NCBI GenBank assembly: GCA_009746045.1 | Contig: RPFO01000264.1 | Span: forward strand, 434,001-498,000 | Direction of reading: 5' to 3' | DNA: 64,000 nucleotides | From: Mesostigma viride | Taxonomy: Eukaryota > Streptophyta > Mesostigmatophyceae > Mesostigmatales > Mesostigmataceae | Part shown: positions 1 through 64,000 of the stretch, piece by piece | How positions within the stretch are numbered: position 1 is the first letter of the stretch | How the letters are laid out: each line of letters opens with the position of its first letter | Notes under the pieces: generated by a model | What the model saw: the letters and a program-made list of their open reading frames with translations, nothing else | What the model was told of the DNA's origin: nothing | Database searches by the model: none | Position numbers and translations under genes: made by a program

Positions 1-407
1 TCGAGCATGTGAAGCACAACTGGCTTGGCCGCAGTAGCACCCCGGGATGCAATCGAGAGGCTGCCGGCTCCCTTCACGAGCACCCCCAAATATCCCAGAT
101 ACTTGACGAGGCACTTCTGCGCAACTGGGTCCTGCGATGGTGCCTGAGATTTCCGGTCGGTTTCCTCATCCGAAGCACCGGAGGCATTCATTCTATGAAG
201 TTCATTGACTGCTCCCCTGACGTACACGTTTGATGCCCTTTTCTTCTGTTCTTCATCACCTACAGCGCCCACTGATACAGGGCCTGTATCCATTGTGTCC
301 TCTTGCCCCGGTGGTGCTACTGCGTCCTTGTCACTGGCATGCTCCACATGTCCGGCATTCCCGCCTTTGTTTTCATAACCTGCCTGCGGCTGCGCGCCGC
401 TAGCCAT
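1..407 (-). CDS. N-terminal part of an unknown gene, running off the left edge
   Basis: Reading the minus strand from an ATG at 407-405, the frame stays open for 135 codons to the window edge, so only the N-terminus is visible. The first ~85 residues are polar and low in complexity (many A, G, E, D). The last ~40 visible residues contain a K-Y-L-G run, then K-G-A-G-S-L-S-I, S-R-G-A-T and V-V-L-H-M-L. That pattern loosely resembles the end of an Alba-type nucleic-acid-binding domain, but this is a weak guess and I assign no function. The codons look like genuine coding sequence. The gene is divergent from the DUF7869-type gene that starts near 1201 on the plus strand, with the foldback and G-rich repeats between them. 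Confidence 0.5.
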   Translation of the reverse strand, partial: MASGAQPQAGYENKGGNAGHVEHASDKDAVAPPGQEDTMDTGPVSVGAVGDEEQKKRASNVYVRGAVNELHRMNASGASDEETDRKSQAPSQDPVAQKCLVKYLGYLGVLVKGAGSLSIASRGATAAKPVVLHML

Positions 408-526
408 TCTCAGCTATCCGGATTTCCGAACTACGCCAATACCTGGCCAGAATGGCTGAAAATTTCCACGAAATGCATCCAAGTGCACGAATTATTGAGT
501 CGGTGGTGGCACGGTGGTGGTGGCAC

Positions 527-574
527 GGTGCAACGGTGCAACGGTGCAACGGTGCAACGGTGCAACGGTGCAAC
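527..574. repeat. 8-bp tandem repeat (GGTGCAAC)x6
   Basis: Six perfect copies of the 8-bp unit GGTGCAAC. The last three copies are also the outer end of the left arm of the foldback at 551-746. The same 8-mer in the same orientation and also in six copies occurs at 51767-51814. Confidence 0.9.
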
Positions 575-746
575 GGCCAGTGATTGGCCCGTTGCTGATT
601 TTGTGATATGCGCCTAGTAAAAATTGGCCGCAAATCTTGTGCCCACGTGCGACCGGACGAATTTGCGGCCAATTTTTACTAGGCTGCATGTCAGCAAATC
701 AGGAACGGGCCAATCACTGGCCGTTGCACCGTTGCACCGTTGCACC
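551..746. repeat. Foldback (inverted-repeat) element, MITE-like
   Basis: The left arm (551-635) is the near-perfect reverse complement of the right arm (661-746), with about 25 bases between them. The inner 24 bp of each arm, ending at AGGC, match exactly, and the outer ends are three GGTGCAAC units. The whole could fold into a hairpin of about 85 bp. There is no ORF inside, so it is a non-autonomous foldback element or a locally formed palindrome. I see no clear target duplication outside the GGTGCAAC array. Confidence 0.8.
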
Positions 747-791
747 ACCAAATTTTACTCCAGAATGCCCGTCTTTACATGTAGGGGATAA

Positions 792-880
792 TGAACCAGC
801 GATGGAAGCAAGGGGATAATGAACCAGCGATGGAAGCACCAGCGATGGAAGTGATGGAAGCGATGGAAGCGATGGAAGCG
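792..880. repeat. Degenerate tandem repeats of a GATGGAAGC-type unit
   Basis: A ~29-bp unit containing GGGGATAATGAACCAGCGA is present twice, followed by shortening copies of AGCGATGGAAG and then GATGGAAGC repeats. No coding content is supported here. Confidence 0.8.
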
Positions 881-951
881 GGAGGGGGAGGGGGAGGGGA
901 GGGGGAGGGGGAGGGGGAGGGGAGGGGGAGGGGGAGGGGAGGGGGAGGGGC
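880..951. repeat. G-rich tandem array, possible G-quadruplex
   Basis: About 70 bp made almost only of GGGGGA and GGGGA units on the plus strand, with many runs of four or five G. It could form intramolecular G-quadruplexes. It lies upstream of the DUF7869-type gene and is immediately followed by a short direct duplication containing GCAGTTCCTAAAGCCATG (967-1008). Confidence 0.8.
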
Positions 952-1200
952 GGCCGTATAATATTATGCAGTTCCTAAAGCCATGTATTACGCAGTTCCT
1001 AAAGCCATGAAGGGCCTGGGCATTATGGAGCCCGATGCGGGGGCGCAGGTTTTTGGAATGCTATTCTCGCTGCTTGTCCTGGTGGTCGTGTTGCTCGTCA
1101 TGGCGAGACGAGGGCTCCGTCTTAGCGCTGCCGCCGTCTTAGCGAAATGCACCACGGATGCGTCCTGTGCTGCGGCACTTAGCAGGGACTGGGACTGTGG

Positions 1201-1772
1201 GTGTGGCCGCCATTGTTTGCGAAGCGTGCATTTCGAGGAGATAAGAGCGATGAGGGCAGACTTTTGGTCCAAGCCGAAGCAGGCGGATCGGAAACATTTG
1301 ATATCGAACCAGCTAATTACCAAGCGGGTCAGAAAGAAGATGAAATTCCGGGGAGCTTGCGTCACAAACGCAGTCGAGACGAGGGCTTCCTTTTCGCAGT
1401 GGATGGCTACGTTACTTACCCAGCTGATAGGCATCAGCCAGAGTCGGCAACCCCGTTTCGGCATCGCATGTGTGAAGCCGCTTTCCGCCGTGCTTTGTAT
1501 ATCAACCCCAATATGTGGCACGCGGCTGTCAAGGAGACAACCCGCCCTCGACCTTTGCCTGGCGATCGTGATTTGGAGTCCGGCTTGGGTAGCACTGCTG
1601 GACGGCGCATTGGGGTATCCCGGTCATTGTCTGCCAAGATTGGGGAGGCCAAGGCGCTTTGTGAGCTGTGGATTCGGCGTTGGTTCTGCCCAGCAGTTGA
1701 GAAGGATCCCCGGGATGGCGCCAGCATCATTGAGCAACCGTGCAAGAAGACTTTATACTCGGACTACACTGC
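1201..1772 (+). pseudogene. DUF7869-type gene, 5' part, interrupted at its 3' side by a 33.4-kb insertion
   Basis: This frame codes for a polar N-terminal region of about 190 residues that I do not recognise by itself. It belongs with 35228-36155: the ACTGC at 1768-1772 is repeated at 35228-35232, and deleting one copy plus everything between joins the two parts without a frame change. The 5' end is uncertain. The frame opens near 1201 with no convincing ATG, so an upstream exon is likely. A competing frame from 983 has a hydrophobic stretch (about residues 25-42) and could supply a first exon, but I cannot show a splice. The interruption falls in coding sequence, so this copy should be non-functional unless the whole insertion is spliced out. 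Confidence 0.55.
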
Positions 1773-2452
1773 TGTTGCGTGCCCGACCCTTGGAACGGGC
1801 GCAACAATGGAATAAATTATGTATTTTGGCTTGTTGTCATAGTCCGTAGGACTTTGGGACTCATTTCGGGACGTAATTTGGGAATTGTCCCTTGGTCAGG
1901 ACTTTTGTATGGAACTATGATAGTTTGTGTGATTCGGACTAGTTATTTTGGGCCTAGGTTGATGTATGAGATCTTCTACTAGGGGCCGGCGCAGTCGCGC
2001 CGCGCTGTGTACTTTACAGCCGGTTAAGATCTTGTATTCATGCGTGGATTCTGTAGGTGAGGGTCGATGTCGACCCGAGGATCTTGTGTGGACTGCATGT
2101 TTCGGAGTTCTCTGGAAGGTCGGCGCCATGTCGGCGCCTCTTGCCAGCTTGGTGGCAGACCTAGGTGAAATTGGTCCGAGGACGATCAGTCTCGCTCTCT
2201 TGGTTCGGAATAAAGTGTGTGTTATCATCTGTCTGAACCTGGGGCATAAATTCCAACTGCATTTGGTAGCTCCATCCTAAATGTGGATTGTGTAGATTAA
2301 TGCAATATTAATCACCGCGAGCCGTAACAGGCCTAAAGCCACGCCTGTTCCGTTAATCCCACTCCCAAAGAGTGGTCGTGGTTAGCCAAGAAACCGGTGA
2401 CAACCTACCTTATCAATAGGATCTTTCGCACGACCCGGATGGGTTCGTTACA
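1773..2452 (+). repeat. gypsy-A 5' LTR
   Basis: 680 bp, starting TGTTGCGTG and ending GTTACA (TG...CA termini), directly repeated at 34548-35227. It is preceded by the target duplication ACTGC and followed by a PBS. Small ORFs inside it are repeated in both copies and are not believable genes. Confidence 0.95.
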
Positions 2453-2453
2453 C

Positions 2454-2471
2454 TGGTTATCAGAGGTTAGG
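2454..2471 (+). promoter_or_regulatory. Primer-binding site of gypsy-A
   Basis: Starting one base after the LTR, the sequence TGGTTATCAGAGGTTAGG begins with TGG (complement of a tRNA CCA end) and resembles the TGGTATCAGAGC sites that pair with initiator methionine tRNA, with one inserted T. This is the expected position for priming minus-strand DNA. Confidence 0.7.
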
Positions 2472-3081
2472 TTAGGGTGGTTTTACAGGGCGGCCCAAAG
2501 CCGTGTTTAGCTTAGCGCAGGCCCAGAGCCGACCGGCATCATCCCGCCCAGCATTGGCGGTTGCCAGATCCCGGGGACGCTCAGGACAGCTACAGCCACA
2601 GCCGGCACGCCATCCAAGACCTCTTAACCCTTTGAGGGGTGTCATAGGACGCTAGACGTCCATGCAAGTGGTAAGATTTCCCTGATTTCCTTCTTGCCCC
2701 TCCCCCTGTCTTACCCACGCGCGTAGAAACGGGGGTTTTGTTCTTTGTCGTAATCCGTTTTCATGTCTGTAAACGTTTGTGAGCGGGTTGTCCCAAAGAC
2801 AGCCCTCGTGAGCCGTGGGTGGACCCCCAAAGGGCAACGCTGCCTACGGCTCGAGGGTAGTCACCGGCTGGCCGTTGCCTAACTGTGTTGCCGGTGGCTG
2901 GACCTCAACGTCTTTCGTACTGTTTGTGAACGTTTCGTTTCTGCCTTGTGTTTCTCTCTCGCTGTGAGCACGTCACCTGCACGTAGAGGTATCCTGGGTG
3001 GGCTTTCCTCCCTTTCTTTCCCCTTCCTGCATTGCATGCTTGAATACCGTGTGATATTGCTTTATACCTAATCGGTAGTTC
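2472..3081 (+). other. gypsy-A leader, first part
   Basis: About 610 bp between the PBS and the small ORF at 3082. I find no convincing gene. The part from about 2940 becomes pyrimidine-rich. It is presumably untranslated leader with packaging signals, which is inferred only from position. Confidence 0.5.
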
Positions 3082-3435
3082 ATGGGAACCTCCCGCAGCA
3101 GACGTAATAATGAAGGAGGATATAGACGTATTAATCAAGGAGGTAGATCCCAATACCTATACTATGCAGTAGCACACGACGGGGCCACAGGCCAACCAGG
3201 CATTTTTTATAGTTGGGCTGCGTGTAGCAATCATATTAAGGATAAAGTCTTACACCCAACGTCGTTAGCTAGATGGCAGGGATTTAATACATTAGCTGAG
3301 GCAGATCAGTTTATTAGGGATAATATGCCCCTCCCAGAAGGGCTGCACCAGACTAGGCGTGGCACCCAGATACCTGCACAGGATGTGTTGCATGCACTGG
3401 AGCAGCTTCACCTGGGCCCAGTCGCTAGTGCATAA
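3082..3435 (+). CDS. Small ORF with RNase H1 N-terminal / caulimovirus viroplasmin-type hybrid-binding domain
   Basis: 117 codons from ATG to TAA. After a basic, Arg/Asn/Gly-rich N-terminus (residues 1-24) it has the signature of the hybrid-binding domain at the start of eukaryotic RNase H1 and in caulimovirus P6: Y-Y-A-V, G-x-P-G-I-F, a W then C at the start of the helix, a basic stretch, and F-N-T-L-A-E-A-D-Q-F-I near residues 68-78. In RNase H1 this fold binds RNA-DNA hybrids. No RNase H catalytic domain follows; the element's own RNase H is in pol, 22 kb away. The ORF is AT-richer than the neighbouring gag. It sits between the PBS and gag, where gypsy elements normally have no gene. Family recognition is by eye; a role in reverse transcription or translation is inference. 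Confidence 0.65.
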   Translation: MGTSRSRRNNEGGYRRINQGGRSQYLYYAVAHDGATGQPGIFYSWAACSNHIKDKVLHPTSLARWQGFNTLAEADQFIRDNMPLPEGLHQTRRGTQIPAQDVLHALEQLHLGPVASA

Positions 3436-4272
3436 GTGTCAAAAATGTCATGCTGTGACCATGGGAGGTTGTTGATATTACATTAATAATGATGACCTCA
3501 TTTACGACTTTGTCATGATGGAAATATTTTTGTCAACCACCATGGCTGAAAGGTGCCATCTTCTAGAATAGTGGTGGTCAGAAAAGATGAATCTGGCGTG
3601 TAGCCCAGCCACCACCTATATGGCTGGTCGGCAGGACCACAACATAATTAACTTAACATGACAGCTAGGCAACACTTAACCAGTGCTAGATGCTGCCTGC
3701 TGGCAAATCATGGTTGTACCATGGCAGACAGAATTAGGTACGCCTAGCTGACGGTCCAGGTACCACGAATTGAATTATTGGCGCCTGTCCTATATGGGCC
3801 ATGCGCCACATGACACGACATGGATTGTACTACAGTGCCGTATAGTGACCAGGCACATATATATGAAAAGACTCATAACTTTCTACCTAGAGCTCAGATC
3901 AAGGTGATTCTAGTGGCAAAGTTGTAGCCAAATATGAGCTCTACGCAGTCATACTGGCGTTGTAGGTTGTTCTGACTTAACTACGGACTACCCGAACTTT
4001 ATCTAGATTAGTAAGTGCTAGACTTGTCAGGCATATTGGGGCATATTCCTGACAATAAGTACTACTACCGCTACTAGATACTAGTATAGAGTGAGACTGC
4101 CAATAGCCTAGATACAAGAGTTAGTAGATAATATTAGTACCATTAATTAATTTAGTACCATTAGTTAGAAGCATTAGTTGTGGCTGCCTCTTTTCTCTCG
4201 TGCTTGCTTGTGTTTGGGGAGGTACTGTGTATTGTGTACCTAGTACGGTGCTGGTGAGGTACGTGGGCCCAA
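3436..4272 (+). other. gypsy-A leader between hybrid-binding ORF and gag
   Basis: 837 bp of AT-richer sequence with no supported ORF. It contains short repeated motifs such as GGCATATT, but no splice or RNA structure that I can defend. Confidence 0.5.
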
Positions 4273-5771
4273 ATGCCCCATAAGAAGAGAGGTACAGGTG
4301 GCACACGGTCCCCAAAGGACCCTAGGCTGTCCCCAAAGGACGTTAGGGAAGAACAGCAGGAAGTGGCGAGCAAGTCCAGCCAGGGTTCCAGAAGATCTAG
4401 CAAGTCCAGTAGGGGCTCCCGAGGCTCCCGGCGATCCGATGCAGCCGCTAGGGTTACCGCGGAACGGCAGGCGACCCTGGAGTCGCAGCTAGAGCAAGCT
4501 GCCCTAGGGTTTGATCAGCAACCGCAGTCGCCGCAGCGACAGCATCAGTCTCAGCAGTCGCCGCAGCGACAGCCTCAGTCTCAGCAATCGACGTTGTCGC
4601 GACAGACGCGGCCGCAGCAGCAACAGCAGCAGCAGCAGCCGCGACCGCTATTAACCCAGCATATGGGCAACTGGGACAGGGTACCTCCTACGCAGCGACC
4701 ACCATCTGTGGAAGTCGTGCAGGAGGAGGATGAGGAGATAGAGGCCGCGGATAGCTCGGTAGCTAGCTCGCCGTTTGCCCCTCCGCCTGAGTTCGTGCAG
4801 TCCTCCCAATTGGGGGCATACGCACGTGGCCGCCCGCGCCTGACCCACCCTTGGGCAGGGCGTGGCCGCGGCGGGTCGGGGCTTGGTCATGGAAGGGATC
4901 CCCGTCGGGTCTCCTTTGGAGCAAATGAGGGCTGGCCTAGGCCCCCGCCACAGGCGTCATAGTCGGCTCACGTGCAGACCGATCCTGAGGAGGAGGACTA
5001 CGATCCCCCGGGTCCCTTTCCCACGGTCCCCACCTCCCTCCCAGCAAGGAGCGCGCCCACTAACGCCAACTTCAGTTGGCTGCCCCTGGACGACCCCGGT
5101 TATGAGCATCCCACCTCCGTTCGCGTTCGGCGTGAGTCAGCCCCTTTTGCGTCACAGCGGGTGTCCGTGGACTACGCACCCCGCCGAGAGTCCGGCGACC
5201 TTGATCCCGAGCGCGAGGAGGACACCTTTGTGTCCCAACGTGGGCATGACCAGGCTACAGGACGGGGCTCTCAACAGGAGATGCGGGCGCGGCGTCACGA
5301 GCCCCTCACCTTTTCCAGCCCCGCGTACTGCAGCAAGGGCGGCCCCTTGCGTCCTGACCCTGTCAAGGCCCCGCCTATGCCAGATTTTAAGGCGGTGCCC
5401 AAGCTCGGACCATGCGGGCATGACTCCCCGTGAGATCGACGAGTGGGCCCGTATGTGGCAACAGTTGTACACCGTCTGGTGTGAACACCATGAGTGGCAG
5501 CTGGCCACCAAGGTTTTGATCCCCTACGTGGTGGTGAAGTGTATGGACCCATCAGTGGTGACTCGGGATGCTTAACGTTGAGAGTGTGGCGGCCCAGTCA
5601 TACCCGCAGACGGTCGAGGAACTGCACGAGCGCATCCGGCGCAAGCTCATCCCTCCCGGCTATCGACTGACCGAGCGGTTTGAGTTCGGCCGCCTACGTC
5701 AGGGCAACACTGACTTGGCGGAGTTCCTCACCACTTTTGACTCCTTTGCGGCGCGGCTGACCGGGGACCTG
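4273..5771 (+). pseudogene. gypsy-A gag, N-terminal two thirds, broken and interrupted by copia-B
   Basis: It starts at an ATG at 4273 with a basic Ser/Arg/Lys-rich N-terminus, then a Gln-rich segment encoded partly by CAG repeats (around 4500-4640) and an acidic/Gly-Arg region. The frame has a TAG at 4960-4962, resumes at once in the same frame to 5433, then shifts near 5420 and again near 5570. The later part (about 5430-5770) looks like a retrotransposon gag capsid segment: W-A-R-M-W, and later a stretch with L-R-Q-G. Copia-B is inserted after 5771 and gag continues at 14245. Gag would form the virus-like particle; this copy cannot make an intact one as sequenced. Confidence 0.7.
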
Positions 5772-6226
5772 AGTTAGATGAGATGCTTAGGCTGACACAC
5801 GGATTTCCGGCCTGCGCGCCGCGTATTGCCTACCGCGGCTGAGCGGGACACCTCAGTACTGTACGGCAGGGCGTACGGTACTGAGGCGTCAGGTGGACTG
5901 ACGTGCAGTTAGTGCCAGACTGTTCCTAGGTGCTAGATCGACCCGCCAGGTCCGGTGTAGCCGGGCCTGACGGGCCGAGTCTTAGCTGGTTGCTAGTGAC
6001 GTGGTCGCATGGCATTGCAGTGTACAGTTGTCCACTGGTTGGTGCTGCAGGTAGCACCGCCATAGGCATATAGGCGTAGCACTGGGGAGTGCCGCAGCAC
6101 CCGAGTTTGCACAGTTCCATTCTGAGCCCTCAGCTTCCATTGCTCTCTCATTGTATTATTGTAATACAATCATCATTCGCTTTCAGCTTCAGCAGTTGTT
6201 CGTCGTCCCTAGTTCTCCATCCAACT
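5772..6226 (+). repeat. copia-B 5' LTR
   Basis: 455 bp, AGTTAG...CCAACT, matching 13790-14244. It contains a strong hairpin (5851-5886: CCTCAGTAC paired with GTACTGAGG). It is immediately followed by TGGACTGAAAAG, which may be the primer-binding site, and then a leader of only ~44 bp before the gag ATG. Confidence 0.93.
5851..5886. promoter_or_regulatory. Hairpin in copia-B LTR
   Basis: CCTCAGTACTGTACG, GCAGG loop region, GCGTACGGTACTGAGG: an inverted repeat of about 15 bp with one mismatch. It is conserved as a hairpin in the other LTR (13869-13904) despite substitutions. Its function is unknown. Confidence 0.6.
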
Positions 6227-6270
6227 TGGACTGAAAAGTTCGATATTTTTTTTACAATCAAAAAAAAGAT

Positions 6271-8919
6271 ATGGCTTCTAACAACAACAACAACGGCAAC
6301 AACGGCAACAACAAGGGGAAGGCGCCTGCCAGGCGCACCTCACCCCGCCTTTCGCCGGAGGGCACGCCCTCCACCACCGATGCGAGGGTGACGCCCAACG
6401 TCACCTTCCGCACGGTGGTCGCTGACCAACCCAGGCGTCGGGGCCCGCAGGTGGGGCCCGGCGCCCGGGGGATGGCGAGCGGTCGTCCGTTTGCCACTGG
6501 CGGTTCGTCCGCCATGGCACCTGGGGGGCAGGTCCCCCGGGCACGACGTTCCCCCGTCGCAGGTGACGGGGGTCGTGAGCGGAGTGATTCCTCCGAGGAG
6601 GATGGCGAGGTGCAGCCTGCGAGGCCTCGGCCTTCGCTTGAGCTTTCGTCGCAGACACCTGCGACGTCTGGCAACCTTTCCGTGGGCCGACAGATGGCCA
6701 CCATGGACATTGACCGGTATGGGGAACATGTTCCGCCCCCGGTCGCGTTCGGGCGCCCCCCCATTTTCTCCCCTTGGGGAGGACGACATCCCGGCGTTCA
6801 TTTCGGTGAACGGCCGGATCTTACGTCAACGTTTTCAGTGCTTCCAGATGAGGAGATGCACGCGATAGAGGTTCATCGGGTGCACGCTGATCGAGGGGCG
6901 TCTTAGGATGCAGTTCTCTGGTTCAGGTGGCAGTTTGGCTGTACTGTTTCGCCAATCGGCCGCGGCACAACCCGGCACTGTTGATCAGTGGGCGTCCAGG
7001 CAGCGCCAGAGAGAGGCGCTGCGCGTGGTCGCCCGACCAGAGATCGCGCTGACTCCGTTGGGGCCGTGGCCCCAAGTCACGCCAGTTGGCTGGGGCCCGG
7101 ATAGGCGTGAGGCGGCTGCGATGCCGCCTGCGACGGAGCGCGGGGCGGCAGACGCCCCCAACACGCCCATGGGTGGTGAAGCCACCCAGGACCCTCTGGC
7201 AGGTCAGAGGGTCCAACCTCAGCCGCAGGCTCCCCCGCCCAGCGTGGGGGGCCAGGTGGCTGAGGAGGCCACCGGGGTCGCAGGGACCCCGGCGGCGACA
7301 CAAGCGCCCGGGGTCGCAGGGACCCCGGCAGCGACGCCGGCGCCTCCGGCGCTGGCGGGGGATGCAGCCCCCATGGAGGGTGTCACGGGCACCTCCAGCG
7401 GCTCTGGGGGGCAGGCCCCCTCTAGTCGCAACAAGGACAAGTCCCTGGCAGGGCCGGAGGGGCCCCAGGGTCCCACCGCAGCTGGGCAGCAACCAGCACT
7501 GCTGGAGGGCGACCTGCAAGGTCGCGACTTCATCACCCTGGTGATGAGGCCGTGTGGCGTGCCATACAGACAGCCACAGCCTCCTTCCGTGGGCTGGCCG
7601 ACAGGAGCCAGCAGATGCACGTCGCGGAGGCGGGCAGCCTGGTGTGTGCAATCATCACGCACATCCTGGGCCTGCCCAACCTCCAAGAGGGCACACGCAG
7701 GGTGTGCGACGACCTGCTGCCTGCCCTGCAGGCTCTCCTCTCAGGGAGGAGGGTGCAGGGCAGCAGGGTGCGTCTGGTGCGTTTGCTGGAGCTCCTGCAC
7801 AACGCCATCCTGAGAGGGGCGGGTAGGTGGCTAACTCTGCCTACCTGGTTGCATCATGATCTTACTAACCCTACTGACGATGAAGTGTCCCTCTCTCCCA
7901 CCTTCCATGATTGGGAGGAGGCCCGCAGCAGGAGGCGGGAAGTGACACACACTCACACCCCCACCCAGCCCACCCCTATGTTGTCTAACCCTCCTACACA
8001 GCCCATGTTTGCCCATCCTGCTCAGCTCACTCAAGTAGCACTTCCCTCTCAGCAGGTCTCTGTGAATGCTGCAGCAGCAACACCATCTTCTCCCTCTCCC
8101 CCTGCATCCCCCTCTAGGTTGCCCACTTACAATGAAAACCGTCCTGTGGATAGGATTAATGTCAGGGGGCTGCCTGAGGGGTATACTAGGGAGCAGGGGA
8201 ATCATGCACTTCTCTCTCTGCAGCTGGCTAGGGAGGAACTGAATGTCAAGAATTGGTTTGGATCTCTCATGCAGGGGGATTTCTACCATCAGTCCTCTTC
8301 TCAGATTCAGAATCTCATTCTTGTCTTCCAGCGTAGGTATCCCAAGTGGCAGGACACGCAGGCTAGGGCAGTTTGGGAGGCTTTCATGAAGGAGCTAACT
8401 GACCTCCTCTCCACCCCCTCATCTGTGGACATATATGGGGCATTCAGGTGGGTAGAGGAATACAGGGTCACATCAGTGGACTATGTGGCTGAGACAAAGA
8501 AATATGAGCTAGCCATCAAAGCACGTCCTGATGTCCAGCAGCTAGATCACAAGTTCTTGCTGCGTTCCTTCCTTGAGAAACTCAAACTTGACAAAAACAC
8601 CTACGCTATGCTTGCCACAGGAATGGCAAAGTACTGGGAGGACATGAAGGAGGCATTGGATTATATCAAGCTGGCCTTGGCTCCCCTTAGCCAGGGGGCC
8701 ATGGGCACCTCTGTAAAGAGGGTCAGGGGGGAAGAGAGGGAGGAGGAGGATAGGGAGAGGGAAGACAGGAGCAAGAGACCTGTCACTATGGCAGAAGTCA
8801 AGTCCCTGCTGGGACAAATGTTTAAGGGCAAGGGCAAGGGCAAGGGCAAGGGCAAGGGCAGGGGCTGGGGCAAGGGCAAGGGTAAGGGGCAGTCTCCCTC
8901 CAAGGGGGGCAGCTCCAGC

Positions 8920-8987
<68 letters not shown>

Positions 8988-9408
8988 GAAGCAGGACAAG
9001 GAGGACAAGTCTTCTCAGCGGTGCACCCGCTGTGGCATGAAGTACCACCTGCGGCCCACCTGCCGCAAGAACGTGGACGAGCTGGGGCATTTGGACGTCC
9101 TGTGCCACAAGTGCCACGGGCCGCCCCACGGTGACCCCAAGGACTGCAAGCGGCCTCCTTACGGCAAGAAGTGTGAGTCTCCCTCTCATGCTGGCTTGAG
9201 TGTGCCTGCTTCACCTCTTTCATCTGCATGCCCCACTGTCAGAGCAGTGAGCAGTTCTGGAAAGGTGCTACAGCTGGTTTCAGAAGATTATGTCTCTAAA
9301 CCAACCTTCACATCTATGGTTCCCAAGGTGTGCAGAGTGTCCCCCAGAGGATGCTCAGATCAGTTTTCAGGAGCTTGCTTTGCAGTTGCATTTCCTTTAT
9401 GGGCATGA
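6271..9408 (+). pseudogene. copia-B Gag, frameshifted, with CCHC zinc knuckle
   Basis: ATG at 6271, 44 bp after the LTR. Frame 1 runs to a TAG at 6904-6906, coding continues in frame 2 (6908-~7560), then returns to frame 1 until 9408. The N-terminus is Asn/Gly-rich and then Pro/Arg-rich. A globular gag region (about 8130-8700) aligns by eye with copia-C gag, e.g. the L-D-K-N-T segment. A basic Gly-Lys tract (8824-8890) and a run of about 22 Asn codons (AAC repeat, 8921-8985) follow. The zinc knuckle C-T-R-C...H...C is at about 9019-9063, with a second C-x2-C...H...C just after. The frame changes mean full-length Gag is not readable from this copy. Confidence 0.75.
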
Positions 9409-10261
9409 AGTGAGTGCAGAGGTGGTGGCAGCAGCAATAGGGGGGGCAGCACTCAGACGTGCATGCCAGGTGGTCAGATCCCACTGCCAGCATTGTCAGT
9501 TCAATGCACCCAAACCCCCTAAGTGGCATGTAGCTACCCCACCTAAGAGCAAGGGCAGGGTGGTAGGAGATGTCTTTCATATCAAAGGACAATCTTACTT
9601 GGCACTTAAAGATGCATGGTCAAGGTACACAACCATTGAACCATTACCTGGAATGGACAAGACACAGTTGCTCAGGGCTCTCTTGATTGCTCAGGCCAGG
9701 TACTACCCTGTGGAGGCATTGTTACTGGATCAGCAGTTCACGTGTCTTGCCAATGAACCAGGGTGTGAGGCTATTGATCTGGCTGGGCTAGAAGATCATG
9801 AGAGGCAAGGCATTATTGAAAGGGCCATCAGGTCCATTAAAACCCTTGTAGCCAAAGAAGATGGCAATCTGCTGGCTGACAGTGGGTCCTATGCTGACAG
9901 AGCTCTGTGGTCCACCAGGTTGTGCCAAGTCCTCAACAGGAGGCCACTCATGAAAACCCCACAAGGGGTGGTCATTACACCAGATGGATTGCATGCAGGC
10001 ATTTATCCACCTGAGGTACTAGCCCTCTACAACGCACAGCGAGCACAGACAGCTAGCAGGTTAGCTGTCAAGGATGCAAAGCATCCACGTCCCACCTTCA
10101 GAGAAGGGGATCAGGTCCTATTCTACAAGGAGTCGGGACTAGGCAAGGTGGGTACCTGGCATGGGCCAGCCACCATCCTAAAGTTTAACACCACTGGCAG
10201 GACAGTGTTAGTTAAACACAATGACACGGGAAAATTCACAGGTGTTCACCTCACAGGATGA
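9290..10261 (+). CDS. copia-B integrase
   Basis: The frame overlaps the end of gag. It starts (from about 9360) with an HHCC zinc-binding region: H-F-L-Y-G-H, then C-Q-H-C. The catalytic core follows with G-D-V-F-H (first Asp), L-L-L-D-Q-Q-F (second Asp) and R-Q-G-I-I-E-R (Glu), the usual D-D-E spacing order. The C-terminal part has W-H-G-P-A, typical of retroviral/copia integrases. It inserts the cDNA. There is no canonical protease between the gag zinc knuckle and this domain, where copia elements normally have one. The ORF ends where the next frame begins (TGA overlapping ATG at 10258). Confidence 0.85.
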   Translation: MSLNQPSHLWFPRCAECPPEDAQISFQELALQLHFLYGHEVSAEVVAAAIGGAALRRACQVVRSHCQHCQFNAPKPPKWHVATPPKSKGRVVGDVFHIKGQSYLALKDAWSRYTTIEPLPGMDKTQLLRALLIAQARYYPVEALLLDQQFTCLANEPGCEAIDLAGLEDHERQGIIERAIRSIKTLVAKEDGNLLADSGSYADRALWSTRLCQVLNRRPLMKTPQGVVITPDGLHAGIYPPEVLALYNAQRAQTASRLAVKDAKHPRPTFREGDQVLFYKESGLGKVGTWHGPATILKFNTTGRTVLVKHNDTGKFTGVHLTG

Positions 10262-11310
10262 AATTGTATTTTCCAACTGTGTCAGACGTGGCAGAGGAGG
10301 AAGAGCTGTTGGCCGACAGCCCTGTACAGTTGCCTGGCATCCCAGCGTTGCCCAGTGAGTGGTTGTTTGGAACACCCACTGGTGAGTGTGAGAGCCACAC
10401 CCACTGTGACACCCAGGTCACCCTTGATGATTGCAGGCAGTCACTGCAGGATTGGCCCCCTGCAGCAGAGGGTCACATTGGCAAAACAGGTGATCAGCAA
10501 CCTATCACCTCTACAAGTGTGAACATAGCTCAGCCACTAGCTGCACCTTCCAAACGCAGCCTAGCAGACGCTGTTCGCATTTTACAAGCAGCTCATAGAG
10601 CCAAAGCTCAAACTGCTGCAGGATCAGCTAAGGTGGGGAAGGTTGGGCAGAATGACAATAGCCCATTTATGGTTGCAGTGGACACACAAGCCCAGGTCAG
10701 CATTATCAGTGCCCTGGCTGTGCCCCATTTGCCTTTGGAACCTTCACCCTGGCACCATGTGGCTGATTTCTCAGGGCAGTCATCCCTCAAGGTATTAGGT
10801 CAGGTCATGTTGACTATACTCGGTATCCCCACTCCTTTTCAGGTATTGGAAGGTTATAAAGGGAATGCTTTGTTGGGGGATCCTTTTCTCTGTTACCCTG
10901 GTGTCCTCATATCCAGTGATAGACTATCCATCCAGGACATGGGTGGTGTTGATCTGAATCATTTCAAAATTTCTCTTGAAAAACTTCTTAACACCAACAT
11001 TGCTTCTGTAAAATTTGCTACACCCAAGTATGCCCCAGGGCAAGAACCCTGTGTGGCAGACCTGGTTCACAACCAAAAACTTCATCCCAACTCATTTGGA
11101 TTGGGCAAGCATGATGTGGCTAAAATGTCTCCTCTTTCTTATGAACAGATAGAGCAAGACTGTCGCACACACATAGGATTCCTAAAATGGGTGGAGGCCT
11201 TTAACAAGGCCAGGGAAGAATGGGTAGTGCCAGATCCTCTTAGTCCTTCTCATACTCCCCTGTCACACCTATTGACAAAAAGCCTGCAGGGTGCAAGCAC
11301 TTGCGCCTGA
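10258..11310 (+). CDS. copia-B protease-like domain plus linker to RT
   Basis: It overlaps the integrase stop by 4 bases (ATGA), so reinitiation or an assembly of two frames is possible. The first ~130 residues are a low-complexity linker. At about 10674-10950 there is a retropepsin-like segment: V-A-V-D-T-Q-A-Q-V-S-I-I-S, then G-Q-V, I-L-G, F-Q-V, and G-N-A-L-L-G-D-P. The catalytic triplet is D-T-Q instead of D-T-G. The C-terminal part, up to 11310, matches the region before RT in copia-C. Having this domain after integrase is unusual. The protease assignment is from motif layout only. Confidence 0.65.
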   Translation: MKLYFPTVSDVAEEEELLADSPVQLPGIPALPSEWLFGTPTGECESHTHCDTQVTLDDCRQSLQDWPPAAEGHIGKTGDQQPITSTSVNIAQPLAAPSKRSLADAVRILQAAHRAKAQTAAGSAKVGKVGQNDNSPFMVAVDTQAQVSIISALAVPHLPLEPSPWHHVADFSGQSSLKVLGQVMLTILGIPTPFQVLEGYKGNALLGDPFLCYPGVLISSDRLSIQDMGGVDLNHFKISLEKLLNTNIASVKFATPKYAPGQEPCVADLVHNQKLHPNSFGLGKHDVAKMSPLSYEQIEQDCRTHIGFLKWVEAFNKAREEWVVPDPLSPSHTPLSHLLTKSLQGASTCA

Positions 11311-11371
11311 AGTTTGTGTGTAAACATAAGCCAGCAGCAGATGGGTCAGTCATTTTCATGCTAGACCTTGT

Positions 11372-12220
11372 GTGACAGAGTTCAAGGGCACCACTGATCT
11401 GACAGAGGCAGAGTTGTACACGCCAGGCATTCAGCAAACATCCCTAAAAATCTTGCTGTCTGTCTTTGTGGGTCATCTCAATGATGGGGATGACTATATA
11501 TGTAAGGCTACAGACATTAAAAGGGCTTTCCTGAAAGGCTCACCTGAGATAGCACAACAAGTGTGGCATGGTCAGGTGTACGTAGTCTCCACTCCCAGAG
11601 TTTGGGCAAAACACATCCCTCAGCAGTACCTGAAAGCTAACATAGGTGTTGAAGGGCTGCAATCAGCTCCTCGCATTTTCAGGATGTCAGCTCAGGCTGT
11701 GTTTGAAAAGTTAGGGGCTAGATATGATGACATAGACCCTTGCTTCTTTGTGGTCCCACACCCTCATGGCATTCTCACCTTTGTGTGGCATGGGGATGAT
11801 CAGCTGATTGCTGGGCCAAGGCGTGCTGTGGATGATTTTATTCAACAAGTGTCACAGCATTTTGAGATTGGCAAGCAAGTAGAGCTGGGCACCACTGCCA
11901 TAAAATTTTGTGGCACAATGTTACAACTCCAGCAGCATCAAAACCAGTGGGTGTGTGCACTCTACTCTCCCAATGATTACATGCACAGCTGCTTGGAGGT
12001 TTTGCAAACAAAAATCAAACCTGGAGCCTGTCCTACCATTAGAGGCAAGCTGGGGTGGTTGTGCTCAACGTGTGCACCTCACCTGGCTGTGGTTAGCAGA
12101 GTTGATGATGATGTCTTGATGCAAGTAGGTCACAAAGCCATCACCAAAACTCTCCAGGAGGCCCTCCCCTTATCTTGCACTCCTTGGATCTCCACAAAAC
12201 CATTCACATCCAAGCTATGA
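11372..12220 (+). CDS. copia-B reverse transcriptase
   Basis: A copia-type RT in a new frame relative to the protease segment. It has T-D-I-K-R-A-F-L-K-G (palm, first Asp), G-L-Q-S-A-P in the fingers/palm, and the active site W-H-G-D-D-Q-L in place of the more common Y-V-D-D. It lacks its natural N-terminus because of a frameshift near 11290-11380. It copies element RNA into DNA. It corresponds closely to residues ~860-1150 of the uninterrupted copia-C protein. Confidence 0.8.
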   Translation: MTEFKGTTDLTEAELYTPGIQQTSLKILLSVFVGHLNDGDDYICKATDIKRAFLKGSPEIAQQVWHGQVYVVSTPRVWAKHIPQQYLKANIGVEGLQSAPRIFRMSAQAVFEKLGARYDDIDPCFFVVPHPHGILTFVWHGDDQLIAGPRRAVDDFIQQVSQHFEIGKQVELGTTAIKFCGTMLQLQQHQNQWVCALYSPNDYMHSCLEVLQTKIKPGACPTIRGKLGWLCSTCAPHLAVVSRVDDDVLMQVGHKAITKTLQEALPLSCTPWISTKPFTSKL

Positions 12221-12726
12221 TGGATAGTTCCATGGAGTCCAGGCAGATTACCAAGATGCAGGCAAGGGAGTCAGGCTTGTATTTTGTGCAGAATGATGAT
12301 GCACCCTTGTCTCTCATTTCATGGTACAGCCGGTTGCATAGACGCAAGGCTGTCAGCAGCAATGCTGCTGAGTGCAGGGCAGTGGTGTCAGCAGTGCTTC
12401 ATGCCAGGTACTTGAATCATGTGCTGGTTTGGTTGCAGATGCAAGCAGGCAGCAATGCTGGGGTGGTGGCACACTTGCTCACTGACAGTCAGTCAGTCCT
12501 CAGTTTCCTTGCTAACCCCTATGCTGTCCACACTGATCTTGACTGGGTGGTCCTGAAACAGGAGTCCACCTACTGGGAGTCCACCCGTCACGTGGAGGAC
12601 AAACACAACGCTGCTGATGCACTCACTAAAGTGCCTCAGCAGGCAGCTGAACAATATCAGCTGTTGTACCACTTGATGAACCCCTATGGCAAGCAGGCAA
12701 CCCTGCCCCATAGGGGGGACGCCTAG
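12175..12726 (+). CDS. copia-B RNase H
   Basis: It continues RT after a frame change near 12180. Copia-type RNase H features: M-M-D-S-S (Asp), A-E-C-R-A-V-V (Glu), L-T-D-S-Q-S (Asp) and a late N-A-A-D-A-L-T-K. It ends at a TAG at 12724-12726. It would remove RNA from the RNA-DNA hybrid. Confidence 0.8.
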   Translation: MHSLDLHKTIHIQAMMDSSMESRQITKMQARESGLYFVQNDDAPLSLISWYSRLHRRKAVSSNAAECRAVVSAVLHARYLNHVLVWLQMQAGSNAGVVAHLLTDSQSVLSFLANPYAVHTDLDWVVLKQESTYWESTRHVEDKHNAADALTKVPQQAAEQYQLLYHLMNPYGKQATLPHRGDA

Positions 12727-13789
12727 CAGGGTCCTGTTCACCAGGGCCGCCTAGGTCACCCAGTACCCCTTGGGCAGGTCCAAGGGGTAGGTTGTGGCTT
12801 CCAGCAAGGGGGGTTGGTTGGAGTCTGTTTTTCATACATCTGCGTGCCCTATGCCCAATAAAATCTGTTTTGATTTTTCAACACCATGGAATTTCGTTAT
12901 GCACACCTTCATAGGTGGGCATGGGATGTATCTCACACCTTTTTCACTAGGGCGTATGCCTTGGTGGATGGCCTTGAGCTCAGTGGCTCAGGTGCCCCCA
13001 TTCAAGTGGAGGGTCAAAGCTCCCTTGACAGGTGGTTACCCAGGACCCCAGTTCACTGTGGATATCCTGGGCCACCTGGCCTTACTGTTCAGTGGCAGTA
13101 AAGGCATGGGTGCTGTCATGTTGTCTAGTACAACGTGCTCAGCACAGGTGCAGGATGAAATATTCCTGTCACCTGTCACCAGGACTTCAGTCACCCATGT
13201 GCAGGGCAGGGGTGGCTGGTCTCCCACGTTGTGCAGGTGCAATGTGGCCAGGTCCAGGATGTCATAGTCCTGTCACCTGTCACTCGGACTTCAGCCCCCT
13301 CTGTGCAGGGCAGGGGTGGCTGGTCCTCACATGTTGTGCAGGTACAACATGGACAGTGCAGGGTGCAATAAACCTGTCCACTGTCACTCCTCAGGTTGCA
13401 GGTAACCTGAGCTCAGTTGACCCAGCCTGGCTGGGTATTTTTCTCTGAGTGGGCGATGATGATGGAACAACATGGAACCTCTTAAACGGTTACCTTGGCA
13501 TTTTTTTACAATGGCTCTCTTGGCTGGTGATGCACTCCCTGGATAGGCAGACAGGCATAGCTATCTCCCTTGTGAGCTCGCGAGGAGGAGGAACTCCCCG
13601 GGCATGTTGAGCTAAACGTGATGCCATCACAAGTATTGCACGAGTTCTGGGGCCCATCTTTTTCAGTCCAGATGTTGCAGTATGGGTGTCAGTTGCTCAG
13701 CACCTCAGTCAGCTTGGAGTCAGTCTCCTAGCTGGGCAGGATCAGGCTTGAAGTCGCTAGCCTTCAACCTGAAAGGAAAACATAATGGG
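12727..13789 (+). other. copia-B long 3' untranslated region with tandem ~104-bp repeats
   Basis: 1.06 kb without a supported gene. A unit beginning GTCACCTGTCAC occurs at 13168 and 13272 and remains similar for about 75-100 bp, including GTGCAGGGCAGGGGTGGCTG in both. The last bases before the LTR, GAAAGGAAAACATAATGGG (13771-13789), are purine-rich and presumably the polypurine tract. Confidence 0.7.
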
Positions 13790-14244
13790 AGTTAGATGAG
13801 ATGCTTAGGCTGACACACGGATTTCCGGCCTGCGCGCCGCGTATTGCCTACCGCGGCTGAGCGGGACACCTCAGTACAGTACGGCAGGGTGTACGGTACT
13901 GAGGTGTCATGTGGACCGATGTGCGGTTAGTGCCAGACTGTTCCTAGGTGCTAGATCGACCCGCCAGGTCCGGTGTAGCCGGGCCTGACGGGCCGAGTCT
14001 TAGCTGGTTGCTAGTGACGTGGTCGCATGGCATTGCAGTGTACAGTTGTCCACTTGTTGGTGCTGCAGGTAGCACCGCCATAGGCATATAGGCGTAGCAC
14101 TGGGGAGTGCCGCAGCACCCGAGTTTGCACAGTTCCATTCTGAGCCCTCAGCTTCCATTGCTCTCTCATTGTATTATTGTAATACAATCATCATTCGCTT
14201 TCAGCTTCAGCAGTTGTTCGTCGTCCCTAGTTCTCCATCCAACT
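13790..14244 (+). repeat. copia-B 3' LTR
   Basis: Direct repeat of 5772-6226 with about 8 substitutions visible by eye. It ends CCAACT and is followed by the target duplication ACCTG (14245-14249). Confidence 0.93.
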
Positions 14245-14966
14245 ACCTGACGTGGACCGAGTACAAGATTCGGTTTCTGGAGGCCATCCATCCTGACCTC
14301 CTCGCTGAGGTTAAGAAGCACTATGCAGAGGTACCCTGGGACAAGCTTGACATCCACGCTGTCCAGCAGTACCTTCTACAGGTGGCCGACGTCATCAAGC
14401 AGCCGCGCTACACCAGCACCCGCCGGTTCGCCTCATCCACGCTGACACGCCGTGTCCATTTCACTGAAGTGGAACCCGACCCGTCGGAGGGGGAGGAGTC
14501 CAATGACGACGAGCAGCCGGCCACCCAACTGCACGCCATCGATGCGTCCAAGGCTCGCTGTTTCATGTGTCACGAGGTCGGGCACCTCAAGAAGGACTGC
14601 CCGCGCCTCAAGGCGCGCACCAGCACGGCGACGGAGGCCACCAAGGAGGCCCCCAAGTTTTCTGGTCCCGCCTTTGAGAAGCGCCCAGCGCCGGCAGCGC
14701 GGGATGCTCGCCCGCGCAACGCAGGCGCGCGGGCTGCCAAGCTGCGCGACGCGCGCACGCAGCCCAACCAGTTCCAGACACCCCGCTTCCCAGCGTCGTT
14801 CTCTCGGACAGTGCGCGAGCTCAATGAGATCCTGGCGCAGCAGCAGGCTGAGGGTGACGAGTATGAGGCGCTCAATCCCGGTGACGACGACGACTCGGAT
14901 GAGGGGGAAGGGGAGACCGGGCGGTCGGACGAGGCGGCCTCCCGGCCCCGCGATCCTCGCGCATAG
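14245..14966 (+). CDS. gypsy-A gag, C-terminal part with CCHC zinc knuckle
   Basis: This continues the gypsy-A gag after copia-B. It includes the end of the capsid-like region (W-T-E-Y-K, L-L-A-E-V-K-K-H-Y), a zinc knuckle C-F-M-C-H-E-V-G-H-L-K-K-D-C at about 14560-14601, then an Ala/Arg-rich linker and an acidic tail, ending in TAG at 14964-14966. The pol frame starts right at this point in a different frame (-1 relative to gag), as is common for gypsy elements. A programmed shift is plausible but not shown. Confidence 0.8.
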
Positions 14967-15507
14967 TGCCCCTTCCCACAGGGGTAGAAGTAGGAGTAGA
15001 GTTAGTCCACCAGGTAGAACAGACGTCTGCACCAAATGTGGGCGCGGCCACTCTTGAGGCCGATGTAGCATCAGGCAATAATGTAGATAGGACTGGCGGG
15101 CAGGCCCCAGAGGTCTCCCCGCCCTCTTCAGGTGCAGACGTGTCGGCGACCGAGGTGGACCCAGCTTCAGCCAATCATGTAGATAGGTCTGGCGGACAGG
15201 CCCCAAAGGCCTCCCTGCCCTCTGCACCAAGCACCAGAACACTGCTAGTCTTTAGCGGTGGACTGGCGCTCCCCACCACCACACTTGACCCGTTTCTGAA
15301 GGAGAAGACGATCCTGGATGTTAAGTTTATGGTGGATACGGGAGCAACCACATCTTTTATCCATGAGGCCCTGGTGCGACGCGCTGGCTACACCATTCGC
15401 CCACACCCGACGCCCATCAACGTCCGGTACGCCGATGGTAACAAGCACCCGTCCCCGGGTCTCGTGGATCTCAAGGCGGTTGTCCAGGGCATCCCGGTAG
15501 AGGTAAC
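14967..15507 (+). pseudogene. gypsy-A pol start: linker and retropepsin, cut by copia-C
   Basis: After a linker holding an imperfect internal repeat (V-D-R-[TS]-G-G-Q-A-P in two copies), a retropepsin begins at about 15325 with M-V-D-T-G-A-T-T-S-F-I, the canonical D-T-G-A active site, then Y-A-D-G-N (flap region). Copia-C is inserted after 15507. The frame resumes at 23310 with the expected I-I-L-G-V-D-W end of a gypsy protease, so the insertion lies inside the protease. Confidence 0.85.
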
Positions 15508-16028
15508 AGTTATGGCACTCGTGCAATGGATGCGAACGTGTGTTGGATTATGCAATGGCTGGCATAATATCAACCCATGCAAGCTTGCCAAGCTGGATTG
15601 CATGGGCACGTAGGTTAGGGTAACCTAGCTGTCCTGCACTAGTGCTAACCAATGAGATGCTGGCTCCGTCCAGCTAGATCTACTCCAGCTAGGACTGATA
15701 CGATGCCCACAGGCACCGACTGCCTAACAGCACTACGTGGATGGTCCTGGACCTCCCCTAGGACCTCCGTACAGGACTAGCACTGCAACCACCTTGTGGT
15801 CTGCATCACAGCTCATAAACCCTACCACGTGAATACCCACGTGCGTGTGCCCTACATATCTCAGTGCTAATATCTAGCACCCACGTGCCCAATATGGCAC
15901 GTGCGGATCTAAACCCTAGTAGAGATATGTCCAGTGTACTACACCACCGTCCATGTCCGTATCCCACTTGGGAGACGGGGACAACGCCACGTGTACTGAT
16001 AGTCTAGGCCTGAAGTCCTAGAATAACT
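15508..16028 (-). repeat. copia-C 3' LTR (left copy)
   Basis: 521 bp, repeated at 22785-23309 (525 bp). On the minus strand it is preceded by AAATCCGAATGGG, the presumed end of the polypurine tract. Termini AGTTA/TAACT. Confidence 0.93.
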
Positions 16029-16445
16029 CCCATTCGGATTTCTTGATTTTTTTCTTGGGAGCTCAAGTGTCATAATATTACTTTTCTTTGGGGAGTGAGG
16101 GGAAGACTCTTCCCACAACCCACTCATATGCCAACCACTACGAATAAGCAAGGTTCCCCACAGGGACAACCAGTACACTGAAAGAGATGCATTTATAAAA
16201 GCGCCCATAGCTCCTCCGTGTTGGATACAACATCCCCACTGGTTGGGTGCCTGTGTTAGGAAAACCATTGTCAGAAAAATATGACCACACGTTTTATTGA
16301 CAAAGAACAAGCCATCAATAAAGGAGGACCCTTCTGACCTCAATCTTTAATGACGCAAAGAGAGTCTTACGGGTGGGACACTTCAGACCCTGCCACCCCA
16401 TGACCACCCTCCTATCTGGTGCTAATAGCCCTAGGCTGAGGTACT
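16029..16445 (-). other. copia-C 3' untranslated region
   Basis: About 415 bp between the pol stop and the 3' LTR, with no supported gene. It contains a 27-bp segment (around 16047-16074, including GGGAGCTCAAGTGTCATAAT) that reappears in reverse complement at about 52444-52471. Confidence 0.6.
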
Positions 16446-19400
16446 TCACCCTCGGCCGTTATATGGGTTCATCAGCGTGTATAGGACTCTGTACTGAGGC
16501 CCTGCAGCCTGGGGCACTTTTGTGAGTGCATCTGCTGCATTGTCAGGGTCTCGGATGTGAGTCTTGGACTCCAGATAGGTACACTCCTGCTTGAGGACAA
16601 TCCAGTTCAAATCGGTGTGCACAGCCAAGGGGTTGTCCAGGAAAGAGAGAAGGGATTGACTGTCAGTCAGCAGATGGGATTTGACACCAGCATAACTACC
16701 AGCCTGATGCTGCAACCACACCAGCAGATGGTTCAAGTACCTGGCATGCAACACAGCTGAGACCACAGCACGGCATTCCGCTACATTGCTGCTGACTGCC
16801 TTGCGCTTGTGGAGTCTGCTGAACCAGGAAACCAAAGATTGCTTGCCAGTGGGGTTAGACAACATAAATAGCCCTGCCTCTCTGGCTTGTACCTTAGTGA
16901 CTACCCGTGACTCCATGGAACTGTCCATCATGCATGTGATGTGGATGGGTTGGAACAGATCCAAGGCATGAAGAATAAGGGGAGGGCCATCATGCAACAC
17001 CTGTTTAATAGCCCTAGACCCTACCTCCATGAGGACATCATCGTCCACTCTGCTGACCACTGCCAGATGAGGAGCACAAGTGGCACACAGCCAACCTAGC
17101 TTACCCCTAATAGTGGGACAGAGATCAGAAGTGATGTCAGAGGGGAGAACATCTTTGCAAGACGTGACATACTCAGGGGATGCTTTGAGAGAACACACCC
17201 ACTCCTTCTGCTCCTTAAACATGTTCAGAATGATGCCACAGAACTTGACAGGATCTTTCCCCAGCTCCAGCTGCTTGCCTAATTCAAAGCTAGCAGACAC
17301 TTGAGCAATGAAATCCTCCACAGCTGCCCTGGGACCAGTAATGAGCTGATCATCCCCATGCCACACAAACATCATCATACCAGCAGGATGAGGGATGGTG
17401 AAGAAACAAGGGTCAATATCATCATACTGGGCCCCCAGCTTCAGGAAGACCTCTTGGGCAGACAGCCTAAAAATTTTAGGTGCTGACTGAAGCCCTTCTA
17501 CCCCCAAATTAGGTCTTAGATGAGGTTCCTTGATGTCCCCAGCCCAGACTTTGGGAGTGTTTACCACACAGACTTGACCCCTCCACACCTTTTGGGCTAT
17601 GTCAGGGTTGCCTTTAAGGAAGGCACGCTTAATGTCAGTGGCTTTACACACGTAGTCCTTACCAGCATTCAGATGGTGAAGGAAAGTGGCCAACAGGACC
17701 TTAAGAGACGTCTGCTGAATACCAGGGGTATACAGTTCAGCCTCTGTTAGCTCAGTGGAGCCCCTGAACTCCGTGACACAAGGTCTGGCATGAAAAATGG
17801 GAGGTGTCCCATCTGCCTGGGGTTTATGCTTGCAGACAAACTTCAGTCTGAGCTTTCTGGCCCCTTGTGGCAGTGCCTCAATCGGTGTTACAGGTGGTAC
17901 CTGGGACTTACTACGTGGATCAGGACAAACCCATTCCTCTCTAGCCCTGTTAAAGGCTTCCATCCATTTCAGAAAACCAATCTGCGTTTGACAGTCTTTG
18001 ACCACATCATCATAGGACAAGGGAGACATGGACGCTATGTCCCATCTACCAAGCCCAAACGCAGAGGGGTGGAGCTTCTGAGAATGAATGAGGGAATCAA
18101 CACAGGGTTCCTGACCTGGGAGATATTTTATGTTGACAGCATTGATGGCTGCTTCCAGGCCATCGCTGATCTGTGTTAGAGGAATTTTGAAATGGTCCAG
18201 GGCGACCTGCCCCACCCCAGTCACGCTCAACCTCCCAGCTGAGATGACAACTCCAGGGTATGAGACAAATGGTTCCCCCAGCAGTGCATTCCCCTTGTAG
18301 CCCTCTACTACCTGGAAGGGAGTGGGCACACCCAGAATGGGAATTAGCACTTGGCCTTTGACTGCCATTTTTGTTTTGCCTGAAAAATCTGACACTCTAG
18401 CCCAGGGCGAGCGTTGCAGACTTAGGCCAGATACAGCTTGTGCACTGATGATGCTCACCTGTGCCTGTGTGTCTACTGCCAGAATACTGGGATCCTGGTT
18501 AGATTCACCCACAGCATTGACTTGTGCTGCACCTGCTGCCATTTGTGCCTTGGCAGTGTGTGCTCTATGTAGAGCTTTTAGAGCCTCAGCAAATTTATTC
18601 CTGGGGACAACAGGATCTGCTGCTTCGCGTGGCTGTTCCTGAGATGAGGGAGGAGCGACCTGCTGCTCATCCAGTGCACGTTCCTCCTGCCCAGTTGGAC
18701 CAGTGGGCTGTGGTGGGGCTGCACCACTGAGGAACACAGGAGCGTCTATGGTTGTGTTGCTTGCATCAGCTATGTCCCTAGCCAATTCACTGGGTGAGAC
18801 CAACCCACCAGACTGAGGCTCTGAATCCATGTCCAAGAATTCTACCCCTGACACGTCTGCCAAAGGAGGGTAATAAAGCTTCAGTCTATGCTTGCCAACC
18901 ATTCGCTCTCTGTGATGCTGAATAGTCACCGTGTCACCTGTTTCTGACAACCTGATGATTTCAGCTGGACCATGCCATCTACCAGAGTGGGCTTTGTTCC
19001 CTTCCCCCTCCCTATAGTAGAGTACCTGATCCCCCACTTCAAACACAGGCCTGGCATTACTCTTATCCTTTTTTGCCAGCAACTTGGCCAAGTGTTGCCT
19101 TTGCGTGTTGTAGTGGTCTAGTACCTCCTGAGAGTAGCTACCTGATTGCAGGCCAATTGATGTGATTTCACCAAAAGGAGAAGACATGAGGGGCTTGGTG
19201 TTCAGAGTTCTGCACACCTCAGCTGCCCACGCTGTCCTATCAGCATAGCTCCCAGACTCTGCTGTCCTGGACTCATTTTTCTTTATGAGGTCCCTGATAG
19301 CACGCATGGTACGTTCAATCATCCCCTGGCGTTCATGATCTTGAGCCCCAGCAATGTCTATCTTGGGCAGATCAGGATAATCTTGTATCCACGTGAACTG

Positions 19401-20315
19401 CTGATCCAGCATTAATTTTTCCTGAGGATGATACCGTGCTAGTGCAATCAGCAGGGCTCTGTGCAGTTGTTCATTGGCCATGCCTGGCAAGGGTTCTATC
19501 ACCACAAACCTAGACCAGGCATCTTTTAGGACCAAGTAATACACCGTGTCCTTCACCAGGTGTATCACATCCCCTACTAGCTTTCCTCTAGCCAGTGGTG
19601 GGGTGGCCACATGCCATCTCTTGGGTTTAGGTGCATGCAGTTGGCACGCTTCACAGTGCTTCCTGACATGCCTGCACATCTGTTCCAGGTCACGGCCATC
19701 AATTTTGTTGGCCAGCCTTTCTGCCACTGCCTCATGCCCCATTGCCTTGTGTAGCTGTTGGGCTAACCTGGCATAGGAGATAACCTTATCTGCTGCTGCA
19801 TCTAAGGAGGCTATAGTGGGATCTTGGGCCACCTGTGCTAACGTCATGTCATAAGCCAGGTCCCAATCCACTTCCTCACTGTCAGGCAACACAGAGCAAA
19901 TAGAAGGTACACGGCCATTGAGAAACCAGGGTACAGGAGACTTACAGTCGTCCTGAGTGCTGGCTTGTTTGTTGGGGCGCCCCGTTGAGGCTCCCTTCCT
20001 GGGCTTGTTGCAGCGTCCCCCTGCAGGTAACGGGTGGCGGGGCTCCCAGCAACCTGGGCATACATCCACATCAGATCCAAGTTCGGGTTTGCCCTTCCAG
20101 CAATCATCCCTCTCATGCCCCTTGCATGAGCACCTGGTGCAGTACAGGGTGGAGTCATGAGGCTTACCTTTCTGACTAGGCCCCTGGGAGGGCCCTGCCT
20201 TACTGCCTGGGTTCCCCTTTCCCCCCTTGTCTGATTTCCCCTGCTGCTTGGATGACCCCCCTGCCTTCTTACCTTGCTGGGGACCCTTGAACACCGCCTT
20301 GACCTGAGCTACCAC
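16446..20315 (-). CDS. copia-C Pol: zinc knuckle, integrase, protease-like, RT, RNase H in one open frame
   Basis: 1,289 codons with no interruption. Order by residue: Lys/Gly-rich start; zinc knuckle C-T-R-C...H...C (~60-73); HHCC motif (H-K-A-M-G-H, C-E-A-C; ~190-235); integrase core with G-D-V-I-H, M-L-D-Q-Q-F and R-Q-G-M-I-E-R (~250-345); linker; retropepsin-like V-D-T-Q-A-Q-V-S-I-I-S (~620-700); RT with T-D-I-K-R-A-F-L-K-G and W-H-G-D-D-Q-L (~870-1000); RNase H with M-M-D-S-S, A-E-C-R, L-T-D-S-Q-S (~1120-1270). The standard copia order is protease, integrase, RT, RNase H; here the protease-like part is third and has D-T-Q. This is the best preserved polyprotein in the window and the guide for reading copia-B. 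Confidence 0.88.
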   Translation of the reverse strand: MVAQVKAVFKGPQQGKKAGGSSKQQGKSDKGGKGNPGSKAGPSQGPSQKGKPHDSTLYCTRCSCKGHERDDCWKGKPELGSDVDVCPGCWEPRHPLPAGGRCNKPRKGASTGRPNKQASTQDDCKSPVPWFLNGRVPSICSVLPDSEEVDWDLAYDMTLAQVAQDPTIASLDAAADKVISYARLAQQLHKAMGHEAVAERLANKIDGRDLEQMCRHVRKHCEACQLHAPKPKRWHVATPPLARGKLVGDVIHLVKDTVYYLVLKDAWSRFVVIEPLPGMANEQLHRALLIALARYHPQEKLMLDQQFTWIQDYPDLPKIDIAGAQDHERQGMIERTMRAIRDLIKKNESRTAESGSYADRTAWAAEVCRTLNTKPLMSSPFGEITSIGLQSGSYSQEVLDHYNTQRQHLAKLLAKKDKSNARPVFEVGDQVLYYREGEGNKAHSGRWHGPAEIIRLSETGDTVTIQHHRERMVGKHRLKLYYPPLADVSGVEFLDMDSEPQSGGLVSPSELARDIADASNTTIDAPVFLSGAAPPQPTGPTGQEERALDEQQVAPPSSQEQPREAADPVVPRNKFAEALKALHRAHTAKAQMAAGAAQVNAVGESNQDPSILAVDTQAQVSIISAQAVSGLSLQRSPWARVSDFSGKTKMAVKGQVLIPILGVPTPFQVVEGYKGNALLGEPFVSYPGVVISAGRLSVTGVGQVALDHFKIPLTQISDGLEAAINAVNIKYLPGQEPCVDSLIHSQKLHPSAFGLGRWDIASMSPLSYDDVVKDCQTQIGFLKWMEAFNRAREEWVCPDPRSKSQVPPVTPIEALPQGARKLRLKFVCKHKPQADGTPPIFHARPCVTEFRGSTELTEAELYTPGIQQTSLKVLLATFLHHLNAGKDYVCKATDIKRAFLKGNPDIAQKVWRGQVCVVNTPKVWAGDIKEPHLRPNLGVEGLQSAPKIFRLSAQEVFLKLGAQYDDIDPCFFTIPHPAGMMMFVWHGDDQLITGPRAAVEDFIAQVSASFELGKQLELGKDPVKFCGIILNMFKEQKEWVCSLKASPEYVTSCKDVLPSDITSDLCPTIRGKLGWLCATCAPHLAVVSRVDDDVLMEVGSRAIKQVLHDGPPLILHALDLFQPIHITCMMDSSMESRVVTKVQAREAGLFMLSNPTGKQSLVSWFSRLHKRKAVSSNVAECRAVVSAVLHARYLNHLLVWLQHQAGSYAGVKSHLLTDSQSLLSFLDNPLAVHTDLNWIVLKQECTYLESKTHIRDPDNAADALTKVPQAAGPQYRVLYTLMNPYNGRG

Positions 20316-20337
20316 CTCCTTGATGAGCTTCTTCCTG

Positions 20338-22735
20338 CTAGGACCTGCACCGTCCTGACCCCCCCCCTTGGACCTTGTTAACCTTGGGTTCCTTGACAGT
20401 TGAGAAGGGTTCTAGGCTCTGCTGAATGAACAACATGGCCCCCCTAAAATCATCCCACTTGTCTTTAAGGCCAGCCAGCAGAACTGCATTGGTGTTCTTG
20501 TCCAGCTCAGCTTTGGTGAGCCACTGATGGATCAGGTACTTAGAGTTGAGTTTCTTCAACTCCTCGTCCCTGTCTATGTACAGGACAACTGTTTGTTGTC
20601 ACGTACGTAGTCAGACTTGTTGACTTTGTACGAGGCCAACCAGTTGAACCCCTTGAGAGCCTGCAGGTGTTCCCCTTGGTCAACAGCCCTTTTAGGTCTG
20701 CTATGAATTCTGTGAAGATTTGCACCTCCTCAGCCCCAGGTGTGCTAGCCCTCCTCTCATACATCTGGACCATTTGTTTTATGCTAGGTGCAGATTGGTG
20801 GATCGTGTTAGACACCCTGAGAGCAGGAAACCAATCACGGATGTTATCATGGGACCAGGAATGTTCTATCTTGAAAAGAAACTCAAGTGCATCCTCCTGC
20901 ACAAATCCCTCAGCTAGACCTGGGAAGGTAATCCTATCTTCCCTACGGGATGCATCAAACCTGGGTCGCTGTGGTACAGCGACAGCCGCTTGTGGTTGAG
21001 GTTGCTGCTGCTGCTGCTGCTGCTGCGGTTGCTGTTGCTGATGCTGCCGCTGCTGCTGCTGCTGCTGCTGCTGTTGCTGATGCTGTGGCTGCTGCTGCTG
21101 CTGGGTTGTCGCTCCAGCGTTGCTGCCGCCCGCCATACCCCCGGTGCTTGCTGGTGCCCCTCCCCCTGGTGCTCCCCCGTCCTTCCCCTCGTCACCATCC
21201 TCCTCTGGATGCGACCTCTGGGGCGTAGACGATGGTCCACACCCCTCCTGCCACTTTCCTTGGCGGACCCGCTTGGCGGCCCTCAGCACTTGCTCTACTG
21301 CCTCTGCTGCCCGCGCCCGCTTGGTCGGGTTGGCCTCCGCTGCGTCCAGCTCCTGGTGGAGTGGTGCAGCGATGCGGTCCAGCTCCAAGTCCGTGTCGGT
21401 CTGCAAAGTGTGTTTGGGTGTGGGGGGTGGGGGGTGGGGTGTGTCTGCACCAGCGCGAACACGCTCACGCGCGTTTAACAAGGCCGCTCCTCGCTGTGCT
21501 CTTGCTGGCTGCGGGGTGCGCATGAAGTCCAGTACCGCGTCCTCGGGCAGCGGCTCATGTGGCGCCAGACCACGCTCAAAACGGATTGCGTCTCCGAATT
21601 CTCCCTGCAGAGCCCAGGTCCTGGCCGCCTCCTGATACCTGCGCAGAGCCCGCTCCTCCTTACGCATGCGCCTGTCTAGGGCACGGGCGTTCCGCCTGCT
21701 CTTCCTCGCCAGCCTGGCCTCCTGCTCCCTCCTCGCCGGGCCCACCATTGCTGCCAGTGCCGCCTCCGACCTCTTCATGGCCGCGTCCAGACGCGCCTGA
21801 TGACGCCGGGTCTTCTCCGTCGCCTCGTGCGCCTTCGCACGAAGTCTCCGCAGCGCCCGATGCTGCACCTCCCTGGCTGCACGCTCCCTAGCCAAACTGT
21901 TCTCAGCCATGGACCGCACCATCGCCCGCTTCGCCTTCCGCTGACAATGCCTGGTGTACTCGATCTTGGCCAGTCGCTCGGCCTCGACCATAGCCGGGTC
22001 CATCAGAACCAGCACCTCACCCTGATCTCCGGGCTGCATCTCCACCGAGGAGTCTGTCTCCTGCAATACCTCCCCAGCCCTGCGCCGAAAGTTGCGCGCT
22101 GTGCGCCTGTGCGCAAAGACGAAGAGCTCGTTCTTCTTGCGGAGAACGTAGGGGGGCGCCTCGCGCGCACCTTCCGCGCGCAGGCCTGCCCTGGCCACGC
22201 GATCCCGCTCCTGCTGCCGCTCCGCGAGCACCCGGGCTGTCCTGTCTAGCTCAGTCTCCGCCCGCAGCTGAGCCTCGCGCTGAGCCTCCAGCTCGCGCTG
22301 CTGCTCCACCTCTCTGCGGAGCTGGGCCTCCTGCCGAAGGCGCTCTGCCTCCCGGCGGAGCATCGCCTCTCTCTGCTCCCTGTCCTCAGGCAGCTCAAGA
22401 TCGACTAGGTCTTCGTCCTCGTCGTAGCCATCCGACGGGATATCCCCCAGCACCTGCACCAACCTCCCCGGCCCCGTAACCAGCTCGGGTGCCGTGGGCT
22501 GCCCTTCAGCCGGTGGTGCGTTGGGACGCCAGACATTGTATATCGGCGGCTTCGCCGCCAGCTGATCCAGGTACCGCGGGTCCTCGTCCGAAGACGAGCG
22601 ACCACTGCCGGCATCGCTGCCAGCGTGATCACCCCTACCCTGCCGGCCCCGCACTGCCGCCCGGTAGTCCAAATCTCCGGACGATGGGGACAGGCTTGAC
22701 TCCGAAGAGCCCTCACGATCAGAAACGTTCGACAT
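20338..22735 (-). pseudogene. copia-C Gag, with frameshifts near its C-terminus
   Basis: ATG at 22735, about 49 bp inside the LTR. The first ~450 residues are highly charged with long Glu/Arg/Gln/Ala-rich segments typical of coiled coil, then a Gln-rich tract from CAG-type repeats (about 20995-21110, CTG on the plus strand). The globular gag region starts near 20940 (R-I-T-F-P-G-L-A-E-G-F). The frame changes near 20675 and near 20585, and the segment 20559-20338 aligns by eye with copia-B gag at the L-D-K-N-T motif. A further shift separates it from pol at 20315-20338. Gag-pol may originally have been one frame. Confidence 0.75.
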
Positions 22736-22784
22736 TTTAAAAGAATGGAGTAGTGTAAAAACTGTGAGAGTTTTTATAAATGCA

Positions 22785-23309
22785 AGTTATGGCACTCGTG
22801 CAATGGATGCGAACGTGTGTTGGATTATGCAATGGCTGGCATAATATCAACCCATGCAAGCTTGCCAAGCTGGATTGCATGGGCACGTAGGTTAGGGTAA
22901 CCTAGCTGTCCTGCACTAGTGCTAACCAATGAGATGCTGGCTCCGTCCAGCTAGATCTACTCCAGCTAGGACTGATACGATGCCCACAGGCACCGACTGC
23001 CTAACAGCACTACGTGGATGGTCCTGGACCTCCCCTAGGACCTCCGTACAGGACTAGCACTGCAACCACCTTGTGGTCTGCATCACAGCTCATAAACCCT
23101 ACCACGTGAATACCCACGTGCGTGTGCCCTACATATCTCAGTGCTAATATCTAGCACCCACGTGCCCAATATGGCACGTGCGGATCTAACTAAACCCTAG
23201 TAGAGATATGTCCAGTGTACTACACCACCGTCCATGTCCGTATCCCACTTGGGAGACGGGGACAACGCCACGTGTACTGATAGTCTAGGCCTGAAGTCCT
23301 AGATTAACT
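22785..23309 (-). repeat. copia-C 5' LTR (right copy)
   Basis: 525 bp, AGTTA...TAACT, with a 4-bp TAAC insertion relative to the left copy. It is followed on the plus strand by the target duplication GTAAC (23310-23314). The leader between LTR and gag ATG is only ~49 bp and does not begin with an evident tRNA complement. Confidence 0.93.
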
Positions 23310-24102
23310 GTAACAGCCACAGTGGCGCCGCTGGGCGCAGCCGACATCATCTTGGGCGTGGATTGGCAGGATGCCCAGGACGTGACGATCAGTGTCAAGC
23401 GCCGGGTGGTTTGGTTTCCTGATGGCTCCTTCTGGTGCCCGCGGCACGAATACCTGGCGCATGGCACCGAGGTGCACAACGTTCAGCACGACGCGGGGCC
23501 CGAGAAGCCACGACGCCATGCTTCTCAGATGCTGATGAGCAGCAAGACGCTCGCGCGCAACCTGCAGAAGGGTAAGGAGTACTACATGTACCGCCTTGAC
23601 TCGGTGCCCCTGATTCAGGAGCTGCTGGAGATCGGCACAGACTTTACTGAGGATGAGATCGCGCGCTACAACGCCGTCCTGGCCAAGCGGGAGAAGCTGT
23701 TCGACGACTGTCTACACCGCAGTTTCCCCCGCCCCGTTCTGTGTTGCACCATATCCGCCTCAAGGAAGGCTACGGGCCCACCACGTCCCCGATGTACCGG
23801 ATGGGGCCCGTCGAGCTGATGGAGCTCAAGAAGATCCTGATGGCCCTCCTTGAGCGTGGTCTGATTGAGCCCAGTAACAGCCCCTTCTCCGCTGGGGTAC
23901 TCCTTGTGCCCAAGCCTGGGGGCAAGTGGCGGCTCGTCACCGACTACAGGAAGCTCAACGCGATCACTGTCAAGTCCGAGTACCCGCTCCCGCGCATTGA
24001 TGACATCTTCAATCGGGTGCAGGGTGCCACCTGCTTCACGGTGATCGATTGCGCCGATGGGTTTTGGCAGCTCCGCATCGCTGAAGAGGACTGTCACAAG
24101 AC
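23310..24102 (+). pseudogene. gypsy-A pol: end of protease and N-terminal half of RT
   Basis: It continues the protease (I-I-L-G-V-D-W) and then RT fingers/palm: G-L-I-E-P-S-N-S-P-F-S, K-P-G-G-K-W-R, D-Y-R-K-L-N, Y-P-L-P-R-I-D-D and the first catalytic Asp region (V-I-D-C-A-D-G-F-W-Q). The frame shifts near 23740. The 897-bp foldback is inserted after 24102, inside RT, and the coding sequence resumes at 25000-25005 with A-F-N-T-P-Y-G-H-Y-Q-F. Confidence 0.85.
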
Positions 24103-24999
24103 AGTTATTATAAATAGTGACGGAACCTTTTTGCCACTTGGGCAATTAGGTCCGTCACTATTTATAATAACTAAAACGTCGTAGTGTGGGGGCCGATATC
24201 TATCGTACCGCTGATGCCTACTGCAGTACCGAATCTCGCCTTAACGATATTCCAACCGGGCATATTTTCCCTTCTGGCACTTTCGTTTGGCCTTCTGGTA
24301 TCAATTCCGGTATTCGGAAATACCCGTGTCACCACAGGGATTCGAACCCCCGACTTACGAGGTCTTAGTTATTATAAATAGTGACGGAACCTTTTTGCCA
24401 CTTGGGCAATTAGGTCCGTCACTATTTATCCGGCGAAAACCACTCGCCGGCATCAATTCCGCGCCACGTTCACGTACGTGAACTTAACGCGGAATTGATG
24501 CCGGCGAGTGGTTTTCGCCGGATAAATAGTGACGGACCTAATTGCCCAAGTGGCAAAAAGGTTCCGTCACTATTTATAATAACTAAGACCTCGTAAGTCG
24601 GGGGTTCGAATCCCTGTGGTGACACGGGTATTTCCGAATACCGGAAGGATTTGATACCAGAAGGCCAAACGAAAGTGCCAGAAGGGAAAAATGCCCGGTT
24701 GGAATATCGTTAAGGCGAGATTCGGTACTGCAGTAGGCATCAGCGGTACGATAGATATCGGCCCCCACACTACGACGTTTTAGTTATTATAAATAGTGAC
24801 GGAACCTTTTTGCCACTTGGGCAATTAGGTCCGTCACTATTTATCCGGCGAAAACCACTCGCCGGTATCAATTCCGCGCCACGTTCACGTACGTGAACTT
24901 AACGCGGAATAGATACCGGCGAGTGGTTTTCGCCGGATAAATAGTGACGGACCTAATTGCCCAAGTGGCAAAAAGGTTCCGTCACTATTTATAATAACT
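24103..24999. mobile_element. Composite foldback element of nested palindromes, inserted in gypsy-A RT
   Basis: 897 bp, target duplication AAGAC at 24098-24102 and 25000-25004. It starts AGTTATTATAAATAG and ends with the reverse complement. Structure: a 70-bp palindrome (24103-24172), a spacer (24173-~24366), a ~218-bp palindrome (~24367-24584), the same spacer inverted (~24585-24780), and a second ~218-bp palindrome (~24782-24999). All palindromes share the same outer ~60 bp; the longer ones add a GC-rich core around CACGTTCACGTACGTGAAC. The spacer has a tRNA B-box-like GGTTCGAATCC (24603-24613 plus; 24333-24343 minus). It has no protein-coding capacity and must be non-autonomous. Its 5-bp duplication and AGTTA termini match the copia elements here. 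Confidence 0.85.
24588..24631 (+). other. tRNA-like 3' half inside the foldback
   Basis: GGGGGTTCGAATCCC followed by TGTGGTGAC looks like a T-arm and 3' acceptor strand of a tRNA. The D-arm half is missing because the adjacent palindrome occupies that place. An inverted copy lies at about 24320-24362. It could be a tRNA-derived SINE fragment. It is not a functional tRNA gene. Confidence 0.4.
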
Positions 25000-27420
25000 A
25001 AGACGGCCTTCAATACGCCATACGGACACTACCAGTTCCGCGTGGCGGCGATGGGGCTCTGCAACTCACCAGCCAGCTTCCAGATGCTCATGAACGACAT
25101 CTTGCGGCCCGTCATGGGGACCGCACACCTGCCACAGGTGTCCAGTGACCTGCGCGACCCTCGCAAGGGGGACAAGCCGCCCTGGTCCTGGAAACGCACT
25201 TGCGCGCTGGCCTATCTAGATGACATCCTGGTGTACTCCAAGACCTTCGAGGAGCACCTGGAGGACGTCGATACGGTCCTGCGCATCATGGAAGACGAGC
25301 ATCTCTCGGCTCGCAGGGCTAAGGTTCGCGCGGGGCGCAGCGTCCCGTTCCTGGGCCACACGCTTTCTGCAGCAGGCGTGGCCACGGACCCCGAGAAGAT
25401 CGCCTCTGTCCAACAGTGGCCAGCTCTGACCGACGTGAAGGGCGTGCGTAGCTTCCTGGGCATTGCGTCATACTATCGACGCTTAATCCCCAGGTTTGCC
25501 ACGATCGCGTCGCCCATCAACGCTCTCCTCAAGAAGGGCGTGTCCTTCGTCTGGTCGGCACAGTGCCAGCAGGCCTTTGAGGCCCTCAAGGCCAGTTTGA
25601 CTGCGGCCCCAGTGCTCGTGCTCCCAGACCCGTCCCTTCCTTTTGTGGTCGCGACGGATGCCAGCAAGGTGGCTATCGGCGGGGTCCTCCTGCAGGACCA
25701 AGGCAAGGGCTTGCAACCGGTTGAGTACATCTCCCGCACAATGATCCCCGCCGAGCGGAGCTATCCGGTCCACCAGCAGGAGCTGTTGGCTGTGGTCTAC
25801 TGTTGCCACACATGGCGCCACCACCTGTTGGGCGCGCAGTTTGATGTTGCGGTCAGCGAGACAGGAGACCTCGACCCCGCCCGTTTGATTATTCACACGG
25901 ACCATAGGCCCCTGACTCACCTCCTGACGCAGCCAAATCTGACGCCCCGTCAGGCCAGATGGATGGAGTACCTTTCCCAGTTCGCCCCTTTTAAGATCCA
26001 GTACGTGAAGGGTGCGGACAATGTTGTGCCCGACGCCCTCTCCCGTCGTGCTGACTACTGGTTCTATGAGGACATGGGGGTGCTCCATACCACCTGCGAG
26101 GAGGCGCCTGGCGCCCCGCTCTACGATGACCCCCCACGGTCGCCGCGGGCGCGCTACCTGTTCCACATGAGTCATACCACCCCGGATGCCTTGTCGCCCC
26201 CCGATGGCGACGACGACCAGCGCGTGGACGCGCGGTCCCCCGGGGAAGGGGAGGGATCCCACACGCGGGTTCCCCTCGGTGCTGTGGCTCAGGGATCCCA
26301 CACGCGGGTTCCCCTTGGTGCTGTGGCTCAGGCCATTTTTCATCTGGAACCTCTTGGATCTCCGGTGGTCGTGTCTGAGTACCTACACTCGGCGCTTGAC
26401 CAACCGGAGGAGGAGGACGAGGCCGATGCGTACACGGTCACATCCCCCCTGGAGACGCTGATCAGCCGCTTCACGGTTACTGAGCTGGCCGCCTTGGAGG
26501 TGATCAAGTCACACCCCAAGATGATGGGCAGGCTCCCGTGCAAGTTCCAAGAGGGACGCCTATACGTCATGGTGCGCCCTGACACGTGGCGCCTCTACAT
26601 ACCCGAGCTCTGTCGAGCAGCTTTGCTCCACGAGCTCCACGATTCTCTTGTCGGCGGTCACCAGGGCATTCATCGGCTGCTACCACGGGCGCGCTGCCGC
26701 CATTTCTACTGGCCTGGCATGAAGGACTACATCAAGGCCTATATACGCGAATGCCCGTCGTGCCAGGTAGCCAAGTCCCAGAACACGGGTACTCAGGCTG
26801 TTCCAAAGACACTACCTGATCCCCTGGGTCCCTGGGACTCGATCCAGATGGATTTCGTCGGCCCCTTTAAGAAGACCAAGAATGGCAACAGCAAGATCTT
26901 GGTGTTCGTGGACCGACTCACGCGCATGTGCCACCTGGCCCCCTGTCCGGCTGACCTGACAGCCGAGGGGTGTGCCAAACTGTACCTCAACCACGTCTTC
27001 CGGTTCCACGGACTCAGCCGCCAGTTCATCTCGGACCGAGATACGCTCTTCACAGCCCGGTTCTGGCAGGAGTTCTTCGACTGCCTGGGAACCAAGGTGT
27101 CGCTAGGGACGGCTTATCACAGCTCGTCCTCCCATCTGGTGGAGCGGCTCAACCGCACGGTTCAGGAAACCATGCGCCATTACACCGACGAGGTGGGCAG
27201 CAACTGGGAGGAGTTGCTATGCTTCGTGGAGTTCTCCCTGAACAACGCACCACAGGCCGCCCATGGCCTCACCCCGTTCTTTCTCAACACAGGACGGCAT
27301 CCGCTGACGCCGACCGACTTACTGACAAGTCCGGCGCTGGCGGAACCGGAGGTGCTGCGCACTACTCAGGCGGGTGTGAGCAGCCTGCTGGAGAAGATGC
27401 GCCAGCTCGAAAATCGCTAG
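25000..27420 (+). CDS. gypsy-A pol: RT C-terminal half, RNase H, integrase
   Basis: One open frame from the end of the foldback to a TAG at 27418-27420. RT: N-S-P-A-S-F-Q and the active site Y-L-D-D-I-L-V-Y (about 25212-25235), then L-G-H, S-Y-Y-R-R-L-I-P. A segment of about 25 residues (about 25117-25200, with P-P-W-S-W-K) lies between the M-N-D-I-L-R-P stretch and Y-L-D-D, where most gypsy RTs have only a few residues. RNase H: A-T-D-A-S, Q-Q-E-L-L-A-V, H-T-D-H-R-P, P-D-A-L-S-R. Integrase: zinc-binding H-E-L-H...C-P-S-C, then M-D-F-V-G-P-F, S-D-R-D-T-L-F, and the E in H-L-V-E-R-L-N-R. No start codon is expected because it is part of a longer polyprotein. Confidence 0.88.
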   Translation, partial: KTAFNTPYGHYQFRVAAMGLCNSPASFQMLMNDILRPVMGTAHLPQVSSDLRDPRKGDKPPWSWKRTCALAYLDDILVYSKTFEEHLEDVDTVLRIMEDEHLSARRAKVRAGRSVPFLGHTLSAAGVATDPEKIASVQQWPALTDVKGVRSFLGIASYYRRLIPRFATIASPINALLKKGVSFVWSAQCQQAFEALKASLTAAPVLVLPDPSLPFVVATDASKVAIGGVLLQDQGKGLQPVEYISRTMIPAERSYPVHQQELLAVVYCCHTWRHHLLGAQFDVAVSETGDLDPARLIIHTDHRPLTHLLTQPNLTPRQARWMEYLSQFAPFKIQYVKGADNVVPDALSRRADYWFYEDMGVLHTTCEEAPGAPLYDDPPRSPRARYLFHMSHTTPDALSPPDGDDDQRVDARSPGEGEGSHTRVPLGAVAQGSHTRVPLGAVAQAIFHLEPLGSPVVVSEYLHSALDQPEEEDEADAYTVTSPLETLISRFTVTELAALEVIKSHPKMMGRLPCKFQEGRLYVMVRPDTWRLYIPELCRAALLHELHDSLVGGHQGIHRLLPRARCRHFYWPGMKDYIKAYIRECPSCQVAKSQNTGTQAVPKTLPDPLGPWDSIQMDFVGPFKKTKNGNSKILVFVDRLTRMCHLAPCPADLTAEGCAKLYLNHVFRFHGLSRQFISDRDTLFTARFWQEFFDCLGTKVSLGTAYHSSSSHLVERLNRTVQETMRHYTDEVGSNWEELLCFVEFSLNNAPQAAHGLTPFFLNTGRHPLTPTDLLTSPALAEPEVLRTTQAGVSSLLEKMRQLENR

Positions 27421-27965
27421 GCCCACAACAGTGCGGTTAAAGGGTACCGGGCCGCCGCTGAGCGCAACATGGCTCGCGTGGAAGGCAAGCGGGACTCTAG
27501 AGCACCGGACATCGAGGTCGGGTTCTGGTAGAGGGACCCCAGCTCGGTCGATTCTCCCAGAAGGTGGAAGGGGAGCTCAAAACGAAGCTCCGGCCCATGT
27601 ACCTGGGACCTCACCAGGTGCTGGAGAAATGGGATGATGTCATGTTCAAGGTGGACGTGCCCATCTCATGGGGCACCGCGACAACCTTCCACCGCGACCA
27701 GCTCAAGCTGTACCACCAAAACTCGATCCAGGGTAGACTCAATCCCCCGGCTCCTGTGGAATACGACCCGGAGACAGGGGAACAGGAGGATGAGGTCGAG
27801 GAGATTGTCGCCCACCGGGATTCCGGGCGTGGTCGACAACGCCAATATCGGATCCGGTGGAAGTTTTCTAGACATGGGGCAGAGGACTCTTGGAGGACGG
27901 AGAAGGAGCTCTCTGGCTGCAAGCGGTTGCTAGACGCGTACAAGAAGGTCCACAGGTTACACTAG
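27421..27965 (+). pseudogene. gypsy-A pol C-terminus with chromodomain
   Basis: After the TAG at 27418 the same frame remains sensible to another TAG at 27529-27531, then shifts to the frame 27564-27965. The integrase C-terminal GPY/F-like module is recognisable (L-G-P-H-Q-V-L-E-K-W, F-H-R-D-Q-L-K). At about 27790-27950 there is a chromodomain: E-V-E-E-I-V-A-H-R, Y-R-I-R-W-K, E-D-S-W-R-T-E-K-E-L, L-L-D-A-Y-K. Chromodomains define chromoviruses and direct integration to histone-marked chromatin. Both stops could come from CAG-to-TAG changes. Confidence 0.8.
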
Positions 27966-28030
27966 AGGTATGTACATACACACAGAGGTATGTACATACC
28001 ACTGGTACACCGTACATACCACAGGTACAG
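27966..28030. repeat. Short repeats of GGTATGTACATAC
   Basis: GAGGTATGTACATAC is present twice, with shorter related pieces (CCGTACATACC, GGTACAGAGTAC) after it, directly behind the chromodomain stop. Confidence 0.7.
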
Positions 28031-28659
28031 AGTACACTAGTCGGTATGGCACAAGAACTCACGTGTGTCAATGTGTGTGGTATTCTCCTGTGCAGACGGG
28101 CTCCCCAAAGGAGGCCAGTCCCAGCTCCGGCAGCAGCGACAGTCCTTTGGTACACCTGACGCTCCCCGAGTCCCCGGAAGCCGCCCCAAAGGCGGACAGA
28201 CCGGTGGTGCACCACACCCCTCCAGCGTCCCCTGAGGACGGCGCCCCAAAGGCGTTCGCGGCACGGCGGCTGGCAGCACAGGACGACGGACCTTCTCGGG
28301 ATTCCGGCCGTGGCAAACGGCTACGCCTGGAAGAAGGAGAGGCGAGGGTAACAATGGACATGGAGGAATTAGCGCGACAGGCCCGGAACGCCGAGGAGCT
28401 CAACAAGGACACCTTCAACCCGAGGATCTTCCTGAGGGATTACGGCATGGAGGACGTGACCCTGGATCGGCGGAGGCAGCGATATGGGAAGTTTCCCTCA
28501 AATAACCTCGCGGCCTCAGCGCTCGGGTGGCCCAACGACAGGCAGGAGGCCTTCCGCGAGATGATGGAGCTCCACTGTGGTTTCAAGGTGGAGACTAGGC
28601 GGGAGCGCCAGGGGCAGGTGGTGGTCGGCACGGCCTGGGAGACTCACTGTTTGGATTAG
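27970..28659 (+). CDS. gypsy-A post-pol ORF 1, unknown
   Basis: An open frame of up to 229 codons, ending in TAG at 28657-28659. The first ~45 residues come from the GTACATAC repeats and are unlikely to be protein. Believable coding starts around 28094, right after a splice-acceptor-like TTCTCCTGTGCAG, so it may be expressed from a spliced RNA. The early part is Ser/Pro-rich with a repeated P-K-A-type segment. The last ~100 residues (from M-D-M-E-E-L-A-R-Q-A-R) look globular. No family is recognised. It sits where env-carrying elements have env, but I see no signal peptide or membrane segment. Confidence 0.5.
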   Translation: MYIHTEVCTYHWYTVHTTGTEYTSRYGTRTHVCQCVWYSPVQTGSPKEASPSSGSSDSPLVHLTLPESPEAAPKADRPVVHHTPPASPEDGAPKAFAARRLAAQDDGPSRDSGRGKRLRLEEGEARVTMDMEELARQARNAEELNKDTFNPRIFLRDYGMEDVTLDRRRQRYGKFPSNNLAASALGWPNDRQEAFREMMELHCGFKVETRRERQGQVVVGTAWETHCLD

Positions 28660-29417
28660 GAGAGGAGACTAATGGGTTTTACACAATGCCTTGTGCTTGG
28701 CCTTGCTACCCACACACCTTGCAGGTGCTGAAAGAAAGAGAGGTTGAAGACAATTTACGTGGAAGAATAAATGGCTTTATTAGAATATAATAGTTGGAGA
28801 AGAGCTTGAATGGAGGTTGAATGGAGGTTCAATGGAGGTTGAATGGAGGTACCTGCCCTTAGGGGGCAGTTTCCTTTTATACCTTTTAGGCTAGGAAGGA
28901 TGACATCAGCAATGACATCATCACAGAAGCTTGTAGAAACATCCTAGCATATTCCTAGCATATTCCCAGCATATTCTCAGTATATTCCAGGAATATTCCT
29001 GGCATATTCTTAGAACATTCCTAGAACATTCTAGACATGATCCAATGAGCTGGCATAATAGCTAGATGCCAAGTGTCTACGTAATAATGTGCCACATAAC
29101 ATGATTAATAAAGTGACACATCTCTTCTCCTTGGAGTGACAAGTGTCATGCAATGAGTCTACCCACTTGTCATCATGTAAGTCATAACATGTGTCATCAT
29201 GAGCTTCCAACACTTGTCAGCTCATGGACCAAACACTTGTCCAATAGGCCATAGCACCACTTGTCAATCAAATACGTGATGCTGCTAGGCTGACTCAGGT
29301 TACAAGTCATCCATGTCCAAGTATAGGACTATGGCACATGAATATTGATCAGCTCATTGAGCCTGTTCCATCTAGCTCATCATAGCTATCAAATTCCCAG
29401 TCCATATGGAATAAATC
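28660..29417 (+). other. gypsy-A noncoding stretch with short tandem repeats
   Basis: No supported gene. There are tandem repeats of TTGAATGGAGG (28807-28850) and of a ~12-bp unit like CCTAGCATATTC (28942-29033), plus an AATAAA at about 28768. The TR-GAG element is inserted at its right end (duplication AAATC). Confidence 0.6.
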
Positions 29418-30206
29418 TGTCAGCCGTAGTGGGCCAAGGCAGTCCCGGCACTAGTTTTTCTGGCTGTCAGTTAGCCGAATTAGTGGGATGACAATGATGG
29501 ATTTTATCCAGGCTATTTAATTCGTGCTACGAATTTTTTAGTGCTGCGTTTCTGATGCCCAAGATACTGTGAGGGCTTAGTATCTGAGAGCCCGACGGAA
29601 TATCTTTATTCCGATATGTTCGACGGAATCTTTTTCGTTTGCTTGTCTGTTTATGCGACTTTTGGACTTGTGCGTTTTTCCTTACCTTGAATTATGCTCT
29701 GGGCCGTTTGTGTCTCAGACTACTAGCCGTTGTGATGCCAAAAAGGGGATCCGCGCTTCGCGCAGTACTTTGGACTGTACCGTTACAGAGAAAAGTGTAC
29801 CTCAGTGTAGGCGCGTTGCGCCACACTCTCTATGTTTGATGCTGCCTTGGAGGCGCTGCGACTTTGCTCCAGCATGTCATACATTGCATTCTACTAGTCC
29901 TGTTTTTGGTACGCCGCGTCACCTACCAGTGTGAGCGCCGGCACATGTGGTACTCCGCACTTGTGTTGTATGAGCCGTAGATTTTTATGTCGACGGCCAA
30001 AAGTGCTCAGCCGCCACTCATACCTCTAGGACAAAAGTGATGCACTTGTGCACGATGCTCTAGTTCTCACGTAATTTATACCACTGGACCCCAGCCATGG
30101 AGTCCGGGGTTTGTGGAGCTCGGAACAATTGAAAGTAATGTGTTTTTAATACAACATTCCTTTATGATTGGAAAGATCGTTCCTCCAATACCTTAATTGT
30201 TCAACA
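29418..30206 (+). repeat. TR-GAG 5' LTR
   Basis: 789 bp, TGTCAGCC...TTCAACA, repeated at 31858-32646 with no difference found by eye. Confidence 0.95.
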
Positions 30207-30220
30207 TGGTATCGCGTCAG
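30207..30220 (+). promoter_or_regulatory. TR-GAG primer-binding site
   Basis: TGGTATCGCGTCAG directly follows the LTR. TGGTATC is the usual start of a site pairing with initiator methionine tRNA in copia elements; the remaining bases differ. Confidence 0.65.
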
Positions 30221-30576
30221 AAAGTGACAGGCAAAATCTGGTGAAGGCAAGCTCCATCCACTTCACCTTGTCCAGGACTGTGAGGGGGACGCCCCACATC
30301 TAATTGCAGTTTTTGGATGCGCCTTTTTCGCTTCTTCTTGTTGAAATCGAGCCACCCAAGTTGTGGGAGGTGTTCTTCTTGAGGGAACTGCAGTGTTCTG
30401 CTGAAAGTGTAAGACCCTTGGCATAAGGGCCACTTGAGTATTGGGAAGGTTGTCTTTATTCTTGAAGAATCTTTCCTGTGGAGGCGTTTTCCTTTGGAGA
30501 AAACGTTTTCTGTTCTTCCTGGGCAGTAAAAATCTGGTTTTTTCTGCAACATTTTTCAGTGGGGAGAAACCTGTCT

Positions 30577-30855
30577 ATGCAGAGGGATTTGACCACTGCT
30601 CTGTGGTGTCCCAGATCTGCTGGAGATCCTATTGTTATTCCGAATCCTGATTACAACACCGGCCATCAGGGGGTATCTCCTTCTCCAAACAGAGCATCTG
30701 TGGAAGTACAGTATAGGGGTACCAGTTTTAACTGGGAGATTGTGTGCACCCCTAGAACTCTGCGCCGTTTGGCGGAGTTTTTAGATCAACTCATCCCTGA
30801 GGAGCCCACAGTTGTTCCTGAGAATCCTACAGTGAGACCTACCGGCGAGGAGTGA
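30577..30855 (+). CDS. Small ORF upstream of TR-GAG gag
   Basis: 92 codons from an ATG at 30577, ending in TGA at 30853-30855 just before the gag ATG at 30858. The middle (W-E-I-V-C-T-P-R-T-L-R-R-L-A-E-F-L) looks protein-like. No family is recognised. It might be a short leader peptide or a remnant. Confidence 0.3.
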   Translation: MQRDLTTALWCPRSAGDPIVIPNPDYNTGHQGVSPSPNRASVEVQYRGTSFNWEIVCTPRTLRRLAEFLDQLIPEEPTVVPENPTVRPTGEE

Positions 30856-30857
30856 CA

Positions 30858-31769
30858 ATGGCAGCCAACGCAGCAGTAGCAGCAGCTACCAGCATCGGGG
30901 CCTTCATTAGTGCTGCTGATAAGTTACCAAAGTTTGATGGTGTGGATCCTCGTAAGTGGGAGGCAACGAATGTCCGCTTTACTCGTTTGCTGAAAGCCTT
31001 TAACCTGTATGGGGTAATCACGGGTGAGATTGAGGATGATGGCAAGGACGCGGCAGTCCAGGCCGCGATGGGCATCTTTTTAGATGGCCTGGCTCTTATG
31101 CTGGTCAAGAATGTGACCAGTGCGAAACAGGCATGGGAGCTCCTGACGAAGAGGTTTGGTCACCACCGTACGACTGAGACCTATCAGGATGAACTGCGTC
31201 GCAAGCTTCGTTCCAAGGAGCCTGCACCAGTGGACAAGCCCCTCAATGAGTTTCTGGCAGCGAGGGAGCTGACGCGCGAGGAGTACGTCCAGGAGCTGGA
31301 GGGGCGTTTTGACGACCAGGACATGGTCCTCTCTACTCATGACCTCATGCCTGCTGCGATCCGGGTGATGATGGCAGCGCAGGATGTACGCATCACCACA
31401 CTCACGTGGGATGAGTACAAGGCACGGGTGCTGAGGATTGAGGACAGCATCAAGGCCCAGGCGGCCATCATGCGCAACACAGGCGGGGGGAAGCAGGGAG
31501 ACACCAGGGACACCAGTTCCCTGGCTGGAGTCTTTGCTACCATGGCGATGGATGACGGGAAGAAGGGTGCCTGTTTTCACTGCGGCAAACCTGGCCACAA
31601 GGTCGCAAACTGTTTCAAGAAGCACCCTCATCTTCGCAAGGGGGGAAAGGACGGAGAGGCCAAGGCGCAGGCCAACTTGACGTCCACCCCTGGGCAGCAG
31701 GAGGCACTGGAGGTGCCCCCTGGTTTTGTTTTCCACACTGGGGTGGAGGCTCCCGCTGACCAACTGTAG
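30858..31769 (+). CDS. TR-GAG Gag (copia-type) with CCHC zinc knuckle
   Basis: 303 residues, intact from ATG to TAG. Residues ~20-190 match the copia-type gag layout: L-P-K-F-D-G-V-D-P-R-K-W-E near the start, then A-K-Q-A-W-E-L-L, a helix-rich middle, and W-D-E-Y-K-A-R-V-L. A zinc knuckle C-F-H-C-G-K-P-G-H-K-V-A-N-C lies at about residues 237-250 and would bind element RNA. There is no protease after it. The start at 30858 is the first ATG in the frame. Confidence 0.85.
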   Translation: MAANAAVAAATSIGAFISAADKLPKFDGVDPRKWEATNVRFTRLLKAFNLYGVITGEIEDDGKDAAVQAAMGIFLDGLALMLVKNVTSAKQAWELLTKRFGHHRTTETYQDELRRKLRSKEPAPVDKPLNEFLAARELTREEYVQELEGRFDDQDMVLSTHDLMPAAIRVMMAAQDVRITTLTWDEYKARVLRIEDSIKAQAAIMRNTGGGKQGDTRDTSSLAGVFATMAMDDGKKGACFHCGKPGHKVANCFKKHPHLRKGGKDGEAKAQANLTSTPGQQEALEVPPGFVFHTGVEAPADQL

Positions 31770-31857
31770 TATTTGTTAAGTGGTGCGTTGCTCCAGGGGC
31801 GCCCTGGCCACCATACCTTTTCGAGTCATTGTTTCCAGCTTGTCCCACTAAGGGGGG

Positions 31858-32646
31858 TGTCAGCCGTAGTGGGCCAAGGCAGTCCCGGCACTAGTTTTTC
31901 TGGCTGTCAGTTAGCCGAATTAGTGGGATGACAATGATGGATTTTATCCAGGCTATTTAATTCGTGCTACGAATTTTTTAGTGCTGCGTTTCTGATGCCC
32001 AAGATACTGTGAGGGCTTAGTATCTGAGAGCCCGACGGAATATCTTTATTCCGATATGTTCGACGGAATCTTTTTCGTTTGCTTGTCTGTTTATGCGACT
32101 TTTGGACTTGTGCGTTTTTCCTTACCTTGAATTATGCTCTGGGCCGTTTGTGTCTCAGACTACTAGCCGTTGTGATGCCAAAAAGGGGATCCGCGCTTCG
32201 CGCAGTACTTTGGACTGTACCGTTACAGAGAAAAGTGTACCTCAGTGTAGGCGCGTTGCGCCACACTCTCTATGTTTGATGCTGCCTTGGAGGCGCTGCG
32301 ACTTTGCTCCAGCATGTCATACATTGCATTCTACTAGTCCTGTTTTTGGTACGCCGCGTCACCTACCAGTGTGAGCGCCGGCACATGTGGTACTCCGCAC
32401 TTGTGTTGTATGAGCCGTAGATTTTTATGTCGACGGCCAAAAGTGCTCAGCCGCCACTCATACCTCTAGGACAAAAGTGATGCACTTGTGCACGATGCTC
32501 TAGTTCTCACGTAATTTATACCACTGGACCCCAGCCATGGAGTCCGGGGTTTGTGGAGCTCGGAACAATTGAAAGTAATGTGTTTTTAATACAACATTCC
32601 TTTATGATTGGAAAGATCGTTCCTCCAATACCTTAATTGTTCAACA
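31858..32646 (+). repeat. TR-GAG 3' LTR
   Basis: Direct repeat of 29418-30206. It is preceded by the polypurine tract AAGGGGGG and followed by the duplication AAATC (32647-32651). Confidence 0.95.
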
Positions 32647-32680
32647 AAATCCAACAAGAAACAAATCAGGCTGGGATATA

Positions 32681-34243
32681 TTGTGGCCAGGTGGATATAA
32701 TATCCCTAACACTCACCAACCCAGGTGTAAGTGCGATGCTTGTATGACCACGCTGACCGCACTCATGGCCTACCCACGAGTGTTCCTCCTGTTGGTTGCG
32801 CCGGGTCTGCGAGAGCGCCTCCGACGCAAATATCACGAATTGCCCCTAGACGGGGCGCTGCGCGGTGCACTCTGCACCGCTAACGGCCAATACTCCCTGC
32901 GGCAGGCATTCGACCGCGTCCTGCAAATGGATGAAGAAGACGCCAACGGTGGGGAGGAGGGTCACGACGAGTGGGATGACGACGACCTGCCCAACATGTT
33001 ACCGCCGGCCGCTAGGTCTGACACTCGTGATGGAGAGGGGGCCAGGCGCCCCCCGGGCTTTGAGAACCGCCACCCAGGTCCCCCGCCAGGTCGCACCGCG
33101 CGGGAGGAGATCGCCCACACTCGGCGACATATTGAACAGGGTGTGCGACTTAGCGGCAGCGGCAGTGACCGGGCGGGACCCAGTGGGCGACCCCATGACC
33201 GAGGTCGCGATCGGGAGCGTCCCCGTGCCTCCAATGTCCGCCCTGACATGCACGCGTCAGAGAGGTCTTTCCGTCGGGTCCTCGCAGCTGTGCACGGGCC
33301 GGCCCGAGAGGCTGCCCGCCCCGTCGATCGCGTGGCGGCTCCAGAGGCCGCCTGTCCTGTACCACAGGGGATGGCCCCAACGGTCACCCCCCTACCTGTA
33401 CGCGGCCAGACCTCAGAGATGGTTCGCTCCGTAGAGCGCGACCGGGTCCCAGTGCCCGAGCGGCCGATGGCGCCGGAAGGACAGTGGGTGCTGGGAAGTG
33501 AGATCCAGCCGAGGGTGGGGCGGGTGGTGTCCTATGGAGGGCAACAGCCCCGCACGGAGGTGGTGATCTTCGACTGGAACCTGGCCGGTGTGGTGACTCC
33601 CCGGCCGCGTCCTCCCCAGGAATACGAGGGCTTTGTGCTGGAGTTTCCACCAGGTCCCTGGGGTTTCAAGGATCGCGGCACCTACCGGGAACAACATAAA
33701 ATCCGGCTGCACCCACAACTCCCGTTCCTTCGGCCGCGACAAGTTGCTTCAGGGGGGCTCTGGCCGGTCATTTCCAACGGCGTGACGATGTATTGCCCGG
33801 AGGTTCGGACTTATGACTATTACGTCGCCGGGGCGAAACGCCAGGTCATCCCACCCAAACTGGCGCCAAACGCGGCTCGGTTCCTGGCCGGGGTGGCAGA
33901 TGATTGGATGCTCTCCCATCCACCCCTCCCCCAAGTCGATTGGATGCTGGTTCCGGCGGTGATGCTGGCGATGGGCGAGGAGTACATGCGGGTGCATCAC
34001 TGTGGCGCTGTGGATAAGAGGGTGGCCTCCCTCATCTTCACGGTGCCCGCGTACATGGCCGCGTTCCTGGCCATGTGGCCTGATGGCTCCTGGGATCGTC
34101 TGTCCCTCATCGGGCGACGGGATCCGGGGCCTCCTCAGCAATGGGGATTTGAGGAGGAGCTCATCGCGTACCCGGGTTGCCATGAGGATCGGGCAACCTC
34201 CCGGGGAGAGGCGGCTTACGCCGCCGCCTTGCGCCGTCGCTGA
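32681..34243 (+). CDS. gypsy-A post-pol ORF 2, unknown
   Basis: An open frame of 520 codons ending in TGA at 34241-34243. The first codon in the frame is GTG; the first ATG is at 32741 or 32765. An N-terminal helical part with R-C-K-C-D-A-C is followed by an acidic run (D-E-W-D-D-D-D), a Pro/Arg-rich low-complexity middle (residues ~120-270) and a C-terminal ~240 residues with regular hydrophobic spacing (W-G-F-K-D-R-G-T-Y, L-A-P-N-A-A-R-F-L-A-G-V). No family is recognised and there is no signal peptide. It belongs to gypsy-A because it lies between its pol and 3' polypurine tract. It may continue 5' of the TR-GAG insertion, but I see no open frame there. Confidence 0.55.
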   Translation: MWPGGYNIPNTHQPRCKCDACMTTLTALMAYPRVFLLLVAPGLRERLRRKYHELPLDGALRGALCTANGQYSLRQAFDRVLQMDEEDANGGEEGHDEWDDDDLPNMLPPAARSDTRDGEGARRPPGFENRHPGPPPGRTAREEIAHTRRHIEQGVRLSGSGSDRAGPSGRPHDRGRDRERPRASNVRPDMHASERSFRRVLAAVHGPAREAARPVDRVAAPEAACPVPQGMAPTVTPLPVRGQTSEMVRSVERDRVPVPERPMAPEGQWVLGSEIQPRVGRVVSYGGQQPRTEVVIFDWNLAGVVTPRPRPPQEYEGFVLEFPPGPWGFKDRGTYREQHKIRLHPQLPFLRPRQVASGGLWPVISNGVTMYCPEVRTYDYYVAGAKRQVIPPKLAPNAARFLAGVADDWMLSHPPLPQVDWMLVPAVMLAMGEEYMRVHHCGAVDKRVASLIFTVPAYMAAFLAMWPDGSWDRLSLIGRRDPGPPQQWGFEEELIAYPGCHEDRATSRGEAAYAAALRRR

Positions 34244-34547
34244 CTCCCGGAGTGGACCTGTGGGCCCCGTTCGTTTTCTCTTTTTCTTTCTTTTCTTTTT
34301 AACTGTCTCTGCCGGTAGAGACATTGACTACGTCAAGACTTGTCCTTGCGTGGCGAGTTTTGGGGGAATTGGTTTTACTGGCCCGTTGGAGAACAAGAGT
34401 TGGGACATAGTACCCCTATGGTCAACCTGCGGTCGCGAGGATCATCGACCGCTCGGCTACTCAGCAGTGTTGTGTGTGTTTTCAATTTCCCGTGCTTCTT
34501 CACCTCTATGACGGTAGAGACTACCGTCCCCTGGGGAGGGGGAGGAG
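34244..34547 (+). promoter_or_regulatory. gypsy-A 3' untranslated region and polypurine tract
   Basis: A pyrimidine tract (34268-34301) and about 300 noncoding bases end in GGGGAGGGGGAGGAG (34533-34547), which directly abuts the LTR start and is the primer site for plus-strand synthesis. Confidence 0.8.
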
Positions 34548-35227
34548 TGTTGCGTGCCCGACCCTTGGAACGGGCGCAACAATGGAATAAATTATGTATT
34601 TTGGCTTGTTGTCATAGTCCGTAGGACTTTGGGACTCATTTCGGGACGTAATTTGGGAATTGTCCCTTGGTCAGGACTTTTGTATGGAACTATGATAGTT
34701 TGTGTGATTCGGACTAGTTATTTTGGGCCTAGGTTGATGTATGAGATCTTCTACTAGGGGCCGGCGCAGTCGCGCCGCGCTGTGTACTTTACAGCCGGTT
34801 AAGATCTTGTATTCATGCGTGGATTCTGTAGGTGAGGGTCGATGTCGACCCGAGGATCTTGTGTGGACTGCATGTTTCGGAGTTCTCTGGAAGGTCGGCG
34901 CCATGTCGGCGCCTCTTGCCAGCTTGGTGGCAGACCTAGGTGAAATTGGTCCGAGGACGATCAGTCTCGCTCTCTTGGTTCGGAATAAAGTGTGTGTTAT
35001 CATCTGTCTGAACCTGGGGCATAAATTCCAACTGCATTTGGTAGCTCCATCCTAAATGTGGATTGTGTAGATTAATGCAATATTAATCACCGCGAGCCGT
35101 AACAGGCCTAAAGCCACGCCTGTTCCGTCAATCCCACTCCCAAAGAGTGGTCGTGGTTAGCCAAGAAACCGGTGACAACCTACCTTATCAATAGGATCTT
35201 TCGCACGACCCGGATGGGTTCGTTACA
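34548..35227 (+). repeat. gypsy-A 3' LTR
   Basis: 680 bp, direct repeat of 1773-2452 with about one visible difference. It is followed by the duplication ACTGC at 35228-35232. Confidence 0.95.
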
Positions 35228-36155
35228 ACTGCAGAGCAGCAGGACTACGGAACACCTGTAGTTAGCATTTCGCTTTTCAGGACAATTTTTGAAGCAGTGA
35301 GAGTAAGCATGCGAGTCCGGATTGAGAAATATCGCACGAAAATTATGGGTGAGTGCTCCCGCTGCCGGAAGTTAAAGGATGCCATCTTGTCTTATCGGAC
35401 CACTGACCGGGCTCGGTGGGAGGCTTTCAAAGCGAAGTTAGCTGATCACACCGACTTCTTTAATGGGGAACGGATGGCTTACCTGCAACGAAGGTTTGAG
35501 GGCGCCAAGCACTATTTTGTTTCCATAGTCATCGATGGTCTGGCGAAAATGAAGACGGCGGTTCCAACCAGGGGCAGCGCCTCGAAAGAGTGGCTTAGCA
35601 GCCGCAAGCTACATATACCCTACCAGCTGGTTTGCTCGATTTTGCACGGAGTGAGGACGTACTTCTGGGTGATTATGCCTTGGGTAGCCAATTCTGAGGT
35701 TTCTGGTAATTCAGGGCGTGTCACTGCGACGCTGCTCACACACCAATTGTTGGAAGTGGTGGTTGAGCGACCATGGGAAAGGTCCCACAATCCTGAGATC
35801 CGCGAGTTTGGCCTTGCCACGACACTCGTCCTTCAAGTGGACGGGGGTGGGGACAACATGAATAGCGAGCTATTGGGCTTTCTAGCGGTTCTCATTAACC
35901 GCCGTCTCTTTTCTCTCATCAGGGTGTGCCGCCTGCCCCCGGGGCACACCCATAATGACGCTGATCAGAGATTTGGTTGGTTTATCCGGTGGTACAACGG
36001 GATGAAGAACCGCGTGTCAGATCTCGCACCGGTGCATGCTCATGCTGACATTTCAAGATGTGTTGCAAGGGCTGACGCGTGCCTTTGCACACTTCTACGA
36101 GCAAGGCCCATCCGGGAGCATGGCGACAATAAACCCACTGCCGCCATCTGCCAAG
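35228..36155 (+). pseudogene. DUF7869-type gene, central part with RNase-H-like domain
   Basis: In frame with 1201-1772 once the composite is removed. It has a C-S-R-C-R-K-L-K-D motif (zinc-binding-like, ~35351-35377), then V-S-I-V-I-D-G (first conserved Asp), L-V-L-Q-V-D-G-G-G-D-N (second), and L-P-P-G-H-T-H-N-D-A-D-Q-R-F-G (third). The L-Q-x-D ... P-x-G-H-T-H-x-D-x-D-Q pattern is the hallmark of DUF7869 proteins, widespread in algae, oomycetes and some animals and suspected to be transposase-derived. Whether this is a host gene or part of a DNA transposon cannot be told here. The exon probably ends at 36155 before GTTGGT. Confidence 0.65.
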
Positions 36156-36352
36156 GTTGGTTTTCTTTAAAATACTATGAATTTCTTCCGGGTTCTTCTT
36201 CTTTTCCATATATGTAGCATGCCAATCTCGCCTCTGTGATTTATCATTCTCTGAGAATGTATACCCATACATTCTATATATATTTATATGGTACATGATT
36301 GTATATATATTGAGCGTGTTTGTAGGTGGGGGCTTTGTCATTTAGCATGCCA

Positions 36353-37661
36353 TGTCGCGTCTGCGTACCACAATCTCCGGCGCCACCATGGCGGCTGGCC
36401 ATGCTCAGCTTTGGTAAAACCCAAATGAGCTGAGCTGACGTGCCTGCCTTAACTGCATGCCCGGTGGGTTGGGCGAGGAGCTGTCCCATGATTAAAGAGA
36501 AGGAGGGCTCTCAGCCGAGGACAAGGAACTGTCCCTCGTGCCTGATAACCACCTTATTGCCTCCCCTGCTATAGAATAATGCTTTCAAAACACACACTTT
36601 GCACAGTCTGATGATGAAGCCGCACATGCGGAATTTATTGAGAAAGTTAATACAACTACAACACGTTGATAGTCTCAATATCGATGCACTCCATGCTCAC
36701 GAGCCCGCAGTTAGGCAGCGCTCCATGACATGCTACCGGCCTTGCTCCCAAGGAAAGGGAGAAACACGAAGGCCACTAACTAACGAGAGACTCGAAGAGA
36801 CTACACGCTACGTGAGAGTCCTCTTCGACTATGAACCAAACCATTCGTCATGCCACACGCATGACACACGCCACACTTGTCAGTCCAGCCAGGAATGCCA
36901 AACTATCTTGCTGCCTGAACCATGCAAACAGAAACCGCATTCCAGTTGCCGTCCTGGCTTACTACCACACATGCCAACAAAAACAGGAAGGCATCCCGAC
37001 AAATCTAAATTGCTACCCTGTTGCCGATCTCATCTCCTAGAGGCTCCGGCATTTCTGTCCCTGGGAATGTCCGGCATTTAGTCACGACCACCAAGGTCGA
37101 AGCATAATATCCTTCAAACAATCTGCACGCTCACACCTTGCGTGTGAGTGGCCCAGCAAACATTGCTTCTAATCTTTCCTTTCTAGAAGAAATCCCTTTG
37201 TAGGGCTGCCAGCGATTTCGCATTCATTCCAGCGATCTGGCTCCGCACCGCAAATTGTCCTTTTCCATTTTCTGTCCAGTCCTCATAACGTTGACCCGCT
37301 ATTCTACACCACAAAGACACCTGGCCTGTCAATAGCCTCGGCGCTGTTGAAGTCCAGCAGTCCAGCTCCAGCTCCAGCTCCAGCTCCAGCTCCAGCTCCA
37401 GCTGTCCACTAACTCGCGTATGATCCTCTCGACGCTGCGCACTTGTGCTGCCGTCCGCTCAAGTACGTCAGTGCTGCGCGCCCAGCCGTGCCTGGCCCGG
37501 CGCGCGCGCACGTGCACTTTCGTCCGCTCTTATGCTGCAAGTGCTAGTGTCCCCCCCCGGTCACTAGCCTTTGTCGAAAATGCGCAGAAAACAAATTCCT
37601 TGCGCACGTCACCGGTCTTGTGCATAGTGGGCGCCCGGATGACATAGCTCGCGTCCGTGAC
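36353..37661 (-). repeat. gypsy-D 3' LTR (left), 1.3 kb
   Basis: It starts TGTCGCGTCTGCG and ends GCGTCCGTGACA on the plus strand. From 36495 to 37661 it matches 48571-49735 with about ten small differences. The first ~142 bp are absent from the right copy but recur at 37664-37803. It contains seven copies of CCAGCT (37362-37403), against six in the right copy. Confidence 0.85.
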
Positions 37662-37663
37662 AG

Positions 37664-37803
37664 CTGTCGCGTCTGCGTACCACAATCTCCGGCGCCACCA
37701 TGGCGGCTGGCCATGCTCAGCTTTGGTAAAACCCAAATGAGCTGAGCTGACGTGCCTGCCTTAACTGCATGCCCGGTGGGTGGGCGAGGACCTGTCCCAT
37801 GAT
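37664..37803 (-). repeat. Extra LTR end fragment of gypsy-D
   Basis: 140 bp nearly identical to 36353-36494, separated from the 3' LTR only by GC. On the minus strand it directly follows a G-rich tract (GCGAGGGGGG, 37804-37813), the presumed polypurine tract. So the 3' end is polypurine tract, LTR end piece, GC, full LTR. Confidence 0.8.
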
Positions 37804-37830
37804 TCCCCCCTCGCTGGCTCTCATGGCTCC

Positions 37831-38661
37831 TCACATGGCCAGCGACCGTGCCAACACCACAGCAGCTAAGGAAATGGTGACGCTACTGGTTGCGAAACGG
37901 GCAGCGACACAAACTGGGCAAAACCACTGGCCCGCTGGCACGGTGGTGAGCGCTGGCTGCAAGCAGTGCATGTGCCACCCACAATTACAGTGATCACACA
38001 GCAACATGGTATCCCCCTGGTCTACGCGATGGCAAACCTGACACTGTGCGTCCTTGACCCGCCTGGCCGTGTGCGGGGCGAGGTCAGGCAATAAGTTGGG
38101 CAACGAACACGGACTGAGGTTGCTTACGTTATCGGTGGTGCGACTGCCGTCGACGCCCTCCAAAATGGCGACCCCAGATGGCTTGATGGCGACGATCCGC
38201 AAGATGGTCGGCCCCGCAGTCACGTCAAGAGTGTCGGTCAGCTGCGTGCGGAGAAATACGAACTGCCCCGGACGAAAATGCAGCTGACGGGCCATGTAAG
38301 CGCCCCCCCGGCGCTGAGCGTAGCGCAGGGTATCTCGGTGCTGGGCGATGAACAAGTTGTTCATGGCGATGGGCATAACCTTGCGGAAAGTAGCCGCCCG
38401 TGCGGTCACCTCAGCCAGAAACTGACTGGCGTTGTCAAACGCCATAGGGGTGGGGTGTGCACTCTGCGCCTCCGTGGGGAGCAAGGGTGCGCGCCCAAAC
38501 AACAGGAAATACGGGGAGAAACAGGCGAGCGACTCCTGGGGTGACATTCGGTAACCCATGGCTATCCACGCCAGTTCACGATCCCACATAGTGAATGATG
38601 CTGACTGCAGGCTCCACTTGCGCAAAGCCTGCTTGACAGTCTGCACCAATCTCTCAGCCAA
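37831..38661 (-). CDS. gypsy-D integrase C-terminal part with PHD finger
   Basis: 276 codons. It begins with the catalytic Glu region (A-E-R-L-V-Q-T-V-K-Q-A-L), then the integrase C-terminal module (F-R-P-G-Q-F-V-F-L-R; G-P-T-I-L-R-I-V). At about 37905-38050 there is a complete C4HC3 PHD finger: C-Q-V-C, C-D-H-C, H-M-H-C, C-P-V-C, with W-F before the last pair. PHD fingers read histone H3 tails, so it is a chromatin reader in the place where chromoviruses have a chromodomain. A short hydrophobic tail follows. The frame joins the integrase core through a frameshift near 38660-38690. Confidence 0.85.
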   Translation of the reverse strand: MAERLVQTVKQALRKWSLQSASFTMWDRELAWIAMGYRMSPQESLACFSPYFLLFGRAPLLPTEAQSAHPTPMAFDNASQFLAEVTARAATFRKVMPIAMNNLFIAQHRDTLRYAQRRGGAYMARQLHFRPGQFVFLRTQLTDTLDVTAGPTILRIVAIKPSGVAILEGVDGSRTTDNVSNLSPCSLPNLLPDLAPHTARRVKDAQCQVCHRVDQGDTMLLCDHCNCGWHMHCLQPALTTVPAGQWFCPVCVAARFATSSVTISLAAVVLARSLAM

Positions 38662-39232
38662 ACCATTGGCCTGAGGATGCTCCGAGAAGTGCGACGGTGA
38701 TCAATGAGACATGCATCCAACAATTCCTGAAATTCCCCCGAAACTCCCCGCCCTGGTCGGTGACCACCTCCGCGGGGGCGCCAAACCTGGCGATGATGTC
38801 GGCGAAGTGCTTGGCGGTGGTGGCGGCCTGCTTGTCAGCAATGGGGATGAGCTCGACCCACTTGCTAAAACTTTCGACACACACCATGACATACTTGTGG
38901 CCATCTGCACTTTCATCAAAGGGCCCACACAGGTCTACGTGCCAGCGGTAGAAGAGCCCTCTGATGGGTAGGCTCATCAATTCTTTCGCATCGTGGTCCA
39001 CATTGAACCGGGCCTTCACCCGGGCACACTGCGCGCAGCGAGCGACGACCTGCGCGACTGTGGCACGCATGCCGTTCCACCAATAAGAGGCGCGCACTAG
39101 CGCCAAAGTGCGGTTACCACCCAGGTGGCCATACCGCTCATGGCTTGCTGGACGATGGCGACCCGCTTGTGAGGCGGCGGCACCACCACTTTGCGCTTGC
39201 CGATCATTTTGTGGAGGACCCCGGCATCCCAC
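38654..39232 (-). pseudogene. gypsy-D integrase zinc-binding domain and core
   Basis: It contains H-E-R-Y-G-H and C-A-Q-C (HHCC zinc domain), V-D-L-C-G-P-F (first Asp), and V-T-D-Q-G-G-E-F (second Asp). The upstream join to RNase H needs a frame change near 39150, and the join to the Glu-containing segment needs another near 38680. The first ~30 codons of this frame are not integrase-like and belong to the overlapping frame. Confidence 0.75.
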
Positions 39233-40974
39233 GAGTAGGTGACCGCCCTATGTTGCACCCTATTCAACTCAGCGTCACGCTGGGCTGAGGACCAATCAAC
39301 AGGGGTTGGGGTGAGAGCTATCCCTTGGACCTGCTCCAACACACGCCCATCGAGCCACACATCACCCATGTTGCATTCCACTGTGAGATGGCCAACCAAC
39401 ACCACCTGGAGTGCTAGGTATCGTGCCAAGGTATTGTCAATGTCAAAGGACGGAGAATTACCTTCCTCCAACGCGAGGAGGCCAGCGGCAGGGGTGAAGG
39501 GAGAAGGGTGAACTGCATTGCAGCTTGCCGCAAAGTCTGCGACTGTATACTCGACTGCGCGCCAGTCTGCCTCGGCGTCGGCGTCAGCGAAGCCTGCAGC
39601 ATTAACAAAAACCACAGACCCAGGCGAGCTCTCGGCCCCTAGGGCCCGCGCACCAGTGTTGTCAACAGTGGTTGGTAGAGCATACCTGGACAGGACGTCC
39701 GCGTTGGAGTGATCCACACCTGGCCGATGGACGATTGTCAGGTGGTACTCCTGAATGATCATTGCCCACCGGGCCAGCTTACCCGTGAGTTTGTCGCTGG
39801 TCATCAACCACAATAAGGGCTGGTGATCAGTGACAAGTGTGAACACCCGCCCAAAGAGATATGGCCTGAAGTGCTTGATGGCCCACACAACGGCTAACGC
39901 TTCCCCCTCGTAGGAAGAGTACCGACTCTCGGCAGAGTTGTTACTCCGACTAGCGTACGCGATAACATGCTCGCGCCCCGCATCGTCCTTTTGTGCTAGC
40001 ACAGCCCCTAGGCCTACCTTGGACCAATCGGTGTAAAGAATGAAGGGCAGAGCATAGTCGGGGGCGCGTAGGATAGGAGCGGCAGTCAGTTCCTGTTTGA
40101 TGGTATCGATGGCTCGCTGCTGAGCCGGACCCCACGCCCAGACATTGCCCTTCTTCAACAACTCAGTCAGGGGTTTGACTTTGGTGCTGAAATTCTGAAT
40201 ATATCCTCGATAATAGCCAGCTAGCCCGAGATACGCGCGCACCCCCGAGATGTCGATGGGCACTGCGGCGTTGCTGATGGCTTCCACTTTGGCTGCCTCA
40301 GGGGTCCGGCCACCTGGTACAATCTGATGGCCAAGAAACCCTATGGTCTGTTGGGCGAACTTGCACTTTTCAGGGTGCAGCCGCAGGTTGGCCTTATCTA
40401 GGGCGATCCGAACCTGATCGAGGTGAGCTAAGTGCTGGTCAAATGTCTCGCTAAAGACAATGACATCGTCTATGTAGCAGGCTGCAAATGGCAACCCTGC
40501 CAGCACCTGGTCCATGGCACGTTGGAACACCGCACTAGCGTTGCGATGTCCGAATGGCATGCGAACCCACTCGTACAGACGGGTCCCACCCCAAAAGGCC
40601 AGCTTGCGCTGATCTGCCTCTACGACCTTGATCTGATGGAAGCCGCTACGCAAATCTAGCGACGACACATACTTGACCTGGGGAGATATTTTATCCAAAA
40701 CATCATCGACCCGAGGCATGGGGTACCTATCAACAGGAGTGTGCGCGTTCAGCTGACGCAGGTCAGTGGCCATGCGCATACCTGTCCACTCGCCTGTGAT
40801 GGTATCCTTCTTGGGTGCGACCACCGTGGCAGCTGCATAACTGGAGGATGAAGCGCGGATGATCCCAGCTGCCTCTAGCTCTCGACAGTTAGCATCTACG
40901 AATTCCAGCTCAGCCAAGCTCAGCCTATGCTGCCGCCTGAATAAGGGCTGATCCGTATCTAGTGGGACCCCCAT
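39097..40974 (-). CDS. gypsy-D reverse transcriptase and RNase H
   Basis: An open frame of 625 codons. RT: R-Q-H-R-L-S, A-T-D-L-R-Q-L-N, Y-P-M-P-R-V-D-D, S-L-D-L-R-S-G-F-H-Q (first catalytic Asp), and Y-I-D-D-V-I-V-F (catalytic pair), then L-G-H and A-G-Y-Y-R. RNase H: Y-T-D-W-S, Y-E-G-E-A-L-A-V, V-T-D-H-Q-P, H-S-N-A-D-V-L-S-R. The open frame extends upstream of the ATG at 40974 by about 11 codons, consistent with a polyprotein. It is not closely related to the gypsy-A RT by eye. Confidence 0.88.
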   Translation of the reverse strand: MGVPLDTDQPLFRRQHRLSLAELEFVDANCRELEAAGIIRASSSSYAAATVVAPKKDTITGEWTGMRMATDLRQLNAHTPVDRYPMPRVDDVLDKISPQVKYVSSLDLRSGFHQIKVVEADQRKLAFWGGTRLYEWVRMPFGHRNASAVFQRAMDQVLAGLPFAACYIDDVIVFSETFDQHLAHLDQVRIALDKANLRLHPEKCKFAQQTIGFLGHQIVPGGRTPEAAKVEAISNAAVPIDISGVRAYLGLAGYYRGYIQNFSTKVKPLTELLKKGNVWAWGPAQQRAIDTIKQELTAAPILRAPDYALPFILYTDWSKVGLGAVLAQKDDAGREHVIAYASRSNNSAESRYSSYEGEALAVVWAIKHFRPYLFGRVFTLVTDHQPLLWLMTSDKLTGKLARWAMIIQEYHLTIVHRPGVDHSNADVLSRYALPTTVDNTGARALGAESSPGSVVFVNAAGFADADAEADWRAVEYTVADFAASCNAVHPSPFTPAAGLLALEEGNSPSFDIDNTLARYLALQVVLVGHLTVECNMGDVWLDGRVLEQVQGIALTPTPVDWSSAQRDAELNRVQHRAVTYSWDAGVLHKMIGKRKVVVPPPHKRVAIVQQAMSGMATWVVTALWR

Positions 40975-40994
40975 GCAGCCCCCGTTGTAGCACC

Positions 40995-42630
40995 CTAGTT
41001 CTTCACTGCTGAAAGCGAAACTGAGCGTGCAGAATGCAACCAGTGCTCCATAGCCTTGCGTTGCGTGGCGGTGAGGTGCTCACCTATGGCCCATATGTGA
41101 GAGGCAGCAGGATCTGCGACTGCGGCACTCCTACTGTCGAGACAAGGCCCCCGGACAGCGGCATCGTGGAAAAGGGAAAATGCGGCTACACCGGGTGTGA
41201 CGCTCACCTGCTGAATGGCACGGACTGCGCGACCGACCGATTGCTGCAGGGTGGGCGCTCCAGCGAACACCGTGCTGGACAACAAGGACGTCATGAGGAT
41301 AACGCTCCATAGTTGAAGCAGCCGCGATCTCCATGGCGACCCAGTGCCGCCGGACGCTGTTGGCCGGACACCAGCCGCGTGGGCACTGACAGGCGGTGGC
41401 GGTGTGGGGATATCTCCCCCACCCTGGCGCACTTGCATTGCGGCCCGCAGAACATACCCAACCTGGAAGGCTGACATGGCTTGCCCAACGAGAGACCACC
41501 TAGTGGCCTCTAAAACCCCCTCAGCGGCGGACGCCCCCACATGGAACCCCATGCTCACCTCCCGAAACTCAGCGGGCGGCTGCACCAACAAACCCGTACC
41601 GGTGTCCCATACCAAACCCTTGCCCCGGTCCCTGTAGGCCGATGACCCCTGGTAACTAACCAAGGTGGGAAGAGCGCACATAGGCTTACCTACGTGATTG
41701 ACGGGTGCGTAAGGGTGCCGATCGGCGACATCTACACGCTGCGTGACCAAATGTGGTGGCAGCGCCACCTCCGCGGGCATGCCGTCGTGCTGTCGTGTGA
41801 TCGCATCTACCACTGCCTGGATGGTGGTGGTGAGTGCAAGGTTGGTCCAGAATGCGCGGTACCTGTGGGTGAGCCCGCCCAATCCTGCATTGTCGCACGT
41901 GACTGGGCCCCTAAGATGTCCACGATCTGGGCCCAGTCCTTCCTCACTACCTCGTGAGGGCTGTCGTCGGCCACCACGTTCTCAAAAAGATACGCTAGTG
42001 GCTGGTCCTGCAGCTGCTGCAAGAGTCCAACGACTCGAAGCAGATCCCAAAACAACCCGCTCCTAGGATCCGCAAGCCCGCGTCCTACGCCGGCCTGACT
42101 CAACCCTTGACATTCCCAGCCCGCGAGGACGAGGTCTATCCTCTTGTGCCGCCTCAAAAGGCCTCGCACATGAACCTCCCCAATGGCACGGATATCCTGA
42201 GGGCACTCCCCAAAGGATCTGTCCACGCAGACGGAGGAAACTGAGATGGATACAGGGCAGACAGCTGGGCACAGTGATGCCTATACACTGCCCGAGCGGT
42301 AGGAGACGGCTCTACGGCGATCAACGTGTGGCACGTACCGCCTGCAGCGAGAAAGCCAGCCAGCCCCCCTCCCATCCCAGCAAACAATTCTAGCAATACA
42401 ACCCCTTCGGACAAGACCCGCGACTCTGCCACAACATCGGCACAGAAGTTACCTTCGGTTGTCGCGACAGCCACTTGGACTGCGATTGCCGCGGGAGATG
42501 AGAGAGTTGTTGCTGCCGCACCGCGTTGGTGACGTGCTGACGCAAAAGGGCCTGCCGCGCTTGCGGCTGCTGTCGCGCCGCCCACGTGCTGTGCAATGAG
42601 GCCCGTCCCACCAGCGCTGTTGGGATGCAC
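40995..42630 (-). pseudogene. gypsy-D C5 cytosine DNA methyltransferase, split over three frames
   Basis: Methylates cytosine in DNA using S-adenosylmethionine. Motifs in order on the minus strand: motif I L-F-A-G-M-G-G-G (~42370-42400); an acidic V-E-P-S (motif II, ~42305); motif IV A-G-W-E-C-Q-G-L-S-Q-A-G (~42085-42128) with the catalytic Cys; L-A-D-P-R-S-G-L-F; motif VI L-F-E-N-V (~41985); motif VIII-like H-R-Y-R-A-F-W-T-N-L (~41840-41870); motif IX F-R-E-V-S-M-G-F (~41545); motif X L-V-G-Q-A-M (~41480). The frame shifts near 42210 and near 41870. Motif IV has Glu where Pro-Cys is standard. After motif X comes a hydrophobic stretch (~41275-41320) before RT. It lies between protease and RT. 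Retrotransposons with acquired DNA methyltransferases are known from dinoflagellates and charophyte algae. Confidence 0.85.
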
Positions 42631-45187
42631 GGCCGATGCTTATCACGCACAGCCCCCCCAGCTGCCGTGACCTCCCCCATCCGTACCTCCACCACCGCGT
42701 CGTGCGAGCCAGCCTCGACCCGGTTGACCGTCGAGACACGCACTGCCCCAGTGTCCGAGCTGTAGCAGCTCACCGGGATGCTTGCTTGGCGCATGGCGTC
42801 ACCGTCTCTGTCAACGATGTACACCGCGCGGCCTTCCCACATGCGTACCTCGAGCCGCATGGGAAACATGACCTCCATGCCGACCAGCACGTCATACGAT
42901 GACTGCTCGGTCACAAGGGCATTCACAGGGATGCAGGCCATGTCGGATGGCCTGAGCGGGTTGAGGATGACCATTACCTGGACCGCAGTCATGGCAAAGG
43001 GTTTAGCGGCAGGGCCCTGCCAGCCCGCCACGGACACATGACTGTCCCGCAGCCCGCCATTCTCCCTGGTTAGGTTGAGCAACTGGGCCAGCCGAGCACT
43101 GATAACGAGTGGCTGGGCCCCGCTGTCCAGTTTCACGACCAATTCATGGTCAGTACTGTAGACCACGTTGCTCAGGGGCTCCCCGTGCCCCTGCGCCTGA
43201 AACGCCATTGCTGGCTCGCCATCCGGATATGAGGTGACAGTGGGTGCCCTAGGCACTACGCACGCCCGCTGCGCGTTGTCCAAGACACCATGAGCGACAT
43301 GACCCACGATTACCGAAGCCGATGCAGGGCGATGCCCGACAAATGTGGCTGTCTCAGCGTTGTGCAACCTACGGGCGTCCATTGTGTCAGCGTACCGCTG
43401 TACCTCTGACGCATGCGACCCGAGCACCTCCACGGCCCGCTGACCGAACCACTCGACCACTTGCCGGGGAGTGTATGCAGGCGTGTCCACGACCGACGGC
43501 ATAGGGTATAATGGCAACAACCTGCGCCGCTGCTCTGCCCCAGCAGGATTGTCGTGTTCCAGGGTGGAGCCGGTCCGAGCGGGAGCCATGCGAAAGGACT
43601 GAGGCAGCTGCCCCACAGTCTCACTTGGCTGCCCCACCTGAAACGACGGCGGTGCACGTGCTTGCTTCCCTCGCGCGCCAACTGCGTGGATGTCCAACGC
43701 CATCACGTCGGCTGGCCGCCAGAAGTCCTCGTCCCTGTATTGAACCTGCGATCCCCCATCCTCCCTTTCACGTCCCCCCGCCTCGCCCGTCGGCTGAATG
43801 ATGACCACCCCCGCGTCCACCTTCTTGTCCTCCACGTCCGCAAAGTGCACCCCCGGCGCTGGGCACTGCCCCGCCAGATGGGTGCGGACCGTTGCCGGGT
43901 GTGACTTCTTACACGCCTTGGGACAATCACGTTTGATGTGCCCATCCTGACCGCACAGGAAGCAGCCCGATTTGCGCGCATCCGTCCTACCCGTCTGTGA
44001 GGACGTGCCCCCCCCAGCTCGCGTCGGCGGAGCGGCAGCGTCCTTGTTGCCGCCAGCGGCGTTACCCTGGGTTGCATCATGCGATGAGGCGTTGCGAGAC
44101 CCCCCTTGGTTCCTGCTAGCACCGTGGCCGCCTTGCGGGCGCGCTTGTCTTGTGGCAGACGACTCACCCGACTTGGCCTTGGTCAGCGCGTCGACCTTGG
44201 CCTGCAGCTCGGCCACCACCGTGCTTACCGAGATCCGGCCTTGCGCGTGTCGTCGCATCATGGCCCTGACCTCAATGCACAGTGACCGCAATCGCCACGG
44301 CTGGCCGTTGGGCGGCGTGGGCAGCTCCATCTCCTTGGAGCCTAGCGCTTGCAGCCATTTCTGACACGCCAGCTTTTCGGACCAGTCCTCCACTTCGCCG
44401 GCGAACTCCATGAGGCGCTCGTAAGATTGCTCCGGGGTTTCACCCTCGGCTATCTTGAAACTGCGCCACTCACGCTCTGCCTTGATGGTCTCCACCGGGT
44501 ATTCCTGGCGAAGGAGGCCCCACAGTTCCTCGGCAGGGTCGACACCATACATGATGTTGTCATAGTCGGGCTGGCCACGCCCGTCGAAGCCGAACCACAC
44601 GTCCGTGTGACGCGTGTACAGCGAGACCTCTCTCCACTGCTCCACCAGCCTAGCCACTCGCCTCAGCGTAAGGCCGTGAAAGAAGAAATGCATGTTGTTC
44701 ATCACAAACTCATGCATTACAGCGCCTTGCGTAGTCATGTATTGCAGATCAATCCATGACTTGTACGCGTTGTAGGCCTGCGCCAGCGTGGCCAGATTGC
44801 CGGTTGTGGAGAACTTCTCGCGCATGTCCACCCGTGGTAGGGTGGGCATCTTCGCGCCTTCAGGTATGAGGCGCACCCTTTGCGGGTACTGCACCCCATC
44901 GGCATCCTCCGGCGGTCGCTGAGCTGCGCGTCCCTGCGCCAGCGTGCTTGGGCGTGCTGCCTCCCGTACTCGGAAAGCCAGCGGCGTGGTTATGTCCTCC
45001 ATGGGCGGAATGCGCCCGATTGGCACACTTGACCACCGTGCAGTCGACCCGCCGGTCAGCGCCCCACCGCCTCGCCCAAACGGAATTGAGACCCCGCCTG
45101 GCAGCATGCGTCCTGGTGCACCCCTGCGTGGGTCCATCGCGCGCGCCAGCCCTGCCCCGTTCTCCTCGTGCAATCCGTCTCGCGCTT
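42390..45187 (-). CDS. gypsy-D Gag (main part) and protease
   Basis: A single open frame of over 920 codons continuing the gag start at 47777-48272 after removal of the tandem LTR insertion. The gag capsid-like region (about 45000-44230) includes W-F-G-F-D, Y-D-N-I-M-Y and E-Q-S-Y-E-R-L-M-E-F. A zinc knuckle C-F-L-C-G-Q-D-G-H-I-K-R-D-C lies near 43920-43965. The protease V-K-L-D-S-G-A-Q-P-L-V-I-S is near 43100-43145, followed by Y-D-V-L-V-G-M near 42880. The last ~80 codons overlap the methyltransferase frame (42390-42630) and are probably the wrong frame there. Confidence 0.85.
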
Positions 45188-46151
45188 TGTCACGTCCGTG
45201 ATCATTTACGTCCGTGCACTCAAGAAGTTACGCGGTTGCCGTAATCGGAATCGTTACCGACGTTTGGTTGGTTCCGATTCAGTAGGCAGCAGGCTTTGTT
45301 CCTTGGGCCGGTGTGGAGCGCCGCGCCGGAAAGGCCTGAATTTCTAGAGTGACAGTCTTAGGTGACCTGACTTAGGTTCAGGCGCAAGACTTTGGGGCGC
45401 AAAGCCTTGGTGGCTTGCGCAATATTCCGGTGCGTGACATTTGGCAGTTATGAATCTTTTGTATTGTCCAGACGGAATGATGTTCAGTCCATCTGACAAA
45501 GCTAGATACGCAGATCGTAGTGTGCGGTGTGCTGGCTCGCACGTGGTTGTCGAACAGACTTGCTCTGCATTTTGCTGGCAGTCTAACTGCACGTCAGGCG
45601 GCTTGCTGGCAAATGCGACAGCGCATGGATGCCGGGATTTTTGGAGGTATTTAGGAGCAGCGCAGCGGCCATGGTGGTCGTTGTTCGCTCGTTTCTCTCC
45701 CTCACAACTAGTTTGTTGTCTTCATGGGGTTAAACTTCTCGAACAGCCCGGAGCAGCCCCCGTGAGTGGTTGCATGTCGTTGCCATGACGATGGTTGATA
45801 AGATTGACAATGGTTTGATCCGGTTGGGATGTTGTTGGCATTGTGGACGAGAAACGTTCTGCTGACCCGGGAACAGTCCCGGGAAAGGGCCGGTTCGTCG
45901 TTGGCCAGTGTGCCAGTAACTGGGACATGAGCGCAGAGTCACACAGTTGATATAGATTATGACGTAAGTAAACACTGTTGCGCCACAGTGGCGTCATGGT
46001 CGGTCTGTGGTGATTTCGATGGGTCTCAAGGATATGTAGTTACTCTTACAGTTGCGGCAGCACAACTCGGCATTCATTGTAATTTGTCAAATGTTATGGA
46101 ATGAATGGTTTGGGCATTGCTTTCATCATAAAGCATTATTGCAATCTTCAT

Positions 46152-46160
46152 AATATAAAT
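46152..46160 (+). promoter_or_regulatory. TATA-like box in the LTR-like unit
   Basis: AATATAAAT precedes a GC-rich stretch with CGGCTGGCTGCGCTGCC. It is repeated in unit 2 (47601-47609). It would fit an LTR promoter; no experimental sign. Confidence 0.35.
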
Positions 46161-46309
46161 ATCGGCTGGCTGCGCTGCCTGTCATGAAGGTGGTGGTGCC
46201 GTCAAGGACCACACCTATCATTTCCACTTTATTTTAACGAGCGAACAACCCTTGGCGGGTTCAGTTCGGACAGCCTGAGCCGGAGATATACCCAAGCTGC
46301 TTGCAGAAT

Positions 46310-46430
46310 CAAGCACTTGGAAGAGGATTAAGCTTATCCTTTAAAAAGCTATGAAGAGGATTAGGCTTATCCTTGAAAAAGCCATGAAGAGGATTATGCT
46401 TATCCTTGAAAAAGCAATGAAGAGGTTATT
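46310..46430. repeat. Tandem repeat of AAGAGGATTA-type 36-bp unit
   Basis: Three to four imperfect copies of a unit containing AAGAGGATTA...GCTTATCCTT and AAAAAGC. It occurs only in unit 1 of the pair and in its duplicate (60290-60400). Confidence 0.8.
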
Positions 46431-47776
46431 GCTTAGCCTATTTGAAAAGCATGTGTGGTCATGTCGTGGGAATTTTTTTTCCCTATGTGATCCTCTTTTT
46501 GACTTTTTGGCTCTTCCTTTTTTCGAGCTAAAAAGTGGGGGGGAATATAGTGGATCACACACAAGAGTACTCTATTGCTATGGATATGCCTTCCAAGTGA
46601 TAGGCTAGGATATAATGGCACGCAAACGCGACAGCTGTCACGTCCGTGATCATTTACGTCCGTGCACTCAAGAAGTTACGCGGTTGCCGTAATCGGAATC
46701 GTTACCGACGTTTGGTTGGTTCCGATTCAGTAGGCAGCAGGCTTTGTTCCTTGGGCCGGTGTGGAGCGCCGCGCCGGAAAGGCCTGAATTTCTAGAGTGA
46801 CAGTCTTAGGTGACCTGACTTAGGTTCAGGCGCAAGACTTTGGGGCGCAAAGCCTTGGTGGCTTGCGCAATATTCCGGTGCGTGACATTTGGCAGTTATG
46901 AATCTTTTGTATTGTCCAGACGGAATGATGTTCAGTCCATCTGACAAAGCTAGATACGCAGATCGTAGTGTGCGGTGTGCTGGCTCGCACGTGGTTGTCG
47001 AACAGACTTGCTCTGCATTTTGCTGGCAGTCTAACTGCACGTCAGGCGGCTTGCTGGCAAATGCGACAGCGCATGGATGCCGGGATTTTTGGAGGTATTT
47101 AGGAGCAGCGCAGCGGCCATGGTGGTCGTTGTTCGCTCGTTTCTCTCCCTCACAACTAGTTTGTTGTCTTCATGGGGTTAAACTTCTCGAACAGCCCGGA
47201 GCAGCCCCCGTGAGTGGTTGCATGTCGTTGCCATGACGATGGTTGATAAGATTGACAATGGTTTGATCCGGTTGGGATGTTGTTGGCATTGTGGACGAGA
47301 AACGTTCTGCTGACCCGGGAACAGTCCCGGGAAAGGGCCGGTTCGTCGTTGGCCAGTGTGCCAGTAACTGGGACATGAGCGCAGAGTCACACAGTTGATA
47401 TAGATTATGACGTAAGTAAACACTGTTGCGCCACAGTGGCGTCATGGTCGGTCTGTGGTGATTTCGATGGGTCTCAAGGATATGTAGTTACTCTTACAGT
47501 TGCGGCAGCACAACTCGGCATTCATTGTAATTTGTCAAATGTTATGGAATGAATGGTTTGGGCATTGCTTTCATCATAAAGCATTATTGCAATCTTCATA
47601 ATATAAATATCGGCTGGCTGCGCTGCCTGTCATGAAGGTGGTGGTGCCGTCAAGGACCACACCTATCATTTCCACTTTATTTAATATAGTGGATCACACA
47701 CAAGAGTACTCTATTGCTATGGATATGCCTTCCAAGTGATAGGCTAGGATATAATGGCACGCAAACGCGACAGCTT

Positions 47777-48272
47777 GATCGAAAGGCAGGCGCCTGGGCG
47801 CCAGCGTATACTCGCCCCGTGGCTGACCATCCGCCTCACCAAGCAAGTCGTGCTGGGTTAGCGACCCAGCCAAAACCCCCGGTTCCATCGGAGCCCTTCC
47901 CGCCGCATTACCTGAGGTTGGCGGCTGGTCCCGCTCCCTCGGCTCCGCGGCAACACCACTTGGGCCCGGCATCATTGCCTGCCCGTCCCATGGTGTGGAC
48001 TGCAGATGACGACCCTCTACGGCCACCGATCTGTCGGTCACTTCCCGCATCTGCAGCGCCAGTTGCTGCTGCAACTGTAGCGACTGTTGCTGCATCTGCG
48101 CTTGCATCTGCGCGAACAGCGCCACCATACTCAGCGGCGCTTCTTGGTCGCGACTCTCACCCACTGCGGGTACGGCGGGAGGAATCCCGCCATTCGACCC
48201 CGGAGCGGGCGTGTCGGCATCTGCTCTATTTGCATCCGCCATGGCTCGAGTCTGCGCTCGCGTCAGTGGCAT
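47777..48272 (-). CDS. gypsy-D Gag N-terminus
   Basis: ATG at 48272 opens M-P-L-T-R-A-Q-T-R-A-M-A-D, a typical gypsy gag start. A Gln/Met-rich helix (L-F-A-Q-M-Q-A-Q-M-Q-Q-Q) likely forms a coiled coil. The frame is cut at 47776 by the tandem LTR insertion and continues at 45187. The visible ORF beyond 47772 into the insertion is not gag. Confidence 0.75.
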
Positions 48273-48570
48273 GCACCAGCTGACCGATGGGCAAAACAAG
48301 AACCAACAAACCTAGGTTTCGCTGAGAAGAAGCAACAACCAAAGGCTTTATAACAGGCGTCAAGGATAACGACTCGACTAGCCTGCCAGAAAAAGACAAG
48401 AGCCAGCAAATTCTGGCTAGTTCTATTTTCTTAAAATCTGTCTCAAGACACTTCCTTTACAAACTGTCAGCCAGGCCGTTCCCTGTACTGCTGATGGTTG
48501 GTAAACACTAAAGCCAACGTCTTGGCTTCGAACAGAAGGAAGCAGACTACCGGGTAGTCTCTTCAAGTAA
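48273..48570 (-). other. gypsy-D 5' leader
   Basis: About 300 bp between the right LTR and the gag ATG. I see no clear tRNA-complementary PBS next to the LTR edge. The region where the missing 142-bp LTR end would be is replaced by this sequence. Confidence 0.45.
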
Positions 48571-49735
48571 AGAGAAGGAGGGCTCTCAGCCGAGGACAAG
48601 GAACTGTCCCTCGTGCCTGATAACCACCTTATTGCCTCCCCTGCTATAGAATAATGCTTTCAAAAACACACTTTGCACAGTCTGATGATGAAGCCGCACA
48701 TGCGGAATTTATTGAGAAAGTTAATACAATTACAACACGTTGATAGTCTCAATATCGATGCACTCCATGCTCACGAGCTCGCAGTTAGGCAGCGCTCCAT
48801 GACATGCTACCGGCCTTGCTCCCAAGGAAAGGGAGAAACACGAAGGCCACTAACGAGAGACTCGAAGAGACTACACGCTACGTGAGAGTTCTCTTCGACT
48901 ATGAACCAAACCATTCGTCATGCCACACGCATGACACACGCCACACTTGTCAGTCCAGCCAGGAATGCCAACACTATCTTGCTGCCTGAACCATGCAAAC
49001 AGAAACCGCATTCCAGTTGCCGTCCTGGCTTACTACCACACATGCCAACAAAAACAGGAAGGCATCCCGACAAATCTAAATTGCTACCCTGTTGCCGATC
49101 TCATCTCCTAGAGGCTCCGGCATTTCTGTCCCTGGGAATGTCCGGCATTTAGTCACGACCACCAAGGTCGAAGCATAATATCCTTCAAACAATCTGCACG
49201 CTCACACCTTGCGTGTGAGTGGCCCAGCAAACATTGCTTCTAATTTTTCCTTTCTAGACGAAATCCCTTTGTAGGGCTGCCAGCGATTTCGCATTCATTC
49301 CAGCGATCTGGCTCCGCACCGCAAATTGTCCTTTTCCATTTTCTGTCCAGTCCTCATAACGTTGACCCGCTATTCTACACCACAAAGACACCTGGCCCGT
49401 CAATAGCCTCGGCGCTGTTGAAGTCCAGCAGTCCAGCTCCAGCTCCAGCTCCAGCTCCAGCTCCAGCTGTCCACTAACTCGCGTATGATCAATCCTCTCG
49501 ACGCTGCGCACTTGTGCTGCCGTCCGCTCAAGTACGTTGACCAGTGCTGCGCGCCCAGCCGTGCCTGGCCCGGCGCACGCGCACGTGCACTTTCGTCCGC
49601 TCTTATGCTGCAAGTGCTAGTGTCCCCCCCCGGTCACTAGCCTTTGTCGAAAATGCGCAGAAAACAAATTCCTTGCGCACGTCACCGGTCTTGTGCATAG
49701 TGGGCGCCCGGATGACATAGCTCGCGTCCGTGACA
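48571..49735 (-). repeat. gypsy-D 5' LTR (right)
   Basis: About 1,165 bp matching 36495-37661, with indels such as 4 bp near 48853, 4 bp near 49490 and CCAGCT copy number 6 versus 7. It ends GTGACA and is followed by the duplication GCCA. Confidence 0.85.
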
Positions 49736-49823
49736 GCCATAGTTAACCAATAATCACCTTGCTTACTCGCCTCTTATTGCAACTGTTTGTTCTATGCTTG
49801 TTGCTTGCAGCTCGTCAATGCAG

Positions 49824-51479
49824 CGCTGGACTTCACAACGTGGCTTCGAGGCTGCATGGACCCAGATCTTGGGCGTTGGGTCAAGTCTGCTGACGTGGTT
49901 ATGGACGCGTCAACCAACCAACCTGTGGTGGAGCATCGGCCGGTCAGCAAGATATTTGATATCGAGCTATTCGGCCATCACGATGAAGGTGCAGGGGCGG
50001 ACGTTGGTGATGACTGCTTTTTGCGCTACCGACTTGCCACGGCAGAGGCGTTAGCTGATGTGCCCGCCAACTGTTGGAGGCCTCTTGGGCCGAACGAGGA
50101 GCCATGCGACATGGTTACTGTCTCTTCGAAGCGTGTGAGTGATGGCAAAGAGCTCCGCGGCGTGCTAGTCATGGAGGCGACCAAGGCGCCCAAGGGCAGC
50201 CCAGGTGTTGCCGCGTTTGCGGATTGGGATGGCGATCGCGCAATCCGCCGTCATTGCTCTAAACTCAACCGAGTGTTTCCAGACATCATGACGGATGCAA
50301 AGCAAGCAGAGCCCAACGAGGAGATCCGCGGCTTCCCCGCTGAGCCGGAGCAAGTGGAAGAATAAGCGTCGGTGTTTGACCGCATGATCCAAGCTCTGAC
50401 GGAGTGCAGGGAGCAGCAAAAACACAAGCCCCTCCCTTTTTGCCTCCACAGTGCAGGGGATCAGGCGGTGATGCGGGCTGCCCGTGCTTTGGAAGCGCCG
50501 CTGCACCCAATTATCAGCCATGCAGGCAACCGCCGGCACGAGGTGCAAACTGCCATTCACCGGGCGCGACGCGAGGCTGAGCGCCTGCCGGCCGCATCTG
50601 CGACGCCTGCCACGCTTGCCTCCAATCCTCCTACTGGAGTTGCCTCCAATTCCCCTGCGGATGCCACCGGTGGTGCACGGACCATTGCGACTGCGGATCA
50701 TATTTTTTCCGTAAATCCCGGCATTATCTCCCGCGGAGACTTTCTCATCATCAAGAGACCTGCGGTGACGTGCGGGGAAGGCATGCCCTGGCCAGAGGAG
50801 CTCTTGGTGAAGGTCATGGATGCGTCTACTGTTCGTTCACGCGGGACTCTGACTGTTTCCGTGTTTTACTCACCCTCCTGGGAAGGGCAGTTTAACAAGC
50901 TCTCGCTCGCAGGCGGTGGGCCGGGCCTGACGGTGTCGCATCGGAAATCATCGTTCAACACTGGACAGTTGGTGCATCAGGGCAGGCTGTCCACACTCCG
51001 TCGCTGACAGCAGCACGTAAGCTATCTCGTGCAACCCTCCAGGCCTTAGATGACCATCCACACGTGCACTTTGCTGGTTTTCAAACACAGCAAGCTGCTG
51101 CAGCGACGTCAAAAGCTGCATGTGCGGCACACTTTGTTGAGCACGGGCTGCACGCGCTGAAAGGGAGAAGGCTGTGCGCCTTGTGGGGTGCTGCCAAGAC
51201 CCGTTTTCACGGGTGGGTCACAGAAGTACATGAGAATGGCGGGGCTTTGAAGATCGAGACGGTTTGGTCCGACGGCAAGGGAGCGACGTACACCACGTTG
51301 GAGGAAGTCTTAAAGTTCATCTGCGGGTGCCCTCATGCGGCTAATGCCTTTGGCCGCGAAAAGTTTTTTAGGATGGTGCCGCGGCCGACGCTGAGACGGG
51401 GGCGGAAGAGCCCCAACTTTCTTTTGTTTGTGAGAGTAGCGAGAGTAGCGATGATGATGAGGAGGAAGCATGGGAATGA
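49824..51479 (+). pseudogene. DUF7869-type gene, 3' part with Tudor-like segment
   Basis: It continues the central part in frame after the intron (A-L-D-F-T-T-W-L), with a conserved ~180-residue stretch, an in-frame TAA at 50363-50365, and more sense sequence in the same frame to about 50960 (D-H-I-F-S-V-N-P, G-D-F-L-I-I-K). The frame then changes near 50950-50970; sensible coding runs through V-H-F-A-G-F-Q to a Tudor/SH3-like segment (G-R-R-L-C-A-L-W, F-H-G-W-V-T-E-V, V-W-S-D-G, ~51150-51320). A last change at a possible acceptor TTTTTTAG (51363-51370) gives an acidic tail (S-S-D-D-D-E-E-E) ending in TGA at 51477-51479. Some of the frame changes may be small introns. Confidence 0.6.
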
Positions 51480-51766
51480 TGGGGAATGTGTGAAAGCTTC
51501 GATAGGAGTAAAGGCGTCTCTTTGTCCTGTCAAGCATGCTAGTCTTGTTGCAAGAATGAAGCCCAACATGCCAACTGTCCATGCATGGTCATGTTGCATA
51601 ATGGTGGGCATAAGATACATGTGTTTGCTAGTGGCCATGTTTTACACGGAAATGGATTTACGTTCAGTATGTGATTCAATGACATGTGATTATTTTGGTT
51701 GATGCATGCAATATACCCCATGATAACCAATGCACGTGCAAAGATGTGTGTTTATATGCAATTTGA
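51480..51766. other. 3' flank of the DUF7869-type gene
   Basis: About 290 bp without a supported gene. TGCATG-containing motifs are frequent; no clear AATAAA. Confidence 0.4.
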
Positions 51767-51818
51767 GGTGCAACGGTGCAACGGTGCAACGGTGCAACGG
51801 TGCAACGGTGCAACGGTG
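51767..51818. repeat. (GGTGCAAC)x6 array, second copy
   Basis: Six copies of the same 8-mer as at 527-574, same orientation, followed by GGTGTC. The two arrays lie on the two sides of the interrupted gene. Confidence 0.9.
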
Positions 51819-51881
51819 TCATGAGCATCTAGGTAACCCTTGCATGACCCATCCACCTACATAAAACCCATGGATAACAAA

Positions 51882-52563
51882 AAACAATGAGTAGAGCCCC
51901 TGCCAAAGGCAGGTTTAAGTAGTCATCTCGTCTCCCTCGCATGCAGGAGCAAGAGCCCCCCAAGGGTGGGATGGGTGGGAAGAAACAATTACGGGTCACA
52001 ACCCGCCGACCATGCTTATCAAGCCTACCGTCAAAATGGAAAACGGCAAAACCAGAAATATCCTAACGCTGACAATTTAATAATTCAGCCAGCCAGCTCA
52101 TCTGTCACACGTCTGAGCTGTCAGGCCATGTGTACTCTTCGAATGCAACCCTGAACACACTACCCAACCAAGCAGCACACCAATCAATTGGTGAGTGCTG
52201 GTTACATCAGATTTTATTACAGCTTTTTGACGCAACTTCCGTCAGCATTCCACGCATGGCCGGCCGTTCAAACAAACGGCGTTTGACTTACAAAAGGCAA
52301 AGCTAGTTGCCAGTAGGATTCCCCGGTAAACAACAAGTCGTCCCCATTCGTCTAACAAGCCTCTCTGCATGTACAGCCACAAGGTTGTGGCGGCCCTTTC
52401 TTTCCCGCATTCTGTTTAATAAACTATTTTCAGAGAAATCCGATTATGACACTTGAGCTCCCAAGAAAACCAGCATTTGATTGAAAACAATGAGTAGAGC
52501 CCCTGCCAAAGGCAGGTTTAAGTAGTCATCTCGTCTCCCTCGCATGCAGGAGCAAGAGCCCCC
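51882..52563. repeat. ~78-bp direct repeats flanking ~525 bp
   Basis: AAACAATGAGTAGAGCCCCT and following bases to GAGCCCCCC occur at about 51884-51960 and 52487-52562. The sequence between has no gene; it includes a 27-bp stretch shared in reverse with the copia-C 3' region (52444-52471). It could be a small insertion or a local duplication. Confidence 0.7.
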
Positions 52564-53444
52564 CGATCCACCCCAGTCCCTGGCGCCATTGCCCTCCTCC
52601 CCCGCACTGTCGCCGTTCAGGAAACAAAACTTGATAGGATCACTGTTGCCCCGATAACAGTGAACAAAGAAAAGAAGAAGAATCCCCCCCCTCTTCCAGG
52701 CAGCCTCGAGGGTAGCCGCTTCCATAAAAAGACCACAAAGTGGGGCGTGTCGCAACATCTCCTTCATGGCGACTCAGCCCGCACAAGGCTATAATAACCC
52801 CCTAAGGGGCCCGACGATAAAAGGTTAGCAAATCCGCGGAGCCGCCTCAGCAAAATATTATTCCAGATAAAAGTTAACGTAAAGGATTTACGTTAGATGG
52901 ATAGAGATTGTTACGCTCTTTCCAACGGCACCTTGAACGCCTCATTTGGTTAAGGAACGTAAAAGTTATGACGTTTCCTAGGCTGTGCCGACAGTACCCG
53001 GCGCGCCACTGTGGGCGCGTACGGACACAGGATGTACAAGTGTCACTTTGATAGTCCGCAGGACGTTGACAGGACTTGTACAGGACTTGATGGTCAATTG
53101 ATAGGTAGGCGCACTGTAGCGCGCCAGGACCTATGAGACAATTGATGCTGAGTAGTGTACGGATAGGTCCACAGGACTAGCCGTATGGACAATTGATAGA
53201 TCTGCGCGCCAAAGGCGTGCCAGAGTCTGTGTAATCAATTGATTGACAGTTCAGCTGTGACAGTGCAGCTGAATACTTGGACGCGTCCCTAGCAAGCTAT
53301 ATGTGTGACTTGGTCGCACCGGGACGCTAGTTCTTGCGTGCACGTTCTCTGGGCACTGCGACCCTGTCGCCTGTGCTGCGTGCAGTCTTGGAAGTGACGT
53401 GACTTACGTCTGTGTTTCCTTGTTAATATAAAGGCAGCGCCCCT
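52564..53444. other. Noncoding region ending in an LTR-like promoter segment
   Basis: No gene is supported. From about 53090 there are imperfect repeats around CAATTGAT (53095, 53141, 53189, 53235). At 53426-53433 AATATAAAGG resembles a TATA box. The sequence is cut at about 53441-53444, where the indel-rich copy starts, so it may be a truncated LTR of yet another element. Confidence 0.4.
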
Positions 53445-54786
53445 ATTTGAAAAGATGTGTGGTCATGTCGTGGGAATTTTTTTTTCCCTATTGAATCCTC
53501 TTTTTGACTTTTTGGCTCTTCCTTTTTTTCGAGCTAAAAAGTGGGGGGAATATAGTGGATCACACACAAGAGTACTCTATTGCTATGGATATGCCTTCCA
53601 AGTGATAGGCTAGGATATAATGGCACGCAAACGCGACAGCTGTCACGTCCGTGATCATTTACGTCCGTGCACTCAAGAAGTTACGCGGTTGCCGTAATCG
53701 GAATCGTTACCTGACGTTTGGTTGGTTCCGATTCAGTAGGCAGCAGGCTTTGTTCCTTGGGGGCCGTGTGGGAGCGCCGCGCCGGAAAGGCCTGAATTTT
53801 CTAGAGTGACAGTCTTAGGTGACCTGACTTAGGTTCAGGCGCAAAGACTTTGGGGGCAAAGCCTTGGGTGGCTTGCGCAATATTCCGGGTGCGTGACATT
53901 TGGCGTTATGAAATCTTTTGTATTGTCCAGACGGAATGATGTTCAGTCATCTGACAAAGCTAGATACGCAGATCGTAGTGTGCGGTGTGCTGGCTCGCAA
54001 CGTGGTTTGTCGAACAGACTTGCTCTGTGCATTTTGCTGGCAGTCTAACTGCACGTCAGGCGGCTTGCTGGCAAAATGCGACAGCGCATGGATGCCGGGA
54101 TTTGGGAGGTATTTAGGAGCAGCGCAGCGGCCATGGTGGTCCGTTGTTCGCTCGTTTCTCTCCCTCACAACTAGTTTGTTGTCTTCATGGGGTTAAACTT
54201 CTCGAACAGCCCGGAGCAGCCCCCGTGAGTGGTTGCATGTCGTTGCCATGACGATGGTTGATAAGATTGACATGGTTGATCCGTTGGGATGTGTTGGCAA
54301 TTGTGGACGAGAAACGTTCTGCTGACCCGGAACAGTCCCGGGAAAGGGCCGGTTCGTCGTTGGCCAGTGTGCCAGTAACTGGGACATGAGCGCAGAGTCA
54401 CACAGTTGATATAGATTAGACGTATGTAAAACCTGTTGCGCCACAGTGGCGTCATGGTCGGTCTGTGGTGATTTCGATGGGTCTCAAAGGATATGTAGTT
54501 ACTCTTACATTGCGGCAGCACAACTCGGCATTCATTGTAATTTGTCAAATGTTTATGGAATGAATGGTTTGGGATTGCTTTCATCATAAAGCATTATTGC
54601 ATCTTCCAATAATATAAATATCGGCTGGCTGCGCTGCCTGTCATGAAGGTGGTGGTGCGTCAAGACCACACCTATCATTTCCAACTTATTTAATAGTTGG
54701 GATCACACACAAGAGTACTCTATTGCTTGGAATATGCCTTCCAAGTGATAGGCTAGGATATAATGGCACGCAAACGCGACAAGCTT

Positions 54787-55299
54787 GATCGAAAGGGCAG
54801 GCGCCTGGCGCAGCGTATACTCGCCCCGTGGCTGACCATCCGCCTCACCAAGCAAATCGTGCTGGGTTAGCGAACCCAGCCAAAACCCCCGGTTCCATCG
54901 GAGCCCTTCCCGCCGCATTACCTGAGGTTGGCGGCTGGTCCCGCTCCCTCGGCTCCCGGGCAACACCACTATGGGCCGCGGCATCATTGCCTGCCACGTC
55001 CCATGGTGTGGACTGCAGATGACGACCCTCTACGGCCACCGATCTGTCGGTCACTTCCCGCATCTGCAGCGCCAGTTGCGCTGCAACTGTAGCGACTGTT
55101 GCTGCATCTGCGCTTGCATCTGCGCGAACAGCGCCACCATAGACTCAGCGGCGCTTCTTGGTCGCAGACTCTCACCCACTGCGGGTACGCGGGAGGAATC
55201 CCGCCATTCGACCCCGGAGCGGGCGTGTCGGCAATCTGCTCTATTTGCATCCGCCATGGCTCGAGTCTGCGCTCGCGTCAGTGGCATGCACCAGCTGAC
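54787..55299 (-). pseudogene. Copy of gypsy-D Gag N-terminus, frames broken by indels
   Basis: It corresponds to 47777-48272, but the frame breaks several times within 500 bp. The R-A-Q-T-R-A-M-A-D-A-N start and the Q-M-Q-A-Q-M-Q-Q-Q helix remain readable in pieces. Confidence 0.7.
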
Positions 55300-56853
55300 C
55301 GATGGGCAAAACAAGAACCAACAACCTAGTTTTCGCTGAGAAGAAGCACAACCAAAGGCTTATAACAGGCGTCAAGGATACCGACTCGACTAGCCTGCCA
55401 GAAAAAGACAAGAGCCAGCAAATTCTGGCTAGTTCTTATTTCTTAAAATCTGTCTCAAGACACTTCCTTTACAAAACTGTCAGCCAGGCCGTTCCCTGTA
55501 CTGCTGATGGTTGTAAACACTAAAGCCAACGTCTTGGCTTCGAACAGAAGGAAGCAGACTACCGGTAGTCTCTTCAAGGTAAAGAGAAGGAGGGCTCTCA
55601 GCCGAGGACAAGGAACTGTCCCTCGTGCCTGATAACCACCTTGATTGCCTCCCCTGCTATAGAATAATGCTTTCAAAACACCACTTTGCACAGTCTGATG
55701 ATGAAGCCGCACATCGGAAATTTATTGAGAAAGTTAATACAATTACAACACGTTGAATAGTCTCAATATCGATGCACTCCATGCTCACGAGCTCCGCAGT
55801 TTAGGCAGCGCTCCATGACATGCTACCGGCCTTGCCTCCAGAAAGGGAGAAACACGAAGAGCCACTAACGAGAAGACTCGAAGAGACTACACGCTACGTG
55901 AGAGCTTCTCTTCGACTATGAACCAAACCATTCGTCATGCCACACGCATGACACACGCCACACTTGTCAAGTCCAGCCAGGAATGCCAACACTATCTTGC
56001 TGCCGTGAACCATGCAAACAGAAACCCGCAATTCCAGTTGCCGTCCTGGCTTACTACACACATGCCAACAAAAACAGGAAGGCATCCCGACAAATCTAAA
56101 ATTGCTACCCTAGTTGCCGATCTCATCTCCTAGAGGCTCCGGCATTCTGTCCCTGGGAATGTCCGGCATTTAGTCACGACCACCAAGGTCCGACAGCATA
56201 ATATCCTTCAAACAATCTGCACGCTCACGACACCTTGCGTGTGAGTGGCCCAGCAAACATTGCTTCTAATTTTTCCTTTCTAGACGAAATCCCTTTGTAG
56301 GGCTGCCAGCCATTCGCATTCATTCCAGCGCATCTGGCTCCGCACCGCAAAATTGTCCTTTCCCATTTTCTGTCCAGTCCTCATAAACGTTGACCCGCTA
56401 TTCTACACCACAAAGACACCTGGCCCGTCAAATAGCCTCGGCGCTGTGAACGTCCGAGCAGTCCAGCTCCAGCTCCAGCCTCCAGCTCCAGCTCCAGCTG
56501 TCCACTAAAATCGCGTATGATCAATCCTCTCGACGCTGTCGCACTTGTGCTGCCGTCCGCTCAAGTACGTTGACCAGTGCTGCGCGCCCAGCCGTGCCTG
56601 GCCCGGCGCACGGCGCACGTGCACTTTCCGTCCGCTCTTATGCTGCAAAGTGCTAGTGTCTCCCCGGTCACTAGCCTTTGTCGAAAATTGCGCAGAAAAC
56701 AAATTCCTTCGCACGTCACCGGTCTGTGCATAGTGGGCGCCGGATGACATAGCTCGCGTCCGTGACAGCCATAGTTAACCAATAATCACCTGCTACTCGC
56801 CTCTTATTGCAACTGTTGTTCTATGCTTGTTTGCTTGCAGCTCGTCAATGCAG

Positions 56854-57965
56854 CGCTGGACTTCACAACGTGGCTTCGAGGCTGCAAATGGACCCAGATC
56901 TTGCGGCGTTGGGTCAAGTCTGCTGACGGGGTTATGGACGCGTCAACAACCAACCTGTGGTGGAGCATCGGCCGTCAGCAAGATATTTGATATCGAGCTA
57001 TTCGGCCATCACGATGAAGGTGCAGGGGCGGAACGTTGGTGATGACTGCTTTTTGCGCTAGCGACTTGCCACGGCAGAGGCGTTAGCTGATGTGCCCGCC
57101 AACTGTTGGAGGCCTCTTGGCCGAACGAGGAGCCATGCACATGGTTACTGTCTCTTCGAAGCGTGTGAGTGATGGCAAAGAGCTCGCGGCGTGCTAGTCA
57201 TGGAGGCGACCAAGGCGCCAAGGGCAGCCCAGGTGTTGCGCGTTGCGGATTGGGATGGCGATCGCGCAATCCGCCGTCATTGCTCTAAACCCAAACCGAT
57301 GTTTCCAGACATCATGACGGATGCAAAGCAAGCAGAGCCCAACGAGGAGATCCGCGGCTTCCCCGCTGAGCCGGAGCAAGATGGAAGAATAAGCAGTCGG
57401 TGTTTGAACCGCATGATCCAAGCTCTGACGGAGTGGCAGGGAGCAGCAAAACACAAGCCCCTCCTTTTTGCCTCCACAGTGCAGGGGATCAGGCGGTGAT
57501 GCGGGCTGCCCGTGCTTTGGAAGCGCCGCTGCACCCAATTATCAGCCATGCAGCAACCGCGCGCACGAGGTGCAAACTGCCATTCACCCGGGCGCGACGC
57601 GAGGCTGAGCGCCTGCCGGCCGCATCTGCGACGCCTGCCACGCTTGCCTCCAATCCTCCTTACTGGAGTTGCCTCCAATTCCCCTGCGATGCCACCGGTG
57701 GTGCACGGACCATTGCGACTGCGGATCATATTTTTTCCGTAAATTCCCGGCATTATCTCCCGCGGAGACTTTCTCATCATCAAGAGAACCTGGGGACGTG
57801 CGGGGAAGGCATGCCCTGGCCAGAGGAGCTCTTGGTGAAGGTCATGGATGCGTCTACTGTTCGTCACGCGGGACTCTGACTGTTTCCCCGTGTTTTACTC
57901 CACCTCCTGTGGAAGGGCAGTTAACAAGCCTCCCGTCGCAGGCGGTGGGCCGGGCCTGACGTGTC
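56854..57965 (+). pseudogene. Copy of the DUF7869-type gene 3' exon, broken
   Basis: It matches 49824-50944 with many 1-bp indels that fragment the frame. It stops abruptly at 57965, where the sequence switches to gypsy-D gag on the opposite strand, so the Tudor-like end is missing. Confidence 0.7.
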
Positions 57966-57969
57966 GCAC

Positions 57970-59157
57970 TGTCTGTGAGGACGTGCCCCCCCAGCTCGCG
58001 TCGGCGGAGCGGCAGCGTCCTTGTTGCTGCCAGCGGCGTTACCCTGGGTTGCATCATGCGATGAGGCGTTGCGAGACCCCCCTTGGTTCCTGCTAGCACC
58101 GTGGCCGCCTTGCGGCGCGCTTGTCTTGTGGCAGACGACTCACCCGACTTGGCCTTGGTCAGCGCGTCGACCTTGGCCTGCAGCTCGGCCACCACCGTGC
58201 TTACCGAGATCCGGCCTTGCGCGTGTCGTCGCATCATGGCCCTGACCTCAATGCACAGTGACGCAATCGCCACGGCTGGCAGTTGGGCGGCGTGGGCAGC
58301 TCCATCTCCTTGGAGCCTAGCGCTTGCAGCCATTTCTGACACGCCAGCTTTTCGGACAGTCCTCCACTTCGCCGGCGAACTCCATGAGGCGCTCGTAAGA
58401 TTGCTCCGGGGTTTCACCCTCGGCTATCTTGAAACTGCGCCACTCACGCTCTGCCTTGATGGTCTCCACCGGGTATTCCTGGCGAAGGAGGCCCCACAGT
58501 TCCTCGGCAGGGTCGACACCATACATGATGTTGTCATAGTCGGGCTGGCCACGCCCGTCGAAGCCGAACCACACGTCCGTGTGACGCGTGTACAGCGAGA
58601 CCTCTCTCCACTGCTCCACCAGCCTAGCCACTCGCCTCAGCGTAAGGCCGTGAAAGAAGAAATGCATGTTGTTCATCACAAACTCATGCATTACAGCGCC
58701 TTGCGTAGTCATGTATTGCAGATCAATCCATGACTTGTACGCGTTGTAGGCCTGCGCCAGCGTGGCCAGATTGCCGGTTGGGAGCTTCTCCGCGCATGTC
58801 CACCCGTGGTAGGGTGGCATCTTCGCGCCTTCCGGTATGAGGCGCACCCTTTGCGGGTACTGCACCCCATCGGCATCCTCCGGCGGTCGCTGAGCTGCGC
58901 GTCCCTGCGCCAGCGTGCTTGGGCGTGCTGCCTCCCGTACTCGGAAAGCCAGCGGCGTGGTTATGTCCTCCATGGGCGGAATGCGCCCGATTGGCACACT
59001 TGACCACCGTGCAGTCGACCCGCCGTCAGCGCCCCACCGCCTCGCCCAAACGGAATTGAGACCCCGCCTGGCAGCATGCGTCCTGGTGCACCCCTGCGTG
59101 GGTCCATCGCGCGCGCCAGCCCTGCCCCGTTCTCCTCGTGCAATCCGTCTCGCGCTT
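57970..59157 (-). pseudogene. Duplicate gypsy-D gag fragment (zinc-knuckle side truncated)
   Basis: It corresponds to 43993-45187, so the protease, methyltransferase and all of pol are missing. The frame is open from about 58997 to 58360 and is disturbed near 58270, 58360 and 58790-58820 relative to the first copy. Confidence 0.75.
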
Positions 59158-61743
59158 TGTCACGTCCGTGATCATTTACGTCCGTGCACTCAAGAAGTTA
59201 CGCGGTTGCCGTAATCGGAATCGTTACCGTTAGACGTTTGGTTGGTTCCGATTCAGTAGGCAGCAGGCTTTGTTCCTTGGGCCGGTGTGGAGCGCCGCGC
59301 CGGAAAGGCCTGAATTTCTAGAGTGACAGTCTTAGGTGACCTGACTTAGGTTCAGGCGCAAGACTTTGGGGCGCAAAGCCTTGGTGGCTTGCGCAATATT
59401 CCGGTGCGTGACATTTGGCAGTTATGAATCTTTTGTATTGTCCAGACGGAATGATGTTCAGTCCATCTGACAAAGCTAGATACGCAGATCGTAGTGTGCG
59501 GTGTGCTGGCTCGCACGTGGTTGTCGAACAGACTTGCTCTGCATTTTGCTGGCAGTCTAACTGCACGTCAGGCGGCTTGCTGGCAAATGCGACAGCGCAT
59601 GGATGCCGGGATTTTTGGAGGTATTTAGGAGCAGCGCAGCGGCCATGGTGGTCGTTGTTCGCTCGTTTCTCTCCCTCACAACTAGTTTGTTGTCTTCATG
59701 GGGTTAAACTTCTCGAACAGCCCGGAGCAGCCCCCGTGAGTGGTTGCATGTCGTTGCCATGACGATGGTTGATAAGATTGACAATGGTTTGATCCGGTTG
59801 GGATGTTGTTGGCATTGTGGACGAGAAACGTTCTGCTGACCCGGGAACAGTCCCGGAAAGGGCCGGTTCGTCGTTGGCCAGTGTGCCAGTAACTGGGACA
59901 TGAGCGCAGAGTCACCAGTTGATATAGATTATGACGTAAGTAAACACTGTTGCGCCACAGTGGCGTCATGGTCGGTCTGTGGTGATTTCGATGGGTCTCA
60001 AGGATATGTAGTTACTCTTACAGTTGCGGCAGCACAACTCGGCATTCATTGTAATTTGTCAAATGTTATGGAATGAATGGTTTGGGCATTGCTTTCATCA
60101 TAAAGCATTATTGCAATCTTCATAATATAAATATCGGCTGGCTGCGCTGCCTGTCATGAAGGTGGTGGTGCCGTCAAGGACCACACCTATCATTTCCACT
60201 TTATTTTAACGAGCGAACAACCCTTGGCGGGTTCAGTTCGGACAGCCTGAGCCGGAGATATACCCAAGCTGCTTGCAGAATCAAGCACTTGGAAGAGGAT
60301 TAAGCTTATCCTTTAAAAAGCTATGAAGAGGATTAGGCTTATCCTTGAAAAAGCCATGAAGAGGATTATGCTTATCCTTGAAAAAGCAATGAAGAGGTTA
60401 TTGCTTAGCCTATTTGAAAAGCATGTGTGGTCATGTCGTGGGAATTTTTTTTCCCTATGTGATCCTCTTTTTGACTTTTTGGCTCTTCCTTTTTTCGAGC
60501 TAAAAAGTGGGGGGAATATAGTGGATCACACACAAGAGTACTCTATTGCTATGGATATGCCTTCCAAGTGATAGGCTAGGATATAATGGCACGCAAACGC
60601 GACAGCTGTCACGTCCGTGATCATTTACGTCCGTGCACTCAAGAAGTTACGCGGTTGCCGTAATCGGAATCGTTACCGACGTTTGGTTGGTTCCGATTCA
60701 GTAGGCAGCAGGCTTTGTTCCTTGGGCCGGTGTGGAGCGCCGCGCCGGAAAGGCCTGAATTTCTAGAGTGACAGTCTTAGGTGACCTGACTTAGGTTCAG
60801 GCGCAAGACTTTGGGGCGCAAAGCCTTGGTGGCTTGCGCAATATTCCGGTGCGTGACATTTGGCAGTTATGAATCTTTTGTATTGTCCAGACGGAATGAT
60901 GTTCAGTCCATCTGACAAAGCTAGATACGCAGATCGTAGTGTGCGGTGTGCTGGCTCGCACGTGGTTGTCGAACAGACTTGCTCTGCATTTTGCTGGCAG
61001 TCTAACTGCACGTCAGGCGGCTTGCTGGCAAATGCGACAGCGCATGGATGCCGGGATTTTTGGAGGTATTTAGGAGCAGCGCAGCGGCCATGGTGGTCGT
61101 TGTTCGCTCGTTTCTCTCCCTCACAACTAGTTTGTTGTCTTCATGGGGTTAAACTTCTCGAACAGCCCGGAGCAGCCCCCGTGAGTGGTTGCATGTCGTT
61201 GCCATGACGATGGTTGATAAGATTGACAATGGTTTGATCCGGTTGGGATGTTGTTGGCATTGTGGACGAGAAACGTTCTGCTGACCCGGGAACAGTCCCG
61301 GGAAAGGGCCGGTTCGTCGTTGGCCAGTGTGCCAGTAACTGGGACATGAGCGCAGAGTCACACAGTTGATATAGATTATGACGTAAGTAAACACTGTTGC
61401 GCCACAGTGGCGTCATGGTCGGTCTGTGGTGATTTCGATGGGTCTCAAGGATATGTAGTTACTCTTACAGTTGCGGCAGCACAACTCGGCATTCATTGTA
61501 ATTTGTCAAATGTTATGGAATGAATGGTTTGGGCATTGCTTTCATCATAAAGCATTATTGCAATCTTCATAATATAAATATCGGCTGGCTGCGCTGCCTG
61601 TCATGAAGGTGGTGGTGCCGTCAAGGACCACACCTATCATTTCCACTTTATTTAATATAGTGGATCACACACAAGAGTACTCTATTGCTATGGATATGCC
61701 TTCCAAGTGATAGGCTAGGATATAATGGCACGCAAACGCGACA
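59158..61743 (+). mobile_element. Duplicate of the tandem LTR-like insertion
   Basis: Units at 59158-60604 and 60607-61743 separated by GC, with GCTT duplications at 59154-59157 and 61744-61747. Same 309-bp difference between units as in the first copy. Confidence 0.85.
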
Positions 61744-61747
61744 GCTT

Positions 61748-62243
61748 GATCGAAAGGCAGGCGCCTGGGCGCCAGCGTATACTCGCCCCGTGGCTGACCA
61801 TCCGCCTCACCAAGCAAGTCGTGCTGGGTTAGCGACCCAGCCAAAACCCCCGGTTCCATCGGAGCCCTTCCCGCCGCATTACCTGAGGTTGGCGGCTGGT
61901 CCCGCTCCCTCGGCTCCCGGGCAACACCACTTGGGCCCGGCATCATTGCCTGCCCGTCCCATGGTGTGGACTGCAGATGACGACCCTCTACGGCCACCGA
62001 TCTGTCGGTCACTTCCCGCATCTGCAGCGCCAGTTGCTGCTGCAACTGTAGCGACTGTTGCTGCATCTGCGCTTGCATCTGCGCGAACAGCGCCACCATA
62101 CTCAGCGGCGCTTCTTGGTCGCGACTCTCACCCACTGCGGGTACGGCGGGAGGAATCCCGCCATTCGACCCCGGAGCGGGCGTGTCGGCATCTGCTCTAT
62201 TTGCATCCGCCATGGCTCGAGTCTGCGCTCGCGTCAGTGGCAT
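61748..62243 (-). CDS. Duplicate gypsy-D Gag N-terminus
   Basis: It matches 47777-48272 almost exactly, with an ATG at 62243 and the M-P-L-T-R-A-Q-T-R-A start. One visible difference is near 61915 (Ala to Arg). The frame is cut by the duplicate LTR-like pair in the same way. Confidence 0.7.
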
Positions 62244-62540
62244 GCACCAGCTGACCGATGGGCAAAACAAGAACCAACAAACCTAGGTTTCGCTGAGAAG
62301 AAGCAACAACCAAAGGCTTTATAACAGGCGTCAAGGATAACGACTCGACTAGCCTGCCAGAAAAAGACAAGAGCCAGCAAATTCTGGCTAGTTCTATTCT
62401 TAAAATCTGTCTCAAGACACTTCCTTTACAAACTGTCAGCCAGGCCGTTCCCTGTACTGCTGATGGTTGGTAAACACTAAAGCCAACGTCTTGGCTTCGA
62501 ACAGAAGGAAGCAGACTACCGGGTAGTCTCTTCAAGTAAA

Positions 62541-63706
62541 GAGAAGGAGGGCTCTCAGCCGAGGACAAGGAACTGTCCCTCGTGCCTGATAACCACCTTA
62601 TTGCCTCCCCTGCTATAGAATAATGCTTTCAAAACACACACTTTGCACAGTCTGATGATGAAGCCGCACATGCGGAATTTATTGAGAAAGTTAATACAAT
62701 TACAACACGTTGATAGTCTCAATATCGATGCACTCCATGCTCACGAGCTCGCAGTTAGGCAGCGCTCCATGACATGCTACCGGCCTTGCTCCCAAGGAAA
62801 GGGAGAAACACGAAGGCCACTAACGAGAGACTCGAAGAGACTACACGCTACGTGAGAGTTCTCTTCGACTATGAACCAAACCATTCGTCATGCCACACGC
62901 ATGACACACGCCACACTTGTCAGTCCAGCCAGGAATGCCAACACTATCTTGCTGCCTGAACCATGCAAACAGAAACCGCATTCCAGTTGCCGTCCTGGCT
63001 TACTACCACACATGCCAACAAAAACAGGAAGGCATCCCGACAAATCTAAATTGCTACCCTGTTGCCGATCTCATCTCCTAGAGGCTCCGGCATTTCTGTC
63101 CCTGGGAATGTCCGGCATTTAGTCACGACCACCAAGGTCGAAGCATAATATCCTTCAAACAATCTGCACGCTCACACCTTGCGTGTGAGTGGCCCAGCAA
63201 ACATTGCTTCTAATTTTTCCTTTCTAGACGAAATCCCTTTGTAGGGCTGCCAGCGATTTCGCATTCATTCCAGCGATCTGGCTCCGCACCGCAAATTGTC
63301 CTTTTCCATTTTCTGTCCAGTCCTCATAACGTTGACCCGCTATTCTACACCACAAAGACACCTGGCCCGTCAATAGCCTCGGCGCTGTTGAAGTCCAGCA
63401 GTCCAGCTCCAGCTCCAGCTCCAGCTCCAGCTCCAGCTGTCCACTAACTCGCGTATGATCAATCCTCTCGACGCTGCGCACTTGTGCTGCCGTCCGCTCA
63501 AGTACGTTGACCAGTGCTGCGCGCCCAGCCGTGCCTGGCCCGGCGCACGCGCACGTGCACTTTCGTCCGCTCTTATGCTGCAAGTGCTAGTGTCCCCCCC
63601 CCGGTCACTAGCCTTTGTCGAAAATGCGCAGAAAACAAATTCCTTGCGCACGTCACCGGTCTTGTGCATAGTGGGCGCCCGGATGACATAGCTCGCGTCC
63701 GTGACA
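62541..63706 (-). repeat. Duplicate gypsy-D right LTR
   Basis: It matches 48571-49735 and ends GTGACA before GCCA (63707-63710). Six CCAGCT copies at about 63404-63439. Confidence 0.85.
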
Positions 63707-63794
63707 GCCATAGTTAACCAATAATCACCTTGCTTACTCGCCTCTTATTGCAACTGTTTGTTCTATGCTTGTTGCTTGCAGCTCGTCAATGCAG

Positions 63795-64000
63795 CGCTGG
63801 ACTTCACAACGTGGCTTCGAGGCTGCATGGACCCAGATCTTGGGCGTTGGGTCAAGTCTGCTGACGTGGTTATGGACGCGTCAACCAACCAACCTGTGGT
63901 GGAGCATCGGCCGGTCAGCAAGATATTTGATATCGAGCTATTCGGCCATCACGATGAAGGTGCAGGGGCGGACGTTGGTGATGACTGCTTTTTGCGCTAC
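63795..64000 (+). pseudogene. Duplicate 3' exon of the DUF7869-type gene, cut by the window edge
   Basis: It matches 49824-50029 base for base as far as I can see and keeps the frame. The acceptor-like AATGCAG precedes it. What follows lies outside the window. Confidence 0.7.

Follow-up and report, generated by a model that had tools for sequence, protein, structure and literature searches.

The question raised by this locus is whether a cytosine DNA methyltransferase (DNMT) forms a regular part of a Ty3/gypsy retrotransposon, and what it might do there. The window, that is the whole stretch of 64,000 nucleotides of Mesostigma viride DNA analysed here, encodes a retroelement polyprotein on the minus strand of 45227-37831. 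From the letters of this strand, the original prediction had placed a C5 methyltransferase at 40995-42630, with motifs I, IV, VI, VIII, IX and X in order between a retropepsin and a reverse transcriptase (RT). A C5 cytosine methyltransferase domain is indeed present on the minus strand at 42408-41406, spread over three frames, with an aspartic protease upstream and the RT downstream. The remaining part, 41405-40995, is a linker between DNMT and RT that contains a hydrophobic stretch. This stretch (LLQLWSVILMTSLLSSTVF, 41265-41321) has a similar, stronger counterpart ahead of the RT in the related protein P0075.

The first DNMT frame (42226-42408) carries the motif I region (ELFAGMGGG), identified by alignment to relatives. 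The second (41909-42214) contains motif IV (GWECQG, with the catalytic Cys) and motif VI (ENV), and is 64% identical to the Mesostigma protein P0122. Motif VIII (HRYR), the target-recognition part and motifs IX and X (GQAM) were located in the third frame (41406-41924) by alignment to relatives; this frame is 66% identical to Mesostigma P0121 over read-through residues 117-346. In Pfam scans, PF00145 matched the frame 42280-41807 alone with an E value of 1.2e-8 (35.2 bits, cut-off 22) and the motif-I frame 42639-42154 weakly, below the Pfam cut-off (E 0.1). The frame 41981-40995 alone gave no Pfam match; relatives nevertheless align across it. When the three frames were read through as one sequence of 348 aa, the match reached 1.2e-11 (45.1 bits, cut-off 22). 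Alignment of this read-through with 10 relatives shows motifs I (LLELFAGMGGG), IV, VI, VIII, IX and X in the predicted order, with the catalytic Cys, ENV, the motif VIII Arg (HRxR) and GQAM all retained. Motif IV reads GWECQ and not GWPCQ, Glu replacing Pro before the catalytic Cys. Among the 58 pattern hits obtained in the 242 proteins retrieved, this residue is Pro in 54, Glu in 3 and Gln in 1. The Glu is also found in P0057, Mesostigma P0122 and P0123.

A profile built from the relatives ranked DNMT3A first (E 4.7e-17), above DRM and HhaI. The profile searches proposed with the prediction did return a C5 methyltransferase, and of DNMT3, DRM, DNMT2 and bacterial enzymes it is DNMT3 that the domain most resembles. 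A fold model of one relative is consistent with a DNMT3-type assignment. With the single read-through sequence as query, the top match was a DRM chain at a borderline value of 1.7e-4. The motifs stand in unpermuted order and the profile scores better against DNMT3, which led us to reject a DRM-like permuted enzyme. Judged from motifs and profiles, the window domain is almost certainly a C5 DNA methyltransferase of the DNMT3 type.

The domain is surrounded by the coding parts of a Ty3/gypsy element, hereafter E, all on the minus strand. The probable N-terminal part of gag, inferred from an ORF at 47777-48311, starts with MPLTRAQTRAM, which by eye looks like the gag start MVNTRSRYY of an intact relative, L002, described below. 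The rest of gag and the protease lie at 42870-45183. In the corresponding 945-aa frame (45227-42390), Pfam detected a CCHC zinc knuckle (~43967-43917, E 9e-6) and a weak aspartic protease (~43148-42870, E 0.003, below the curated cut-off), and P0122 aligns over 43271-42558 at 37.5%. RT and RNase H follow at 39145-41019 (Pfam E values of 4.2e-28 and 1.1e-38; 47% identity to P0001), then the integrase at 38682-39142, with its zinc-binding (1.8e-14) and core (2.7e-10) domains. A PHD finger occupies the C-terminal end of the integrase ORF at 37909-38043 (PF00628, 1.9e-9). The placing of the DNMT between retropepsin and RT is thus borne out, by a weak protease match on one side and a strong RT match on the other. 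The order gag-protease-RT-RNase H-integrase with an rve integrase, the protease being below its curated cut-off, and the short target duplication identify E as Ty3/gypsy. No tyrosine recombinase, the enzyme that marks the DIRS order, was detected in a scan of 10 ORFs (E ≤ 1), which matched rve and H2C2 instead.

The whole element E extends over 36353-49735 (minus strand, 13.4 kb including a nested insertion) and has split direct repeats in the layout A-internal-B-A-B. Repeat A1 (48568-49735) forms the 5′ end and starts with TGTCACGG on the minus strand. Repeat B1 (37665-37804) ends with CGCGACA on the minus strand and is followed by GC and then by repeat A2 (36493-37662). Repeat B2 (36353-36493), which has its boundary base in common with A2, forms the 3′ end. 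B2 is 98.6% identical to B1, and A1 is 97.7% identical to A2 (7 mismatches and 6 gap openings in 1181 columns). The predicted target duplication was found as 4 bp, GCCA, at 36349-36352 and 49736-49739 (one insertion), and its presence on both flanks bounds E at 36353-49735. An ordinary pair of LTRs was rejected because A and B give no equal LTRs at the two ends: the 5′ end of E consists of A only and the 3′ end of B1-A2-B2.

The same layout recurs in L, a non-autonomous element of 2.6 kb inserted within the gag of E in the opposite orientation (45188-47772, plus strand). Its interior measures 309 bp only and its repeats are identical (A copies 100% over 1047, B copies 100% over 93, 0 mismatches). 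L is flanked by a 4-bp duplication, GCTT, at 45184-45187 and 47773-47776 (one insertion). From its sequence, the insertion is evidently very recent. In both E and L, the exact 4-bp duplications sit precisely at TGTC...GACA termini, which favours an integrase-type insertion. The junction CGACA-GC-TGTCACG is common to E (37656), L (46627) and L002 (7050); the chance expectation of the 11-mer CGACAGCTGTC in L002 is 0.004. By analogy with DIRS elements, replication may pass through an end-joined or circular cDNA, followed by integrase-type insertion.

Several other repeats and retroelement remnants lie in the window. A segment of roughly 7 kb, which includes the 5′ repeat of E together with the adjoining flank, is repeated in tandem at 46437-53441, 53442-60408 and 60409-64000, the third copy being cut by the window end; the copies differ mostly by homopolymer indels. 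A second copy of the gag stretch of E at 57971-59157, truncated or recombined, joins the flank abruptly at 57968-57971. A second gypsy-type pol was located at 23750-27321 by tblastn with P0001, P0006 and P0017; the DNMT parts of these queries remained unmatched there. It is interrupted by palindromic repeats (24103-25005) that may be assembly errors. Two related polyprotein stretches, Copia-like by look, lie on opposite strands at 10675-12639 and 16509-18479 (67% DNA identity), and the first is flanked by repeats that are 98% identical (5771-6226 and 13789-14244). Direct repeats of 789 bp, 100% identical, at 29418-30206 and 31858-32646 surround a short gag-like ORF (30822-31769); this looks like a young non-autonomous LTR element. 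Finally, the repeats 1773-2455 and 34548-35231 are 99.7% identical and 33 kb apart, and the second adjoins a DUF7869 ORF (35195-36217).

As assembled, this copy of E is broken. Gag is split by L, and alignment to relatives reveals seven frame switches between 42558 and 38682, all in one direction, as from lost single bases. The duplicated segments of the window gave an indication of sequence quality. Between segment 46437-50940 and its copy at 53442-57968 there are 142 gap events as against 30 substitutions, and 100 of the gaps fall in homopolymers; for the pair 43993-50029/57971-64000 the figures are 16 gap events, of which 11 affect homopolymers, and 5 substitutions. The comparison covers these segments only, and the frame-change sites fall outside them. 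Because these indels resemble raw long-read error, most of the frame changes in E may be artefacts of long-read assembly. It is rather improbable that E is instead a decaying relic whose frame changes are real mutations. The interruption of gag by L and the accumulation of seven frame changes in 3.9 kb would be expected of such a relic; however, A1 and A2 differ at just 7 sites in 1181 columns, the frame changes share the single direction of one-base losses, and the gap-rich, homopolymer-biased differences between the duplicated segments follow the pattern of long-read error. A programmed frameshift from DNMT to RT is also disfavoured: no slippery heptamer was seen by eye in the inspected stretch between the two domains. 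An indel error is more likely, because the shift lies within sequence that matches the RT leader of relatives.

An intact relative was found by scanning bacterial and archaeal genomes with search query A2. L002 is a 9285-bp contig (9.3 kb) from a Synechococcales bin, where it is probably eukaryotic carry-over, a contamination of the public record. Its ends share exactly 127 nt, and the assembly graph was therefore probably circular. ORF1 (1346 aa across the join) encodes gag, protease and DNMT, with PF00145 matched at 6.8e-12 and the protease at 7.8e-4, below the cut-off; the zinc knuckle was recognised by eye only. ORF2 (1047 aa) encodes RT, RNase H, integrase and PHD, in the same frame as ORF1 after a single TAG. 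The DNMT is thus the last domain of ORF1 and the PHD finger the end of ORF2. UAG-CARYYA is a stop-codon readthrough motif, and the stop context of L002, AAG TAG CAA TCA, fits it; the stop after the DNMT is thus predicted to be leaky. Between the window and L002, identity amounts to 45, 41 and 37% for the DNMT pieces, 46% for RT-RNase H and 47-54% for integrase-PHD, compared to 22% for gag-protease. The DNMT thus appears to diverge at a pace only slightly above that of the pol enzymes and far below that of gag. The predicted pairing of a DNMT with a PHD finger holds in this intact element, and PHD fingers were found in 23 of the 120 RT relatives listed from 1103 hits.

The original prediction suggested two functions, concealment of the cDNA or recruitment of host silencing. 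What the DNMT might do for the element can be framed as a sequence of steps. Produced at Gag-like amounts as the last domain of a Gag-protease-DNMT polyprotein, the enzyme would enter the virus-like particle, RT-RNase H-integrase-PHD being made by reading past the leaky in-frame stop. It would there methylate CG sites of the element's cDNA, so that the new copy would carry host-like marks by the time it enters the nucleus. The integrase would place this cDNA, and the PHD finger would probably read the histone H3 tail, choosing the chromatin. By a narrow margin, we favour this scheme, in which the element's own cDNA is the substrate of a particle-borne DNMT. In the window the passage from DNMT to RT is a frame change and not a leaky stop, and the argument from Gag stoichiometry therefore comes from L002. 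According to the available text of de Mendoza 2018 (PMC5890265), retrotransposon DNMTs methylate CG de novo, the SymbioLINE DNMT gave no DNA methylation in yeast, and DNMT-free elements transpose in those hosts as well. Therefore masking cannot be essential.

The solved structures nearest to the PHD finger are those of BAZ2B, CHD4 and WSTF, together with PHF12 and KDM5/lid fingers. Several of these fingers bind histone H3 with unmodified K4, which makes a role of the PHD finger in chromatin targeting plausible, by analogy. An alternative to cDNA methylation, which we consider unlikely but worth weighing, is that DNMT and PHD act together at the insertion site: the PHD finger would steer the element to silent chromatin with unmodified H3K4 and the DNMT would extend methylation there, hiding the element in heterochromatin and limiting harm to the host. 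The kinship with the fingers named above and the frequency of PHD among the listed RT relatives are in line with this proposal. However, the finger is also found in P0102, which in the RT tree falls outside the DNMT-carrying clade, and in L002 the two domains are separated by the stop, the DNMT lying before it and integrase-PHD after it. Moreover, weaker PHD matches include the ING4 finger, which has another specificity.

We return to cDNA methylation as the preferred reading. It presumes an active enzyme, and the Glu that replaces Pro ahead of the catalytic Cys, seen in the window and among the motif-IV hits (3 of 58), could point to a fold kept for nucleic-acid binding or particle structure, not for catalysis. 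This is a good deal less probable, since the catalytic Cys, ENV and the motif VIII Arg are retained and de novo CG methylation by such domains is described in the text available from de Mendoza 2018 (PMC5890265).

Relatives with a DNMT were searched for at the protein level. The read-through protein gave 3 matches at E ≤ 0.001, namely P0121 (Mesostigma, 66%), P0122 (Mesostigma, 60%) and P0123 (39%). P0121 and P0122 bear the label jgi/Mesvir1, taken here to stand for Mesostigma viride. P0122, a single protein, aligns to both the protease and the DNMT of the window. P0123 and the RT protein P0017 may be neighbours, the longest contig being 14730 bp for both. A search with an alignment of four related proteins (alignment A1) retrieved 236 proteins. 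Among the 120 matches listed of these, Marchantia polymorpha, Calypogeia fissa and Sphagnum species are named; for M. polymorpha, one locus may recur under several annotation versions. In Marchantia P0050 and P0124, the DNMT is followed by RT and RNase H (Pfam), and of the two only P0050 has a protease match (0.06). In Closterium P0063, the C-terminal part of the DNMT precedes RT by blastp (1.4e-12) without a Pfam match. Marchantia P0187, one gene model, combines DNMT pieces (blastp) with a PHD finger (Pfam). A different arrangement was observed in P0057, P0074, P0075 and P0078, where the DNMT follows RNase H by blastp (1.5e-9 to 7.8e-22); of P0057, P0075 and P0078, which were scanned with Pfam, only P0075 exceeded the cut-off. 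Among the 120 listed RT relatives, six have the DNMT in the same protein (P0050, P0057, P0063, P0074, P0075 and P0078). In the remaining relatives, a DNMT may be encoded by a separate ORF, as in L002, or be absent. Given the two-ORF layout of L002, listed RT-integrase-PHD proteins without a DNMT may be second ORFs of such elements.

Viral contigs searched with P0123, P0150, P0002 and L002 ORF2 contained no relative. Search query A2 found one locus among viral contigs, L001 (9974-11524), an ordinary FPCQG-type DNMT on an 86-kb phage-like IMG/VR contig, 34% identical to the query; no retroelement was seen in the stretch around it.

An RT tree was constructed from 34 rows, the window and 33 chosen from the 120 listed of 1103 hits. 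All DNMT carriers of the set fall, separately from other gypsy elements, into a single 23-row clade (100/99), and this clade includes some rows without an observed DNMT. The window is sister to all other members of a 17-row group (97/86) in which the Marchantia, Calypogeia and Closterium rows also fall. The six-row group with DNMT after RNase H, in which P0064 and P0066 have no DNMT match, lies outside the 17-row group (100/100). A DNMT tree of 28 rows, unrooted and restricted to the retroelement type, joins the window with Mesostigma (100/99) and recovers the RT-DNMT group (100/99). Its backbone is weak, the long branches of P0063 and P0123 meet, three rows are under half filled and there is no outgroup.

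That a host DNMT3 gene or pseudogene landed by chance in one gypsy copy, as the split frames of this copy might suggest, can be dismissed, because relatives hold the domain at the same position (Mesostigma P0122, Marchantia P0050 and P0124, Closterium P0063 and intact L002) and the carriers among the 34 RT rows form one clade. The domain is, on sequence grounds, a regular part of the element and not a stray insertion. Neither of the two refuting tests set with the prediction, the profile searches and the comparison with relatives, went against it.

The trees fit a single early capture of the DNMT, after which its position may have changed once; repeated captures, or host-to-host transfer, would likewise be compatible with them. 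Tentatively, and with less conviction than for cDNA methylation, we propose that one ancient retrotransposon lineage acquired its DNMT3 in a single event, either before the streptophytes radiated or early in that radiation, and retained it in Mesostigma, Zygnematophyceae, liverworts and mosses. This lineage would combine a Gag-linked DNMT writer before a leaky stop with an integrase-borne PHD reader, and would replicate via an end-joined A-internal-B-A-B form and DDE integration; the element of Klebsormidium would be one of its branches. If so, a parasite carries a self-contained kit for writing and reading silencing marks, and the Klebsormidium case is not a separate capture. If the family does span streptophytes, carriers occur in the genetically tractable Marchantia polymorpha, with its many annotated proteins, and the purpose of the DNMT is therefore open to an in vivo test.

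The concept of a DNMT-bearing gypsy element is already known, and E adds another such element. The 2018 report of de Mendoza and colleagues (PMC5890265), which the original prediction cited, exists and says what was attributed to it: in its available text, DNMT-carrying retrotransposons are described from one dinoflagellate genus and one charophyte, the enzyme's benefit being left undecided. The charophyte element, KnitGypsy-Dnmt3 of Klebsormidium nitens, resembles E as described there, with LTR-Gypsy domains, a DNMT3-type domain inside the polyprotein and DIRS-like repeats; its layout is called the 'same as that of a DIRS retrotransposon' (Fig. 4 legend, PMC5890265). It was read as an acquisition in the K. 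nitens lineage (de Mendoza 2018, PMC5890265, available text), whereas E-type carriers were found in several streptophyte groups. The words PHD, Mesostigma and protease do not occur in the main text of that report (PMC5890265), and none of the named matches listed in our protein searches is from Klebsormidium. As far as the same text describes them, SymbioDIRS-Dnmt3 and SymbioLINE-Dnmt of dinoflagellates are likewise DNMT-bearing retrotransposons, SymbioDIRS with a DNMT3 and split repeats; they use a tyrosine recombinase or LINE machinery, in contrast to the rve (DDE-type) integrase and the 4-bp target duplication of E. For Mesostigma itself, the genome paper (PMC6947507) reports 5-methylcytosine and unusually long LTRs, and the string DNMT is absent from its main text. 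The titles and abstract beginnings searched, among which subscription papers are thinly covered, name no DNMT-bearing gypsy element in Mesostigma, Closterium, Marchantia, Calypogeia or Sphagnum, which does not establish absence from print. Within the literature searched, we did not find the spread over several streptophyte groups, a single RT clade for the carriers tested, the conserved end-to-end junction with target duplications, a DNMT ending ORF1 before a leaky-stop motif, or a PHD finger in the same intact element.

Chromoviruses are Ty3/gypsy elements with a chromodomain. Like them, E carries a module of the histone-reader type after the integrase of a gypsy polyprotein; E differs in having a PHD finger in place of the chromodomain, and a DNMT in addition. 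DIRS, PAT and Kangaroo elements have split direct repeats in the order A-coding-B-A-B and a tyrosine recombinase. E shares this repeat order with them but has instead an rve integrase, a Ty3-type RT and a target duplication. Its layout thus joins two usually separate orders, DIRS-like repeats being combined with a gypsy integrase.
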